A stretch of 39,845 nt of DNA from a virus, in IMG/VR virus record IMGVR_UViG_3300025674_000110, positions 1-39,845 of that record. One strand, written 5' to 3'. The notes beneath the pieces are model-generated. The model saw nothing but the letters and a program-made list of their open reading frames with translations. It made no database searches and was not told the origin of the DNA. This document shows positions 1 through 39,845 of the stretch, piece by piece. The translations under genes were made by a program, and so were the position numbers. Numbering within the stretch: the stretch's first letter is position 1; every line of letters starts with the position of its first letter.

Positions 1-907
1 CTGCTTGGGTTTGCTCTGCGATGTAAAGACCATACAGATAAGTTGGACCGGCACTCCCTCCACTTGGTCTAGCCGCATTGTTTATGCGGATATGTGAGTA
101 ACCAGCGGACTCTAATAACTGTGTACCAAGGTTAAAAACGGCTCCGCTTAACAGAGGAGGTTGGAAGGGTACAGTTGGGTCGGCTGACCAAGTCTGCGTA
201 ACATTGATGGACGCAATCTCGGTTCCGTTGTTCATGTTGTTGCTAACATTTGCTTGGAACCTAAATTGTGCTCCGTAAACTTTGTCGCCTGCAAGATTAC
301 AAGTAGCAAAAGTGTTTACAGAGTTGTTCAATCCGTAGTAATAGGTTCCAAGATGAGACGCATTTCTTAGATCTAAACTATTTCTAAATCCTGTGACTTG
401 GTTACTAGGACCATCGCCTTCTATGTCCGTGCGAAATTGATGTCCGTATCTAAACGATCCCCAAGTAGTATCGCCATCTAAATCTACATTAGTGTTAAAA
501 CCGTTGTTCTCATCTAGACCTGCTGTAGTGCAATCTAAATCGGTTTCAAAATCTGCTCTTTCGCTGTAAAGGTATTTCCAACGTTGAGTTGTACTGCCAA
601 CATCGTAAGTACCAGAAGTCCCTTGAGGTTCAACGTCCCCAAGCATTGTAAATTTAGTTGCAGAGATTCTAGCTCGTTGAGTTCCGCTTGTGTAGAAATC
701 AATTTGGTTTGAGCATAACAAAACAAGATTAGAAGTTCCTGCCGAAACTGCTAAACCAGTATTAGAACCACCTCCGAAGTTTGGAGCGATGTATTGTTCT
801 GATCCTCCCCAGAGTAGGTAACTATCTCCACAATCAAGATTACCACCGAGCTTGGGGTCTTTGTCTTGAAAGACTTTAGATATACTAGGTTTTTGAACAA
901 ACCCCAT
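1..907 (-). CDS. Tail fibre / tail structural protein, C-terminally truncated by the window edge
   Basis: An open minus-strand frame starts at ATG 907 and runs without a stop to base 1, giving at least 302 residues. The N-terminus (MGFVQKPSISKVFQDKDPKLGG) is followed by a segment with TYDVGSTTQRWKYLYSERA, about residues 100-118. That motif resembles the 'DIGSSSKRWKNLYL' segment common in phage tail fibre and collar proteins. The rest is rich in G, N, T and S and looks like beta-structured fibre. A GGA ribosome-binding element lies about 9 bases before the ATG. It is the last gene of the leftward late operon inside the window, 24 bases after the beta-helix gene. Receptor binding is inferred from composition, motif and position. 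The C-terminal part is off the window. Confidence 0.75.
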   Translation of the reverse strand, partial: MGFVQKPSISKVFQDKDPKLGGNLDCGDSYLLWGGSEQYIAPNFGGGSNTGLAVSAGTSNLVLLCSNQIDFYTSGTQRARISATKFTMLGDVEPQGTSGTYDVGSTTQRWKYLYSERADFETDLDCTTAGLDENNGFNTNVDLDGDTTWGSFRYGHQFRTDIEGDGPSNQVTGFRNSLDLRNASHLGTYYYGLNNSVNTFATCNLAGDKVYGAQFRFQANVSNNMNNGTEIASINVTQTWSADPTVPFQPPLLSGAVFNLGTQLLESAGYSHIRINNAARPSGGSAGPTYLYGLYIAEQTQA

Positions 908-931
908 AAGTTTTATTCCTTATTTATTTGA

Positions 932-2041
932 CTATGATACTCTGGGGAAAATAGGGCGTGTATGTGGTGATTCGAACGTCGGAAGTATTGATCCCACGGT
1001 TGGTGAAACCGTATACTCTTGTGCTTGCGACCAAGCAAACATATTTACTCCGGCGTTTATTAGTGAACTCTTAGGTCTGTAGTCACCATTAGCAGGGTCA
1101 ATCAAACCGCTTTCTGTCATTGCAAAGTCGTTATCAAAATCATAAACAATCGTTGTTGAGTCACTCGGTACGGTATTTGTTGTGTTGTTGTATGCTCTAT
1201 TACCTACTAAATAACTAACATTAGCGTTGTGATTTGTACTTATGTTTAGAGGACGGTAAAGACCTTCAAAGTAGTTGTTAAATATGTTTTGGTCTTCATA
1301 AGCACTACTCACAAATATGGCACTTCCTGTATTGTTTTCACCGTAAAAAGTATTATTGAAATACCTACCAGTAGCGATTGGCAAAAAACATCCAGTGTTT
1401 CTTCCGTTTTTTACTCTTACTATGTTGTGAGCAAATGTAGTGTAGTAAGTATACATAGCATACTGAGCAGTATTATCTATTTCTACGTAATTGTAGGCAA
1501 AAAATCCTCCTGTACTTGTGTAAGATACTAAGCCTACAGCTCTATTTTCATTTATGAATTTACACCCAATAACAGTACTGTAAGGACCAAAATACGTAAA
1601 TCCGTAAGTGCCTGTACTACCTACGCCATCAAAGACACATTGAAAGAACCCAGAAAAATGATCAGATCTTACAGGATAAGCACCAGTGTTACCACCAAAG
1701 TTAAAAAACCTTACGTGGAAAATAAGTAAGGCTCTTGTTGTTGTATTATTTATAAATGGGGTTCCCCCCAAATCGTAATTGATTAAATCAACCTCTATGG
1801 GTCGTATAGCTAAGGGTGTCGTTTGTTGTGGGTTGTATCCTGTAAAATCAACTGAGGCTGTTTGGTTTAAGTCACCAGTCACATAGATAGTATCGCCCGT
1901 AGTATCTTTACCACCACCAGCAACTATTTGATCTAGAGCGTACTGTAGTAGGTCGTCGGTTTTACCCCAAGGGTCACCAACAGTACCACTACCAGTTCCA
2001 GTAGCACTAACTATAGTTCCATCTATGTAGTATTCTGCCAT
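932..2041 (-). CDS. Right-handed beta-helix tailspike-like protein
   Basis: 369 residues. From about residue 90 to 290 the sequence shows short alternating strands with recurring N, G, Y and F turns (FFNFGGNTGAYP, NNTFYGENNTGS, NIFNNYFEG). This is typical of parallel beta-helix proteins such as pectate-lyase-like tailspikes. The C-terminal stretch (DPANGDYRPKSSLINAG, about 312-330) resembles the 'D..GDYrl...SP.IdaG' ending seen in many secreted beta-helix proteins. It lies between fibre and virion genes, so a host surface polysaccharide-binding or depolymerising tailspike is the best guess. No catalytic residues could be identified. Confidence 0.65.
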   Translation of the reverse strand: MAEYYIDGTIVSATGTGSGTVGDPWGKTDDLLQYALDQIVAGGGKDTTGDTIYVTGDLNQTASVDFTGYNPQQTTPLAIRPIEVDLINYDLGGTPFINNTTTRALLIFHVRFFNFGGNTGAYPVRSDHFSGFFQCVFDGVGSTGTYGFTYFGPYSTVIGCKFINENRAVGLVSYTSTGGFFAYNYVEIDNTAQYAMYTYYTTFAHNIVRVKNGRNTGCFLPIATGRYFNNTFYGENNTGSAIFVSSAYEDQNIFNNYFEGLYRPLNISTNHNANVSYLVGNRAYNNTTNTVPSDSTTIVYDFDNDFAMTESGLIDPANGDYRPKSSLINAGVNMFAWSQAQEYTVSPTVGSILPTFESPHTRPIFPRVS

Positions 2042-2049
2042 ACTCTGTT

Positions 2050-2376
2050 TTAAGCGTTAATGCCTATGGCTTTAGAAACCAATGTTTGATTGTTTGCATA
2101 AAGCAAATACATATCATTAAGTAAAGTTCTAAGTAACTTGTATTCAGCCACAGTTAGGTCGCTACTACCACCTAGTAAACTTGTATTAGGTATAATGTCG
2201 TTATTGTCTGTGAGTGAATCTAAAATAGGTACGATTTTATTCTCAATCCAAGGGAACCAAACTGCTGTATCCATATCCTTAAATACGGACATTAAAACTG
2301 CTGTGTTACCTCGGATATAGATCTCATGTTTGTGAAGATCTTCTTTTTGTTGTTCAGTTAAATCGTTATACAACAT
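2050..2376 (-). CDS. Hypothetical protein of the tail-fibre gene cluster
   Basis: 108 residues, not recognised. It is mildly acidic and helix-rich, with an N-terminal LTEQQKEDLHKHE and a C-terminal helix (LTVAEYKLLRTLLNDMYLLY). No signal peptide or membrane segment is seen. It lies 8 bases upstream of the beta-helix gene in the same operon, which suggests a small virion or fibre-associated role, but nothing in the sequence proves it. Confidence 0.6.
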   Translation of the reverse strand: MLYNDLTEQQKEDLHKHEIYIRGNTAVLMSVFKDMDTAVWFPWIENKIVPILDSLTDNNDIIPNTSLLGGSSDLTVAEYKLLRTLLNDMYLLYANNQTLVSKAIGINA

Positions 2377-2389
2377 ATTAAATATCCAT

Positions 2390-2764
2390 TCATACTGTTA
2401 TGGGATTAGCGTCCATTATGTAAGTTATTACATTTACTGAAGTATCGCCTGCTTGATCCGACTGAACAGTTACGGTTACTGTTTCGTTAGAACGTACAAT
2501 AAAGTTAGCAGTCTGGACTCTAATGGTAGTTTCAGCAGTAAAGTAGTAGTCACCTGTTATAACTGTATTTGTGTAACCACCTACAGAAACATCAACTGTT
2601 AATGCACCAGCAACTCCGGTAAGAAGTTCTAAGTTTAAGTAGAGAAAACATAACCTTGTTTCATCTACATCGGCAACAGAACTAATTACTTGGTATGGAG
2701 CCGTAGCTATATCTACAGCATTGTTAGTGCTAACAACAAGTTGAACAATTACTGGGGACGCCAT
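2390..2764 (-). CDS. Small beta-rich hypothetical virion protein
   Basis: 124 residues dominated by alternating hydrophobic and T/V/S positions (TVDVSVGGYTNTVITGDYYF, RSNETVTVTVQSDQ), predicting an all-beta fold. There is no signal peptide, so it is not obviously exported. It lies 13 bases before the next gene in the late tail cluster. A minor structural protein, fibre connector or decoration protein would fit the fold and position. The family is not recognised. Confidence 0.6.
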   Translation of the reverse strand: MASPVIVQLVVSTNNAVDIATAPYQVISSVADVDETRLCFLYLNLELLTGVAGALTVDVSVGGYTNTVITGDYYFTAETTIRVQTANFIVRSNETVTVTVQSDQAGDTSVNVITYIMDANPITV

Positions 2765-2772
2765 ACTCTAGT

Positions 2773-3063
2773 CTACCACTTCACCTTATTAGCCCAGTAC
2801 GCAGCAGACATTTTACCCTTGGCTATGTTGCGTCTATGACGAGCCTTAAAACTAGCTCGTTTACGTTTCATAGCTTCGCTTTCACCTGCTTTTGGTTTAC
2901 CAGCAGTTTTAGCACCTTGCTCTCCAAAACGAATAGTCTTAACTTTTTCGCCTTCTTTGGCTACAACAATGTGAGACTTCTTTGGATGATTAGGAGTACG
3001 TTTGGGCTTATTATATCCACTAACTCCTGCACGAGCAAGTCTTGGGTCTTTCTTTTTAGCCAT
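2773..3063 (-). CDS. Small basic phage protein (MAKKKDPRLARAGVSGYNKP family)
   Basis: 96 residues, very basic. The ATG at 3063 is chosen over a longer upstream reading because the upstream stretch is the coding frame of another gene (3068-3232), leaving a 4-base gap. The motifs KPKRTPNHPKKSHIVVAKEG, TIRFGEQG and ARHRRNIAKGKMSAAYWA match my memory of a conserved small protein found near tail/lysis genes of many marine podo- and siphoviruses (DUF6321-like; name from memory). The function is unknown. The charge suggests nucleic-acid binding or packing inside the virion. Confidence 0.8.
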   Translation of the reverse strand: MAKKKDPRLARAGVSGYNKPKRTPNHPKKSHIVVAKEGEKVKTIRFGEQGAKTAGKPKAGESEAMKRKRASFKARHRRNIAKGKMSAAYWANKVKW

Positions 3064-3067
3064 ACTG

Positions 3068-3232
3068 TTACTTCCTCTTACGTACTTTTTTAGCGGTTTT
3101 TGCTGCTTGCTTAAAAGCCTTAGCAGTAGGAGCTCCCTTACTACCAGCTTTACGCATACGCTCACCACTACCGGCTTTAATGCGTTTGCGTTTTGCATGG
3201 ATATTATCGTAGAGACCCTTTTTCTTAGCCAT
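3068..3232 (-). CDS. 54-residue basic phage protein (MAKKKGLYDNIHAKRKRIKAG family)
   Basis: This short gene starts at ATG 3232 inside the 3' end of the holin-like gene (8-base overlap) and stops at 3068. It encodes a K/R-rich protein with MAKKKGLYDNIHAKRKRIKA, GSGERMRKAGSKGAPTAKAF and a KKVRKRK tail. This wording recurs in small proteins of cyanophages, pelagiphages and other environmental phages. The function is unknown; strong positive charge suggests DNA or RNA binding. Tight overlap with both neighbours supports translation. Confidence 0.8.
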   Translation of the reverse strand: MAKKKGLYDNIHAKRKRIKAGSGERMRKAGSKGAPTAKAFKQAAKTAKKVRKRK

Positions 3233-3458
3233 CTGTATTGCCTATGGTTTGTTCAGTACTTTTATCGGCATCTCGGGCAAACAAAGCAGCAAATAAAACA
3301 CCAACAGCACCTACAACAATATTCCAATCAGGGTTGGTTGCTGTGTCACTATCAAATAGTGTTTGTACTTGTGGAGTAACAACTGCTAAAAATGCTGTGA
3401 TACCAGCTACCGTTGTTTTCCAGTTTACGATTGCATCGCCTTTAATTTTACTAACCAT
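3225..3458 (-). CDS. Holin-like small membrane protein
   Basis: 77 residues with two hydrophobic segments: about 13-34 (WKTTVAGITAFLAVVTPQVQ) and 46-61 (WNIVVGAVGVLFAALFA). A charged tail begins ARDADKSTEQ. The layout and the 'FARD....SE' ending match a widespread class of phage two-TM proteins annotated as holins or holin-like. It sits immediately downstream of another membrane protein and upstream of small virion genes, consistent with a lysis position. No endolysin of a classical family is visible nearby. Confidence 0.6.
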   Translation of the reverse strand: MVSKIKGDAIVNWKTTVAGITAFLAVVTPQVQTLFDSDTATNPDWNIVVGAVGVLFAALFARDADKSTEQTIGNTDG

Positions 3459-3460
3459 TA

Positions 3461-3859
3461 TTACTCATCTCCTTCTGGTAATTCATCTGCAAAACTAACC
3501 ACATCGTTTTTAGGTTTTTTCTTTTTAAGTTCAGCCAATGCTTGAACAAAAAAGTTTTGTCTACTTTCTACAGTTTGTAACCTTGGAAATACTTCGTTAT
3601 TTAGAGTATCTTCAATACGTTTACATTTTTCTGTAAGTTGTTCTAGGTTTTTGTTAGCTTCTTTAATTATCTTATTGCTTTCGTAAACCATGTCAAACAA
3701 CTTAGGAGGTATTTCTCCATCACTGTTAGCTTTTTTATGTCTTTCATTAACAGCATCATTCACTTTGAAAACTACTTTCATTAAAATTAACAACAAAGAT
3801 ATAACTCCACCACCAAATACGGTGATTAAAGCCACTACTACGTCGGTTGGTATTGACAT
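3461..3859 (-). CDS. Membrane-anchored coiled-coil protein, possible lysis accessory
   Basis: 132 residues. One N-terminal transmembrane segment (about 8-32, ALITVFGGGVISLLLILMKV) is followed by a long charged helix (about 35-115) with heptad-like spacing (EANKNLEQLTEKCKRIEDTL). The C-terminus is acidic (ELPEGDE). This shape fits an inner-membrane spanin-like or holin-associated protein, and it directly precedes the two-TM holin-like gene (2-base gap). No lipobox is present. The assignment is from topology only. Confidence 0.5.
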   Translation of the reverse strand: MSIPTDVVVALITVFGGGVISLLLILMKVVFKVNDAVNERHKKANSDGEIPPKLFDMVYESNKIIKEANKNLEQLTEKCKRIEDTLNNEVFPRLQTVESRQNFFVQALAELKKKKPKNDVVSFADELPEGDE

Positions 3860-3915
3860 TCCTTTGCCCTAACCCAAATGAGAATAATCTTCAAAATCAA
3901 CCTATGGTTAAAAGT

Positions 3916-3946
3916 TTGGGGGAGGCCAACCTGACCCTACCCCCAA
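3916..3946 (-). terminator. Hairpin terminator candidate after the 3990-4745 gene
   Basis: A perfect 7-bp inverted repeat (TTGGGGG at 3916-3922 with CCCCCAA at 3940-3946) encloses a 17-base loop. Read on the minus strand it is followed by ACTTTTAACC, a short impure U-tract. It sits in the 130-base gap between the secreted-protein cluster and the holin-like genes and could lower transcription into the tail genes. The imperfect U-tract keeps confidence moderate. Confidence 0.4.
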
Positions 3947-3989
3947 GTCCCTCTGCATGAAGGATGTACTATTTTTATGGGGGCTATGG

Positions 3990-4745
3990 TCACACATTGC
4001 CCATAACGTTACTACGTCTAATCATAGCGGGTGTGTACGGTCCGATACGATCATGACAACCATCGTGTCTTTCTTTTAACTCGCCATAACTTGCCGTGTG
4101 TGAGTCATTGTGCCAATGGGGTCCATTAGCCATATGGTTACGTAAACTGGCTTCGCTGTTTCCGGGCCAAGTCCAACGAGCATTGTACGCATACTCGGGG
4201 GCTTGGGACATTTTAATTTTGATAAATTCTGTATCTAAGTTAAAAGAAACATCATTATCTTCTGCAACAGGAACAACAACTTCTTCAACAACAGGGATTA
4301 AAGAGTTAGCTGTTGGACCCGTGGTGTTAAATGGCACTTGGCTTCTTACGGCAAAATTGGCGTTACGGCTTGCTCTACGTGTACCGGGACTTTGCCATCC
4401 TGCGTTTTTACCTACCCACCATTTACGCTGTGCTCCAAAGTAACCAAAACCACTACCTCCGTTACTTGCAAAACTGCGTCTAGCCATACTGCCAGTGCAT
4501 CCATAACTTTGTTGTTGAACTACAACTGGTACAGCCATTACCGTACGAGCCGAGCTTCCAGTACATCCATAGCTTCTTTTAACATTAGCTAAAGCACTAC
4601 GAACAGGACGCTTGACCACAAGCAAATTCTGGGAGAAGACTTGTGTTGGTGCTTGTACGCACGTGGGGCAGTCCTGTGCCACGCTAGTATTAGCAAAGCC
4701 AATAAAAGCTACAACAAACAATAACAAACCAGTGAACAATTTCAT
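3990..4745 (-). CDS. Secreted protein with YGCTGS repeats, planctomycete style
   Basis: 251 residues starting with a clear Sec signal peptide (MKLFTGLLLFVVAFIGFANTSVAQ, cleavage near 23-24). The mature part has a CPTC pair, two copies of SYGCTGS followed by A and R residues (about 58 and 80), and a G/W/R-rich middle. A C-terminal domain (about 180-251) is rich in H and W (HMANGPHWHNDSHTASYG, HDGCHDRIG). Repeated 'YG(C/S)TGS' in secreted proteins is a style I associate with Planctomycetes. The H/C/D-rich end could bind metal. The gene lies 15 bases downstream of the papain-like peptidase gene in the same operon. It may be a substrate, inhibitor or partner of that peptidase, or a host-surface protein captured by the phage. 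Confidence 0.75.
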   Translation of the reverse strand: MKLFTGLLLFVVAFIGFANTSVAQDCPTCVQAPTQVFSQNLLVVKRPVRSALANVKRSYGCTGSSARTVMAVPVVVQQQSYGCTGSMARRSFASNGGSGFGYFGAQRKWWVGKNAGWQSPGTRRASRNANFAVRSQVPFNTTGPTANSLIPVVEEVVVPVAEDNDVSFNLDTEFIKIKMSQAPEYAYNARWTWPGNSEASLRNHMANGPHWHNDSHTASYGELKERHDGCHDRIGPYTPAMIRRSNVMGNV

Positions 4746-4760
4746 ATCTACTATTAACTC

Positions 4761-5810
4761 CTAACTAAAAGGGAATGGATTGCCAAACTGAATATCGGGT
4801 AAGTCGATATTACCGATGGTCATACACTCGGCGTTACGTAACCAGCTTTCAAAGTCTCCAAGACTTACAGCAAACCAACAACCATTACGATGTGCATTAA
4901 ACCCCCAACTATTGCGGATCATAATCCACCAATTGTTTTTAACTTTAACGGCTCCATACACGGTCATGTTGTGAGCCCAACTTCCACTTCGTCGGTACTG
5001 GTAAACAGGTTGACCATTAAATGTCCACCCAGATATTTTACCAGTAGGGGCAAAACCATAGTTACTACAGATTTGCATTGGTTTGAAGTGCTTAGTGAGT
5101 AGCTCGACAACATCACTACTTTGTGTTACCTTTTCGGTTTCAATTAGCTTGTTTTTAACCTGAGGGGCAAACTGGTCCAGTAGTCGATCGTTGGCTCCCC
5201 ACTTACGGTATTCGCTACTGTTTTGGGGTTCGGGTAACCAGCTTTCTTGGTAGTTGAGGCCCTCGGCACTACACATAAGGTAACCGTATTCCAACTTGCC
5301 CTTAATGTGCTCAGCACAAAAACTACCATCCATGTTACCATTTAGGTTACCGTATTTACGGCCTGCTCTATAGTTATAAGGGGCAAATGGAGCTACGTTA
5401 TCAGGACCAATGTAGTTGTCGCCAAACAAATGCTCGGGTTCTTGCACTAAAAAGGCTTCAACCAGCATACGTCCAACGTCGGCATACATACCACCACTGG
5501 CTACACAACTACCGATTATTTGTGCCTTCCAGGGAATGATCTCACCAAAAATACACCGTTCAAGGTGCATAAAACTAAAACCATCCTCAATACCGTCTTG
5601 CTCTTGTAGTTTTTTAACCTTATCCATTAGTTGGTTATTAACTATGGCTTTTGGTTCACTACGACTAAGATACTTAGGTTCGGTATTGTCTAATAGGGCA
5701 TCGTAGGCTTGTAGTTCTTTGGTTAGGCGTTCTTGCTCGGTGTCAAGCTCAGTACCCCAGCCCATAAAACCAGGATGAGAAGTTGATTGATCTTCTAAAA
5801 ATGCTGTCAT
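4761..5810 (-). CDS. Papain-like (C1A-type) cysteine peptidase
   Basis: 349 residues. The active-site signatures are in papain order: Gln97 and Cys102 in QIIGSCVASG, His280 in GSWAHNMTVYG, and Asn300 in WIMIRNSWG. The first ~80 residues are a charged helical region with no signal peptide. Papain-family enzymes cut peptide bonds, and bacterial C1A homologues use a Q-x-x-G-S-C-V-A nucleophile loop like this one. The ATG overlaps the stop of the preceding secreted protein (ATGA), so the two are translationally coupled, and another secreted protein follows 15 bases later. No classical endolysin is seen in the window. This enzyme could serve in lysis or entry through a protein-rich envelope, or in prohead maturation. 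The catalytic family is well supported; the role is inferred. Confidence 0.8.
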   Translation of the reverse strand: MTAFLEDQSTSHPGFMGWGTELDTEQERLTKELQAYDALLDNTEPKYLSRSEPKAIVNNQLMDKVKKLQEQDGIEDGFSFMHLERCIFGEIIPWKAQIIGSCVASGGMYADVGRMLVEAFLVQEPEHLFGDNYIGPDNVAPFAPYNYRAGRKYGNLNGNMDGSFCAEHIKGKLEYGYLMCSAEGLNYQESWLPEPQNSSEYRKWGANDRLLDQFAPQVKNKLIETEKVTQSSDVVELLTKHFKPMQICSNYGFAPTGKISGWTFNGQPVYQYRRSGSWAHNMTVYGAVKVKNNWWIMIRNSWGFNAHRNGCWFAVSLGDFESWLRNAECMTIGNIDLPDIQFGNPFPFS

Positions 5811-6517
5811 CGTGTTTCTCCTAGCATTCCATGAGCACAGGCCTCATACCAGTCTGCCGTTTCGGACCAGACCATACCCGTTCGAGTTGCACCATCTTCA
5901 GCCATTAAATTAAATACATCATTCCACTCAGGACGGTAAGGTGGTATAAACCCATTGATTTTAGCTTTAACAGCATCCGGTGTACGCAACTCGTAGTTAC
6001 GCATTTGGCTTGCAACTTTTTTGAACTCTTCACTAAGTTGCAGCCTACGGGTCATACCAGCATTTTGTGCAATGGTATCAATACGAATACCAAGGTTATC
6101 GAACTTGTCAGGCTCAACGCGGCTAACAAAATCAGGTTTATCCGGGTTGTCTGGTTTATCTGGGTTATCAGGCTTATTGTCTTCTTCACCAACCATACAG
6201 TCCAATACTTCTTGTATGAACTTTTGGTTTTCAAAGTTAACAACTGTGCAAAGTACTTCTACCTTGCCGTTAAAACTACAACCAGCATCAACAATAAATT
6301 CAAGCCCTAGCTCTGTGTTGATAATAAAGGTTTCTTGATTACGAGGACTAAGTACTTGCCACTGGACAATATCTCCAGCTTCACCTTCCTCTACTTTGAA
6401 TTTTATTGGTTCCCCTACTTTTGCAACTTTAGGTCCAGTTACGGTAGTTTGTGCATAGGTAAATGCAGTAAAGCAAAGGACAAAAACAATAGCTAGGTTT
6501 AGTTTTAAGTTATTCAT
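5807..6517 (-). CDS. Secreted Ig/PKD-like domain protein coupled to the peptidase
   Basis: 236 residues from ATG 6517, chosen because TAAGGAGG lies just upstream and the following residues form a signal peptide (MNNLKLNLAIVFVLCFTAFTYAQ). A beta-rich domain of about 75 residues (TGPKVAKVGEPIKFKVEEGE to the Cys near 105) resembles Ig/PKD-type domains of planctomycete secreted proteins. A KPDNPDKPDNPDKPD linker (about 116-130) and a helical C-terminal domain (130-236) follow. Its stop overlaps the start of the papain-like peptidase (ATGA). A secreted partner or localising subunit for the peptidase is a reasonable guess. A longer reading from 6592 lacks support. Confidence 0.75.
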   Translation of the reverse strand: MNNLKLNLAIVFVLCFTAFTYAQTTVTGPKVAKVGEPIKFKVEEGEAGDIVQWQVLSPRNQETFIINTELGLEFIVDAGCSFNGKVEVLCTVVNFENQKFIQEVLDCMVGEEDNKPDNPDKPDNPDKPDFVSRVEPDKFDNLGIRIDTIAQNAGMTRRLQLSEEFKKVASQMRNYELRTPDAVKAKINGFIPPYRPEWNDVFNLMAEDGATRTGMVWSETADWYEACAHGMLGETR

Positions 6518-6540
6518 AACGTTGTTTCCCTCCTTACTTA

Positions 6541-6810
6541 TTAAATAAATAGTGTCAGTAATTGTAGTACGATTGAAAATACTTTTTCCCAATCAATACT
6601 TTCCCAATCAATACCAGCAGGGGTAGTGCTGTTAAAGGCTCCGGGGTTATCCCAAAACACTTCAGATTGTATTTCTTGTTTTACGGCTTCTACAAACTTG
6701 GGTTGGTTTAGCCGTCGTTCTAAACGCCACCGTTCTAAGCCTCGGATGTTACGCCTGTCGGCTTCTTTACGTATGGCAGTAATTAGTACTTGGTCGTTTT
6801 GGCCTGTCAT
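6541..6810 (-). CDS. Hypothetical protein with hydrophobic C-terminus
   Basis: 89 residues from ATG 6810, preceded by AGAGGA at a good distance; an upstream extension to 6888 would overlap the portal gene. The N-terminal half is a basic helical region (RKEADRRNIRGLERWRLERR). The end is WESIDWEKVFSIVLQLLTLFI, a short hydrophobic helix probably too short to span the membrane. It lies between portal and the secreted-protein cluster. The function is not recognised. Confidence 0.6.
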   Translation of the reverse strand: MTGQNDQVLITAIRKEADRRNIRGLERWRLERRLNQPKFVEAVKQEIQSEVFWDNPGAFNSTTPAGIDWESIDWEKVFSIVLQLLTLFI

Positions 6811-6838
6811 AACCGTTTCGTCCTCTTTAGTTAAAAAA

Positions 6839-8422
6839 TTAAGTTTCGTCCTCGAATTCTTTTTCGCCAGGAAGGGTACTGATATCATTCCTGTTGTTTT
6901 CCTTTGCTTTATTTATATCGTCTTGGCGTAAGCCAGCATCATCTTTTTCGGCTTCAATAGGTGTACTACCTACTTCGCTTACGGCAGACATTTTATTTTC
7001 AAACTCTGTTTGTTCTTCTACTTTTTGTTGGTACTCTTCAATGCGTTTTTCAGCTTCAATAGCTAATGGTTCAGCAACGGCAGGTTCAATACCTAAAAAG
7101 GTTACAAAGTAGTCCAAGGGGCTAATCATATTGTAGACTTCACTTGCTACATACTTTTGTAGTGCAGTAGTCCACTTATCACCAATCTCGGCTTGATCTT
7201 TTTCAGTAGGTACGTCAACGTCAGGCCATTTAATCATGTACTTGGCACGACCATCACTATACGTTTTAACAGGTGGGTTAATTGCACCGTAGTCAATAAG
7301 TCGTTGGATAAATGGCCTAATAACAAATGGACTAAGGTAACGATGTTGACGTTTTTTAATACGACGGTTAAAGTTACGTACATCTTGAGCAGAAGCTAAT
7401 TGTGCTTGTTCGCTACCCATAAAAATACGCAAAGGAACACCAATTGTAATAGCAATAGCATGTAGTTGTGTCATCAAAAAGTCTCTAGGACTTTGTACTT
7501 GAGGTGGTAGGCTTTTAGCTGTTAAACCTTGATTAAGTAAATACCGTTGGAGGCCATTCATGTAGGCTTCCATTTCTAACTTTGTTTGTTCTTTATCAAT
7601 TACAGCATCTTCAAATCCGGGCATAGTTTCTAAACTAATACCGGGAAAGGCCCCTCGCCAGTACATTTCGCCACTACCAGCAAGCATCTTGCGGGTATCG
7701 TACAAACGGTTGTAGCTGCTTTGCATACGAGGCACAGCAAAAATTTCGCTAGTTAAACGTTTGTCGGCAAGGTGTATTAGACGGGTCCAGTGTACGTTTT
7801 CGGTAGTGTTTGTACCTTCGGCACTAGCATCGTCAAGGTGGTAGTTTACAAATTGTATTTCGTAAATTTCTGGCATTCCGTACAGTGGACTACTTTGGTC
7901 ACTAATGTAACGGACAATACGTGCTTGACTTTCATCAAAGGTACGTAGGTAGGTAATGCTATGGTTGTTTTTACCAGTGGCTCTACCAGTACGTAAGTCT
8001 ATTCCAGGAACTGGCTCAATAAGATCCTTACCATCATCCAACCCAACAAGGATAACACCGTAGCGACCAATGCCGCTAATAGCGTCGGCTCGTTGCATGA
8101 AACTAAAGATACAATGTTGTTCATCTAACTCAATTATTTGTTTATCAAACTTGGTTTGTTTAGTACCTGTAGTTTCTTTAATAAGTGGGTCTTTAGCCCA
8201 ACTTTCTTCTGGGAAGATATTTACTACCCGTTCGGCAATGCCGTTCCGGTCGTACATGCTACGGTAAATGTCAGCCGTAATGTACTCGGGGTAACCACAC
8301 TCAAAATCAATATCACGGCGAGGGTCTGCCAACTGATTAGCTAGACGCTCACGGCTAATTAAAGTTTCGTTTACAAGAAAACTAAGCTCACGCCAGTTTT
8401 CAGGTAGGTGGTTTGAGTTCAT
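6839..8422 (-). CDS. Portal protein, DUF1073-like
   Basis: 527 residues from ATG 8422, chosen because an extension to 8464 would overlap the neighbouring gene. The motifs YDRNGIAERVVNIFPEESW (about 60-80), GIGRYGVILVGL, GEMYWRGAFPGISLE and LRIFMGSEQAQLASAQDVRN match the DUF1073 / HI1409-type portal family. The dodecameric portal sits at the capsid vertex and is the DNA channel and terminase dock. The length is usual for the family and the acidic helical C-terminus (430-527) is typical. It follows terL after one small gene, the usual packaging-module order. The N-terminus of this family was also linked to Acb1 in older annotations, but no phosphodiesterase motif is seen here. Confidence 0.85.
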   Translation of the reverse strand: MNSNHLPENWRELSFLVNETLISRERLANQLADPRRDIDFECGYPEYITADIYRSMYDRNGIAERVVNIFPEESWAKDPLIKETTGTKQTKFDKQIIELDEQHCIFSFMQRADAISGIGRYGVILVGLDDGKDLIEPVPGIDLRTGRATGKNNHSITYLRTFDESQARIVRYISDQSSPLYGMPEIYEIQFVNYHLDDASAEGTNTTENVHWTRLIHLADKRLTSEIFAVPRMQSSYNRLYDTRKMLAGSGEMYWRGAFPGISLETMPGFEDAVIDKEQTKLEMEAYMNGLQRYLLNQGLTAKSLPPQVQSPRDFLMTQLHAIAITIGVPLRIFMGSEQAQLASAQDVRNFNRRIKKRQHRYLSPFVIRPFIQRLIDYGAINPPVKTYSDGRAKYMIKWPDVDVPTEKDQAEIGDKWTTALQKYVASEVYNMISPLDYFVTFLGIEPAVAEPLAIEAEKRIEEYQQKVEEQTEFENKMSAVSEVGSTPIEAEKDDAGLRQDDINKAKENNRNDISTLPGEKEFEDET

Positions 8423-8423
8423 G

Positions 8424-8657
8424 TTATTTGTTTTCTTCCAAATAGGCTTGTACTTCTTTTGCAATTAGTCCGTTAGCTTGTCCAAAGCATATGGCTTGCA
8501 AAACGTGGGAATTACGGAAGTTTGCACCATCAGCAGGTGGAATAGTTATTTCAATAGTAAACGTTTTTCCACCCATTTTAGTAGGCTTACTTTTTACTTT
8601 TGGTTTAACTTCAACATCAACAGGTTTTGAAGTAGTGGTTGTCTTTTTAGTAGGCAT
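8424..8657 (-). CDS. Small hypothetical protein between terL and portal
   Basis: 77 residues. The basic T/K/P-rich N-terminus (MPTKKTTTTSKPVDVEVKPK) precedes a compact domain of about 45 residues (TFTIEITIPPADGANFRN to the end). The gene is packed between terL (5-base gap) and portal (1-base gap), so it is translated with the packaging module. No family is recognised. A small DNA-packaging or head-completion factor would fit. Confidence 0.65.
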   Translation of the reverse strand: MPTKKTTTTSKPVDVEVKPKVKSKPTKMGGKTFTIEITIPPADGANFRNSHVLQAICFGQANGLIAKEVQAYLEENK

Positions 8658-8662
8658 AATTG

Positions 8663-10252
8663 TTAAAAAGCTCCTGCAACTCTTGGGGCAGCACTTTCAA
8701 CCATAGCGTAGGTGGCAAGAACCAAGCTGTCGGCTCGGTCGGGGCTACGTCCAAGTAGTTCCTTAATGACTAATAGATCTGGATTTTTGTTTCCAGGTGG
8801 GCGTTCTTTAGGGGGCAAAAACATTTTGCCTTCACTATCGTACTCTTTGGGCATTATAGCAAGTTCTTGACGTAAATGATATAGTTCTTTAGAAATACTA
8901 AACATTGGACGCTCGTACTCTTTACATAGGTCAGGGTCCATAAGCTCGCTACAGACGCCGTACAGCTCGGCACGCTTGTTTTTGTATACTTGGCGTATTT
9001 GGTCGTCGTCTCGCTTCTCAGCGGTCGTTAAGCGACGTTTACTGCGTTCTGGTGTAGGGCTACCCCCAAAGCTAATGGCACGTACATTGTAGCCTTGTTC
9101 TATTAGTCGGTCACTTATTTGTTTACCTCCACCACCGGCATCAAAAACCACTTGGTGACCCTTTAAGTTGTGACGACGCATCATTTCAAGGGTAAAGGCA
9201 GGTATTTCCATAGTGTTGGCAGTTACACGGGCTTCCTGCTCGATTACACCTCGCTCGTCAACCACAGTCCAACAACTTAGGTCACGGCCTGCTCCGGTAT
9301 CCACACCCATGCCAAGGGCAGTACGCTTAAAACCGTTGATCTTATATTTTTCTTGGCTGTCGTAGCCGTTGGGATTTAGTATGTCGTAGATTTCCTCAGC
9401 AAAGTCAAGCCAATCGGGTGGGAATAGTAAGGCTCCTTCGCCTTCGTAAAAATGCCCGCTCAAACGCATATGGGCTTTAACATGGTCCCAGACGTGTTCA
9501 CGTCGTACGTATTCATCGTAACTAAGCACACCGGGAATAATTGCAGGAAAAGGACGGTCGGCTCCGGCTTCATCAAGTATTTTGCCTAGCTTGTAGTTGG
9601 GGCTATCCTTACCGTCAATATGTATTACGTTGCGTAAAAAGCCACCACTTTTTGCAGGATCGTCAATGTTGCCACGTTTGCAACAACGGTAAAAGAAGTT
9701 GGTGGTATTTAGTGGATTACCAATAACCAACTTACGGTGAGCCCAACTTTCGGCAGCTTCGTAAAAGGGGTCTTTAATACCAGAGGCTTCATCAAAAATG
9801 GCTAACACCCTTGGCTTGTCGTGGGGCAGGTGATGTCCTTGAAAGTTCTCAACCACTTTGGTTACGTGTCCGATAATGTAGCTACGTGGGCAGCGTTTAC
9901 CGTCGGCATTGAGTTTGTAAATGGCTAGGTCTTTAACGTCAAAGGGAAACTCAAACCGGCTAGTTTGCAGTCGCTCGTTTATTTCGCCCCAGAGAATAGA
10001 CTTTAGTTGGGTTTCACCACTACTGCTTGTAACAATACGACACGGCGTACGACTTGCAAAAAACCAAACGCAAGCCAAACCAGCAATAAAGTCTTTACCT
10101 ACTTCGTTGGCTGCATGTACAAAGGTTTCGATGTTATCGCGTAAGCTATAAAGAACCTCTTTTTGTTTTTCGTATAGCTTAATGTCAGGCCAACAAAGAC
10201 TGGTAAACTTAACAGGGTCTGCCAGTACTTCTTTAAGGTTTTGTGTGTCCAT
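8663..10252 (-). CDS. terL: Terminase large subunit
   Basis: 529 residues. The ATPase half has a Walker A-like loop HAANEVGKDF (about 46-55, lacking the usual first Gly) and a Walker B VLAIFDEASGI (about 149-159). The nuclease half has the RNase H-like acidic motifs GMGVDTGAGRD, VVFDAGGGGKQ and a terminal RADSLVLATYAM. These are the standard parts of the packaging motor that translocates and cuts phage DNA. It lies upstream of portal in the late leftward operon. The start at 10252 follows a 131-base gap with a weak ribosome-binding site. Confidence 0.93.
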   Translation of the reverse strand: MDTQNLKEVLADPVKFTSLCWPDIKLYEKQKEVLYSLRDNIETFVHAANEVGKDFIAGLACVWFFASRTPCRIVTSSSGETQLKSILWGEINERLQTSRFEFPFDVKDLAIYKLNADGKRCPRSYIIGHVTKVVENFQGHHLPHDKPRVLAIFDEASGIKDPFYEAAESWAHRKLVIGNPLNTTNFFYRCCKRGNIDDPAKSGGFLRNVIHIDGKDSPNYKLGKILDEAGADRPFPAIIPGVLSYDEYVRREHVWDHVKAHMRLSGHFYEGEGALLFPPDWLDFAEEIYDILNPNGYDSQEKYKINGFKRTALGMGVDTGAGRDLSCWTVVDERGVIEQEARVTANTMEIPAFTLEMMRRHNLKGHQVVFDAGGGGKQISDRLIEQGYNVRAISFGGSPTPERSKRRLTTAEKRDDDQIRQVYKNKRAELYGVCSELMDPDLCKEYERPMFSISKELYHLRQELAIMPKEYDSEGKMFLPPKERPPGNKNPDLLVIKELLGRSPDRADSLVLATYAMVESAAPRVAGAF

Positions 10253-10383
10253 AGGGTAAGGGGTTTTATGCAGAGGGGGTTAAATTAAAAAGCACACCCT
10301 GTTTTTTGGCATCGGACAGAGTGCGAACCGATTGACAAGGAGTTAACCAGCGGGAACCAACCACTGGAACCAAACCTTGATTT
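10253..10383. other. Gap between terL and the 107-residue gene
   Basis: 131 bases without a convincing gene. It contains a G/C-tract-rich stretch and no clear SD in front of terL. A 10-codon frame starting at an ATG on the minus strand is too short to support. No confident promoter or terminator is visible. Confidence 0.4.
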
Positions 10384-10707
10384 TTAGTACATGCTCTTAA
10401 AAAGATCACGTATGTGAGTAAGTGTTTCGGTGGCCTCGTCTGTTAAATTTACGTCTTCTTCAAGTATTACAAGGTTTACTATGTTTTCGGCAAGGTGTAA
10501 GGCTAATACAGGATTTAAGCTGGCTATGAGTTGTTGGTTGCAGGTGGGGTCTTCGTAAAAGTTTATACGGGTTTCACCGTCAAATTGGTTAGCTCCTATG
10601 CAATGACCGGTGGTAATGTAGATTTCTTCATAAAATCTTTCCAAAGGGGCTTCGTGATGTTCCCAACCTTCCTCGGGTGGAAAGTTTTGTTCAGGTGTGT
10701 CACACAT
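10384..10707 (-). CDS. Hypothetical acidic protein of the packaging region
   Basis: 107 residues, acidic, not recognised. It begins MCDTPEQNFPPEEGWEHH, has a beta-like middle (DGETRINFYEDPTCNQQLIA) and a helical end (TDEATETLTHIRDLFKSMY). It lies 9 bases downstream of the terminase small-subunit candidate and before terL, so a packaging-related role is possible but unproven. Confidence 0.6.
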   Translation of the reverse strand: MCDTPEQNFPPEEGWEHHEAPLERFYEEIYITTGHCIGANQFDGETRINFYEDPTCNQQLIASLNPVLALHLAENIVNLVILEEDVNLTDEATETLTHIRDLFKSMY

Positions 10708-10716
10708 AAAAAGTTA

Positions 10717-11466
10717 TTACTCTTTTGACTTTGTTGGTTTGCCATTTTCTTTTAGTACGGAGCCTTCTATGGTGAGGTTTTGTTGTGCTAAAAAGTTGGC
10801 AGCAACATCCTCTATTTGGTTGTCGGTAATGTGCTTATTGGTATTGTCCTCCAGTTCGTCAACTAGGTGTACAAGTAGGTCGTGGGTAACTGTGCCACTT
10901 TGTTGTATGCGTGTAGTAAGGAGGCCTTCTAGTTTGGCAATATCGTTTACGCAGTTACGCACTACGTTCAAAAAGGTGGGGTCTCCGCTGCTTCCAGTAG
11001 TTTCAACGGTTTCGCTAATAACTTTTATGCGTCCAACGCCTTCGCAAGCCTCACATTCAATGTCTTTGGTCTTTCCGCGGCCTCGGCAGACCTCACATTT
11101 TTTACTAACCTTGTGTATAGTTATTTTTTCTTTGTCGTCTAAAGATCTCTCAAAGCTCTCTACAGCCTTCGTTAGTACGTTAGTTAGTTGTGCTACACGT
11201 ACTTGACGTCGTCGTTCGTCGTTTTTGTACATTGTGGCATCAGCACTGGCCCACTTACCAAATACGTGTTCCATGTCAGTACGTATAGTGGTTGGGCTAA
11301 CACCGTACTTGTCGGCCAGGAGGCGGACGTTTGTGCGGCCTGCTAGAATGTCCTCCCTAACCCGTTTACGCCTGAGCCTTGCTTTGGCTACCTGTTCCCT
11401 TAGGGAACTTGTTGTAGGAGTATTGGGTGTTTTGCTTAAAGCCTTGGGAATACGTTTTTTAGCCAC
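10717..11466 (-). CDS. Terminase small-subunit candidate with HTH and a DnaJ-type zinc finger
   Basis: 249 residues from a GTG at 11466. The basic N-terminus is followed by a helix-turn-helix (about 46-70, NVRLLADKYGVSPTTIRTDM). Around residues 124-148 are two CxxCxGxG knuckles (CEVCRGRG and CEACEGVG), the zinc-binding repeat of DnaJ. The rest is helical and acidic. An HTH protein just upstream of terL is the usual place for the DNA-recognising small terminase subunit. The zinc knuckles are unusual for that family. It could instead be a late transcription regulator. Confidence 0.6.
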   Translation of the reverse strand: MAKKRIPKALSKTPNTPTTSSLREQVAKARLRRKRVREDILAGRTNVRLLADKYGVSPTTIRTDMEHVFGKWASADATMYKNDERRRQVRVAQLTNVLTKAVESFERSLDDKEKITIHKVSKKCEVCRGRGKTKDIECEACEGVGRIKVISETVETTGSSGDPTFLNVVRNCVNDIAKLEGLLTTRIQQSGTVTHDLLVHLVDELEDNTNKHITDNQIEDVAANFLAQQNLTIEGSVLKENGKPTKSKE

Positions 11467-11506
11467 ACTATAGGTTCTCTGGAGGAAGACTGTTAGATAA
11501 CGCAGA

Positions 11507-11535
11507 ACTATAGCAGGCTGTTACAGCTAAAGCAA
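11507..11535 (-). promoter_or_regulatory. Possible sigma70-type promoter upstream of the HTH/zinc protein
   Basis: On the minus strand TTGCTT (11535-11530), 17 bases, then TATAGT (11512-11507). The distance to the GTG at 11466 is about 40 bases. It overlaps the 3' end of the preceding gene, so it would be an internal promoter. It matches at 4 of 6 positions in -35 and 5 of 6 in -10; not tested. Confidence 0.35.
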
Positions 11536-11748
11536 GCGATGCTGATAAAAATCAACTATACTGGCTAGTATATGGGGTTGCCTATCCTTAAAGCCTAACC
11601 TGGAACTAACATACCTACTGAGCTCGCGGTATTGTAATTCTAGGCTTGCACGCTGGCACTCGCGGCACACACTACGATCTATACTGTTGGTTGGCAAATT
11701 TTCTATGGCTTCGCCACACCTTATACAATCTAACACACTAAAACACAC
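11527..11748 (-). CDS. DksA/TraR-like small zinc-ribbon protein
   Basis: About 73 residues if started at GTG 11748. Only GTG starts exist, and a longer reading from 11835 would translate the CA/TG repeat into an improbable V/C-rich leader. The core is CIRCGEAIENLP then SVCRECQ, a C4 knuckle arrangement like the zinc ribbon of DksA/TraR proteins (CxxCGxxI...CxxCq). A helical tail (LELQYRELSRYVSSRL) follows. DksA-like phage proteins bind RNA polymerase; here the coiled-coil part is missing, so a different role is possible. The start is uncertain. Confidence 0.5.
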   Translation of the reverse strand: MCFSVLDCIRCGEAIENLPTNSIDRSVCRECQRASLELQYRELSRYVSSRLGFKDRQPHILASIVDFYQHRLL

Positions 11749-11794
11749 ACTCTCTGGGGGGAATACTAGGTCCCGACCGAAGGGAGGGATCGTC

Positions 11795-11825
11795 CACACA
11801 CACGCGCGCACGCACACACACACAC
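11795..11825. repeat. CA/CG dinucleotide repeat
   Basis: About 31 bases of alternating C with A or G (CACACACACGCGCGCACG followed by more CA). It is purine-pyrimidine alternating, so it could adopt Z-form DNA or vary in length by slippage. It lies between the secreted-protein gene (stop 11835) and the zinc-ribbon gene, where length change would alter only the leader of the latter. Confidence 0.85.
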
Positions 11826-11834
11826 TTCCACACA

Positions 11835-12140
11835 CTAACGCCAGCTACGTACACGTACATAATAACCGTTTGCGCAACGGGCAACAGCATCTCCGGTTAA
11901 ACGCATACGTCCACGACGTGGTGTGCAGGTACGGCAATTTGGGCTAGATCCCCAACCTATGCCTTCAAAGTTACCAATGGTAGGCCCTACATGTCTTTTG
12001 ATATTACGTGCTGCCATGTAGTTGGCTTCGGCTTGGCAACGTTGTTGGTCGGTAGTAGCACCGCCCCAGATATTGTAATTTGCTGCTGTAAATACAATTA
12101 TTGCTAACCAAGCAAATAAAAATGGAAGGTAGTTACGCAT
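11835..12140 (-). CDS. Small secreted protein of planctomycete type
   Basis: 101 residues from ATG 12140. The N-terminus is a signal or anchor segment (MRNYLPFLFAWLAIIVFTAA). The mature part reads DQQRCQAEANYMAARNIKRH, then HVGPTIGNFEGIGWGSS, CRTCTPRRG, RLTGDAVA and YYVRVRSWR. I recognise this 'YMAA..I.gHVG..IG.FEG.GWs..P.C.TCTP..G..LTgDA.A....gYYrVR.Wr' pattern from short proteins found in many copies in planctomycete genomes. Their function is unknown. The start overlaps the end of the 54-residue gene upstream (8 bases). Its presence in a phage late operon argues for a planctomycete host and gene exchange with it. Confidence 0.75.
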   Translation of the reverse strand: MRNYLPFLFAWLAIIVFTAANYNIWGGATTDQQRCQAEANYMAARNIKRHVGPTIGNFEGIGWGSSPNCRTCTPRRGRMRLTGDAVARCANGYYVRVRSWR

Positions 12141-12297
12141 AGCCTTTGCCCCCTTTTGTGTTCTTCTTCTTTTTAATACCCATGCTACTTGTACGGCTTT
12201 TGCGTAAGGTGCTTTTACGACCACCGCTACCACCGCCGCTTGACGACTTTGGTGGCCTGCCCCTTTTGCTACCGTATGTTCCTTTACCTTGTGGCAT
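12133..12297 (-). CDS. 54-residue basic protein (MPQGKGTYGSKRGRPPK)
   Basis: ATG 12297 to stop at 12133. It encodes MPQGKGTYGSKRGRPPKSSS, a Gly/Ser linker, then KSTLRKSRTSSMGIKKKKN. The 'GKGTYGSKRGRPPKK' opening recurs in small phage proteins, and GRPPK resembles an AT-hook (GRP core), so minor-groove DNA binding is likely. It overlaps the next gene's start by 8 bases. The function is otherwise unknown. Confidence 0.7.
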   Translation of the reverse strand: MPQGKGTYGSKRGRPPKSSSGGGSGGRKSTLRKSRTSSMGIKKKKNTKGGKGYA

Positions 12298-12322
12298 AGC
12301 TTCACTTCCTTTTTGTGTTTAA

Positions 12323-12481
12323 CTATTTACGTTTGGTTTTACTGGCTGTAGCTGCATTCCTTGCCCTTGCTGCTGCCATTGCTTTTTGCTTAGTTGTACT
12401 GCTACCAACTACTTTGCCGGTAGGTTCAACCAATTTGTAGGGACGTTTACCGTTACCCTTTTTAATTACTTTTACTGGCAT
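12323..12481 (-). CDS. 52-residue basic phage protein, first gene of the leftward late operon
   Basis: ATG 12481 to TAG 12323. The sequence MPVKVIKKGNGKRPYKLVEP, GKVVGSSTTKQKAMAAARAR, NAATASKTKRK resembles a widespread small phage family ('RPYKIVE..tGKV.GsS.sK.kA.asaRaRNA'). Its role is unknown. GAGAGG lies upstream at about -16, and a promoter candidate sits 43 bases upstream. It is the first leftward gene after the divergent control region. Confidence 0.7.
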   Translation of the reverse strand: MPVKVIKKGNGKRPYKLVEPTGKVVGSSTTKQKAMAAARARNAATASKTKRK

Positions 12482-12523
12482 GATAGATATAGAACCTCTC
12501 TTCTCTCCCTCATCTTAATACTA

Positions 12524-12553
12524 CGTATAGCACAAAACCAATTTATTTTGCAA
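12524..12553 (-). promoter_or_regulatory. Candidate promoter for the leftward late operon
   Basis: On the minus strand TTGCAA (12553-12548), an 18-base spacer ending in TGTGC, then TATACG (12529-12524). The TGC just before the -10 makes an extended -10 box, and the same TTGTGCTATA string occurs in the plus-strand promoter at 16203. The predicted start would leave about a 36-base leader before ATG 12481. Confidence 0.5.
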
Positions 12554-13021
12554 TAGGTAAAATTGAAAGAATATTACTTCCACATAGGTAGAATTCGTTT
12601 TTGCCGTGAAAATACGTGAAAAATACTCAACCCTGAATGTCCGGTTCCTTTCCTAGCTCCGTATCACCAAAGACACACCGACTCCTAAAATTTTCCTTGG
12701 AGGAATCCAACTCCTAGCTACTCCTACTTGAAGATCCACGGAACTAATGAACAGGTCAAAGATGGTCCAACTAGTTGCTCCCAAACATCTTAAGACCCCT
12801 ATCCTTGGCTCTTTCCCTGCTCCTAGGACTGGAATGGGACCGTCATTTTGTGGGAAAAAGACCTTCAAAAAGGGTCATGCTAGCATTTTTAGAAAAAAAT
12901 TTTGTTGTCCTAAACCCTTGCCACATAGGGGTTTACGACGCAGGACAATTTTATTTTGGTTCTTTTTGGCTCCATATGCCAAAATACCCTTGCGTTAACG
13001 TTATTCTTTGACGATATTGTA
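12554..13021. other. Divergent control region, no gene supported
   Basis: About 470 bases between the leftward late operon and the rightward module. Short frames exist on both strands but lack ribosome-binding sites, overlap each other and have no protein-like composition. The stretch has poly-purine/pyrimidine tracts, repeated ACTCCTA elements and possible weak promoters (for example TTGCGT, 17 bases, GATATT at 12990-13018, plus strand). This is where regulatory proteins would be expected to bind. Confidence 0.6.
12681..12726. repeat. Three ACTCCTA repeats
   Basis: ACTCCTA occurs at 12681-12687, 12710-12716 and 12720-12726. The last two are spaced exactly 10 bases, about one helical turn. 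A related GCTCCTAGG lies near 12828. Regular spacing inside the divergent control region suggests a protein-binding array, although low complexity could also explain it. Confidence 0.4.
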
Positions 13022-13071
13022 TTGCGTTGGTTGCATTGGTTGCAATCAACAAACGGTTGATGTTAACCGTT
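13022..13071. promoter_or_regulatory. Tandem 9-bp repeats and operator-like inverted repeat before the first rightward gene
   Basis: Three 9-base units, TTGCGTTGG, TTGCATTGG and TTGCAATCA, lie head-to-tail at 13022-13048. They run into a perfect 7-bp inverted repeat AACGGTT (13052-13058) and AACCGTT (13065-13071) with a 6-base centre. The element ends 29 bases before ATG 13101, between any promoter and the start codon. It could be a repressor operator or an mRNA hairpin. The gene it precedes encodes a winged-helix-like protein, so autoregulation is possible. Confidence 0.5.
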
Positions 13072-13100
13072 GAATTTTGACCTTTAATTTGGAGACTACT

Positions 13101-13553
13101 ATGTCGAACGCTACTAAGAAAACCACGAAAAAATCCGCGACCCCTTCGTACCGAACCGAAGCCTTGCAAGATGGTGTTAAGGTGACCGTATCGACCCGGA
13201 TTTTGGCAGCGAGTGCCAATGCAGGGGCTGACGGGATTACTGCTGGCGAGGCCAAAAATGCGATAGCGTTGAGCCACGATTGTGTGGTGACTTGCAAGCA
13301 ACTGGCCGGATGCCCCGCGAACCGCAATCAGGGGAAATTACCCTACGAGCCCGCACTGCTGGAGGCAGTGACTTACCCTGCAGAGGGCGGAGGCCAGACG
13401 GCGATGCACTTTGTGCTGACCGAGGCCGGACGCAATGCTTTGGATTTGTTTGTTGCCGAGGGGCGACAGGTGAGAAAGCAAGGGGCGAAAGCCGGAGGGG
13501 CGACTGCCAAGGTAAAAGCCGAAGGGGCGAAGCCGAAGGTAGTGAGTTGGTAG
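13101..13553 (+). CDS. Basic-tail winged-helix-like DNA-binding protein (paralogue A)
   Basis: 150 residues from ATG 13101 with TTTGGAGACT upstream. The N-terminal tail is K/T-rich (TKKTTKKSATPS) and the C-terminal tail is K/A/G-rich. The middle (about 30-125) looks like a winged helix: ILAASANAGADGITAGEAKN, ALSHDCVVTCKQLAG, a strand pair around AVTYPAEGGGQTAMHFVLTE and AGRNAL. It shares the LSHxCxxTC motif, domain order and basic tail with the protein at 23257-23673. It stands alone before a strong terminator. Codons are markedly GC-richer than in the AT-rich paralogue. A regulator or nucleoid-type protein is inferred. Confidence 0.75.
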   Translation: MSNATKKTTKKSATPSYRTEALQDGVKVTVSTRILAASANAGADGITAGEAKNAIALSHDCVVTCKQLAGCPANRNQGKLPYEPALLEAVTYPAEGGGQTAMHFVLTEAGRNALDLFVAEGRQVRKQGAKAGGATAKVKAEGAKPKVVSW

Positions 13554-13576
13554 GCTGACCGCCGACCCCCGAAACC

Positions 13577-13603
13577 GACCCCGTGGAGACGCGGGGTCTT
13601 TTT
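13577..13603 (+). terminator. Rho-independent terminator after paralogue A
   Basis: Perfect 7-bp stem GACCCCG (13577-13583) with CGGGGTC (13592-13598), 8-base loop, followed by five T. It lies 23 bases after the stop at 13553, so the first gene of the rightward block is transcribed as its own unit. Confidence 0.85.
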
Positions 13604-13735
13604 GGATTTTGGATTTGTTTGGCATGAAAATTGCAGCGACTATTTTCCACGAGTTTGGCATGGAAGATGCACAGAAAAAAATCCCGGAAAAATTTTTTGG
13701 ATTTTGGATTTCGGGCATGGAAGTTGCAGTGAGTC
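13599..13735 (+). repeat. Imperfect ~40-bp direct repeat
   Basis: Unit 1 (about 13599-13640) and unit 2 (about 13693-13734) both read TTTTTGGATTTTGGATTT, then GGCATG, then (A/G)A(A/G)(A/T)TTGCAG. They are about 94 bases apart. The repeat begins at the U-tract of the terminator, so a segment of the terminator's downstream flank has been duplicated. Confidence 0.65.
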
Positions 13736-13878
13736 AGATTGAATACAGACCCCCCGAAGAGGTGTATCAAGATGAATACAGAACGACCGAGGACCGGGAG
13801 CGCCGTCAGATTGAGTACACCCCCCCGAAGGGGTGGGGTCACATTGACTACACCCCCCGAAATGAGGGGAGATTTTGA
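13624..13878 (+). CDS. Doubtful repeat-encoded protein
   Basis: An 84-residue frame from ATG 13624 with no good ribosome-binding site. Its second half is made of an imperfect repeat (IEYRPPE, DEYRTTE, IEYTPPK, IDYTPRN) that comes from the DNA repeat described separately. It may be a short real protein, or a frame kept open by chance in repetitive DNA. No family is recognised. Confidence 0.25.
   Translation: MKIAATIFHEFGMEDAQKKIPEKFFGFWISGMEVAVSQIEYRPPEEVYQDEYRTTEDRERRQIEYTPPKGWGHIDYTPRNEGRF
13738..13869 (+). repeat. Three-copy ATTGA-TACA-CCCCCCGAA repeat with hairpin potential
   Basis: Units at 13738-13758, 13810-13830 and 13843-13869 share ATTGA(A/G/C)TACA followed by a run of six or seven C and GAA. 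Each is followed by G-rich bases (GAGG, GGGG, GAGGGG), so each can fold into a small C-tract/G-tract hairpin. Each unit also encodes an (I)(E/D)Y-x-P motif in one frame. Confidence 0.6.
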
Positions 13879-13886
13879 ATGGAGTC

Positions 13887-14006
13887 ATGAGATCGGAAAA
13901 AGAAAGCTCCTTGAATCTCCCGAAGACCGCACCGCACCCGAGACACATCCTTGAGGCCGACATTGTGAAGTTTATTAGCCGACACATTACTTTGAAAAAA
14001 CCGTAG
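13887..14006 (+). CDS. Possible 39-residue protein
   Basis: ATG 13887 to TAG 14006, opening MRSEKESSLNLPKTAPHP and ending DIVKFISRHITLKKP. A GGAG is present but only 2 bases before the ATG, too close for good initiation; GAGGGGAG lies 16-23 bases upstream. The composition is plausible for a small protein. No family is recognised. Confidence 0.25.
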   Translation: MRSEKESSLNLPKTAPHPRHILEADIVKFISRHITLKKP

Positions 14007-14057
14007 AAAACTGCGAAATTGAAACCGTTTTGAACCCTTACTTTGGAGACTAAAATT

Positions 14058-14381
14058 ATGACCAACGATGTGAAAACCAGCCTGATGCAGTTCGTAAGAA
14101 TTGACATGACGAAGCTACGAAAAGACCTATGCGGTAGTGACAAAATGCCCTTGGATTTTAGCATGGAGCCCACTAGCGTTGAAGTGCAATGCGTGAGCCG
14201 GTCGTATGGAACGTCCGAGTGTGAGCCAGTTTCACTGACGCTGAAAGTGCTGAAGACGCAGGAACGAACAGACGGTAAGAAGACCAGCAAGCACCGGATT
14301 TACGTGATGTGCTCCTGCCGAAAATGGATCCCCCTAGGAAGACTGAAACAGCACTTGCGTCAGACGCGTGAACACGTATAG
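14058..14381 (+). CDS. Hypothetical protein with C-terminal CxC...H...H motif
   Basis: 107 residues from ATG 14058, preceded by CTTTGGAGACT, the module's standard ribosome-binding element. The last 26 residues contain YVMCSCRKWIPLGRLKQH and end in REHV, giving a C-x-C-x12-H-x5-H spacing that could bind zinc in C2H2 fashion. The rest is not recognised. GC-rich codons match paralogue A and unlike later genes of the module. Confidence 0.65.
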   Translation: MTNDVKTSLMQFVRIDMTKLRKDLCGSDKMPLDFSMEPTSVEVQCVSRSYGTSECEPVSLTLKVLKTQERTDGKKTSKHRIYVMCSCRKWIPLGRLKQHLRQTREHV

Positions 14382-14389
14382 GACGATAG

Positions 14390-14407
14390 GGAAAAATAAA
14401 TTTTTCC
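14390..14407 (+). other. AT-rich hairpin after the 14058 gene
   Basis: Perfect inverted repeat GGAAAAA (14390-14396), loop TAAA, TTTTTCC (14401-14407), 9 bases after the stop. The second arm supplies the T-run, as in a weak bidirectional terminator. A similar but smaller AAAATAAATTTT follows the stop at 20857. Confidence 0.45.
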
Positions 14408-14419
14408 AAGATCTTATGA

Positions 14420-14430
14420 TAGCTTGCCCG
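14420..14430 (+). repeat. TAGCTTGCCCG motif, copy 1
   Basis: Exact TAGCTTGCCCG in the gap between the 14058 and 14453 genes. Other copies lie at 15366-15376, 18614-18624 (last base C) and, inverted, 25507-25517. In the last two the TAG is the stop codon of a gene. Confidence 0.6.
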
Positions 14431-14452
14431 CCCAAGAATACGGAGGAACAAA

Positions 14453-14686
14453 ATGACTGGAATTAAGTGCAGAAACTGTGGAATTTGCTTGTTAGACGAG
14501 GACCACTGGGAGTGGAAAAATGAGTTCAATCAGCCCGAACTTGGATGTGAAACTTGCGTCCATTTTTGGTGGATGGCACGAGACTTGCAGGAGGAGAAAT
14601 TTATCAGAAAACGGAGGCCGAAAACCGTGTCCGTGAAGACCCGAAAAAGGACCGCCGGCAGTGAGCCAGTTCGGGTGGAGTGGTGA
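14453..14686 (+). CDS. Small zinc-binding hypothetical protein
   Basis: 77 residues from ATG 14453 with CGGAGG 8 bases upstream. CRNC (6-9) and CETC (32-35) form a likely four-cysteine zinc site; a W-rich segment (WKNEFN, FWWMARD) and a basic tail (IRKRRPKTVSVKTRKR) follow. A small nucleic-acid- or protein-binding factor is likely. No family is recognised. Codons are GC-richer than in the main module. Confidence 0.65.
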   Translation: MTGIKCRNCGICLLDEDHWEWKNEFNQPELGCETCVHFWWMARDLQEEKFIRKRRPKTVSVKTRKRTAGSEPVRVEW

Positions 14687-14688
14687 GC

Positions 14689-14787
14689 ATGGATTGTAGC
14701 GAAATTGAACATCAAATTGATGTAGCGAAATTGAACAAAAAATGCGAAAAAGTCGCAAAAACGGGGAAAAAACGACCGAAACGGTGA
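14689..14787 (+). CDS. Possible 32-residue basic protein
   Basis: ATG 14689 follows the previous stop by 2 bases, with GGTGGAG at a good distance upstream. It encodes MDCSEIEHQIDVAKLNKKCE followed by KVAKTGKKRPKR. It spans the 17-bp direct repeat. It is either a short real gene or a by-product of repeat DNA. Confidence 0.3.
   Translation: MDCSEIEHQIDVAKLNKKCEKVAKTGKKRPKR
14695..14737 (+). repeat. 17-bp perfect direct repeat
   Basis: TGTAGCGAAATTGAACA at 14695-14711 and again at 14721-14737, with a 26-base period. It sits at the right edge of the GC-richer segment, where gene boundaries become unclear. Confidence 0.75.
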
Positions 14788-14891
14788 ATCTGACGGGCGA
14801 GGGCGAGCGCGAACGTGAATGTGGACACACAGAAAGAAAGTCATTTGAGGAGCTCATGGACGACGAAGCTCCCAGAGCACCCCACGCCTGA
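14742..14891 (+). CDS. Possible 49-residue charged protein
   Basis: ATG 14742 to TGA 14891: MRKSRKNGEKTTETVNLTGE, then ERERECGHTERKSFEELMDD and a short tail. No ribosome-binding site is seen. It overlaps the frames at 14689-14787 and 14815-15150, so at most some of these are translated. Confidence 0.2.
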   Translation: MRKSRKNGEKTTETVNLTGEGERERECGHTERKSFEELMDDEAPRAPHA

Positions 14892-15150
14892 GCTTTGCAG
14901 CAGATGTACCAAACTTGAGAACACAGCAGAAAACACCAGCAGAAGCCATCACAAGAGCTACAAGCGTGACACAACACAGCAGAGTAATAACTTGATACCG
15001 TGGCTTGAATTAATTGAAACAGAGATCATTTTGAAACTTATTGCAGAACCTACTTTTGAACCAATACCTAAGAGCTTTCCACAGAAAAGGCAAACAAGAA
15101 TTAACTACGTTGATTGTACGTGCATGAGTTGTAGCACAGAAACAAAATGA
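14815..15150 (+). CDS. Hypothetical cysteine-containing protein, start uncertain
   Basis: About 111 residues from GTG 14815 (the start could be further in). LCSRC near residue 27 and a terminal CTCMSC give two cysteine clusters that could bind zinc. The middle is polar with one hydrophobic helix (WLELIETEIILKLIAEP). The region 14892-15150 is open only in this frame, which supports it. The stop overlaps an ATG in the form ATGA at 15147. Confidence 0.4.
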   Translation: MNVDTQKESHLRSSWTTKLPEHPTPELCSRCTKLENTAENTSRSHHKSYKRDTTQQSNNLIPWLELIETEIILKLIAEPTFEPIPKSFPQKRQTRINYVDCTCMSCSTETK

Positions 15151-15236
15151 CAAGAACAACCTACGAAACACATTGGCAAGAACGCATCTCTGGGAAGTAT
15201 AAGAGTGAATGTTCTGCGATTGATACCTTCCTTTGA
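15147..15236 (+). CDS. Possible 29-residue coupled peptide
   Basis: ATG 15147 overlaps the previous stop (ATGA) and runs 29 codons (MTRTTYETHWQERISGKYKS, then ECSAIDTFL). Coupling is the only support. Downstream (15237-15442) is a stretch with a good GGAG and an ATG at 15298 that stops after six codons, suggesting decayed coding sequence. Confidence 0.25.
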   Translation: MTRTTYETHWQERISGKYKSECSAIDTFL

Positions 15237-15365
15237 TTTGTGTTTGCAGAAATTAAGTTACCAGAACTATGACAATTGAGAAAGGAGTTACGAACAGATG
15301 AAAGAAATAGGAATATGAGTAATATGCGTTGAAATTGAACGTGACAAGGGATATGGACAATTTAA

Positions 15366-15376
15366 TAGCTTGCCCG
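15366..15376 (+). repeat. TAGCTTGCCCG motif, copy 2
   Basis: Exact copy inside the 15237-15442 gap. It continues into AGCAAG, so CTTGC and GCAAG form a 5-bp hairpin with loop CCGA. It probably marks the end of a now-decayed gene. Confidence 0.6.
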
Positions 15377-15442
15377 AGCAAGTTAGTATTAACCTCCCGA
15401 AGATCAGACGATTATTAGAATTTTTACTTTGAGGTATTTATT

Positions 15443-15904
15443 ATGAGCGAATCACTAAGAAACAAACTTGGAAATGACTTTGCTGATTGTACGAAGTGGA
15501 GACTAGGAGGCAGCAGTGTTTGCCGTGTACACACGATACGTACGACTTGCCATGTGAAACAAGAGCTTGAATATAAGTTGATATGTGAGCATGACCCCTT
15601 TGAACCAGTTTACAAATACACTTTGCTTTGTGGAAAACTGGTTGATACTTGTGATAATGGAATACACCCACCACAAACTGCTAAGGAAGTTACAACTTAT
15701 GAAGTTGTACTGGTTACCTACTGTACAAAGAAGGTTGAAACTAGAGATGACTTAGTTGACTTTATTATTGAAGCAGAAACTGACTGGGAAGAAGTAGAAT
15801 CTAAATTGCGAGCCGACCTTGAGCAAAAAGCAAAAAAGGAAAGGGAAAATTACGAAGCCAAAACGAATAAGGAAAAACTTGATTTTTTACTTGGACTAGA
15901 ATAG
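15443..15904 (+). CDS. Hypothetical protein with C-terminal coiled coil
   Basis: 153 residues from ATG 15443, with TTTGAGG upstream. It has scattered cysteines in the first 80 residues (DCTKW, SSVCRV, TTCHV, ICEHD, LLCGK, DTCD). A charged helix of about 45 residues follows (DWEEVESKLRADLEQKAKKE to the end). From this gene rightward the codons are AT-rich, as in the rest of the module. No family is recognised. Confidence 0.65.
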   Translation: MSESLRNKLGNDFADCTKWRLGGSSVCRVHTIRTTCHVKQELEYKLICEHDPFEPVYKYTLLCGKLVDTCDNGIHPPQTAKEVTTYEVVLVTYCTKKVETRDDLVDFIIEAETDWEEVESKLRADLEQKAKKERENYEAKTNKEKLDFLLGLE

Positions 15905-15935
15905 CTTAGGCCAGCAAGCTATAAAGGAGTTAATA

Positions 15936-16037
15936 ATGAGTGACCGTATGTACGACGTACTTGGTGCGATAGGCTTGGTGTTTATTTTGTTTGTGACTGT
16001 TGACATGACTCTAGATATATTGATGAGGTTATTATGA
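15936..16037 (+). CDS. 33-residue single-TM protein
   Basis: ATG 15936 has AAAGGAG at ideal distance. It encodes MSDRMYDVLGAIGLVFILFV followed by TVDMTLDILMRLL, one hydrophobic span. It overlaps the next small membrane gene (ATGA at 16034). Small membrane peptides of this kind in early phage modules often target host membrane functions; the role here is unknown. Confidence 0.55.
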   Translation: MSDRMYDVLGAIGLVFILFVTVDMTLDILMRLL

Positions 16038-16165
16038 ACATTGACGAAATGTGGGTTTGCTTAGTATTGATTCTGTTCATTGTATTCGGTTTTTTGATGA
16101 GTGACTTCATAAGTGCTAGCTCAGTAGACCTTAGTCCACTAACCAAATCTTTTTTACATCGTTAG
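16034..16165 (+). CDS. 43-residue single-TM protein, coupled to the previous one
   Basis: ATG 16034 overlaps the preceding TGA. The sequence MNIDEMWVCLVLILFIVFGF then LMSDFISASS has one transmembrane span and a short polar tail. The two coupled peptides may act together in the inner membrane. No family is recognised. Confidence 0.55.
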   Translation: MNIDEMWVCLVLILFIVFGFLMSDFISASSVDLSPLTKSFLHR

Positions 16166-16178
16166 TATATTCTTGGTA

Positions 16179-16208
16179 TTGTTCTATGTTATAGTCTTGT
16201 GCTATAAT
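16179..16208 (+). promoter_or_regulatory. Extended -10 sigma70-type promoter
   Basis: TTGTTC (16179-16184), 18 bases, TATAAT (16203-16208) with TGC directly before the -10. It lies 47 bases before ATG 16256, downstream of the small TM genes, so it can start a transcript for the following run of genes. The -10 is a perfect match. Confidence 0.65.
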
Positions 16209-16255
16209 TTACTTAACTTTGTTTCCTTAGACCCTTAACCACACGAGGTTACCTT

Positions 16256-16447
16256 ATGAACGAGAACGAAATGATTATTATGTTAGGCAAGGCTATTGAA
16301 GCTGCAACAAAAAACGAACGTAACTATGATTGCCTTAACGACCCTACCCTTGTACCCCTGTATGTGATGGGTTACTTGGCATACGCAGGTGTTACGCTGA
16401 CTTACGATCCGTCGTCAGACGAACGTCTACCGGACCCCCCATTTTAA
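16256..16447 (+). CDS. Hypothetical 63-residue acidic protein
   Basis: From ATG 16256, with CGAGG about 8 bases upstream. An N-terminal helix (ENEMIIMLGKAIEAATKNER) and a tail ending SSDERLPDPPF. It is the first gene after the promoter at 16179-16208. No family is recognised. Confidence 0.6.
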   Translation: MNENEMIIMLGKAIEAATKNERNYDCLNDPTLVPLYVMGYLAYAGVTLTYDPSSDERLPDPPF

Positions 16448-16498
16448 CACAATGAGTTTGAATAACGTTACAACGAACTTATGTAGGAGATTACTAAG

Positions 16499-16714
16499 TT
16501 GACAGGAATATGCAAAGTGTGCGGCAGGCTAATTGAGCCTGACCGCCTTGAGGTTTTACCCACCACAGACCGTTGTATTGCCCATGCAAGTACGACGCGA
16601 AGTGCCGCCTTTATGGTGTACCCACACAAGACCGGTGGAAGCGTATGCGTGATACGTAACCCCACAGCCGAGCAGATACGTATTGCCAAACGTGCGAACA
16701 GGAGAGCCAGATGA
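16499..16714 (+). CDS. DksA/TraR-type zinc-ribbon protein
   Basis: 71 residues from TTG 16499. An in-frame TAG 15 bases upstream and TAGGAGA at the right distance leave TTG as the only usual start. CKVCGRLIEPDRLEVLPTT then RCIAH gives the 'CxxCGxxI...RL..LP.T..C' pattern of the DksA/TraR zinc ribbon, with His in place of the last Cys. The tail (AEQIRIAKRANRRAR) is basic. DksA-like proteins act on RNA polymerase; this short form lacks the coiled coil. It overlaps the next gene (ATGA). Confidence 0.6.
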   Translation: MTGICKVCGRLIEPDRLEVLPTTDRCIAHASTTRSAAFMVYPHKTGGSVCVIRNPTAEQIRIAKRANRRAR

Positions 16715-16941
16715 TATACATGGTATGGTTTAACGGAGATGACCCCCAACAGTTTGATTGGTATATGGTGTTTGGAACAAAAACCGCAGCTATGAAGTAT
16801 GCACGACACCATGCTACCGAAAATAACAAACAGGTTGAGTACCTTACCTACGAAAACCCTACTGGGAAAGATAGGTTTGATTATTGTGCCAGCAAGTACG
16901 TGATTGTGTGCCAAGAAATTTATTACTACCACGGAGCGTAG
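16711..16941 (+). CDS. Hypothetical 76-residue protein
   Basis: The ATG overlaps the preceding stop (ATGA), so translation is coupled. The sequence is Y/W/F-rich (MIYMVWFNGDDPQQFDWYMV) with a helix (KTAAMKYARHHATE) and a C-terminal strand (KYVIVCQEIYYYHGA), suggesting a small alpha/beta fold. No family is recognised. Confidence 0.65.
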   Translation: MIYMVWFNGDDPQQFDWYMVFGTKTAAMKYARHHATENNKQVEYLTYENPTGKDRFDYCASKYVIVCQEIYYYHGA

Positions 16942-16945
16942 ACTT

Positions 16946-17239
16946 ATGAGCAACCGAAAAGCAACTATACAGTTTATGCCGAACCTTGTGCATAGACCCG
17001 TTAATGGATTACACATGGTTGAAATTACGCAACGCTTTTGTGTAGACAGTAAAGAGTTGGAAGTTATAAAGTATTACTTTATTACAGACGGCCAACGCCG
17101 AAGCCAAAAGCTAGAGGCTACTGCTGCCCATTGTTATTTGAACTTTACGCCCCAAAGTATTGAGTGGGAGGATGACCCTTGGTTTAGAAGTACTATTTTA
17201 GCACAGTTGAATTTTGTAACCCCAGTTGAGGAGAACTAA
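16946..17239 (+). CDS. Hypothetical 97-residue protein
   Basis: ATG 16946 with GGAG about 11 bases upstream; a longer reading would cover the previous gene. It is beta-rich with several aromatic residues (HMVEITQRFCVDSKELEVIK). No motif is recognised. It lies 3 bases before the next gene. Confidence 0.6.
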   Translation: MSNRKATIQFMPNLVHRPVNGLHMVEITQRFCVDSKELEVIKYYFITDGQRRSQKLEATAAHCYLNFTPQSIEWEDDPWFRSTILAQLNFVTPVEEN

Positions 17240-17242
17240 CAT

Positions 17243-17650
17243 ATGCAATACGGAAGTGAAGAACACATCATAGACAATGTACTTACCATTACCTGTTACG
17301 AACTAGAATACACTTATAGAGGTGAAAAGGGTAGTGGGTTTTGGTTTCCTTGCAATAGCAAAGGTGAAGTAGACCCTAACATGAACCCTGCTGCACTTGA
17401 AAACTACCGTAAGTGCAAGGATGGTACATACCTTGTTGACTGTGCAGGCGTTATACGACGACACCAATACATACACTTGTGTGAGTGTGGTAGCCAACAA
17501 CCCCCAGAAGCCATATACGATGCACGAGGCATATATGTGACCAAGGCTTGTGACAGTTGCAGGAGCAGCAAAGTTGCAGGTTACCGTAGTGACATATTTA
17601 CTGATGCAAACTACTGGAGTGATGAACCTGTTGAACCTTACGATTACTAA
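17243..17650 (+). CDS. Zinc-knuckle phage protein of a common hypothetical family
   Basis: 135 residues. The C-terminal half reads CECGSQQPPEAIYDARGIYV, then CDSCRSSK, GYRSDIF, DANYWSDEPVEPYDY. This matches a phage family I remember with a C-x-C-G / C-x-x-C knuckle and a 'FtDanYw.dEPiEpddY' ending. Function is unknown; the four cysteines point to zinc. GAGGAG precedes the start. Confidence 0.75.
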   Translation: MQYGSEEHIIDNVLTITCYELEYTYRGEKGSGFWFPCNSKGEVDPNMNPAALENYRKCKDGTYLVDCAGVIRRHQYIHLCECGSQQPPEAIYDARGIYVTKACDSCRSSKVAGYRSDIFTDANYWSDEPVEPYDY

Positions 17651-17676
17651 ACTGATACTTACTACATAACAAAAAC

Positions 17677-17970
17677 ATGGAAAATAAACAAATTTACTGG
17701 AGCGATTTTGATTGTGATGGAATAGAGATAATCCGTCATAAACGAATTGTCGCAGGCAGCGATTATGACTTTGACGAAAACGGCGTTGAGGTTGTCACGG
17801 AACCCGAGTTCGAAGAACGTTGGACACTTAACGACGGATCGTTCTTGTGTGATTCACGTGAGGAAATCATCTTTTGGATTGATAAAATGTTGAGCGACGC
17901 TCTTGAGAGAGGAATACTTGATAAGATGGTAGATGTATTAAACAATATAGAAAATAACAAACAACACTAA
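17677..17970 (+). CDS. Hypothetical acidic 97-residue protein
   Basis: ATG 17677, no strong ribosome-binding site. It is very acidic (pattern WSDFDCDG, DYDFDENGVE) with a C-terminal helix (WIDKMLSDALERGILDKMVD). High acidity could mean a DNA mimic or protein inhibitor, but nothing more specific supports that. Confidence 0.6.
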   Translation: MENKQIYWSDFDCDGIEIIRHKRIVAGSDYDFDENGVEVVTEPEFEERWTLNDGSFLCDSREEIIFWIDKMLSDALERGILDKMVDVLNNIENNKQH

Positions 17971-18004
17971 ATTTTGAATTGGTTTAACCATTGGAGACTT
18001 TACT

Positions 18005-18235
18005 ATGAACAACAGAACTAATGAAAACGAAGCGATTGTGATTGACGGAGAAGACAAAGTACGTTTGACTAGAATACTCGCACTTAGAAGTGCTTGTAAG
18101 TTAGAGCTCCTTGGAATGACCCGACGCGGCAAGAGTGCGACTGCCATTGTACGCCAAGAGTTTGGCTTTAAGGGAAGCAAACAAAAAGTACTTGACCAGC
18201 TAAACCAATGGATTGCAGAAAACATGAATATGTAA
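18005..18235 (+). CDS. Hypothetical 76-residue protein
   Basis: ATG 18005, preceded by TTGGAGACTTT. It is helical and basic in the middle (RLTRILALRSACKLELLGMT, RRGKSATAIVRQEFG) with a C-terminal DQLNQWIAENM. The RGKSATAIVRQEFGFKGSKQ region could be an HTH-like recognition segment, and 'AI.R.EFG.KG' wording recurs in small phage proteins. Function unknown. Confidence 0.6.
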   Translation: MNNRTNENEAIVIDGEDKVRLTRILALRSACKLELLGMTRRGKSATAIVRQEFGFKGSKQKVLDQLNQWIAENMNM

Positions 18236-18265
18236 TTTACCTACTATTTACTTAGGAGCATTACT

Positions 18266-18616
18266 ATGCCTAACCAATTTGACATAGACAGGCTTGTAGC
18301 TACTAGATATGCGTTTGAGATTATTGAAGACAATGAATGGGAAGCACTTGCAGGACTTACACGTTTTGAAAACCACTACCGACCCCTTGTATACAGAGCA
18401 ACCCCTAACGATTGTTGGTATATAAGCGGAGAGGGGTTGTGGTTTGTTAAGTACGACCCTGAATTACCTACAGGTGTAGCGTGGACCGCAGAGTGGAACG
18501 TAAGGTTTAGGAATAACCACCAAGCCGTACGAGCTGCTACCGGATTTATGCACATTACTAGTAGAAATTTGTTAGAGAAGTTTGGCTTTTATACTGAGGA
18601 CTGGGTGCAGAATTAG
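18266..18616 (+). CDS. Hypothetical 116-residue protein
   Basis: ATG 18266 with TTAGGAG upstream. Many aromatic residues (DNEWEALAGL, NDCWYISGEGLWFVKYDP, WTAEWNV) suggest a compact globular protein. The TAG stop begins a TAGCTTGCCCC element. No family is recognised. Confidence 0.65.
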   Translation: MPNQFDIDRLVATRYAFEIIEDNEWEALAGLTRFENHYRPLVYRATPNDCWYISGEGLWFVKYDPELPTGVAWTAEWNVRFRNNHQAVRAATGFMHITSRNLLEKFGFYTEDWVQN

Positions 18617-18624
18617 CTTGCCCC
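18614..18624 (+). repeat. TAGCTTGCCCC motif, copy 3
   Basis: The TAG of the motif is the stop codon of the 18266 gene. It differs from the other copies only at the last base. Confidence 0.6.
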
Positions 18625-18647
18625 CTTAACCATATTAGGAGATTATT

Positions 18648-19013
18648 GTGACTTTACCTACTAAACTTGAGCAAGCCTGTTTGTTAGCTCTTGGACCTGG
18701 AATGTGTGCATACACTAACGACCGCATGGAAGCCCTTTGTGTTGTTGCCCACTTGGGTGAACTACACGGCATAAATGCGGACCGATGGCGTAGTACATAT
18801 AGTGTTGATAGACACGAGGAGCTTTTGAAAAAGCTACCGTATAGCCCTAAGTTTTTACGAGCCTTACAAGAAAAATGGGATAGTGCTGTTACTACACGTG
18901 AAACTGGTTTTAGGAAGTATGAGTTTTTAACGCTTGAACAGAACAGGCAAAAACTACTGGATTGGGCTAAGGAAAATTACCAAGAATACCACACTGTTGA
19001 TGAAACTTACTAA
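18648..19013 (+). CDS. Hypothetical 121-residue protein
   Basis: GTG start at 18648 supported by TTAGGAGATTATT. Mostly helical with charged surfaces (LEQACLLALGPGMCAYTNDR, YSPKFLRALQEKWDSAV, EQNRQKLLDWAKENYQEY). No motif is recognised. Confidence 0.6.
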   Translation: MTLPTKLEQACLLALGPGMCAYTNDRMEALCVVAHLGELHGINADRWRSTYSVDRHEELLKKLPYSPKFLRALQEKWDSAVTTRETGFRKYEFLTLEQNRQKLLDWAKENYQEYHTVDETY

Positions 19014-19037
19014 TTTTTACACAAAGGAGATTTTATT

Positions 19038-19409
19038 ATGGGTTTAGACCAATGGGCAAGAGCAATTAAAGGCAAAGCGACTGTAGATGATAACGGGTAT
19101 AAAACCTACGAAGAACAGATAACCCTAGCCGAATGGCGTAAGCACCCGAACCTACAAGGGTGGATGGAAAACCTATGGCGTAGTAAAGGAGGTGAAGGTG
19201 ACTTTAATTGTGTGGCAATTGAATTAACTGACACCGAATTACAAACTTTGCGGGTTTATGTAGAAGAGAAAGGTTTACCACCGACACAAGGGTTTTTCTT
19301 TGGACCTAACTCAGATGAGTACTACAAACAGCAGGACTTAGATTTTATTGAGCAAGCATTAGAGTATGCTCAACGTGGTTACACTATTGAATATTACAGT
19401 TGGTGGTAG
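19038..19409 (+). CDS. Conserved phage hypothetical protein (MGLDQWA...SWW)
   Basis: 123 residues from ATG 19038 with AAAGGAGATTT. MGLDQWARA, EWRKHPNLQGWMENLW, FNCVAIELT, TQGFFFG and the ending EYYSWW match a recurrent phage protein. That family is sometimes labelled 'phosphoglycerate kinase' in databases, a label I do not trust. Function unknown. Confidence 0.75.
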   Translation: MGLDQWARAIKGKATVDDNGYKTYEEQITLAEWRKHPNLQGWMENLWRSKGGEGDFNCVAIELTDTELQTLRVYVEEKGLPPTQGFFFGPNSDEYYKQQDLDFIEQALEYAQRGYTIEYYSWW

Positions 19410-19444
19410 TTTTATAGAATTAACTTAACTAGGAGACTTTTATT

Positions 19445-19789
19445 ATGACCGATAATACTACATACAATGGTTGGACTAATCGAGCTACTTGGCTTGTGCC
19501 TTTGTGGATAGACAATGAATACGGTAGTTACAAGCGCAAGCAAGAATTTTTACAAAGATGCTACGGTAGTGATTTAGAGATAACTGCTGCACGTTGTAAA
19601 CTGTACTGTAGACGTTACTTAGACGCTACTAGACATGCTGAGTACGGTTTGTGGCAAGACCTTAGCCGTAACAATACAAGCGACGTAGGACACCGTTGGT
19701 GCGACGTTAACTGGGAAGAGATAGCACAGCATTGGCGTGATGAGCAGGCTGAGATGGTTGAATACCTAAAGGAGCAAGACAATGAGTAA
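19445..19789 (+). CDS. Conserved phage protein, YNGWTNRATW family
   Basis: 114 residues from ATG 19445 with TAGGAGACTTTTATT. The start TYNGWTNRATWLVPLWIDNE is the hallmark of a common phage hypothetical family (DUF7249 from memory). A helical, W-rich C-terminus (VNWEEIAQHWRDEQAEMVEY) follows. Function unknown. It overlaps the next gene by 8 bases. Confidence 0.75.
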   Translation: MTDNTTYNGWTNRATWLVPLWIDNEYGSYKRKQEFLQRCYGSDLEITAARCKLYCRRYLDATRHAEYGLWQDLSRNNTSDVGHRWCDVNWEEIAQHWRDEQAEMVEYLKEQDNE

Positions 19790-20120
19790 TTGGGTAAGAA
19801 TAAGTGAACGAATGCCCACAAAAGAAGACTGTTGCCCGAATGGGTTAGTTATAGTAACCGCTGAAAATGAGGCAAGTTGGTGGACTGTACATTACACACG
19901 TAAGAAGAGTTATAAATGGGAAGCAGCAACACACTGGCTGGATAGCGAATTACCACCGTTGCCCACCAAGCTACGAACTGTTGAAGATGTTGTAAAAGAC
20001 CTATTAAAGTTGTACGAAACCTATGATTACGGTGATTGCTATGGGGCGTTTGACGATTTAATGGAAGATTTGAAACAAATTACAAACCCTAAATATATTA
20101 GGAGACCAAAAAGATGTTAG
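19782..20120 (+). CDS. DUF551-like protein
   Basis: 112 residues. The first 65 have the DUF551 layout: WVRISERMPTKE, then VIVTAEN, a WWTVHYTR strand and ATHWLDSELPPLP. DUF551 proteins are common in phages and of unknown function. The C-terminal 45 residues form an acidic helix pair (TVEDVVKDLLKLYETYDYGD). It overlaps both neighbours by 7-8 bases. Confidence 0.7.
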   Translation: MSNWVRISERMPTKEDCCPNGLVIVTAENEASWWTVHYTRKKSYKWEAATHWLDSELPPLPTKLRTVEDVVKDLLKLYETYDYGDCYGAFDDLMEDLKQITNPKYIRRPKRC

Positions 20121-20329
20121 ACTATGAACTTACGGAAAAGATTACAAAAGCAGTTGATGACCTTGATTGCCCTACCGTACACCTTATGCTTGAACAAGCA
20201 GAACTGACGTATGTACGGCAGGTACTTGATGATGCACACTTTACACTTAGGTATGTGAAGAAACAGTTGCAAGAAGGACAAACCGTTAGAGCCTACAATG
20301 CCCTACAAGGTGTTAGAGCTTTGAGGTAG
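20114..20329 (+). CDS. Hypothetical helical 71-residue protein
   Basis: ATG 20114, with GGAGACC upstream inside the previous gene. All helical: DYELTEKITKAVDDLDCPT, YVRQVLDDAHFTLRYVKKQL, RAYNALQGVRALR. No family is recognised. Confidence 0.6.
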   Translation: MLDYELTEKITKAVDDLDCPTVHLMLEQAELTYVRQVLDDAHFTLRYVKKQLQEGQTVRAYNALQGVRALR

Positions 20330-20476
20330 GGGGTTGAGCCAAGAAACTGAAAGAAGGAAAGAGTGACTGATTGAAAGAAGGAAGGAAGGATGTATCCGCA
20401 CATTACATGAGGACAAATAAAAGCTCCTTTGATCAGAGCTCTTACAAATGAAACAAAACTATTTATGGAGAATAAC

Positions 20477-20857
20477 GTGGGATTACGCCGACGCAAACTT
20501 GATAACCCTGAAACTGACCAACGTGTACTTGAGTACAACGACCGAATTAGAGGCACGTATGGTAGTCTAGAAATTTTACGTATTAGTATGGACCTTACAC
20601 GTGATGAGATTGTTGAAGCCTACACTAGTGTTGCTTATGCCATTGTTGGAGACATGGTAATGAGCATTGCACAATTTGAAGGACGCGATCCTGGTGATGT
20701 AAGCATTGAAACAGAAGTACTTACAGACTTTTTACCAATCCATGGAGGTACACATGGAAACAAGGTTAGGGACTTTTGTTTTGAATGCCCTAATGTGATA
20801 CAAACCTACTACGATTACCTTGAAGCCATTGGCGTTCCTAAACGCTGGCATCTATAA
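20477..20857 (+). CDS. Hypothetical 126-residue protein
   Basis: A GTG at 20477 is chosen because TATGGAG precedes it at 6 bases; ATG 20465 and TTG 20429 are in frame but lack a ribosome-binding site. Helical with an acidic middle (MDLTRDEIVEAYTSVAYAIV) and a C-terminal Cys/His-containing part (FCFECPNVIQ). The upstream gap (20330-20476) is purine-rich with GAAAGAAGGAA repeats. No family is recognised. Confidence 0.6.
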   Translation: MGLRRRKLDNPETDQRVLEYNDRIRGTYGSLEILRISMDLTRDEIVEAYTSVAYAIVGDMVMSIAQFEGRDPGDVSIETEVLTDFLPIHGGTHGNKVRDFCFECPNVIQTYYDYLEAIGVPKRWHL

Positions 20858-20991
20858 AAATAAATTTTATTCTTTTTGCCTTCTTTTGTTATTCGCCCGT
20901 ATTGCTTCCCAATGTGTTCAATGAATACAATAGCTTACGCGGGCAACCTTTTAGTCAACTTTACTCTAACTACATTGTGGAGACTTTTATT

Positions 20992-21174
20992 ATGCCAAAG
21001 GATGCTAGATTACTTTTTCCTACCAACCAGTACATTACCCTTTACGAAGATATCGATAAAGAAGGTAGTATAGACTGGCATAGTTTCTTTAGGGATTATG
21101 ATCCTACTACGCACCGTATGGATATTGTACACGCTGATGCTGTACTGCTCTTTGCTGAGCAGTTTAGTACGTGA
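20992..21174 (+). CDS. Hypothetical 60-residue protein
   Basis: ATG 20992 with GTGGAGACTTTTATT directly upstream, the exact consensus leader of this module; earlier in-frame starts have none. It contains PTNQYITLYEDIDKEG and DAVLLFAEQF. The preceding 134-base gap has an AT hairpin (AAAATAAATTTT) right after the 20857 stop. No family is recognised. Confidence 0.55.
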   Translation: MPKDARLLFPTNQYITLYEDIDKEGSIDWHSFFRDYDPTTHRMDIVHADAVLLFAEQFST

Positions 21175-21177
21175 CCT

Positions 21178-21459
21178 ATGGGAACCTTATACCCCCAGTT
21201 GGGTGGTAGAGGTTGGGCCTACGCACTAGTAGAGCGTTTTACCCCAGAAAACCTATTTGAAGCCAGTATTGCTTTTAGTAAAAGAATATGTGAATGGCAT
21301 GAACACGTTTACCAAAACAATTTTTTGTGGGAAGTACAAGAGTTTAATAAGGCTAAGAAGTACTACCAATACATTACCAATTACGATGAAAGCCTTGTTA
21401 ACAAAGCAATAACTTTAGGATTAGGAAAGTGGAATTTACAAAACAGGAATATACTATGA
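21178..21459 (+). CDS. Hypothetical 93-residue protein
   Basis: ATG 21178, 3 bases after the previous stop. Helical and aromatic (LYPQLGGRGWAYALVERF, FNKAKKYYQYITNYDESLV). The stop overlaps the next start (ATGA). No family is recognised. Confidence 0.6.
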   Translation: MGTLYPQLGGRGWAYALVERFTPENLFEASIAFSKRICEWHEHVYQNNFLWEVQEFNKAKKYYQYITNYDESLVNKAITLGLGKWNLQNRNIL

Positions 21460-21806
21460 GCAACAACACTAAACAAGACCACACTATTTACACCGAAGAT
21501 AACTTAAAAGTTATACAGAATCTCTGGGCGGAAGCCTTATACGTGCAAGACGGCGTGAACAGTACTGCCATTGCAATGGGGATGCACCAATGCGGTAAAA
21601 ACCTAATGAAGATTTACCGTAATACAACTAAAGTGAATACACACAGCATTATGCAATTATGGACTTACCGACTGGCAATGTTAGCCAATTGGGATTGTAT
21701 GGATTGCGGACTTGATTTTGACGAATTGTGGGGTGAAATATGTAACAACTATAACGGAGATATACTTAATTTTAAGCGAGGTATTAAAGACTACGTTTGT
21801 ACTTAG
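21456..21806 (+). CDS. Hypothetical 116-residue protein
   Basis: ATG 21456 is coupled to the previous gene (ATGA), with AGGA upstream. Helical, with CMDCGLDFDELWGEICNN near residues 80-100. Not recognised. Confidence 0.6.
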   Translation: MSNNTKQDHTIYTEDNLKVIQNLWAEALYVQDGVNSTAIAMGMHQCGKNLMKIYRNTTKVNTHSIMQLWTYRLAMLANWDCMDCGLDFDELWGEICNNYNGDILNFKRGIKDYVCT

Positions 21807-21846
21807 CGTAAGGAACACTACTAACCTAAAGGATTACTTAGTTACA

Positions 21847-22224
21847 ATGCGTAACAATAAACAATTGAACCCTCAACAACTTGTTGATTTTATTGAAGTA
21901 TGTGTATCACATACTTTCAAAGAACACACGGCTCACGGAATGCTTGTTTGTATTCAGGAAGCTGTAAGCACTTATTGGCACTATTTATCTTCAATATGTA
22001 TTCATGAAGATGAACGATTACTATCACCAACCCAAAGGAGACACTATCAAATATGCAGTGAAATTTATGAATCGTTTGAACCAGTTATTGCAGACGCATT
22101 TACTAGAGTTCTTGAAAGTAAGCCTAGGACTTACCAGTGTCCTATTTGTGATGACGAAGAACCTAACGAACCTTTAGGTCCTGATGATGCACGTCCAGTA
22201 GACTGGGAAGATAACGATGAGTAA
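21847..22224 (+). CDS. Hypothetical 125-residue protein with C-terminal CPxC
   Basis: ATG 21847 (AAAGGA lies rather far upstream). An N-terminal helix (PQQLVDFIEVCVSHTFKEHT) and a C-terminal YQCPICDDEEPNEPLGPDDA acidic tail. The single CPIC could be half of a metal site. Overlaps the next gene by 8 bases. Not recognised. Confidence 0.55.
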   Translation: MRNNKQLNPQQLVDFIEVCVSHTFKEHTAHGMLVCIQEAVSTYWHYLSSICIHEDERLLSPTQRRHYQICSEIYESFEPVIADAFTRVLESKPRTYQCPICDDEEPNEPLGPDDARPVDWEDNDE

Positions 22225-22426
22225 ATTATGGTTTAAGATTATGTCTGTTACGATTTTTGTTTCATTATTAATGAATATTTTAGTTGACATACCTTATTGG
22301 TGTGGAAAACTAAGTGATGAGTTCAATTGGCACAAGCGACGTGAAGCTACTGTGCTTAGAGTAAGAGAAAACAAAAACAAAATCAGATTATGGTTAAATG
22401 GAAAACTTAGAGAATTAGGAGATTAA
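22217..22426 (+). CDS. Single-TM hypothetical protein with basic tail
   Basis: 69 residues: one N-terminal membrane span (about 5-25, WFKIMSVTIFVSLLMNILV) and a basic cytoplasmic helix (HKRREATVLRVRENKNKIR). It is likely anchored in the inner membrane. The function is unknown. Confidence 0.6.
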   Translation: MSKLWFKIMSVTIFVSLLMNILVDIPYWCGKLSDEFNWHKRREATVLRVRENKNKIRLWLNGKLRELGD

Positions 22427-22430
22427 CTGT

Positions 22431-22823
22431 ATGACAAAACAAACAACCACTATAAGCAAGAAAGTACCTTGTGATGTAGGTTCTTTACGTGTTGCCGAGC
22501 GTGTACATTACCGTGGCAAACATGGAGCACATAAGTTTCATTACAGGTCGGATAACGATGAGCCCATGTACCTGTGGTGTGTTATTAACGAATACGGACA
22601 ACAACAGTTTGTATTTGCTGAGAACCACAAAGGTGCTAAGGAACAAAGCGTAGATAGCCGTTTGTACCCTTATGGTAGTAACGAGCGAGATGAATACTAT
22701 AAGAGCCTAACGGTTTTTAATGTACCTTACATTGTGCGAGGATGGGGACAACACCTGTTTTTGTATGATGAACGTGATGAAAAAAGTTTACAGGTTAATT
22801 TTGAAGAACAAAAAGTATTTTAG
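22431..22823 (+). CDS. Hypothetical 130-residue protein
   Basis: ATG 22431 with TTAGGAGATTAACT upstream. Beta-rich with many aromatic and charged residues (RVHYRGKHGAHKFHYRSDND, MYLWCVINEYGQQQFVFAEN). No motif is recognised. Confidence 0.6.
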   Translation: MTKQTTTISKKVPCDVGSLRVAERVHYRGKHGAHKFHYRSDNDEPMYLWCVINEYGQQQFVFAENHKGAKEQSVDSRLYPYGSNERDEYYKSLTVFNVPYIVRGWGQHLFLYDERDEKSLQVNFEEQKVF

Positions 22824-22836
22824 GAGACTACTAAAA

Positions 22837-23172
22837 ATGGCAAAACAAAGAGCAACCACTAAACAAGTTGTTGAGGTTTTACGTGATAACCCTAGCTACA
22901 ACCGAGCTAAGATTATACACACACTTCAACGGCCTGTTGAACACTGGCAAGTACAAAGTGCAAAGCGGAAGCTAGGCTTGCAAAAAACAAGTAAGCCAGC
23001 AAAACGACGCAAGGGTAGACGTCCCGTTACAAGTACTGTAGTTACCACTAATAACGATGTGCTTACTGCTGCTGAACTAATTATACAGGCTGAGAAGCTG
23101 TGTCAAAATGCCGGTAGTGTTGAACGTGTAAAACGTGCTATCGATGTACTTAGTGAAGTAGGAGAAATTTAG
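22837..23172 (+). CDS. Small basic protein with HTH-like N-terminus
   Basis: 111 residues from ATG 22837 with TTAGGAGACTAC. Residues 5-45 (TTKQVVEVLRDNPSYNRAKI, VQSAKRKLG) look like a helix-turn-helix, then a basic linker (KPAKRRKGRRP). A C-terminal helix pair (DVLTAAELIIQAEKLCQNAG, KRAIDVLSEV) resembles short helical domains in planctomycete regulators. A DNA-binding regulator is possible. Confidence 0.6.
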   Translation: MAKQRATTKQVVEVLRDNPSYNRAKIIHTLQRPVEHWQVQSAKRKLGLQKTSKPAKRRKGRRPVTSTVVTTNNDVLTAAELIIQAEKLCQNAGSVERVKRAIDVLSEVGEI

Positions 23173-23184
23173 TGCAAAACGCTA

Positions 23185-23213
23185 TTGCGTTGAATTGTTG
23201 ACTTACTTACAAT
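23185..23213 (+). promoter_or_regulatory. Promoter of the second winged-helix paralogue
   Basis: TTGCGT (23185-23190), exactly 17 bases, TACAAT (23208-23213). The predicted transcript start is about 37 bases before ATG 23257. TTGCGT also begins the weaker promoter-like sequence before the paralogue at 13101. Confidence 0.55.
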
Positions 23214-23240
23214 ACTGGACGAACCATTTTTAACTTTTAT

Positions 23241-23248
23241 TACAAGGA
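23241..23248 (+). promoter_or_regulatory. Candidate CsrA site overlapping the ribosome-binding site
   Basis: TACAAGGA matches the CsrA/RsmA high-affinity core (UACARGGA) and includes the GGA of the ribosome-binding site of the 23257 gene. The phage carries its own csrA (37205-37408). Confidence 0.4.
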
Positions 23249-23256
23249 GCCTTATT

Positions 23257-23673
23257 ATGGCAAAAGCAACTACTACTACTACCAAGAAGACCGTTACCAA
23301 GAAAGCACCTGCTACTAAGAAGAAGCCTGCTGCTAAAGCAACTACCAAGGTTGCCAATAAGACAACCCCTAAGAAAGCCACCAGCAACAGAGGACCAAGT
23401 GTACGCGAGCGTATTTTGCTTTTTGTTGCTGAAAATGGCGAGAGTAGTGCGAGGCAAATTCAGCTAGGTATTGGCTTGAGCCACGGTTGTAAACCTACCT
23501 GCGACCAGGAAGTTAGTTTTGGGCATTTAACGGTTGAAAGCCACCCAACTGAAAACGGTGGTGAAGGTCCTGCCATGTACAAGATTAGCAAAGAAGGTAA
23601 GAAGAAAGTTACCCAAATTAAAAAGGGTAATGAGTACAACTTACGTGGTGCTAAAGAAGAAGCTAGTAAGTAA
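23257..23673 (+). CDS. Basic-tail winged-helix-like DNA-binding protein (paralogue B)
   Basis: 138 residues. A histone-like tail of about 45 residues rich in K, T, A and P (KKTVTKKAPATKKKPAAKAT) precedes a winged-helix-like domain: RERILLFVAENGESSARQIQ, IGLSHGCKPTCDQE, a wing at ESHPTENGGEGPAMYKISKE and GKKKV. It shares LSHxCxxTC, the G-G-x-x-x-AM wing and the basic tail with the 13101 protein. It has its own promoter and is followed by a structured region. A DNA-binding regulator or nucleoid protein is inferred. Confidence 0.7.
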   Translation: MAKATTTTTKKTVTKKAPATKKKPAAKATTKVANKTTPKKATSNRGPSVRERILLFVAENGESSARQIQLGIGLSHGCKPTCDQEVSFGHLTVESHPTENGGEGPAMYKISKEGKKKVTQIKKGNEYNLRGAKEEASK

Positions 23674-23694
23674 GTTAGGTTTTATGTGCGGTTG

Positions 23695-23903
23695 ACCTGC
23701 ACCTTTTATGTATTACACATGCTCTTGCATATGGCGGTGAATGCAGGGTGTAGGTAAATGAAATTTTATTACCCGTTAATTTGTTGGTCCGTGGAGGGTA
23801 GTAAAGAGTCTCCCATTTGGTAACCTTGAACCTGACTTACCTAGAAGAACAGCATTAGTAGTGTAACGGACCTGTGACCCTGCTATGTTGTTCTTCTTTT
23901 TTA
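23695..23903 (+). ncRNA. Candidate structured RNA / attenuator with pseudoknot
   Basis: The 264-base gap between two genes holds nested complementary segments. P1: 23695-23703 with 23747-23755 (9 pairs, one G-U). P1a inside it: 23726-23730 with 23741-23745. P2: 23786-23792 (GGTCCGT) with 23866-23872 (ACGGACC), 7 perfect pairs. P3: 23793-23796 with 23810-23813. P4: 23819-23823 with 23837-23841. P5: 23843-23855 with 23885-23897, 13 pairs including one G-U, followed by a T-run. The 3' strand of P2 lies in the loop of P5, so P2 and P5 form a pseudoknot or exclude each other. This looks like a structured leader or an sRNA ending in a terminator. It resembles no riboswitch or tRNA I can name. Confidence 0.5.
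23843..23902 (+). terminator. Long-stem intrinsic terminator
   Basis: A 13-bp stem, AGAAGAACAGCAT with ATGTTGTTCTTCT (one G-U), has a 29-base loop and is followed by further T residues to 23902. It ends 35 bases before ATG 23938, so it can end the 23257 transcript or attenuate the downstream genes. Confidence 0.7.
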
Positions 23904-23937
23904 TGTTTATGAATATACACAACCACTAGGTACTACT

Positions 23938-24270
23938 ATGAAGATAGTAAACAAACAACCTGTACACATTAGTGATAACACCAAGTTAGCTAAGTTTATT
24001 AGACGTAAGGCAGGAAAGACCATATTCCGTTGTACGTTTACTAAACGAACCACCGGCGAGCAACGTGTTATGGTTTGCCGACTAGAAGTAGCAAAGAACA
24101 TTAAAGGTGTTGGGCAACCTTTTGATGCAGAAGACCACCAATTACTTACCGTGTGGGATATGCAAAAACAAGCCTATCGTATGATTAACCTACAGGCTGT
24201 TACTGAGTTGAAAATACGCGGTACGGTTTATTCTGGGAGAGTACTTAACCAGCTATTACAAGGAGCATAA
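23938..24270 (+). CDS. Conserved phage SH3-like beta-barrel protein
   Basis: 110 residues. FRCTFTKRTTGEQRVMVCRL, GVGQPFDAEDHQLLTVWDMQ, then KQAYRMINLQAVTELKIRG match a common phage family ('f.F.KRttGe.R.M.crlgv.k...G.G..yd...h.lltV.D..k.ayR.inL..i..l'). Members are annotated as SH3-fold or hypothetical. Function unknown; a nucleic-acid or host-protein contact is possible. It is the first gene after the structured region. Confidence 0.7.
   Translation: MKIVNKQPVHISDNTKLAKFIRRKAGKTIFRCTFTKRTTGEQRVMVCRLEVAKNIKGVGQPFDAEDHQLLTVWDMQKQAYRMINLQAVTELKIRGTVYSGRVLNQLLQGA
24257..24264 (+). promoter_or_regulatory. Candidate CsrA site at the ribosome-binding site of the 24275 gene
   Basis: TACAAGGA, the CsrA core, overlaps the GGAG used by ATG 24275. 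Confidence 0.35.
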
Positions 24271-24274
24271 GAGT

Positions 24275-24475
24275 ATGCAGTACGAAATTAGCAAGAGCGG
24301 CCCACAAGGAAATGCCTTTTTTATTATGGGGCAGACCAGTAGAATTTTACGGGCTATGGGTAAAACCAAAGAAGAAATTGAAACAATCATGGATGATATG
24401 AAAAGCAGTAACTATACCCACCTTTGTGAAGTAGCAGAGCGTGAAAGTTTAGGTATGATTACCTTTGTTGATTAA
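24275..24475 (+). CDS. Conserved phage hypothetical, 66 residues
   Basis: MQYEISKSGPQGNAFFIMGQ, then LRAMGKTKEEIETIMDDMKS and a C-terminal strand. The 'GNAf.iMG.v...L...g...eei......m...dY..ll' pattern occurs in small phage and plasmid proteins. Function unknown. Confidence 0.65.
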   Translation: MQYEISKSGPQGNAFFIMGQTSRILRAMGKTKEEIETIMDDMKSSNYTHLCEVAERESLGMITFVD

Positions 24476-24509
24476 CCCTTTTTTACATTTAACCAATGGG
24501 AACCCCACT

Positions 24510-24740
24510 ATGGCAACTTTAGTAGATGAAAAAATTAGGATACTTACAGAAATCGAAGGGTATGATGATCCTATTGAGCTTTGTGAGGAAGTATTTAATG
24601 ATGGGTGCTGTCCAGGCATTTGTATGAATGAAGATTGTGAGAGCACCTACAGCTACGAACCTGACAGTACCGACGGTTGGTGCGACGAATGCCAAACCAA
24701 CACAGTTAAAAGCCTTATGATACTGCTAGGTGTTATATGA
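24510..24740 (+). CDS. Small zinc-binding phage protein
   Basis: 76 residues from ATG 24510. DGCCPGICMNEDC, then GWCDECQTNTVKSLMILLG: a five-cysteine pattern (CPGIC...C ... CxxC) seen in many environmental-phage proteins, with 'GWCdeCgtntVkS...L.g'. Zinc binding is likely; function unknown. It overlaps the next gene (ATGA). Confidence 0.7.
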   Translation: MATLVDEKIRILTEIEGYDDPIELCEEVFNDGCCPGICMNEDCESTYSYEPDSTDGWCDECQTNTVKSLMILLGVI

Positions 24741-24829
24741 CAGACGACCAAATATGGGAAGCCCTTTTTACCGCTTGGTTAATGGAAGTGCTTTACCTAC
24801 ATGATGAATGGCTGTATAAATACAGCTAG
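24737..24829 (+). CDS. 30-residue coupled protein, last gene of the rightward module
   Basis: ATG 24737 overlaps the previous stop. It encodes MTDDQIWEALFTAWLMEVLY then LHDEWLYKYS, one acidic amphipathic helix. It ends 17 bases before a strong terminator. Not recognised. Confidence 0.5.
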   Translation: MTDDQIWEALFTAWLMEVLYLHDEWLYKYS

Positions 24830-24846
24830 AACCCTGTTTTAAGAAC

Positions 24847-24881
24847 GCCACATGCTGATACCCCAGTGTGTGGCTTTTTTT
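24847..24881 (+). terminator. Rho-independent terminator ending the rightward module
   Basis: GCCACA (24847-24852) pairs with TGTGGC (24869-24874), followed by seven T. Its loop contains GATACCCC, which is complementary to GGGGTATC at 24958-24965. Confidence 0.85.
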
Positions 24882-25076
24882 GTGACCCTACCCAATGCGA
24901 AGCCTCTCAGATCGCATTTGAGGCTTGTTTGTTTGGTAAGGGTACTAAACCACACTTGGGGTATCTAAGTGGCTTCAGATGCGATCTGACATGCCAATTA
25001 TGCGACTAGCCTACTGTAGCCATTGTTTGTAGCTACCTACAGTCTTCGCTAACGTGTCGCACTAACTAGGTAGGGT
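24857..25076. repeat. Convergent intergenic region packed with inverted repeats
   Basis: No gene is seen between 24830 and 25103. It holds perfect inverted repeats: CAGATCGCAT (24908-24917) / ATGCGATCTG (24979-24988), ACCCTACC (24885-24892) / GGTAGGGT (25069-25076), GATACCCC (24857-24864) / GGGGTATC (24958-24965), ACTGTAG (25013-25019) / CTACAGT (25037-25043). It also has the 15-base palindrome TCAGATGCGATCTGA (24975-24989). Several pairs interleave rather than nest. It may be a bidirectional terminator, a replication or recombination site, or a structured RNA. Confidence 0.6.
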
Positions 25077-25103
25077 AAATGTACCTTATTTTATTTGCGA
25101 GCT

Positions 25104-25295
25104 CTAGGCAGGGTCTATTTTGGTCCTAATACTTCGCACGTTTTTGGCGTACTTACGCCTAACCATAATGGTTTCGGTGTGGGTTAAAACATCGTCGCAG
25201 TAAAACATAACATCAACGGGTACAAGGTCATCAGGGTGGCAACCTAGTACCTCGTTACTATTATTTTGTTTTCTTTTTAACTCTTCCTCGTCCAC
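25104..25295 (-). CDS. Hypothetical 63-residue protein with overlapping GTG start
   Basis: GTG 25295 is preceded by AAAGGAGGT at ideal spacing, although it lies inside the gene at 25261-25425 in another frame. The protein opens MDEEELKRKQNNSNEVLG and has a beta-like C-terminus (VPVDVMFYCDDVLTHTETIM). It is the last gene of the leftward early operon. No family is recognised. Confidence 0.55.
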   Translation of the reverse strand: MDEEELKRKQNNSNEVLGCHPDDLVPVDVMFYCDDVLTHTETIMVRRKYAKNVRSIRTKIDPA

Positions 25296-25425
25296 CTGCT
25301 TTACCTCCTTTGCTGGCAATTTTGCTACGTTCGGCAGGGCTAAGGGCCTTGGCTCGTGCCTTGCCTCCTTTGCTGGCTCCAAGTCTACCTAGTGCTACTG
25401 CATGAGGGTTTTTCTTTTTAGCCAT
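25261..25425 (-). CDS. Small GGKAR-repeat basic protein
   Basis: 54 residues from ATG 25425: KNPHAVALGRLGASKGGKAR, AKALSPAERSKIASKGGKAG, then GRGRVKKKTK. The 'NP.AvaLGrLGg.KGGkARa..Lsp.eRs.IA.KaakaR' pattern is widespread in bacteria and phages in short histone-H1-like proteins. DNA or RNA binding is likely. Its 3' end carries the start and ribosome-binding site of the next gene. Confidence 0.7.
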   Translation of the reverse strand: MAKKKNPHAVALGRLGASKGGKARAKALSPAERSKIASKGGKAGGRGRVKKKTK

Positions 25426-25454
25426 AACTCTGTTAATTCCTAATAATAAAATGT

Positions 25455-25507
25455 GCTAAGTACCTATTCTGTTATCAACAAAGTATTGTAATCAATAAGT
25501 ACTTAGC
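25455..25507 (-). repeat. 9-bp inverted repeat between early genes
   Basis: GCTAAGTAC (25455-25463) and GTACTTAGC (25499-25507) are perfect inverse copies separated by 35 bases, which contain a small ACAA-AGTA-TTGT hairpin. The right arm abuts an inverted TAGCTTGCCCG motif. On the minus strand the structure follows the 25515 gene and is trailed by a weak T-rich stretch; it could be an attenuator. Confidence 0.5.
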
Positions 25508-25517
25508 GGGCAAGCTA
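25507..25517 (-). repeat. TAGCTTGCCCG motif, copy 4 (minus strand)
   Basis: On the minus strand the TAG of the motif is the stop codon of the 25515-25733 gene, as at 18614. It shows the motif occurs on both strands and in both transcription blocks. Confidence 0.6.
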
Positions 25518-25733
25518 TTTCTGCTCCTCTGTTTCTTTTTCTATAGCCACTGTTTGTGTGTTTTTATTAAATAAATGTTTTACCAACTCCCATTCTTGTG
25601 CAGTACATTTTTTTGTAGTTGCAATACGGTCTAGTATGCTGGTTATCATTTTGTATTGGTTGTCAACGGCCTGTTGTCTTAAGGCACGTCGTCGTTTGAG
25701 GTGCTTAGGTAGTTTTGGTTTGGGGGCTGTCAT
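25515..25733 (-). CDS. Hypothetical basic 72-residue protein
   Basis: A basic N-terminus (KPKLPKHLKRRRALRQQAVD) and a helical C-terminus (AQEWELVKHLFNKNTQTVAI). It touches the primase-ATPase stop (shared base 25733). It may be a small DNA-binding helper of replication; not recognised. Confidence 0.55.
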   Translation of the reverse strand: MTAPKPKLPKHLKRRRALRQQAVDNQYKMITSILDRIATTKKCTAQEWELVKHLFNKNTQTVAIEKETEEQK

Positions 25734-27937
25734 TAAATCATTACACTTTCGTAAAGGTAACGTAGGTTAGGTGTTAATGTCCACTTGTGCTTGTTACGGC
25801 CTCGGCTTCCACTACGGTTGGGTACGCTTACAGCTTGTACAACTTCAATCTCACGTAAAAACTGTAAAGCACGTCGTACGGTACTGTCGCCACAACGTAG
25901 GCGTAAGGCTAGTCGTTGGGCAGTCATACCTTCTTCGGTTGCATGGTATAGTATGTCGGCAATACGTAGGTTAATACCTCGGCTAGTGTCTCGTGCTACT
26001 TTAATAACACGGTCCATCACGTCGGCATCTATTTCGGTCTTGTTAAGCACTACGGCTAGGCACATGGCAAGTCGTACGAATTGGCTAGTAAGTCGGGTAG
26101 CCAACTCAACCTCTTGTTCGTCGGCTTCAATTTCACGGTCTTGTCTTGCTCGCATATAACTAACAAGCTCGCCTAGTTGTCGGCAATGGTTAAGCACCTC
26201 AGTATCCTCAGGCAACTTACTTAGGCAATGTACTACGTTAGCTCTTAGCCATTGGGTGTAGCCAGCAGTCAATTTCATAGCCTCGCACAGTTTAGGGTCT
26301 GTACTAGTGTCGGCCTTACCATCACTTTCCATACGTGTACGTTGAAAGGCATTCATCGCTGCTCGGTCAAGTACTTCACGTTCAAGCTCGGGGTCATGGT
26401 CACTTTTACGGTCGTAAATAATACAGTCTAAAAAGCGGTCTCCCAGAAAGCTCTTATTGAGTTTGTACAAACTACGGGTTCCAGCCAGTATAAACGTAAT
26501 ACGCAAACCAGTATAATTGTTTCGTTTGAAGTTCTTATACTCAGCTCGGCTAGTGCCGTCGTAAAAGTCACGCATCTCGGCCAAAGTCTGGTCTCGGTTG
26601 CTACTGTTCAAAAGGGTGTCTCCATCCTTGGTTATCACAGTCTTGCCATCAATTCGTGGAATTAAGCTGGAGTCCTTACCTTTTTGAGCTCCCGAACCTT
26701 TATATCCACTATGAAAACCCTTTTGAATACTAATGCTGTGGGTATTGTCTTTGTCCACGGCTAATGCTTCACACAGGGTACTCTTGGCAGTTCCAGGTGG
26801 TCCTACTACACGTAACCATAATTGGTCTCCTTGTAGTTTTGTGCTGGCACTAGTAGCAAGCATAGCAGCAAGGGTAGTATCTAGGCTTGGTGTCCACTTT
26901 AAGGCTTTACGCCAACTAGCAACCAAAACCTCGTAGCTTGTACAGGGTTCTGGCACAAGTAGGTCACTAGTAACAATGTCAGGGTTATCGGGGTCCAACC
27001 AGCTTTCTGGGGGAGAGGTTAATAACCCTAATACATTTTCAATGGCTAGTGGTAGGCCCTTGTCGTTAATGAGGTCTCGTACATCGTAGCCTTCAGGCTT
27101 GCCGGGATCGTGTCCGTTTGGTCCCCATTGTAAAATGCGTACACCAGTTATGCCGGACCTACATAGTAATCCGCAAGCTCGTTGCATTCCACGATAGCTT
27201 GCCGGTGCAAGTTTAGCTCCACTACGTTTGTTAATCTTGGGGTAGTCGTTATCGTAGAGGAAACGTATTTCCTCGCACTGTTCAAACAAACTACACCATG
27301 TATCCCTGAACACTTCACATCCCGGTACGCTAAGTACATTAGCATAAGCATATAGGTTGCCGGAGGCTTCTTGTGGGCGTATTTTACGCAGACCACTAGG
27401 GCTTTCTATAAAGCGGTTAAGTACTTCGTCCCAGGACATACCATCCCAGGGTCCTTCACAAATGTAGGTAATAGGCTTGGAAGGATCAAACTTATTAAAG
27501 CCAAATAGGCCATGTCCTAATGTGCTTGTAGCAAGTAGTCTAAACTTACCCTCAATCTCAACGTATCGGTAAAGATTGCACATATTGCCTTTTTCATTGT
27601 AGGCAGGCACAATCCATTCTTGGTTAAGGTAGCCCCAAGCAACTCCCCAACTATCCATAACTTCTACATCAACACCACGGTCTTCGGCTAATACGCTTAG
27701 GGCATCTATATCGGTTATCTCATGGCATTGTTCGTGGTATTTATTGATAAACGTGTAGATGTTTCCTTTTTCACCACATACCTTGCAATGATACATACCT
27801 GTAGCTTGGCTAATGTGAAACTTGTTTTTATCACAAAATGGGCATTCGGCAATGGCGTCTTGGTCACTATCCCATGTCATCTCCACACCATGGAAAGCAT
27901 ACGGTTTTAGTTTTTCGGGGTATTCAGAAATTTTCAT
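25733..27937 (-). CDS. Primase-AAA+ ATPase fusion (replicative primase/helicase)
   Basis: 734 residues. (1) N-terminal zinc motif CPFCDKNKFHISQ...YHCKVCGEKGN (about 33-60), the CHC2-like primase finger. (2) TOPRIM-like elements ITYICEGPWDG (about 157) and IRFLYDNDYPK (about 228), the primase catalytic domain. (3) ATPase with Walker A VVGPPGTAKSTL (about 375-386), a KTVITKDGDTLL segment in the Walker B position, sensor-like ITFILAGTRSLY and arginine-finger-like LGDRFLDCIIYD. (4) C-terminal winged-helix segment TAQRLALRLRCGDSTVRRAL. The ATPase looks like the MCM-related AAA+ type, not the RecA-fold DnaB type, and MCMs also end in a winged helix. It is likely the replisome's primase and unwinding engine. 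Confidence 0.7.
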   Translation of the reverse strand: MKISEYPEKLKPYAFHGVEMTWDSDQDAIAECPFCDKNKFHISQATGMYHCKVCGEKGNIYTFINKYHEQCHEITDIDALSVLAEDRGVDVEVMDSWGVAWGYLNQEWIVPAYNEKGNMCNLYRYVEIEGKFRLLATSTLGHGLFGFNKFDPSKPITYICEGPWDGMSWDEVLNRFIESPSGLRKIRPQEASGNLYAYANVLSVPGCEVFRDTWCSLFEQCEEIRFLYDNDYPKINKRSGAKLAPASYRGMQRACGLLCRSGITGVRILQWGPNGHDPGKPEGYDVRDLINDKGLPLAIENVLGLLTSPPESWLDPDNPDIVTSDLLVPEPCTSYEVLVASWRKALKWTPSLDTTLAAMLATSASTKLQGDQLWLRVVGPPGTAKSTLCEALAVDKDNTHSISIQKGFHSGYKGSGAQKGKDSSLIPRIDGKTVITKDGDTLLNSSNRDQTLAEMRDFYDGTSRAEYKNFKRNNYTGLRITFILAGTRSLYKLNKSFLGDRFLDCIIYDRKSDHDPELEREVLDRAAMNAFQRTRMESDGKADTSTDPKLCEAMKLTAGYTQWLRANVVHCLSKLPEDTEVLNHCRQLGELVSYMRARQDREIEADEQEVELATRLTSQFVRLAMCLAVVLNKTEIDADVMDRVIKVARDTSRGINLRIADILYHATEEGMTAQRLALRLRCGDSTVRRALQFLREIEVVQAVSVPNRSGSRGRNKHKWTLTPNLRYLYESVMI

Positions 27938-27943
27938 CTTAGT

Positions 27944-28126
27944 TTAGTTTCCTTCCTCTTCAATAAACTTATTCATGGTTGTATTGTGTACCCAATTAAC
28001 AATAATCTCCTTAGCTGTTTCTTCAGGTACACCAAGTTCTACTAGTTTTTTGTGCATTAGGCCCCAAGTTTCAGCCAGCATAACTAAATGACTTTGTGCT
28101 TGGTCTATACGTGCGTAGGGGTCCAT
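27944..28126 (-). CDS. Hypothetical 60-residue helical protein
   Basis: MDPYARIDQAQSHLVMLAET then GVPEETAKEIIVNWVHNT. A small helical protein directly before the primase-ATPase gene (6-base gap). A loader or accessory role is conceivable by position only. Confidence 0.55.
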   Translation of the reverse strand: MDPYARIDQAQSHLVMLAETWGLMHKKLVELGVPEETAKEIIVNWVHNTTMNKFIEEEGN

Positions 28127-28140
28127 AGTATTTGGTTCCT

Positions 28141-28347
28141 TTATTCTTTTGGGTTTCTTTTACATATATTGCAAGGAACTTTTTCTTTAATTCCATTTTT
28201 GTATAGTGTGTAAGTGTATCCAACACCAAAACAATTATTACATTGTTCATACAGTTGTCTAAGTTTTGGTGGTAATTCCTCAATTTTCTTTATGTGATTG
28301 TATCCTTTATGTGGTAAAGGTGTTGTTGTGTTAAAAGGTTGGTTCAT
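28141..28347 (-). CDS. Small zinc-ribbon-like protein
   Basis: 68 residues from ATG 28347, overlapping the SNase stop (ATGA). CNNCFGVGYTYTLYKNG and VPCNICKRN give two CxxC pairs, a short zinc ribbon. Unknown function; nucleic-acid binding is likely. Confidence 0.55.
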   Translation of the reverse strand: MNQPFNTTTPLPHKGYNHIKKIEELPPKLRQLYEQCNNCFGVGYTYTLYKNGIKEKVPCNICKRNPKE

Positions 28348-28703
28348 CTATAGTTACTCCATTCTGCATAACCATCAATAACCATTTGATTATTGATTAG
28401 TACTTCAATGCTTGTGTCTTTTTTCTTAGCACTAATAGTGCAAAGATATCGTCCATACTTACCTTGTTTATCTTTAACTGTTTCTACGTAGAGTTGTTCT
28501 ACATCGTCATCATTAAGAAGATGTTCAAGATATTCTTTACTTTTTAATCCTTCTAATCTTTCTGGTCCTCTTATCTCAGGAGCGTCAATAGCACGTAAAC
28601 GTATCTTTTGTTTTGTAAGTGTATTAAAGCCTAAGTCAATAAGTAGTTCGACTGTGTCACCATCAATAACTCTTACAACTTTTTCTACTCGGTAGGTGTA
28701 CAT
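28344..28703 (-). CDS. Staphylococcal-nuclease-like (SNase/thermonuclease) protein
   Basis: 119 residues. VVRVIDGDTVELLIDLGF (Ca-binding Asp region), KIRLRAIDAPE (catalytic Arg and Asp), RLEGLKSKEYLEHLL (the usual catalytic Glu region) and KYGRYLCTIS (second Arg) follow the SNase family order. These enzymes cut DNA and RNA to 3'-phosphates; phage forms may degrade host DNA. There is no signal peptide, so it acts in the cytoplasm. The start overlaps the 3' end of the DUF1599-like/MazG-like gene. Confidence 0.8.
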   Translation of the reverse strand: MYTYRVEKVVRVIDGDTVELLIDLGFNTLTKQKIRLRAIDAPEIRGPERLEGLKSKEYLEHLLNDDDVEQLYVETVKDKQGKYGRYLCTISAKKKDTSIEVLINNQMVIDGYAEWSNYR

Positions 28704-29731
28704 TGTTGCTCCTCTAGAATTTTGGATACGTTAGGTGGTCTAAAATTAGCAGGTTTAATCCACTTACCATTATGTAAGTACCCACTAGACCATATATCAT
28801 GGCAAATGGGGCATTTAAGTTGTCCAGTAGTTTTTACTCTATTGGCCTCATCATAAGTACAGCATCCTTTGGGGCATCCCTTTTTGGTAAACTTGCGTAA
28901 GTTAGCAGCATCTACGGCCTCCTGCAATGCACCATCTTTAATACCAGCAGCAATAAGGGTTCCCGTGGCTATGACTTTTACATCGGCACAACCATCGGCA
29001 AGTTCTTCCATGTTTGGTTTTCTGTTTTTAGTTGTTTGCACTACTACATCACTAAACTCTATAGGATTGTTACTGTCTGGTCCGTAACAAATATCTAAGG
29101 CTAGTCCTCGTTGTATGGTTTCAAACACTTCTTCCAGTAAAAGATAGGCTCTAGCTAAACGAGTATCAACGTCAGGCACAACAGGACAATCCGGTACAGG
29201 TTGGTTAGCCAATTGCATAAAGGCTCGTACACTGTCGTAATGGCCGGTCGTTCGTTTAGGTGGTGGGCTAACCTTTTGTGCAGTAGTCATAGGGGGTATG
29301 GGTTCAAGTGCGGGTGTGCCACCAGAAGGTTGCTCTTCTACTACTTCTTCTTCATCAAATCTTGTTAAAAACTCTTGTTGGAGTTCTTGCAAATCAGGCT
29401 TGTCAGTTAGACCTTCTTCACATTCCAATACCATTTGGCTTTCTACTAGTAAAAGGTAACGACGGAGGTCTCGTATTTCGGCAAGTATACTGCTATCTTC
29501 GCCTGACCATTCTTGTTCTTCTGCTAACTTAAATAAGTCATAGCTTTGGTAGTCTTGCATAATGTTTTCAATGCGGTCCCACTTGCGGGCAAGCATCATA
29601 AATGCTCCAGTGCCTCCACGCTTTTTCCAGCTACCACGGTAAGTTTTTTCTTTGTAGTTAATGTGGTCTACATCCTCTTGGGCTATAGGACCAATGTAAC
29701 GTAAGTGGTTTAGTTCTTTCGGTAGGTTCAT
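28685..29731 (-). CDS. DUF1599-like (Nmad1-like) plus MazG-like nucleotide pyrophosphohydrolase fusion
   Basis: 348 residues from ATG 29731. N-terminal domain (about 15-115): KEKTYRGSWKKRGGTGAFMM, LARKWDRIENIM, EIRDLRRYLLLVES, resembling the short helical DUF1599 / nucleotide-modification-associated domain 1. After a Pro/Glu linker (130-165), the C-terminal domain (170-340) has ARAYLLLEEVFETIQRGLAL and EELADGCADVKVIATGTLIA, the helical E-E-x-x-E / D-x-x-D pattern of MazG/PRA-PH-type NTP pyrophosphatases. A cysteine cluster (KKGCPKGCC, CPIC) and KWIKPANFRPP end it. It could remove dTTP or a modified-nucleotide precursor. It lies 11 bases downstream of the thymidylate-synthase-family gene. Domain names are from memory. 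Confidence 0.6.
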   Translation of the reverse strand: MNLPKELNHLRYIGPIAQEDVDHINYKEKTYRGSWKKRGGTGAFMMLARKWDRIENIMQDYQSYDLFKLAEEQEWSGEDSSILAEIRDLRRYLLLVESQMVLECEEGLTDKPDLQELQQEFLTRFDEEEVVEEQPSGGTPALEPIPPMTTAQKVSPPPKRTTGHYDSVRAFMQLANQPVPDCPVVPDVDTRLARAYLLLEEVFETIQRGLALDICYGPDSNNPIEFSDVVVQTTKNRKPNMEELADGCADVKVIATGTLIAAGIKDGALQEAVDAANLRKFTKKGCPKGCCTYDEANRVKTTGQLKCPICHDIWSSGYLHNGKWIKPANFRPPNVSKILEEQQCTPTE

Positions 29732-29742
29732 AATAGTTGTTA

Positions 29743-30735
29743 TTAACTCCTTGTAATACGTCGGTCTATCCAATTTACACAAGCTAACCGCCAATCGGCA
29801 GACGGTATGGTTTCACATACTTTGCGAGCTTGTCGTAAGTCACCATTACGGTAATGCCAATAGGCAGTAATCATAGGACTCGCAACTAACCGCAAAAATG
29901 GACTGTCAGCATTCTCAAAATAGTTATTGCAAAAGAAGGAACTGTCCTCCAAGTACAAAGCTAACTCGTTATCAAACGTTTCTCTGTTGTTGTATAAGGG
30001 AATGTGTTCAACCTCCGTGTGATTATAGAAAAAGGTTTGGTGTTCTTTGTAATTTTTACTTTTCCAGAGAGACTCGTAGATATGCAAATCATTAGTAAAA
30101 TGAGTATACGTACCCATAGGCTTATTCAAAGCTAGGGCAATATATTCCTGGAGGAAACTAAAGTGTACCGCATTGGCTCCGAGGCATCCCCATATGGCAT
30201 CATTACTACGGTTACATACAGTCATATTGAGGGTATCGGTACGTTGATTAATGCTAAAGTAAGCATTAGTATTGCAGCAGACATCTTTGCTGGTTTCTAT
30301 TTTTAGTAGGTCGTCTCTTACATTCCACATTTGTAAAACAGCACGTCTACTATTTGGTTCACGTGTTAGGTGGTCAATAATAATTTCAAGTTGGTCACCG
30401 TCTGCTTTACGCCATCTATGTCCGTAAGCACCATTAAAGGTAACACCATTGTCACTGTAGTTTGCCATGTTTCGTACAAACCAATGCAACGGTTTTACAC
30501 TATTGCATCCTGCCAACATCCAGAGGCTTTCGTAAACATGAAAGAACGGGTTTGCATCACGCTCGGCATTAAGCAGTACTCGGTTCTGTGGCTTTACGTA
30601 ATATAGGGTTACTGGTTGATGAGCTTTTAGTACACGTCCATTACGAGTATCGCAGTAATTTATAAAAGCACTATGTTCAAAGTACTCACATACTTTTCTA
30701 AAAGCATCTTCTACGCATATAGCTGTAATTTCCAT
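29743..30735 (-). CDS. Thymidylate synthase family protein (thymidylate synthase or dUMP hydroxymethylase)
   Basis: 330 residues. Family marks: ESLWMLAG (about 69-76), NGAYGHRWRK (101-110), SRRAVLQMWN (129-138), the nucleophile region DVCCNTNAYF with the catalytic Cys aligning to Cys154, and CNRSNDAIWGCLGANAVHFS (174-193). Arg176, Ser177, Asp179 and Asn188 are in place. The Asn aligned with the base-selecting residue suggests dUMP rather than dCMP as substrate. Thymidylate synthases methylate dUMP; phage relatives add a hydroxymethyl group to make 5-hmdUMP. The neighbours favour the latter, but sequence alone cannot decide. It touches the radical SAM stop (1-base overlap). Confidence 0.85.
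   Translation of the reverse strand: MEITAICVEDAFRKVCEYFEHSAFINYCDTRNGRVLKAHQPVTLYYVKPQNRVLLNAERDANPFFHVYESLWMLAGCNSVKPLHWFVRNMANYSDNGVTFNGAYGHRWRKADGDQLEIIIDHLTREPNSRRAVLQMWNVRDDLLKIETSKDVCCNTNAYFSINQRTDTLNMTVCNRSNDAIWGCLGANAVHFSFLQEYIALALNKPMGTYTHFTNDLHIYESLWKSKNYKEHQTFFYNHTEVEHIPLYNNRETFDNELALYLEDSSFFCNNYFENADSPFLRLVASPMITAYWHYRNGDLRQARKVCETIPSADWRLACVNWIDRRITRS
29748..29755 (-). promoter_or_regulatory. Candidate CsrA site before the DUF1599-like/MazG-like gene
   Basis: On the minus strand TACAAGGA followed by GT, a full match to the CsrA core ACARGGAnGU except for the position after GGA. It overlaps the ribosome-binding site region upstream of ATG 29731. Confidence 0.4.
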
Positions 30736-31640
30736 TACTTGTCCTCTTTATTTCTTTTGTCTACTCTTAGTTGGTAGTATCTATGAATAAGATTTTTATT
30801 AAGTGTTTTACCAAATGACTTATCCACATTGCCGGGGTATGCTCCACTGTGGCAATCACACACATTACATAAAGGTAAGGTTCTGTCTTTACGTAAGAGG
30901 TGTTCACGGTAGGTATTAAGTACAGGGTGGTTCCAAATATCTACTAGTGAAGCAGACTTCAAGTTAGACCAAGTAACATCAGCATGGTAGTCTTGGCAAC
31001 AAACCATAGGTTCACCACGCCAGTTAATGTTTAACAGTCTAAAAGGACGTACACACATACGTGGTACTGCCTCACAAGTTTTAGGTATAAACTGTTCAAT
31101 GTTTCCGGCTCTGTTGGTAAGTCTAAAAATACCTGTACCAAACTCTTCAGGTACGCTTTTGTCCAACATACTTATATGATGTTGTCGGTGCTTGCCTTGT
31201 GCATATACTTGGTCACCATTTATTTTTACGTTATCTTGAGCCTCTACTGCTTCTATCCATGGTAAACGTTTCTCGTAGAGTCCAACACTGTAGCAGTTTA
31301 CTAACAGTTGGTTAAGTCCTAAGTTAAACCAATGCAGTATCTCATCAGAGCCTTTAAGGTAATCTCCATTGGTGGCAATCATTTGTGTTGCCGTAGGGAC
31401 TAACTTTTTAGTTGTGGTAATGCAAAATTCAGTCCACTCTTTATCCTTAAATGGTTCGTTGTAAATGTACCACTCTATGCGTCCCTTGTACTTGAGAGCA
31501 GCTAGTTCTTTTATGGCTTTCATTACTAGCTCTTCTTGCATACGTTCATTTGGTCGGCTGTTGTAGGCAACAGGACAAAACTTGCAACTTCGGTTGCATT
31601 GTGCGTTAATTTCTAACGATAAAGTATTAAACAGTTTCAT
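30735..31640 (-). CDS. Radical SAM enzyme with SPASM-like cysteine cluster
   Basis: 301 residues. CNRSCKFC (Cys15, 19, 22) is the CxxxCxxC site for the [4Fe-4S] cluster that cleaves SAM. GRIEWYIYNEPF and TQMIATNGDYL are typical barrel strands. A C-terminal set of cysteines (CEAVPRMCVRPF, GEPMVCCQDYH, CNVCDCHSG) resembles a SPASM auxiliary-cluster region. The 'CQDY....NL...SL.DIWn' wording is typical of SPASM proteins. In hypermodifying phages radical SAM enzymes act on the modified base; that is the leading hypothesis, and peptide or glycan modification is the alternative. Confidence 0.85.
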   Translation of the reverse strand: MKLFNTLSLEINAQCNRSCKFCPVAYNSRPNERMQEELVMKAIKELAALKYKGRIEWYIYNEPFKDKEWTEFCITTTKKLVPTATQMIATNGDYLKGSDEILHWFNLGLNQLLVNCYSVGLYEKRLPWIEAVEAQDNVKINGDQVYAQGKHRQHHISMLDKSVPEEFGTGIFRLTNRAGNIEQFIPKTCEAVPRMCVRPFRLLNINWRGEPMVCCQDYHADVTWSNLKSASLVDIWNHPVLNTYREHLLRKDRTLPLCNVCDCHSGAYPGNVDKSFGKTLNKNLIHRYYQLRVDKRNKEDK

Positions 31641-31648
31641 AACGTCTC

Positions 31649-31677
31649 ATTATAACATATAAGGGTATATCAAACAA
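31649..31677 (-). promoter_or_regulatory. Sigma70-type promoter giving a near-leaderless radical SAM transcript
   Basis: On the minus strand TTGTTT (31677-31672), 17 bases, TATAAT (31654-31649). Transcription would start about 6-7 bases downstream, almost at ATG 31640. No ribosome-binding site fits in between. Confidence 0.6.
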
Positions 31678-31679
31678 GC

Positions 31680-32828
31680 CTATATTGTGTCTTCCTCTTC
31701 TAACCACTTTAGAATACGATCAGCCACATACGTACAGTGACACCTATCACTTACAAACGTATAGGCATTATCCACTGTTTCTACTACGTGACTTTCTTGT
31801 GGGTGTAGTTCGTTAATAACATCTACAACATTATCCCAGTTAAAAGTAAAGCAGCAGTCTTCCGGTATGCGGCAATATTCGTTAGCTAGAGTATCTTCAT
31901 GGACTAGGTTTAACGTGTAGCAAGCCATAGGTTCCCAATGGGTCATATTGGTGTAGCCTTTGGTACTTAGGTCAATACTAAAGAGGGCTTCACCCATATT
32001 CATCATAAGTTGTTCGTAGTCTACATAGCCGTAGTATTCGTGAGGTACATTATTACTAAGGACGCCATCAGGCAGGTCTTCACGTGTAAAGTCACAACAA
32101 AAAGCATCATTAAATACTTGTTGTTTCGCTAAGTTGTGGTACTCCATACCAGCACCAAAAACACGCATCGGTATGCGTATGTCTGGCATATGAGGTAAAA
32201 ACTTATGGTGGTTTTTCCATTTAAGCCATTGGGTAGCTAGTATTCCAAAGGGTTGTCTACTCTTAAACTTACTGTACTTGTCAAACGCATCTATGTCTAA
32301 CGGAAAGTACTCCCACTTTTTAGGTCCAACGCTTGGGTAATCAACAACACTAGGTAAAAAGATATGTTGTGCTGCTAGTGCTGCATCAACGCAGTCGGAC
32401 ACATCTTCAAACCAAGCATTAGTCTTACGCCAATTTGCATCATGAAATATAACCAAGTTAGGTACTTTTAATTCTTTGTAGATACGCATCCAATTAAGAT
32501 GATACTTATTAGCCTTAACTGCTTTTGTTGGATGAGGTCCAGGATGCAGAAAGATAACCAAGTCGTACTTGTTTAAGTAATCGTCAGTACAACTAGCACA
32601 AGTAGTATCAGCATAGGACAAATGAACTCCTGGGAGGATAGTAAATCTGCGTTTAGTGGCTGGAGTAACTGCACCTCCGTGGGTGGCTTCGGCGTATTTG
32701 CCTTGTGGTGTTAAGTGGTAAAGGTGGGGGTCGTGGTCAAGGTTGCGTAAACCTTTTATTAGGTTTTCACAATACGTGTTAATACCACCTACATCGTTAA
32801 TAGGCCAATTGACTATTGCTATTTTCAT
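31680..32828 (-). CDS. GT-B glycosyltransferase (family 4-like)
   Basis: 382 residues. MKIAIVNWPINDVGGINTYC is a classic GT4 N-terminus with a donor/acceptor loop GGI.TY. A second Rossmann-like half begins near 200 (GILATQWLKWKNHHKFLPHM) with MRVFGAGMEY. STKGYTNMTHWEPMACYTL resembles the 'E.G...T.lEAmacG' region of donor binding. Such enzymes move a sugar from a nucleotide-sugar. Within this cassette it could glycosylate a modified base in phage DNA; a surface glycan target is the alternative. Confidence 0.75.
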   Translation of the reverse strand: MKIAIVNWPINDVGGINTYCENLIKGLRNLDHDPHLYHLTPQGKYAEATHGGAVTPATKRRFTILPGVHLSYADTTCASCTDDYLNKYDLVIFLHPGPHPTKAVKANKYHLNWMRIYKELKVPNLVIFHDANWRKTNAWFEDVSDCVDAALAAQHIFLPSVVDYPSVGPKKWEYFPLDIDAFDKYSKFKSRQPFGILATQWLKWKNHHKFLPHMPDIRIPMRVFGAGMEYHNLAKQQVFNDAFCCDFTREDLPDGVLSNNVPHEYYGYVDYEQLMMNMGEALFSIDLSTKGYTNMTHWEPMACYTLNLVHEDTLANEYCRIPEDCCFTFNWDNVVDVINELHPQESHVVETVDNAYTFVSDRCHCTYVADRILKWLEEEDTI

Positions 32829-32841
32829 TTGTTTTGGTTCC

Positions 32842-33750
32842 TTAAATGTTCGCGTACTTATACTTACGTTTCATTTTGCCAGCACTTAAACGTCCAGCAC
32901 CAATATCTAATGCCCGCATATATTTGTCAAATTCACAAAGGCTGTGTTCTATTTCACGCATTTCACAAGTAGGGTAACGATCTCCTAGTTTTTTGTTGGT
33001 GTAGTTAAGTAGCTTTGCACTTTTCTCTTGGTACTCTTTATTACTTAGTCTGGTTTTAATTGGTCTTCCAAGTAGCCGGTTTAAGCCACGTTTAGCTCCC
33101 GGTCCAGGATTAGACCAAGTATTAACATCTGTACTGTTGCTAAGTACGTAAGTGTAACGGAAGTCACAAGTAATTTCGTAGGCCATAAAACCACTACCTC
33201 CAAAACCTTGGTAGTTGTCTCTAAACACTTTCCAACCATTGCGTAAGGTAGTGCAAGCCATGAGTTCTTCAAAGATACTTTCACGATCCTCCCATATAGG
33301 TTGTATGTAATCTTCACAGACACGTTCTATCTTTGGTTTACGGCTACCACTAGGACTAATGGTAAAAGCTCCAGTAAACACTTTTTCTCCTGTGCTGTTG
33401 TGTTCATGCAGTAGGTCTATAGCTTTGTTGGTGTCCCACTCAACAAGCAAGTTATGTTTGTTAAACAGTACTCCGGTTGGTATCCAGTTAAACCATCGGA
33501 ATGCTGCAACGGCAAACACAACTTGGGGGGTGTTGTCAAGTGGGTCACGAATGTTAGCCTTTACCCAACGAGTTACTTTATCATTCTCACGGTAAGGATT
33601 AGTAAAAAAGTACGTTTGTAATATGGTATCGTTAGTCCAAGGTGGTTCTAACTTTTGTACCTCTTTACGAATAAATATATCGTGACGTTCACGTACCCAA
33701 TAAACAAACTTATCAGGTAGTTCTAAAGTTTCTACTTCGTGGGGTAACAT
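32842..33750 (-). CDS. Thymine-hypermodification protein (5-hmdU DNA kinase helical domain / aGPT-PPlase-like)
   Basis: 302 residues. VYWVRERHDIFIRKEVQKLE, PPWTNDTILQTYFFTNPYRE then NDKVTRWV (about 17-67) match the 'Yw..ERe.I...r..g...PwT.D.Il..yrF.N..Re.D.vtrwi' opening of this family. GGSGFMAYEITCDFRYT, SNPGPGAKRGLNRLLGRP and MREIEHSLCEFDKYMRAL (about 262-279) match its later marks ('GPGa.rGl', 'veh.LCEfdKY'). Characterised relatives in phages such as ViI and M6 act on 5-hydroxymethyl-dU in DNA, phosphorylating it or replacing the pyrophosphate with an amino acid. This is the key evidence for hypermodified thymidine here. Which of the two activities applies is not decidable from sequence alone. 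Confidence 0.75.
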   Translation of the reverse strand: MLPHEVETLELPDKFVYWVRERHDIFIRKEVQKLEPPWTNDTILQTYFFTNPYRENDKVTRWVKANIRDPLDNTPQVVFAVAAFRWFNWIPTGVLFNKHNLLVEWDTNKAIDLLHEHNSTGEKVFTGAFTISPSGSRKPKIERVCEDYIQPIWEDRESIFEELMACTTLRNGWKVFRDNYQGFGGSGFMAYEITCDFRYTYVLSNSTDVNTWSNPGPGAKRGLNRLLGRPIKTRLSNKEYQEKSAKLLNYTNKKLGDRYPTCEMREIEHSLCEFDKYMRALDIGAGRLSAGKMKRKYKYANI

Positions 33751-33772
33751 TTTTGGCTTCCTTTATGGTTTA

Positions 33773-34015
33773 TCATTGGTCCATAGTATTGATAACAGCA
33801 TCACGACTTTCGCTCTCCGAATAACCTGCTGAACGAAGTATGTCGTAGATCAAAACATCTTCTTGAACTTTAGAATCTGCACTTTTGTATTCGTTAGAGT
33901 CATAAAAACTGGTAGCTCCCGAACCACTACTACTACTAGGTGTGTAGCTTGAGTTTGAATCGCAACCAATTAAACAAATAACAACTGAAACTAATAAGAT
34001 ACTTTGCTTGATCAT
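33773..34015 (-). CDS. Small lipoprotein
   Basis: 80 residues from ATG 34015 with AAGGAGAATAG upstream. MIKQSILLVSVVICLIGC gives a lipobox (LIGC, Cys18), then a Ser/Gly-rich linker and a helical C-terminus (DVLIYDILRSAGYSESESRD). A lipid-anchored envelope protein expressed with replication genes is typical of superinfection-exclusion factors; that role is inferred. Confidence 0.65.
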   Translation of the reverse strand: MIKQSILLVSVVICLIGCDSNSSYTPSSSSGSGATSFYDSNEYKSADSKVQEDVLIYDILRSAGYSESESRDAVINTMDQ

Positions 34016-34019
34016 TAAA

Positions 34020-34280
34020 CTATTCTCCTTGAAATTGGGGATTATCAGTAACATTCACTGGACGGTCAATCCAATCAGACAGGTTCATAATAACAGTGGA
34101 AATCTCTTCGTAACTATTAGTTACAGTATAAATTCCCTTACCTGTTTTTATGTTTGTTGCATTTTTGTAAGTTGGGTGTTGTTCTACCCACTCTATCTTT
34201 TCCGTGTTTATTATTCTTTTACTTTTAGTAGGGTGTGTTTCAACCTCTATAAATTTGTGGTTGTTAGATATCCAAATCAT
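34020..34280 (-). CDS. Small beta-rich protein, FlbD/LytTR-like style
   Basis: 86 residues from ATG 34280 (TTGGAG at 8 bases), overlapping the polymerase 3' end by 17 bases. RIINTEKIEWVEQHPTYKNA, TNIKTGKGIYTVTNSYEEIS: the 'in...I..V.......I...G....V..SyeEi...I' pattern recurs in FlbD-like and small phage proteins. Function unknown. Confidence 0.55.
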   Translation of the reverse strand: MIWISNNHKFIEVETHPTKSKRIINTEKIEWVEQHPTYKNATNIKTGKGIYTVTNSYEEISTVIMNLSDWIDRPVNVTDNPQFQGE

Positions 34281-36303
34281 AACCAGTACTCCAATCATGT
34301 GGGTGGTAAGTCCAGCCAGTAGGCAACGGTAAGTTAAAGTCGTCTCCAGAGAGTTCCATTAACCTTTTAATTTCTTTAATTATTTCTAGGTTACCTAAGC
34401 CTTCTTCTGGGTGGGTAGGTGTCCAACTGCTTGCCCGCTTTGCAGGAAAGTCAAACACAAGCTCATCGTGTATTTGCATAATTACGTAGTATCCGGGGTA
34501 GTCACGTAGGAAGTCAAAACAACGTATCATGGCACGTGACATAGCCCACATAGCACTACCTTGTATTACGTAGTTAAGTGGAACAGTTGGCTTTATTTTA
34601 CCGAAGTCATTTTTAGGGCATTCCAAGGGGTAACCAGTTTTGAACCCCTTGTTAGTAAACGTGTATACGTGTCCATGGTCCTCGGCATGTTGTATACTGG
34701 TTGCATTAAGCTCTGTAATCTTTTTGAAGCGTTCTTTAATTTTGGCTTGAGCTCCCTTTACATGGTAAGCCATATCAGCCGTACCGCTTTCCTCCATGGC
34801 TCCGTATTGCACAGCAAAGTTACCGTTTTTAGTCCACTGATACCAAGTACTTGCATACTCATTCTTAAAGTTCTTACCATGCTTGGCAAATTTTTCAGGG
34901 TGTAGTACATCGCATACAAGTAGGTGGTAGCTACCGTAGTAGGGAGGGTCTTCGGGTCGTAAAAACAGATTAATCATCTCCGACTCGCCTGACTTAAATG
35001 CAGGCAATCGGAGTTCTATATTGTTGTAGTCGCCCGACCACCATTCACGTCCTGGTCTTGGGCCAAAACAGTACCGGAGGTTAAAGCCTTCCTTTTTACT
35101 TATGTTTTGCTCATTAGGATTATTGCTAGACATCCTAAGAGTATCTGTGCCGGTAATGTTTAGGTTAGGATGCAGCACAAACCATTCATTCTCTTCATCT
35201 GGTAAAGTAGGGTCGTAGCAGGTAGCTCGGTCGTCAACTAAAGCAACCTTCTTGTAACCATCCATATAGCCTATGGCTGTTCCTCGTTTGCGGGCATCAC
35301 GCAGGTTTTTAACAAAATGGTATTCACTTTTATTGCGAGGTAACGTGGCTTCCCACTGTTCTAGGCTTATCTTGTCTATACTTGCTTCGTTAGTCTTTTT
35401 GCTACGCTTTATAACAGGTAGGTTAAAGTAGTCGAATATGGTACTTCGTAAGGCTTTACTTGTGCCTCCTTTGGGCATTTTATCAAGACGTCCATCACTT
35501 AATTTAAGGCATATGGTTTCAGCCTTGTCGCGTTCTACCGTGTAGGTTTTGTAGAGTTCATTTAACCTGTGCATGGACATACTTATGCCTTGTTGTTCCA
35601 TTACATAAGTAATTTCAAGTAGCTTTAGTCGTTCACGGTAAAGCTCTTCTTGTTGGCGTTCCTGTATTATTTCTAATTGTTTTTTGAACAATGGCAACGT
35701 AATAGCACTATCGCCGTTACCATATATGGGTAGTACGGTTCGGTAGGGATGGTCTTCGGGGTAACCTTCTTCATCAGCTAGGGCAGCAGGTAGCCACATA
35801 TCTAGCTTCCATTTTTTATCACCCTTTACACTAGGTAAAGTTGGGTCACCCTCTTTAGCTAAACGCCAATTAGGATACTTTTTGCGTGCTAGTCTACGGG
35901 CCTCGTTAACAATACTGTTAAGTTGTTCTTCGTATTGTTTAATGTCAATACCTAAGTACATTAACGCCATGCTTGCAAGATCATGAGGTTCTTTACTTGC
36001 AATAAGGTGACCAGCTATAAGAGTGTCTTCTGTTTTTTGCCAATCCCAACGGTCAAACAAATCTATGCTTTCTAGGGCAGAAACATCAAACTTGCTGTTT
36101 TGTATAACTATTTTATCTTGTTGTTCTAATACAGAATGTATCTCGTCAAGGTCTTCTGGAGGAATTATTGGTTGGCGTGTTAATGGGTCTACTCGCCATT
36201 GCCAATATGTGACTTCGTGTTGCTCGTTACAGATACTAACGAAAAATGGTTTGCAACCGTGTTTGAAGTCGATTCCAGTAGTTTCGGTATCTAGTGAAAT
36301 CAT
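34264..36303 (-). CDS. polA: DNA polymerase I family A with 3'-5' exonuclease domain
   Basis: 679 residues. Exonuclease: MISLDTETTGID (Asp5, Glu7), KIVIQNSKFDVSALE and DTLIAGHLIASKEPHDLASM. Polymerase: motif A WWSGDYNNIELRLPAFKSGE, motif B/O-helix WTKNGNFAVQYGAMEESG, motif C YYVIMQIHDELVFDFP. By alignment the residue equivalent to E. coli Phe762 is Phe (in NGNF). It is the replicative polymerase of the phage, without a 5'-nuclease domain, as usual for phage forms. No SD is seen before ATG 36303, but a strong hairpin lies in that gap. Confidence 0.93.
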   Translation of the reverse strand: MISLDTETTGIDFKHGCKPFFVSICNEQHEVTYWQWRVDPLTRQPIIPPEDLDEIHSVLEQQDKIVIQNSKFDVSALESIDLFDRWDWQKTEDTLIAGHLIASKEPHDLASMALMYLGIDIKQYEEQLNSIVNEARRLARKKYPNWRLAKEGDPTLPSVKGDKKWKLDMWLPAALADEEGYPEDHPYRTVLPIYGNGDSAITLPLFKKQLEIIQERQQEELYRERLKLLEITYVMEQQGISMSMHRLNELYKTYTVERDKAETICLKLSDGRLDKMPKGGTSKALRSTIFDYFNLPVIKRSKKTNEASIDKISLEQWEATLPRNKSEYHFVKNLRDARKRGTAIGYMDGYKKVALVDDRATCYDPTLPDEENEWFVLHPNLNITGTDTLRMSSNNPNEQNISKKEGFNLRYCFGPRPGREWWSGDYNNIELRLPAFKSGESEMINLFLRPEDPPYYGSYHLLVCDVLHPEKFAKHGKNFKNEYASTWYQWTKNGNFAVQYGAMEESGTADMAYHVKGAQAKIKERFKKITELNATSIQHAEDHGHVYTFTNKGFKTGYPLECPKNDFGKIKPTVPLNYVIQGSAMWAMSRAMIRCFDFLRDYPGYYVIMQIHDELVFDFPAKRASSWTPTHPEEGLGNLEIIKEIKRLMELSGDDFNLPLPTGWTYHPHDWSTGYDLDI

Positions 36304-36343
36304 TTTTATAGTTTTGTGGTTGTGGTATTTATTAGGAAGTGCA

Positions 36344-36362
36344 GGGGGTATAAACTACCCCC
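36344..36362 (-). other. G/C hairpin between SSB-like gene and polymerase gene
   Basis: GGGGGTA (36344-36350), loop TAAAC, TACCCCC (36356-36362), a perfect 7-bp stem in the leader of the polymerase gene, 41 bases before the ATG. No U-tract follows on the minus strand, so an RNA-processing or stability element fits better than a terminator. Confidence 0.5.
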
Positions 36363-36381
36363 CACACAAAAGCAACAAAGA

Positions 36382-37218
36382 CTAGGAAAGTAGTTTTTCC
36401 CAAGGTACTCCCTTAAATGCCTTATCGTCATCTACACGACGTAGGTTTACTTTTTGGGAACTTAGAAAGACTGCCGTAACAACACAAGGACTAGGTTCTT
36501 TAGCCCTTGGAGGTTGATAATCAAATGTATCCCCCTTGCTAGGTACAAGATCGCCTTCCTCGTCGTCCTCCTCGTACTCTTCCTCTACCTCTTCGTACTC
36601 TTCTTCATCGTCACCGTCCTCGGCTTCGTCAAAAGGGAGAGAGTCGTCTTCATCCTCCTCTTCCACTTCCGTGTTATCTTCTACGCCATCGTTGACTGAA
36701 CTTGGGTCACTGTAGTCTTCCAAACCCATAACACCATCAAACTCAGTGTTTACTTGTGGGTTAGGGTATTGTGGTGTGGCTTCACCCTTCCAAGTATGAA
36801 AGTAGTGGTAAGGGCCTTCGTCCTTGAGAACATCTAGAATCTCAAACCAATCATCTTCCGTAGTACCTGAAAGATCTGCACCTAGCTTTTTCAGCTCGTT
36901 GTTAAAAGCAACAATCTGGTCGGCAATAGATTTGTTTTTGGTTTCACGAAAGTAAATGTTCTTCACAGCACTTAAACCACGGTACTGGCTTGGCTCAACT
37001 ACTGTGCTTTTAAGGGACATATACTTTTTACCCTTAGCTTTACCCTTGCTGATTTCACCCAATTTATAATCAGTAAATTGAGCAACACCACGAGCAATAC
37101 CTTCAGGTAAACCACCTCCTTGTACTTGTACTTCAGTGTCACGACTCTTTTTGTGAGCTGAAGGTGCAGCTTTTTTAAGACTGTTCACAAACATACTTTG
37201 GGTTTTATTCAGTGCCAT
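36382..37218 (-). CDS. Putative ssDNA-binding protein with acidic segment
   Basis: 278 residues. The N-terminal domain (about 30-165) has GGGLPEGIARGVAQFTDYKL, GKAKGKKYMSLKSTVV and WFEILDVLKDEGPYHYFHTW, resembling phage single-strand-binding proteins of replication operons. A long Asp/Glu run (about 180-225) follows, then a C-terminal 50-residue domain (DTFDYQPPRAK, CVVTAVFLSSQKVNLRRVDD, VPWEKLL). Acidic tracts in SSBs recruit replication partners; here the tract is internal. It lies just upstream of the polymerase. The name rests on position and composition. Confidence 0.6.
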   Translation of the reverse strand: MALNKTQSMFVNSLKKAAPSAHKKSRDTEVQVQGGGLPEGIARGVAQFTDYKLGEISKGKAKGKKYMSLKSTVVEPSQYRGLSAVKNIYFRETKNKSIADQIVAFNNELKKLGADLSGTTEDDWFEILDVLKDEGPYHYFHTWKGEATPQYPNPQVNTEFDGVMGLEDYSDPSSVNDGVEDNTEVEEEDEDDSLPFDEAEDGDDEEEYEEVEEEYEEDDEEGDLVPSKGDTFDYQPPRAKEPSPCVVTAVFLSSQKVNLRRVDDDKAFKGVPWEKLLS

Positions 37219-37408
37219 TTTTGGTCACTCCTGCATTGTTAAAACTAGTTTTAGGTTCGGTAGAATGTAGTTCCCTTCTTAGAACTGTAATCTCCTTTGG
37301 GGCTTCAACCCCGATGCGAATTTGTTTGCTGTTAATCCGCAAAACAGTAATGGTAATGTCGGAGCCTATATCTATTGACTCGTCGACCTTCCTATTGAGG
37401 ACAAGCAT
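37205..37408 (-). CDS. csrA: CsrA carbon-storage-regulator homologue
   Basis: 67 residues, the usual CsrA length. MLVLNRKVDESIDIG, DITITVLRINSKQIRIGVEA, PKEITVLRREL match CsrA almost position by position. The RNA-binding residues (Leu4, Arg6 at the start; VLRREL near 42-47) are kept. CsrA dimers bind GGA loops in mRNA leaders and usually block ribosome entry. The gene overlaps the SSB-like gene by 14 bases and follows the Sak4-like gene by 17, so it is made early with replication genes. The last 20 residues are an unconserved tail. Confidence 0.88.
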   Translation of the reverse strand: MLVLNRKVDESIDIGSDITITVLRINSKQIRIGVEAPKEITVLRRELHSTEPKTSFNNAGVTKNGTE

Positions 37409-37425
37409 AGTTATGTAGTTTTAGA

Positions 37426-38247
37426 TTATTTGAAACAGTTTGCAAAATTTTCAAAAGCCTCTTCCGCACCAACGCTACAATCAATTACAGGAGGTAACCC
37501 ATAACGATTCTTGGCTTCATAGGTGGGACTAGGTTGAGTGAAAATGTACCTGTCATAATCCGAACTACTTGCTTTACCCTTGCTAATAGGGCTATCTTTG
37601 GCAACTTCTACACGCAATGCGTAGAACAAAGTAGCTTTTGCCCATCCGTGTGTTTTAGTCCAAATTTCAGCATCTAGTTGAGGTTCCCATGCAAGGTAAT
37701 CCTCACCATCTGGGTTTGGTCTACTTTTAATACGGCTATGAGCAATAAGAACGATATGTACGCCCTGCTCAAGGACATTCTGGAGAGTATACAGTAGCTC
37801 GGGCCAGTCGGTCTTTGCAGCATTTTTTGGTCCTTTGTTAAAGCTATAAAAGCCTTTATTGGACCAATCACCACCAAAGTACATATCACAGTGATGAACA
37901 AAACACAACTGCTCGAAGTCCGTAAGGTTATCAAGGATTAGTGTTTCGCATCTTCCCGGAGCATCACGTATGGCTTGTAACAACTCGGGGAACGTTTCAA
38001 CCTTATCTACGTACTCAGGAGCAGGTGCTTGGTCGTAGGTTGAAAGATCATGGATTCCATCATCTTGGTAAATGATAAATCCTGGTTTAGGGAAGTGAGC
38101 ACAAAAACTAGTTTTCCCAACACCACTTGGGCCATATAATGCAAGAGCAAGTGGAGCTCGTGTTTGCAAAACGTGTTTACTAGTATCTGCACTACTGTCG
38201 GTAGGTGGAGACTTTCTCCTCCGTACCTTTTTCTTAACAACTGCCAT
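37426..38247 (-). CDS. Sak4-like / AAA_24 RecA-fold ATPase
   Basis: 273 residues. Basic N-terminal tail (KKKVRRRKSPP), Walker A LYGPSGVGKTSF (about 38-49), Walker B CETLILDNLTDFE (about 99-111), GVHIVLIAHSRIKSR (sensor-like, about 160). These match the phage AAA_24/Sak4 group of single-strand annealing and recombination ATPases, which work with an SSB. It is the first gene after a strong promoter and has AGGAGG before the ATG. Confidence 0.8.
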   Translation of the reverse strand: MAVVKKKVRRRKSPPTDSSADTSKHVLQTRAPLALALYGPSGVGKTSFCAHFPKPGFIIYQDDGIHDLSTYDQAPAPEYVDKVETFPELLQAIRDAPGRCETLILDNLTDFEQLCFVHHCDMYFGGDWSNKGFYSFNKGPKNAAKTDWPELLYTLQNVLEQGVHIVLIAHSRIKSRPNPDGEDYLAWEPQLDAEIWTKTHGWAKATLFYALRVEVAKDSPISKGKASSSDYDRYIFTQPSPTYEAKNRYGLPPVIDCSVGAEEAFENFANCFK

Positions 38248-38292
38248 GTTTCCTCCTCATATCGGCTAAGGCAATTAAAGGTATCACATTCA

Positions 38293-38321
38293 ATTATACC
38301 ACATTGTTACATTCGCTACAA
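38293..38321 (-). promoter_or_regulatory. Sigma70-type promoter of the recombination/replication operon
   Basis: On the minus strand TTGTAG (38321-38316), exactly 17 bases, TATAAT (38298-38293). About 40 bases of leader follow before the Sak4-like ATG with its AGGAGG. A small GGGG-AGCCAT-ACCCC hairpin lies just upstream. It can drive the Sak4-like ATPase, csrA, SSB and polymerase genes. Confidence 0.7.
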
Positions 38322-38363
38322 TAGGGGGTATGGCTCCCCAACAGATTGTAAAAATGCGGCTAT

Positions 38364-39479
38364 TTAGGTTATATCCTCCTTTGTGTCTAATTCTCTAAAC
38401 AGGGTTTGTACACGCTCCATACCTAGTAAGCTACCAGTGTGTAAAAATCTTGCATACTCGGTTTGTCGTCCTAGTAGCAAAGGGTTATACACTCCGTAAG
38501 GCATACGGTAGTGAACCGTGTTTTTATTATCCCAGGGATTATGTGGGTCTTTGCTTATGTGTTCCCACCAGTCACAGAGTTGTTCTAGTATGGGAACCAA
38601 AAACTGTTGTAAAAATCTTTCCCTATCGTTTTCCGTTATTACGCTTTGCCAACGCATAAAGAAGTGGCTAGGGTTTTCTTTAATTAAATCACCAAGGCGT
38701 TCGTAGTATTGTTTATCGCTCTCTTGTCCTGTACGTTGTCCTGTCTTTTTATTCAAACGGCCTTTACGTTGTTTTATGTTAAAACGTCCTTGCCAGTCAC
38801 TCAGCGGGCGTCTAACTACGTTATAGGCAACACCAGCAATAGGTTGAGCAGGCAAGCTACCCATGATGGTTTCTATCTGCATGACTTTGTTGTAAATCAT
38901 GGTCTGTAGTTCAAAAGGTAGCTCAAACTTCATAGCCTCTTCGTTTATATCACCTCTAGCTTTGTTTTCCTGTAGCCAGAGCTTTTTGTTTTTGCTAAAT
39001 ACTTCATCCATCATACCTCTAAGCCAAACCGTACGACCACTTGGCAACTCGTATGGAACATGAAACTTGTGTTCTTGTTTAACTGGCTTACGTATTCGGG
39101 TTTCAGTCTTGTTGCTGTAGTATTCAACATATAAGGGGAACTGCGTTTTGCATACGTTGTACCATTTGTTTATCTGTTCGGCTTTACTAGGATATTCAAG
39201 TAAAGAATCTCTAACATATTTTAGTAGTGGTTCTTTCCATGGTTTTTTAGCAGCATGGTATTCTTCACATATTTGCCACATATTTCCGTATTCTATCTTG
39301 TGGTTGTAAAGCATCTCCTCTCTTAGACCTTCAACAACCAGCAATCTAAATCGTTCACGGCAGCAAAGAAAACGTCCAAGCAGACTTTGACTAATACCTC
39401 CTTGGGGTCCACTACATTGTGGTCCTGTCCATAGTGGTTCTTTTGAAGAGTTAGTAGCTTGTGATTTTTTTGTCGTCAT
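38364..39479 (-). CDS. RecB/Cas4-like PD-(D/E)XK nuclease
   Basis: 371 residues. SLLGRFLCCRERFRLLVVEG (about 32-51) is the usual N-terminal helix of this family. The active site reads LRGMMDEVF (Asp) and LWLQENKARGD (Glu-x-Lys), about 153-175, followed by ELQTMIYNKVMQIE with the conserved Gln. The C-terminal RMPYGVYNPLLLGRQTEYAR, FLHTGSLLGM is found in phage homologues. It likely processes DNA ends with the Sak4-like ATPase. Confidence 0.8.
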   Translation of the reverse strand: MTTKKSQATNSSKEPLWTGPQCSGPQGGISQSLLGRFLCCRERFRLLVVEGLREEMLYNHKIEYGNMWQICEEYHAAKKPWKEPLLKYVRDSLLEYPSKAEQINKWYNVCKTQFPLYVEYYSNKTETRIRKPVKQEHKFHVPYELPSGRTVWLRGMMDEVFSKNKKLWLQENKARGDINEEAMKFELPFELQTMIYNKVMQIETIMGSLPAQPIAGVAYNVVRRPLSDWQGRFNIKQRKGRLNKKTGQRTGQESDKQYYERLGDLIKENPSHFFMRWQSVITENDRERFLQQFLVPILEQLCDWWEHISKDPHNPWDNKNTVHYRMPYGVYNPLLLGRQTEYARFLHTGSLLGMERVQTLFRELDTKEDIT

Positions 39480-39845
39480 AAGTGTCCTCTATTTGTTGAA
39501 TTATTCTACTAACACATCTTTGTACTTCTAGCTTTTTATGTCCTTCACTTTGTATTCTTAAAATACTAGCAGGGTGCATAATATGCACAAATTGACATTT
39601 GAAGTTTCTGGGGAGAGACATGTCTATGTGTCGTTTACTTACATTGCCTACATTGACAATGATGTCTGGGTTTGCAAGGTTTATAAAATCCTCTAATCGC
39701 GTGCTACACGCTTCTGCCTGCTTTTTTGTTGGAGCTTGTTGTTCTCCTTTTTCGTTTTTAGGAGGTTTACAACAAACTACATTAGTCATTGCATAAGAAC
39801 CTTGAAAGTTGCTACTTAGAGGGGTTTCGGCTAGGTCATCCATTA
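39451..39845 (-). CDS. Uracil-DNA-glycosylase superfamily protein, N-terminus off the window
   Basis: At least 130 residues. GSYAMTNVVCCKPPKNEKGE, EACSTRLEDFINLANPDIIV then NVGNVSKRHI and FVHIMHPASILR follow the family 4/5 UDG layout (TNVV.C.PP, P.iIV.lG, HPs..lr). The cysteines could hold the family's Fe-S cluster. The catalytic GE/GxAPG loop would precede the first visible residue. The visible ATG at 39843 is probably internal, so the gene is cut by the window end. It removes uracil or related bases from DNA, or is a non-enzymatic relative. Confidence 0.65.
   Translation of the reverse strand, partial: MDDLAETPLSSNFQGSYAMTNVVCCKPPKNEKGEQQAPTKKQAEACSTRLEDFINLANPDIIVNVGNVSKRHIDMSLPRNFKCQFVHIMHPASILRIQSEGHKKLEVQRCVSRIIQQIEDTYDDKKITSY

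Follow-up and report, generated by a model that had tools for sequence, protein, structure and literature searches.

The locus and its setting

What does a self-complementary, gene-free stretch of viral DNA do when it ends in a transcription terminator and lies between two small genes? The original prediction placed such a stretch at 23695-23903 and described it as a structured RNA with a pseudoknot and a built-in terminator that might act like an attenuator or a riboswitch. In this study, the locus was followed up computationally in the window, which is the entire IMG/VR virus record (39,845 nt). The virus is, judged by its genes, a tailed phage, because the portal and terminase proteins match PHROG profiles (phrog_146 and phrog_2, respectively) and the window also encodes a DNA polymerase of family A and a primase-type protein. 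Structural and replication genes occupy the minus strand, and a module of small genes lies on the plus strand at about 13.1-24.8 kb. The RNA locus is found near the end of this module, in an intergenic gap of 264 nt (23674-23937) between a 138-aa Lys-rich gene ending at 23673 and a 110-aa WYL_2-like gene starting at 23938. As predicted, the stretch is gene-free: 23696-23906 contains no open reading frame of at least 50 aa. The two flanking genes are:

23257..23673, plus strand: gene for the 138-aa protein, Lys-rich and possibly winged-helix in part (ORF; RBS aaggagccttattATG), 5' of the RNA
23938..24270, plus strand: gene for the 110-aa protein, the first after the terminator (weak Pfam WYL_2 match; phrog_2267)

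The WYL_2 match of the 110-aa protein scores under the Pfam curated cut-off, and the 138-aa protein has no Pfam or PHROG match. The upstream gene had been called a winged-helix paralogue; this label is weak, as the two proteins compared align at 23% (E 1.3) and no Pfam or PHROG match backs it. The 138-aa gene is the probable source of the RNA transcript. Elsewhere in the window, a 32-nt unit in which GAA comes after a C run is present in four imperfect copies, spaced 33-39 nt apart, in the intergenic stretch 13729-13865.

A compact fold that ends in an intrinsic terminator

The stretch 23695-23903 reached a minimum free energy (MFE) of -66.4 kcal/mol (z -4.3), and none of 200 shuffles was as stable; its reverse complement was less stable (z -2.3 vs. 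-4.3 on the plus strand). The fold within the predicted limits is significant, but the fold reaches 28 nt further 5', to 23667. Its elements are:

23667..23903, plus strand: structured RNA domain with terminator, revised extent (MFE -81.5 kcal/mol; z -4.93; 0 of 300 shuffles)
23670..23682, plus strand: 5' arm of closing helix P0, GTAAGTTAGGTTT (folds), overlapping the stop codon TAA of the upstream gene (23671-23673)
23695..23755, plus strand: hairpin P1 (fold; alone z -4.33)
23765..23805, plus strand: hairpin P2 (fold; alone z -1.7)
23828..23840, plus strand: 3' arm of closing helix P0, GAACCTGACTTAC (folds)
23843..23897, plus strand: intrinsic terminator hairpin with 13-nt arms (alone -24.3 kcal/mol)
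23897..23902, plus strand: T run of the terminator (sequence)

P0, a 13-bp helix that encloses P1 and P2, was absent from the original prediction. Without P0 and the terminator, the remaining segment (23695-23842) was unremarkable (z -1.67; 15 of 300 shuffles); with P0 but still without the terminator (23667-23842), z was -3.86 and 1 of 300 shuffles did as well. When the plus-strand module was cut into 150 overlapping windows of 237 nt, none surpassed 23667-23903 in energy excess, although the one that starts at 24772, in the next structured stretch, drew level. A scan of the whole record with 180-nt windows, which are too short to take in the RNA whole, did not single out the locus (z -0.8 and -1.3); its significance therefore hinges on the full extent being covered. 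On these folding models, we are fairly confident that a compact orphan RNA fold is real.

The predicted 13-bp terminator stem was found: the arms 23843-23855 and 23885-23897 are 92% complementary, and a T run comes next. A stable hairpin with a T run directly after it is what defines an intrinsic (Rho-independent) terminator, and the hairpin alone gave a z of about -5.5 to -5.7. In the folding models, the element reads as a constitutive terminator. It does lie between the upstream gene and the last genes of the module, as had been claimed, even if "winged-helix paralogue" is a poor name for the former. On the plus strand of 23258-25236, no sigma-70-like promoter site (at least 9 of 12 positions) was detected by a scan for sites of the sigma-70 type only.

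A predicted kissing pair between P2 and the terminator

The predicted pseudoknot rests on a perfect 7-bp pairing, and its two strands are indeed exact complements:

23786..23792, plus strand: kissing arm GGTCCGT in the P2 loop (complementarity, loop energy)
23866..23872, plus strand: kissing arm ACGGACC in the terminator loop (complementarity, loop energy)

The second strand had been placed in the terminator loop, which holds in part, as the MFE structure leaves just part of ACGGACC in the loop. Opening the weak inner pairs of both loops costs 3.0 kcal/mol and the new helix gains 15.3, leaving a net gain of -12.3 kcal/mol if tertiary penalties are disregarded; this value was reached by 1 of 300 shuffles. 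Seven-base complementarity alone says little here, because several other such pairs occur in the same 301 nt. The terminator and the pseudoknot had also been described as competing or interlocking. No competition was seen, as the terminator retains its middle stem as well as its 13-bp base in the kissing conformer. Together with P0, P1 and P2, the kissing pair may be part of a compact, stable body.

Among 1473 terminator-like hairpins (the window and 128 other loci; 129 sequences, 2.2 Mb), this kissing pair was the strongest. A gain of -12 or better was found in 2 of 4419 shuffled cases, so the best of about 1,500 chance trials is expected near this gain. For a locus named beforehand, the kissing p is about 0.0005, before correction for the roughly 40 terminator-like hairpins in the window. 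Kissing between terminator loops and upstream loops was not enriched in this set (a gain of -8 or better in 15 of 1473 real vs. 47 of 4419 shuffled cases), and the architecture is therefore not a class common to the relatives.

Search for relatives

The claim that the RNA fits no known class agrees with the Rfam 15 search, which gave no match at gathering score in the window; the best sub-threshold match scored 18.5 bits (E 0.67), where 45 bits are required. Rfam includes a C4 family, and the RNA, with no match to any Rfam family, does not match that of the c4 antisense RNAs either. A blastn search of phage GenBank entries returned two short chance matches and nothing else. In the open-access literature covered on phage sRNAs and C-rich sRNAs, no description of this RNA was found.

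Searches with a single protein, be it the upstream protein, the primase or the terminase, brought up no relatives. When thymidylate synthases were aligned and used instead, 80 loci were obtained, 8 of which share several core genes, and a primase alignment built from these led to 44 loci; with overlaps removed, the thymidylate synthase and primase sets comprise 46 distinct records. None of the 46 has a DNA match to the RNA longer than 24 nt, and short matches (up to E 10) occur in 7. A covariance model of the RNA found nothing in the 46 family records, in 75 other loci or in the one MAG contig searched; the model was built from a single sequence and is thus of short reach, and when run on the window as a positive control it scored 301 bits. 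The two-loop pattern was not found in IMG/VR. A 17-nt junction pattern turned up in one place (contig L155), which was dismissed as chance: the RNA model does not match there, and the sequence next to the RNA has no recognizable relative in the contig apart from 35 aa, in another part of it, that match the upstream 138-aa protein (E 6e-4). A z-score scan of the relatives' intergenic stretches (579 of 698, the window not among them) gave three top hits, none of which resembled this RNA when folded. One related virus (L115) has a long hairpin of high stability (z -8.6) at 19999-20188, some 300 nt past a tRNA match.

The closest relative found is L154 (JANQNF010000005.1), a 74.9-kb contig filed under the archaeal MAG PL23a_bin.95; it is either a mis-binned phage or a hint at the host. 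Its primase is 66% identical, its polymerase 61%, and its glycosyltransferase and radical-SAM protein 60%. The inverted module is retained in L154, and the WYL_2-like gene lies close to the end of the module, directly after coding sequence; the RNA is absent, and the other small module genes tested were not recognizable in L154 by tblastn. Related phages share the WYL_2-like gene at 47-60% identity (e.g., L154 17867-18139 and L149 5478-5822), and it was found in four other IMG/VR records and one MAG contig. In the four of these five whose upstream flank was read (L149, L151, L153 and L154), coding sequence and not the RNA stands directly before it; the fifth, L152 (IMG/VR), was covered by the covariance model search only. 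Because the gene directly follows coding sequence in relatives, the RNA, as far as these flanks tell, is not an old leader of the WYL_2-like gene.

A second strongly structured, palindrome-rich stretch lies in the window at 24840-25090, between convergent operons (24875-25100: z -5.2 on the plus strand and -4.7 on the minus strand). A terminator hairpin at 24847-24874 and another hairpin further on have loops with 9 nt of complementarity, the second loop lying at about 24957-24965. This stretch was considered on the minus strand as a second copy of the architecture and rejected: the loop complement (GATACCCCA/TGGGGTATC) is real, but the likeness is superficial, because each hairpin is an inverted copy of the other and the two are fully paired in the MFE structure.

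Is the terminator conditional?

Read as an attenuator or a riboswitch, the RNA would be a cis-acting conditional terminator that controls the WYL_2-like gene together with those after it. The terminator lies about 35-40 nt before the start codon and the scan gave no promoter-like match, so the downstream genes may need read-through; in a read-through transcript, the start region of the downstream gene is predicted to be paired, and upstream coding sequence can, in the folds of the nascent chain, pair with the five nucleotides at the top of the terminator's 5' arm. However, no upstream segment held the base of this arm beyond its first two bases in these folds, the terminator stem persists when the kissing pair forms, and the WYL_2-like gene of the relatives has no such leader. 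An attenuator or riboswitch is quite unlikely in these models because no stable, mutually exclusive antiterminator was found; forbidding the terminator helix costs 24.8 kcal/mol, the margin by which the terminator wins. Leader-peptide attenuation was also considered and set aside: a 21-codon open reading frame (23759-23824) overlaps P2, but this length is expected by chance. What stands of the original prediction is the structured fold with its kissing pair and terminator, over a larger extent and with no Rfam match, and not its regulatory reading.

Candidate pairing with ribosome-binding sites

The junction after P2 reads AGAGTCTCCC and carries a heptamer that is complementary to a motif placed before several start codons of the module:

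23807..23813, plus strand: AGTCTCC, candidate anti-RBS segment at the P2/P0 junction, exact complement of GGAGACT
13091..13097, plus strand: GGAGACT, candidate target before ATG 13101
14045..14051, plus strand: GGAGACT, candidate target before ATG 14058
17993..17999, plus strand: GGAGACT, candidate target before ATG 18005 (duplex -21.3 kcal/mol)
19432..19438, plus strand: GGAGACT, candidate target before ATG 19445
20979..20985, plus strand: GGAGACT, candidate target before ATG 20992 (duplex -21.2 kcal/mol)
22823..22829, plus strand: GGAGACT, candidate target before ATG 22837

The predicted unpaired probability of AGTCTCC is 0.31-0.92, so the junction should be partly accessible. AGTCTCC occurs twice on the plus strand of the window, one of these occurrences being in this RNA. 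GGAGACT occurs 10 times in the window vs. 2.8 expected, and none of 100 shuffles had as many. As an RBS motif it precedes 6 of 23 starts of the plus-strand module vs. 0 of 26 minus-strand starts (Fisher p 0.007), where the match was spotted after the fact, the start list was partly hand-picked and the 26 minus-strand starts were chosen by an ad hoc heuristic (SD-like score of at least 4).

Over 24 plus-strand starts, the whole RNA gave a mean duplex energy of -15.5 vs. -13.0 +/- 0.7 in shuffles (0 of 200 as good) and bettered all 78 other plus-strand segments; these 24 include 16944, which has no start codon, and 18008, a misplaced start whose correct position is 18005. The 23-start set leaves out 16944 and has 18005 in place of 18008. 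In a control, 3 of 193 genome windows with CTCC and 3 of 46 with TCTCC at the same place bound the starts equally well; a good part of the effect is therefore simple anti-Shine-Dalgarno pairing. In L154, which has no such RNA, GGAGACT is also absent from the 22 kb examined, which fits targeting but is one case.

Possible functions

The reading that we prefer, tentatively, is a lineage-specific phage sRNA that derives from the 3' end of the winged-helix transcript and pairs with the phage's own RBSs. An RNA of about 200-240 nt would be cut from the end of this transcript or started inside it, and would end at the constitutive intrinsic terminator, which would also part the winged-helix transcript from the last module genes. 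P0, P1, P2 and the kissing pair would form its compact, stable body, and the junction after P2 would present a UCUCCC-type sequence, AGUCUCC. Its pairing with GGAGACU in the RBSs of several module genes may lower their translation. A stronger version, in which this one RNA switches off in trans a multi-gene regulon of phage genes tagged with the RBS heptamer GGAGACU, is doubtful. Against an sRNA stands that no homologue was found. The sigma-70-like scan also gave no promoter of its own, which counts against it unless it is derived from a 3' UTR. The sRNA function is put forward as a hypothesis with moderate statistical support in these models, and an ordinary operon end is almost as likely.

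Such an operon end, a possible reading as well, would consist of a strong terminator and a stable 3' UTR that protects the winged-helix mRNA; the remaining structure would serve no function of its own, and the anti-RBS match would be due to chance. Much of the significance already comes from the terminator hairpin alone (z -5.5), no conservation of the RNA was found in the relatives searched, and such kissing pairs are no more frequent there than in shuffles. However, with P0 the domain remains significant even when the terminator is left out, and the kissing pair at this locus was reached by 1 of 300 shuffles, as given above. These two features, P0 and the kissing pair, could instead be functional in a stand-alone phage ncRNA with another role, such as protein binding, a sponge for host RNA or an assembly scaffold. 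The closed, compact fold would suit such a role, and kissing-loop phage RNAs of unknown role exist, namely ROOL and GOLLD (passages of PMC12286853); this reading is on the unlikely side, as the RNA is much smaller than those two, has no known homologue or partner and matches no Rfam family. Very improbable is a DNA-level element, i.e., a replication or recombination site. Inverted repeats and the palindrome-rich stretch 1 kb downstream are consistent with it, but the plus-strand RNA is markedly more stable than its minus-strand counterpart and a T run follows the hairpin on the plus strand only.

If the pairing is real, one RNA and a common RBS tag would govern a whole set of phage genes. This would be a simple post-transcriptional switch, and other phages could be searched for repeated RBS heptamers with complements in intergenic RNAs. 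If it is not, what remains is a normal operon end whose 3' region is unusually stable.

Comparison with known systems

Attenuators and riboswitches share with this RNA a long, structured, leader-like form and an intrinsic terminator before a gene; here, however, no mutually exclusive antiterminator was found, and relatives that have the downstream gene lack the RNA in the flanks read. ROOL and GOLLD are likewise phage-encoded and have kissing loops (passages of PMC12286853), but they are far larger, widespread and multimeric, whereas the present RNA has no Rfam match. The c4 antisense RNA of phages P1 and P7 is a phage RNA that binds around the RBS of a phage mRNA (passages of the review PMC12197685); c4 has one target mRNA, in contrast to the several candidate targets here. 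The candidate sRNA also resembles the C-rich (UCCC) sRNAs, such as LhrC of Listeria and RsaE of S. aureus. According to the passages drawn on from PMC4132741, LhrC binds upstream of the start codon through UCCC motifs in loops and in a single-stranded stretch, and the likeness extends to the intrinsic terminator and to a UCUCCC-type segment between hairpins that is complementary to the Shine-Dalgarno sequence. LhrC and RsaE are bacterial RNAs with tested targets, whereas this is a phage RNA with candidate targets and no relatives found; compared with them, it has a longer match, to the phage's own RBS heptamer, and a closed domain with a kissing pair.

Follow-up and report, generated by a model that had tools for sequence, protein, structure and literature searches.

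Pseudomonas phage M6 and Salmonella phage ViI encode a thymidylate synthase (TS)-family 5-hmdUMP synthase together with an HMUDK_hel protein. In M6 these genes are near neighbours of the DNA polymerase gene (gp55, gp58 and gp62), and the phage also encodes a P-loop kinase, ADDT, a PLP enzyme, the radical SAM enzyme gp53 and Nmad5. DNA glucosylation in T4 targets hmC, and to our knowledge the T4 DNA alpha-glucosyltransferase (AGT) has neither an HMUDK_hel nor a radical SAM partner. Base J of kinetoplastids is a glycosyl-5-hmdU that arises when JBP oxidises T within the DNA. BtrN, a 2-deoxy-scyllo-inosamine dehydrogenase, oxidises an alcohol of a free cyclitol in antibiotic synthesis. Phage DNA is also glycosylated by TET–TAGT systems, and a likely DNA-glucosylating role has been assigned to TAGT (PF20691; PMC13390438). 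Finally, a pelagiphage paper describes, among auxiliary genes, a TS, an aG/PT-PPlase1 and a putative glucosyltransferase near DNA polymerase (PMC9599517); its passages on these genes propose no exchange between glycosyltransferase (GT) and kinase, and the term 'radical SAM' is absent from its text.

The window analysed here is the whole of a linear 39.8-kb fragment from an uncultured bacterial virus (IMG/VR record IMGVR_UViG_3300025674_000110; 39,845 nucleotides), and we found no close relatives of it at the nucleotide level among phage records. Like M6 and ViI, it encodes a TS-family enzyme and HMUDK_hel, close to a DNA polymerase as in M6; unlike M6, it accompanies them with a GT and with a radical SAM enzyme of the BtrN-like kind. 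It shares with the pelagiphage region the co-location of TS, aG/PT-PPlase1 and a putative GT near the polymerase. TET–TAGT glycosylation is connected to the cassette by eight loci that combine TET/JBP, a GT and the window's radical SAM family, whereas in the window hydroxymethylation is predicted to proceed via TS, and a GT-B enzyme stands in place of TAGT. The predicted core product resembles base J, but here nucleotides would be hydroxymethylated before incorporation, and further processing of the sugar is probable.

The cassette and its predicted nucleotide-level enzymes

An ORF check of the window found all five cassette genes adjacent on the minus strand, where the preliminary description had placed them (Table 1). 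In 5'→3' order they encode HMUDK_hel, the GT-B glycosyltransferase, the radical SAM/SPASM enzyme, the TS-family enzyme and a MazG fusion, with operon-like spacing: the first two junctions are gaps of 13 and 39 bp, and the last two are overlaps of 1 and 52 bp. That the five genes are unrelated and adjacent by chance was ruled out, because the gene set recurs in independent, unrelated contigs. One such locus (L002), with the order HMUDK_hel–GT–(one gene)–radical SAM–TS–HD–Nmad1, echoes the window cassette, and polA was a conserved neighbour, present at most cassette loci in the virus contig scans.

Table 1 Features of the cassette and its polymerase neighbour
Feature	Coordinates	Strand	Evidence
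HMUDK_hel protein, 302 aa	32842..33750	-	PF18723 E 1.3e-48; AlphaFold pLDDT 93.9
GT-B glycosyltransferase, 382 aa	31680..32828	-	Glyco_transf_4 E 6.6e-5 (below cut-off); T4-AGT-like fold of model
BtrN-like twitch/SPASM radical SAM enzyme, 301 aa	30735..31640	-	SPASM E 4e-9; BtrN E 1.6e-21
TS-family enzyme, 330 aa	29743..30735	-	PF00303 E 1.1e-20; phrog_5131 1.5e-92
N-terminal nucleotide-modification-associated domain + MazG-like pyrophosphohydrolase fusion	28685..29794	-	phrog_671 5.6e-18
Family A DNA polymerase	34264..36303	-	PF00476 E 1.5e-32; just upstream of cassette, two small ORFs between

Profile and structure matches bore out the families assigned in the preliminary description (HMUDK_hel, GT-B, radical SAM/SPASM, TS and MazG), with one exception. 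The last gene had been read as a DUF1599-like plus MazG-like fusion; the MazG-like C terminus stands (phrog_671, over residues 171–363), but DUF1599/PF07659 gave no match to the protein at E≤1. Residues 24–121 match Pseudanabaena phage Pam3 gene 54 (41%), Pfam PRA-PH reached only E 0.18, and a profile built from M6 gp61 (DUF3310-like) gave no match to the fusion. Its sequence suggests a possible nucleotide-pool enzyme. ATG 29731 is a more probable start for this gene than TTG 29794, and with it the 52-bp overlap with the TS gene would vanish. The TS-family enzyme is approximately 41% identical to M6 gp58, and alignments with the M6, Pam3, ViI and CMP 5-hydroxymethylase sequences revealed a conserved CN motif, the catalytic Cys and a dUMP-type Asn where CMP hydroxymethylase has Asp. 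By these residues it is a probable dUMP 5-hydroxymethylase.

An HMM scan of all window ORFs detected no ADDT, PLP enzyme, M6-type radical SAM or Nmad5, and P-loop HMUDK (PF18748) had no match in the 39.8-kb record. This agrees with the preliminary description, which had noted neither a P-loop kinase nor a PLP enzyme, and an M6-type pathway within the record was rejected. Because the record is a fragment, these absences are provisional.

HMUDK_hel and its exchangeable partners

The first protein of the cassette scored 166 bits against PF18723, for which the curated cut-off is 25, which places it in the aGPT/HMUDK type to which it had been assigned and not in an unrelated family. The name aG/PT-PPlase1 is apparently an older one for HMUDK_hel, as Pam3 gene 50, so annotated, matches HMUDK_hel. 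No sequence relatives of HMUDK_hel were found in the PDB, and it matched the ADDT profile in a Pfam search at E 0.08 only. VIA structure comparison of the AlphaFold model gave Z 12.2 to the PaMx11 5-PmdU glycinyltransferase (8z2n) and Z 11.4 to MjOgg (3knt), an HhH DNA glycosylase, both in the range below about 13 that calls for caution with helical proteins; absence from the VIA lists was not counted against any fold. The model thus suggests a helical fold common to ADDT and DNA glycosylases. We propose that HMUDK_hel is a subunit that binds 5-hmdU in DNA or presents it to a partner transferase. Given a modelled fold in common with a transferase, it could also be catalytic itself.

Virus contigs were scanned three times, seeded separately with HMUDK_hel, the GT family and the radical SAM family; alignment-based scans gave the loci, whereas viral scans that started from a single GT, TS or MazG protein returned no matches. 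Among 100 distinct HMUDK_hel proteins, 65 were accompanied by a GT only and 20 by a kinase only, with 1 having both and 14 neither (Fisher p 4.5e-11). The HMUDK_hel-seeded loci alone gave the same pattern (GT only 28, kinase only 17, both 0, neither 12; p 5e-7). On the HMUDK_hel tree the partner changed at least 10 times, against a shuffled mean of 18, and an independent-pair test of kinase/GT exclusion confined to well-supported branches contained too few pairs for significance. The GT adjoining HMUDK_hel at related loci is TAGT. The two routes, kinase/ADDT and GT/radical SAM, can coexist, because locus L078 contains ADDT, kinase, HMUDK_hel, TAGT and TS together with a radical SAM enzyme from the same subfamily as the window's. 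The window cassette represents one version of a module that is widespread and has a GT in place of the 5-hmdU kinase beside HMUDK_hel. The sole HMUDK_hel match in cellular genomes was one MAG contig with a kinase–HMUDK_hel pair, so no host was identified.

The glycosyltransferase and the radical SAM enzyme

The Pfam match of the GT is weak, at 23.4 bits against the curated cut-off of 28.5 for PF13439, and its fold is clear by structure comparison of the model, which indicates a GT4-type GT-B enzyme, as the preliminary description had supposed. All five best fold matches were T4 AGT (Z 26.1–26.5), followed by another GT-B at Z 24.6; other GT-B folds, such as PimA, lie only about 2 Z units below AGT, and confidence in the model is intermediate (pLDDT 75). 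The match to AGT extends over 330 residues (Z 26.5), and H129-D130 of the GT aligns with the His-Asp pair H114-D115 of AGT. Sequence similarity, in contrast, is not significant (hhalign probability 11.8; 15% identity in alignment). Of 63 loci carrying the window's GT family (41 distinct at 90% identity), 62 had TS and/or HMUDK_hel, and none had the P-loop 5-hmdU kinase. No cultured phages carrying this GT were found. We propose that it is a 5-hmdU DNA glycosyltransferase.

BtrN is the nearest solved structure to the radical SAM enzyme, and a profile comparison between them gave 1.1e-27. The CX3CX2C motif (C15/C19/C22) and C196, C214, C215, C258 and C261 are invariant across 86 relatives, and C196, C214, C258 and C261 form one auxiliary cluster set at BtrN-like spacing. 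BtrN acts on a free cyclitol, whereas the window enzyme is encoded in a DNA-modification operon. The preliminary description had likened the combination of HMUDK_hel, radical SAM and TS to that of 5-hmdU phages; HMUDK_hel and TS are indeed shared with M6, but the radical SAM enzyme is BtrN-like and GT-linked rather than of the ADDT- and kinase-associated gp53 type. A GT lay within 1 kb at 68 of 80 loci of this radical SAM family (54 of 62 once near-duplicates were removed), most commonly TAGT. Eight of the 80 had Tet_JBP without TS or HMUDK_hel, yet with a GT (p 3.6e-4). As these loci keep the GT, what the family shares as substrate is probably the sugar and not the route to the base, and we propose that the enzyme oxidises or epimerises the attached sugar. 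Among cultured phages this enzyme had only distant matches, which came from Campylobacter phages and a single fecal contig; some are annotated 'BtrN protein'. The row of GT and SPASM radical SAM genes, previously thought undescribed, is a new combination but is not unique to the window, as it recurs across virus contigs. The literature searched gave no match for a GT with a radical SAM enzyme in thymidine hypermodification; an earlier mention in Lee 2018, Lee 2022 or Iyer 2013 is possible.

Proposed pathway and alternatives

The analysis shows which genes are present, their families and folds, the exchange of partners and the linkage in genomes; the reactions, the sugar and the virion base are predictions. 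The cassette is probably a phage DNA-base glycosylation pathway acting on 5-hydroxymethyl-deoxyuridine, with the sugar then reworked by the radical SAM enzyme. By homology, the TS-family enzyme would turn dUMP into 5-hm-dUMP, kinases of the host or the phage would raise it to the triphosphate, and the adjacent polymerase would incorporate it, with competing or noncanonical dNTPs perhaps trimmed by the MazG fusion. HMUDK_hel, with its DNA-glycosylase fold, would bind and evert 5-hmdU in DNA and hand it to the GT-B enzyme, which would move a sugar from a nucleotide-sugar donor onto the hydroxymethyl group, so that a nucleoside resembling base J results; in relatives with the P-loop kinase, HMUDK_hel would present 5-hmdU to that enzyme instead. 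The BtrN-like enzyme would then take hydrogen from a sugar carbon, so that a hydroxyl becomes a ketone or the carbon is epimerised, leaving an unusual sugar on the base. That the base is 5-hmdU-derived and probably glycosylated by a new gene combination, as first suggested, is a prediction well supported by GT linkage, partner exchange and folds. More tentative is the broader proposal that HMUDK_hel serves generally to present 5-hmdU and swaps kinase and GT partners, and that the DNA of this phage contains glycosyl-5-hmdU on which the radical SAM enzyme oxidises or epimerises the sugar in situ; we know of no example of radical SAM oxidation or epimerisation of DNA-attached sugars.

Glycosylated 5-hmdU might instead be made as proposed while the radical SAM enzyme acts on the 5-methylene or base ring, or on the free nucleotide-sugar before transfer. 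SPASM/twitch radical SAM enzymes have varied substrates, and GT linkage also fits action on a free sugar donor; this linkage, however, spans both TS-based and TET-based loci, which favours the sugar, and the cyclitol alcohol oxidised by BtrN points the same way, so we regard this alternative as unlikely. We give a lower probability to amino-acid hypermodification of the M6/ViI type, in which a kinase encoded elsewhere would phosphorylate 5-hmdU, ADDT would add an amino acid, the radical SAM enzyme would rearrange it and the GT would be a side activity. HMUDK_hel and TS are common to M6, the kinase could sit outside this fragment, and L078 combines such genes in one locus. Against this, the window has no kinase, ADDT, PLP enzyme or gp53-type radical SAM, its own radical SAM groups with BtrN, and a kinase or ADDT occurred at only 1 of 80 radical SAM loci and a kinase at none of the 63 GT loci. 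Least probable of all, and in our view quite improbable, is that the GT and the radical SAM enzyme act on something other than DNA, such as a small molecule, a virion protein or a glycan of the host surface, and only lie near a 5-hmdU cassette. Surface glycans are often the work of GT4 enzymes, and the top Pfam matches of this GT are generic, but its family is almost confined to TS/HMUDK_hel neighbourhoods, its model is closest in fold to a DNA glucosyltransferase, and the kinase beside HMUDK_hel has repeatedly been replaced by a GT.

The recurring gene set most likely points to a putative new DNA base, 5-hydroxymethyl-uracil carrying a sugar altered by a radical enzyme. If so, many uncultured phages would contain base-J-like glycosylated thymine analogues, some with radical-modified sugars, and DNA with bases of this kind should resist restriction and CRISPR nucleases. 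HMUDK_hel, so far named as part of the 5-hmdU kinase, would gain a testable role as a shared module that passes 5-hmdU to an adjacent transferase, and these phages may be a source of new enzymes that write sugars into DNA.

Gene content of the window

The window, a linear virus record of 39,845 bases, clearly derives from a tailed phage. Family searches identified a portal, terminase large subunit, primase, family A DNA polymerase, Sak4-like protein and exonuclease. The minus strand and the coordinates of the five cassette ORFs were confirmed on the window sequence, and their spacing is operon-like. Family searches bore out the labels HMUDK_hel (PF18723, E 1.3e-48), radical SAM/SPASM (E 4.6e-5 and 4e-9, respectively) and thymidylate synthase (TS) family (E 1.1e-20) of the preliminary description. 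The glycosyltransferase (GT) gave a weak GT4 signal below the cut-off (E 6.6e-5), but its AlphaFold model (pLDDT 75) has a GT-B fold. For the fifth protein, described as a DUF1599–MazG fusion, the MazG-like C terminus held (phrog_671, 5.6e-18) but the DUF1599 profile gave no match; the N-terminal domain resembles gene 54 of Pseudanabaena phage Pam3. Portal, terminase and replication genes all face the other way from the plus-strand run of short ORFs, and the window contains 5 sites with at most three mismatches to GGAGACTTTTATTATG, against 0.58 expected.

Features of the window and of compared loci (L handles, loci on other contigs)
Record	Positions	Strand	Feature
Window	17243-24740	plus	Run of nearly 20 short ORFs, 90-170 aa each
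Window	19432-19447; 20979-20994		Same 16-base start-site context, GGAGACTTTTATTATG, ahead of two plus-strand ORFs
Window	28344-28703		Staphylococcal-nuclease-like protein (PF00565, E 2.2e-7), adjoining cassette end
Window	28685-29794	minus	MazG fusion; likely start ATG 29731
Window	29743-30735	minus	TS
Window	30735-31640	minus	Radical SAM
Window	31680-32828	minus	GT
Window	32842-33750	minus	HMUDK_hel
Window	33773-34054		Small protein, lipoprotein-like signal (SVVICLIGC), between HMUDK_hel and polA
L006	7932-10697		Two HMUDK_hel genes, beside polA
L015	6689-10175		Two HMUDK_hel genes, beside polA
L154	2696-4139		Kinase–HMUDK_hel pair
L078	4133-11000		ADDT, P-loop kinase, HMUDK_hel, TAGT, window-subfamily radical SAM, TS and HD on one contig
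L007	4270-8560		Longer cassette with GT-B and TAGT
L063	9362-13975		Longer cassette with GT-B and TAGT
L075, L077, L086, L090, L092, L097, L107, L146			TET/JBP, TAGT (or GT) and BtrN-like radical SAM, without TS/HMUDK_hel

HMUDK_hel, the glycosyltransferase and partner exchange

The top five VIA-align matches of the GT model were T4 alpha-glucosyltransferase (AGT) entries (Z 26.1-26.5 over ~330 residues; next fold, 24.6), including complexes with hmU-containing DNA, and the invariant H129-D130 aligns with AGT H114-D115; sequence profiles gave no link between the two. TS and/or HMUDK_hel occurred in 62 of 63 alignment-seeded, window-type GT loci (41 distinct at 90% identity), and the P-loop 5-hmdU kinase in none. 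Their commonest order is HMUDK_hel-GT-TS-small genes-polA; the window neighbourhood is alike, but with polA on the other side.

The HMUDK_hel model (pLDDT 94) best matched the 5-PmdU glycinyltransferase of phage PaMx11 (Z 12.2), and also DNA glycosylases (MjOgg, Z 11.4; Mag1, 9.6) and queuine salvage enzymes. Because helical proteins may reach Z ~13 in VIA through arrangement alone, kinship with DNA glycosylases is probable but falls short of proof.

In Pseudomonas phage M6 and in Pam3 the kinase directly adjoins HMUDK_hel; on many contigs this place is occupied by the window-like GT-B or by TAGT (glycosyltransferase PF20691), which in T6-like phages has a likely DNA-glucosylating role (PMC13390438). 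The compared loci come from contigs of uncultured viruses, often fragmentary and with some near-duplicates, and partner calls made with a 4-kb neighbourhood rule and home-made HMMs may have missed genes. HMUDK_hel had the kinase only in 20 loci, a GT only in 65, both in 1 and neither in 14 (Fisher p 4.5e-11; near-duplicates removed, loci from other scans added); the HMUDK_hel-seeded set alone (from 69 loci) gave 17, 28, 0 and 12 (p 5e-7). The HMUDK_hel tree requires no fewer than 10 kinase/GT changes (mean of shuffles 18) and 11 or more between TAGT and GT-B, and the partners have therefore been swapped repeatedly; a strict independent-pairs test of kinase/GT, with too few pairs, gave no significance.

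The home-made HMMs detected neither kinase nor GT in the L006 and L015 cassettes, whose second HMUDK_hel copy has an N-terminal extension. The L154 contig is assigned to a Candidatus Fermentibacteria MAG and is perhaps viral.

The radical SAM enzyme across two hydroxymethylation routes

The closest solved structure to the radical SAM enzyme is BtrN, 2-deoxy-scyllo-inosamine dehydrogenase (E 1.6e-21; profile 1.1e-27). Every one of 86 relatives keeps the CX3CX2C motif and the auxiliary cysteines C196, C214, C215, C258 and C261. The spacing of C196/C214/C258/C261 is that of the BtrN cluster, whose ligands are C169/C187/C232/C235, and the alignment places BtrN C169 opposite C196.

Among 80 loci seeded by radical SAM alignment, a GT lay within 1 kb in 68 (54 of 62 once near-duplicates were removed); TS was present in 56, HMUDK_hel in 48, and the kinase and ADDT (amino-acid:DNA transferase of the M6/ViI pathway) in 1 each. 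Eight records contained Tet_JBP, and all eight loci had a GT and lacked HMUDK_hel and TS (p 3.6e-4). The radical SAM enzyme therefore tracks the GT under either 5-hydroxymethyl route, and these cassettes suggest a TET-based relative of the sugar-processing scheme. The subfamily to which the window's radical SAM enzyme belongs (window, L073, L074, L075, L076 and L078) contains both kinds; its member L075 is TET-based.

Neither kinase/GT exchange nor the radical SAM step was found in the literature searched; Lee et al. 2022 reportedly discusses combinatorial hypermodification genes in viromes and may mention parts of the present findings. The preliminary description knew of no account of GT and radical SAM in combination. 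A pelagiphage study noted TS, aG/PT-PPlase1 and a putative glucosyltransferase at one location (PMC9599517), so the GT association had already been seen in part.

A candidate 5-hmdU glycosylation pathway

HMUDK_hel, radical SAM and TS had been described as occurring together in 5-hmdU phages. TS and HMUDK_hel are indeed common to the window, M6 and Salmonella phage ViI, but the radical SAM enzyme of M6 is unrelated to that of the window. M6 also has the kinase, ADDT and a PLP enzyme, and ViI the kinase. The window TS is ~41% identical to M6 gp58; because its catalytic CN motif is kept and an Asn aligns with the Asp of CMP 5-hydroxymethylase, dUMP would fit as its substrate.

Kinase, ADDT, TAGT and radical SAM are not mutually exclusive: L078 has all four, and may represent a thymine modification with two branches or a base combining an amino acid with a sugar. 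An APH-type kinase and an NTP-transferase also occur in one or the other of L007 and L063, which would suit the synthesis of a special nucleotide-sugar.

What we computed is the gene content, the folds, the linkage and the exchange of partners; all of the reactions are inferred, and the most economical reading of the cassette is a 5-hmdU glycosylation pathway. The TS enzyme would yield 5-hm-dUMP, the polymerase would place 5-hmdU in DNA, HMUDK_hel would present the base and the GT would attach a sugar to it. The radical SAM enzyme would perform an optional final step on the sugar, which it could oxidise to a ketone, as the parallel with BtrN suggests, or epimerise; we place its action there mainly because the GT linkage spans two unrelated hydroxylation routes. 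It may instead act on the free nucleotide-sugar rather than the attached sugar. With 5-hmdU glycosylation as the preferred reading, the window would, as far as the record shows, share the precursor of M6 and ViI but stand outside their amino-acid pathway.
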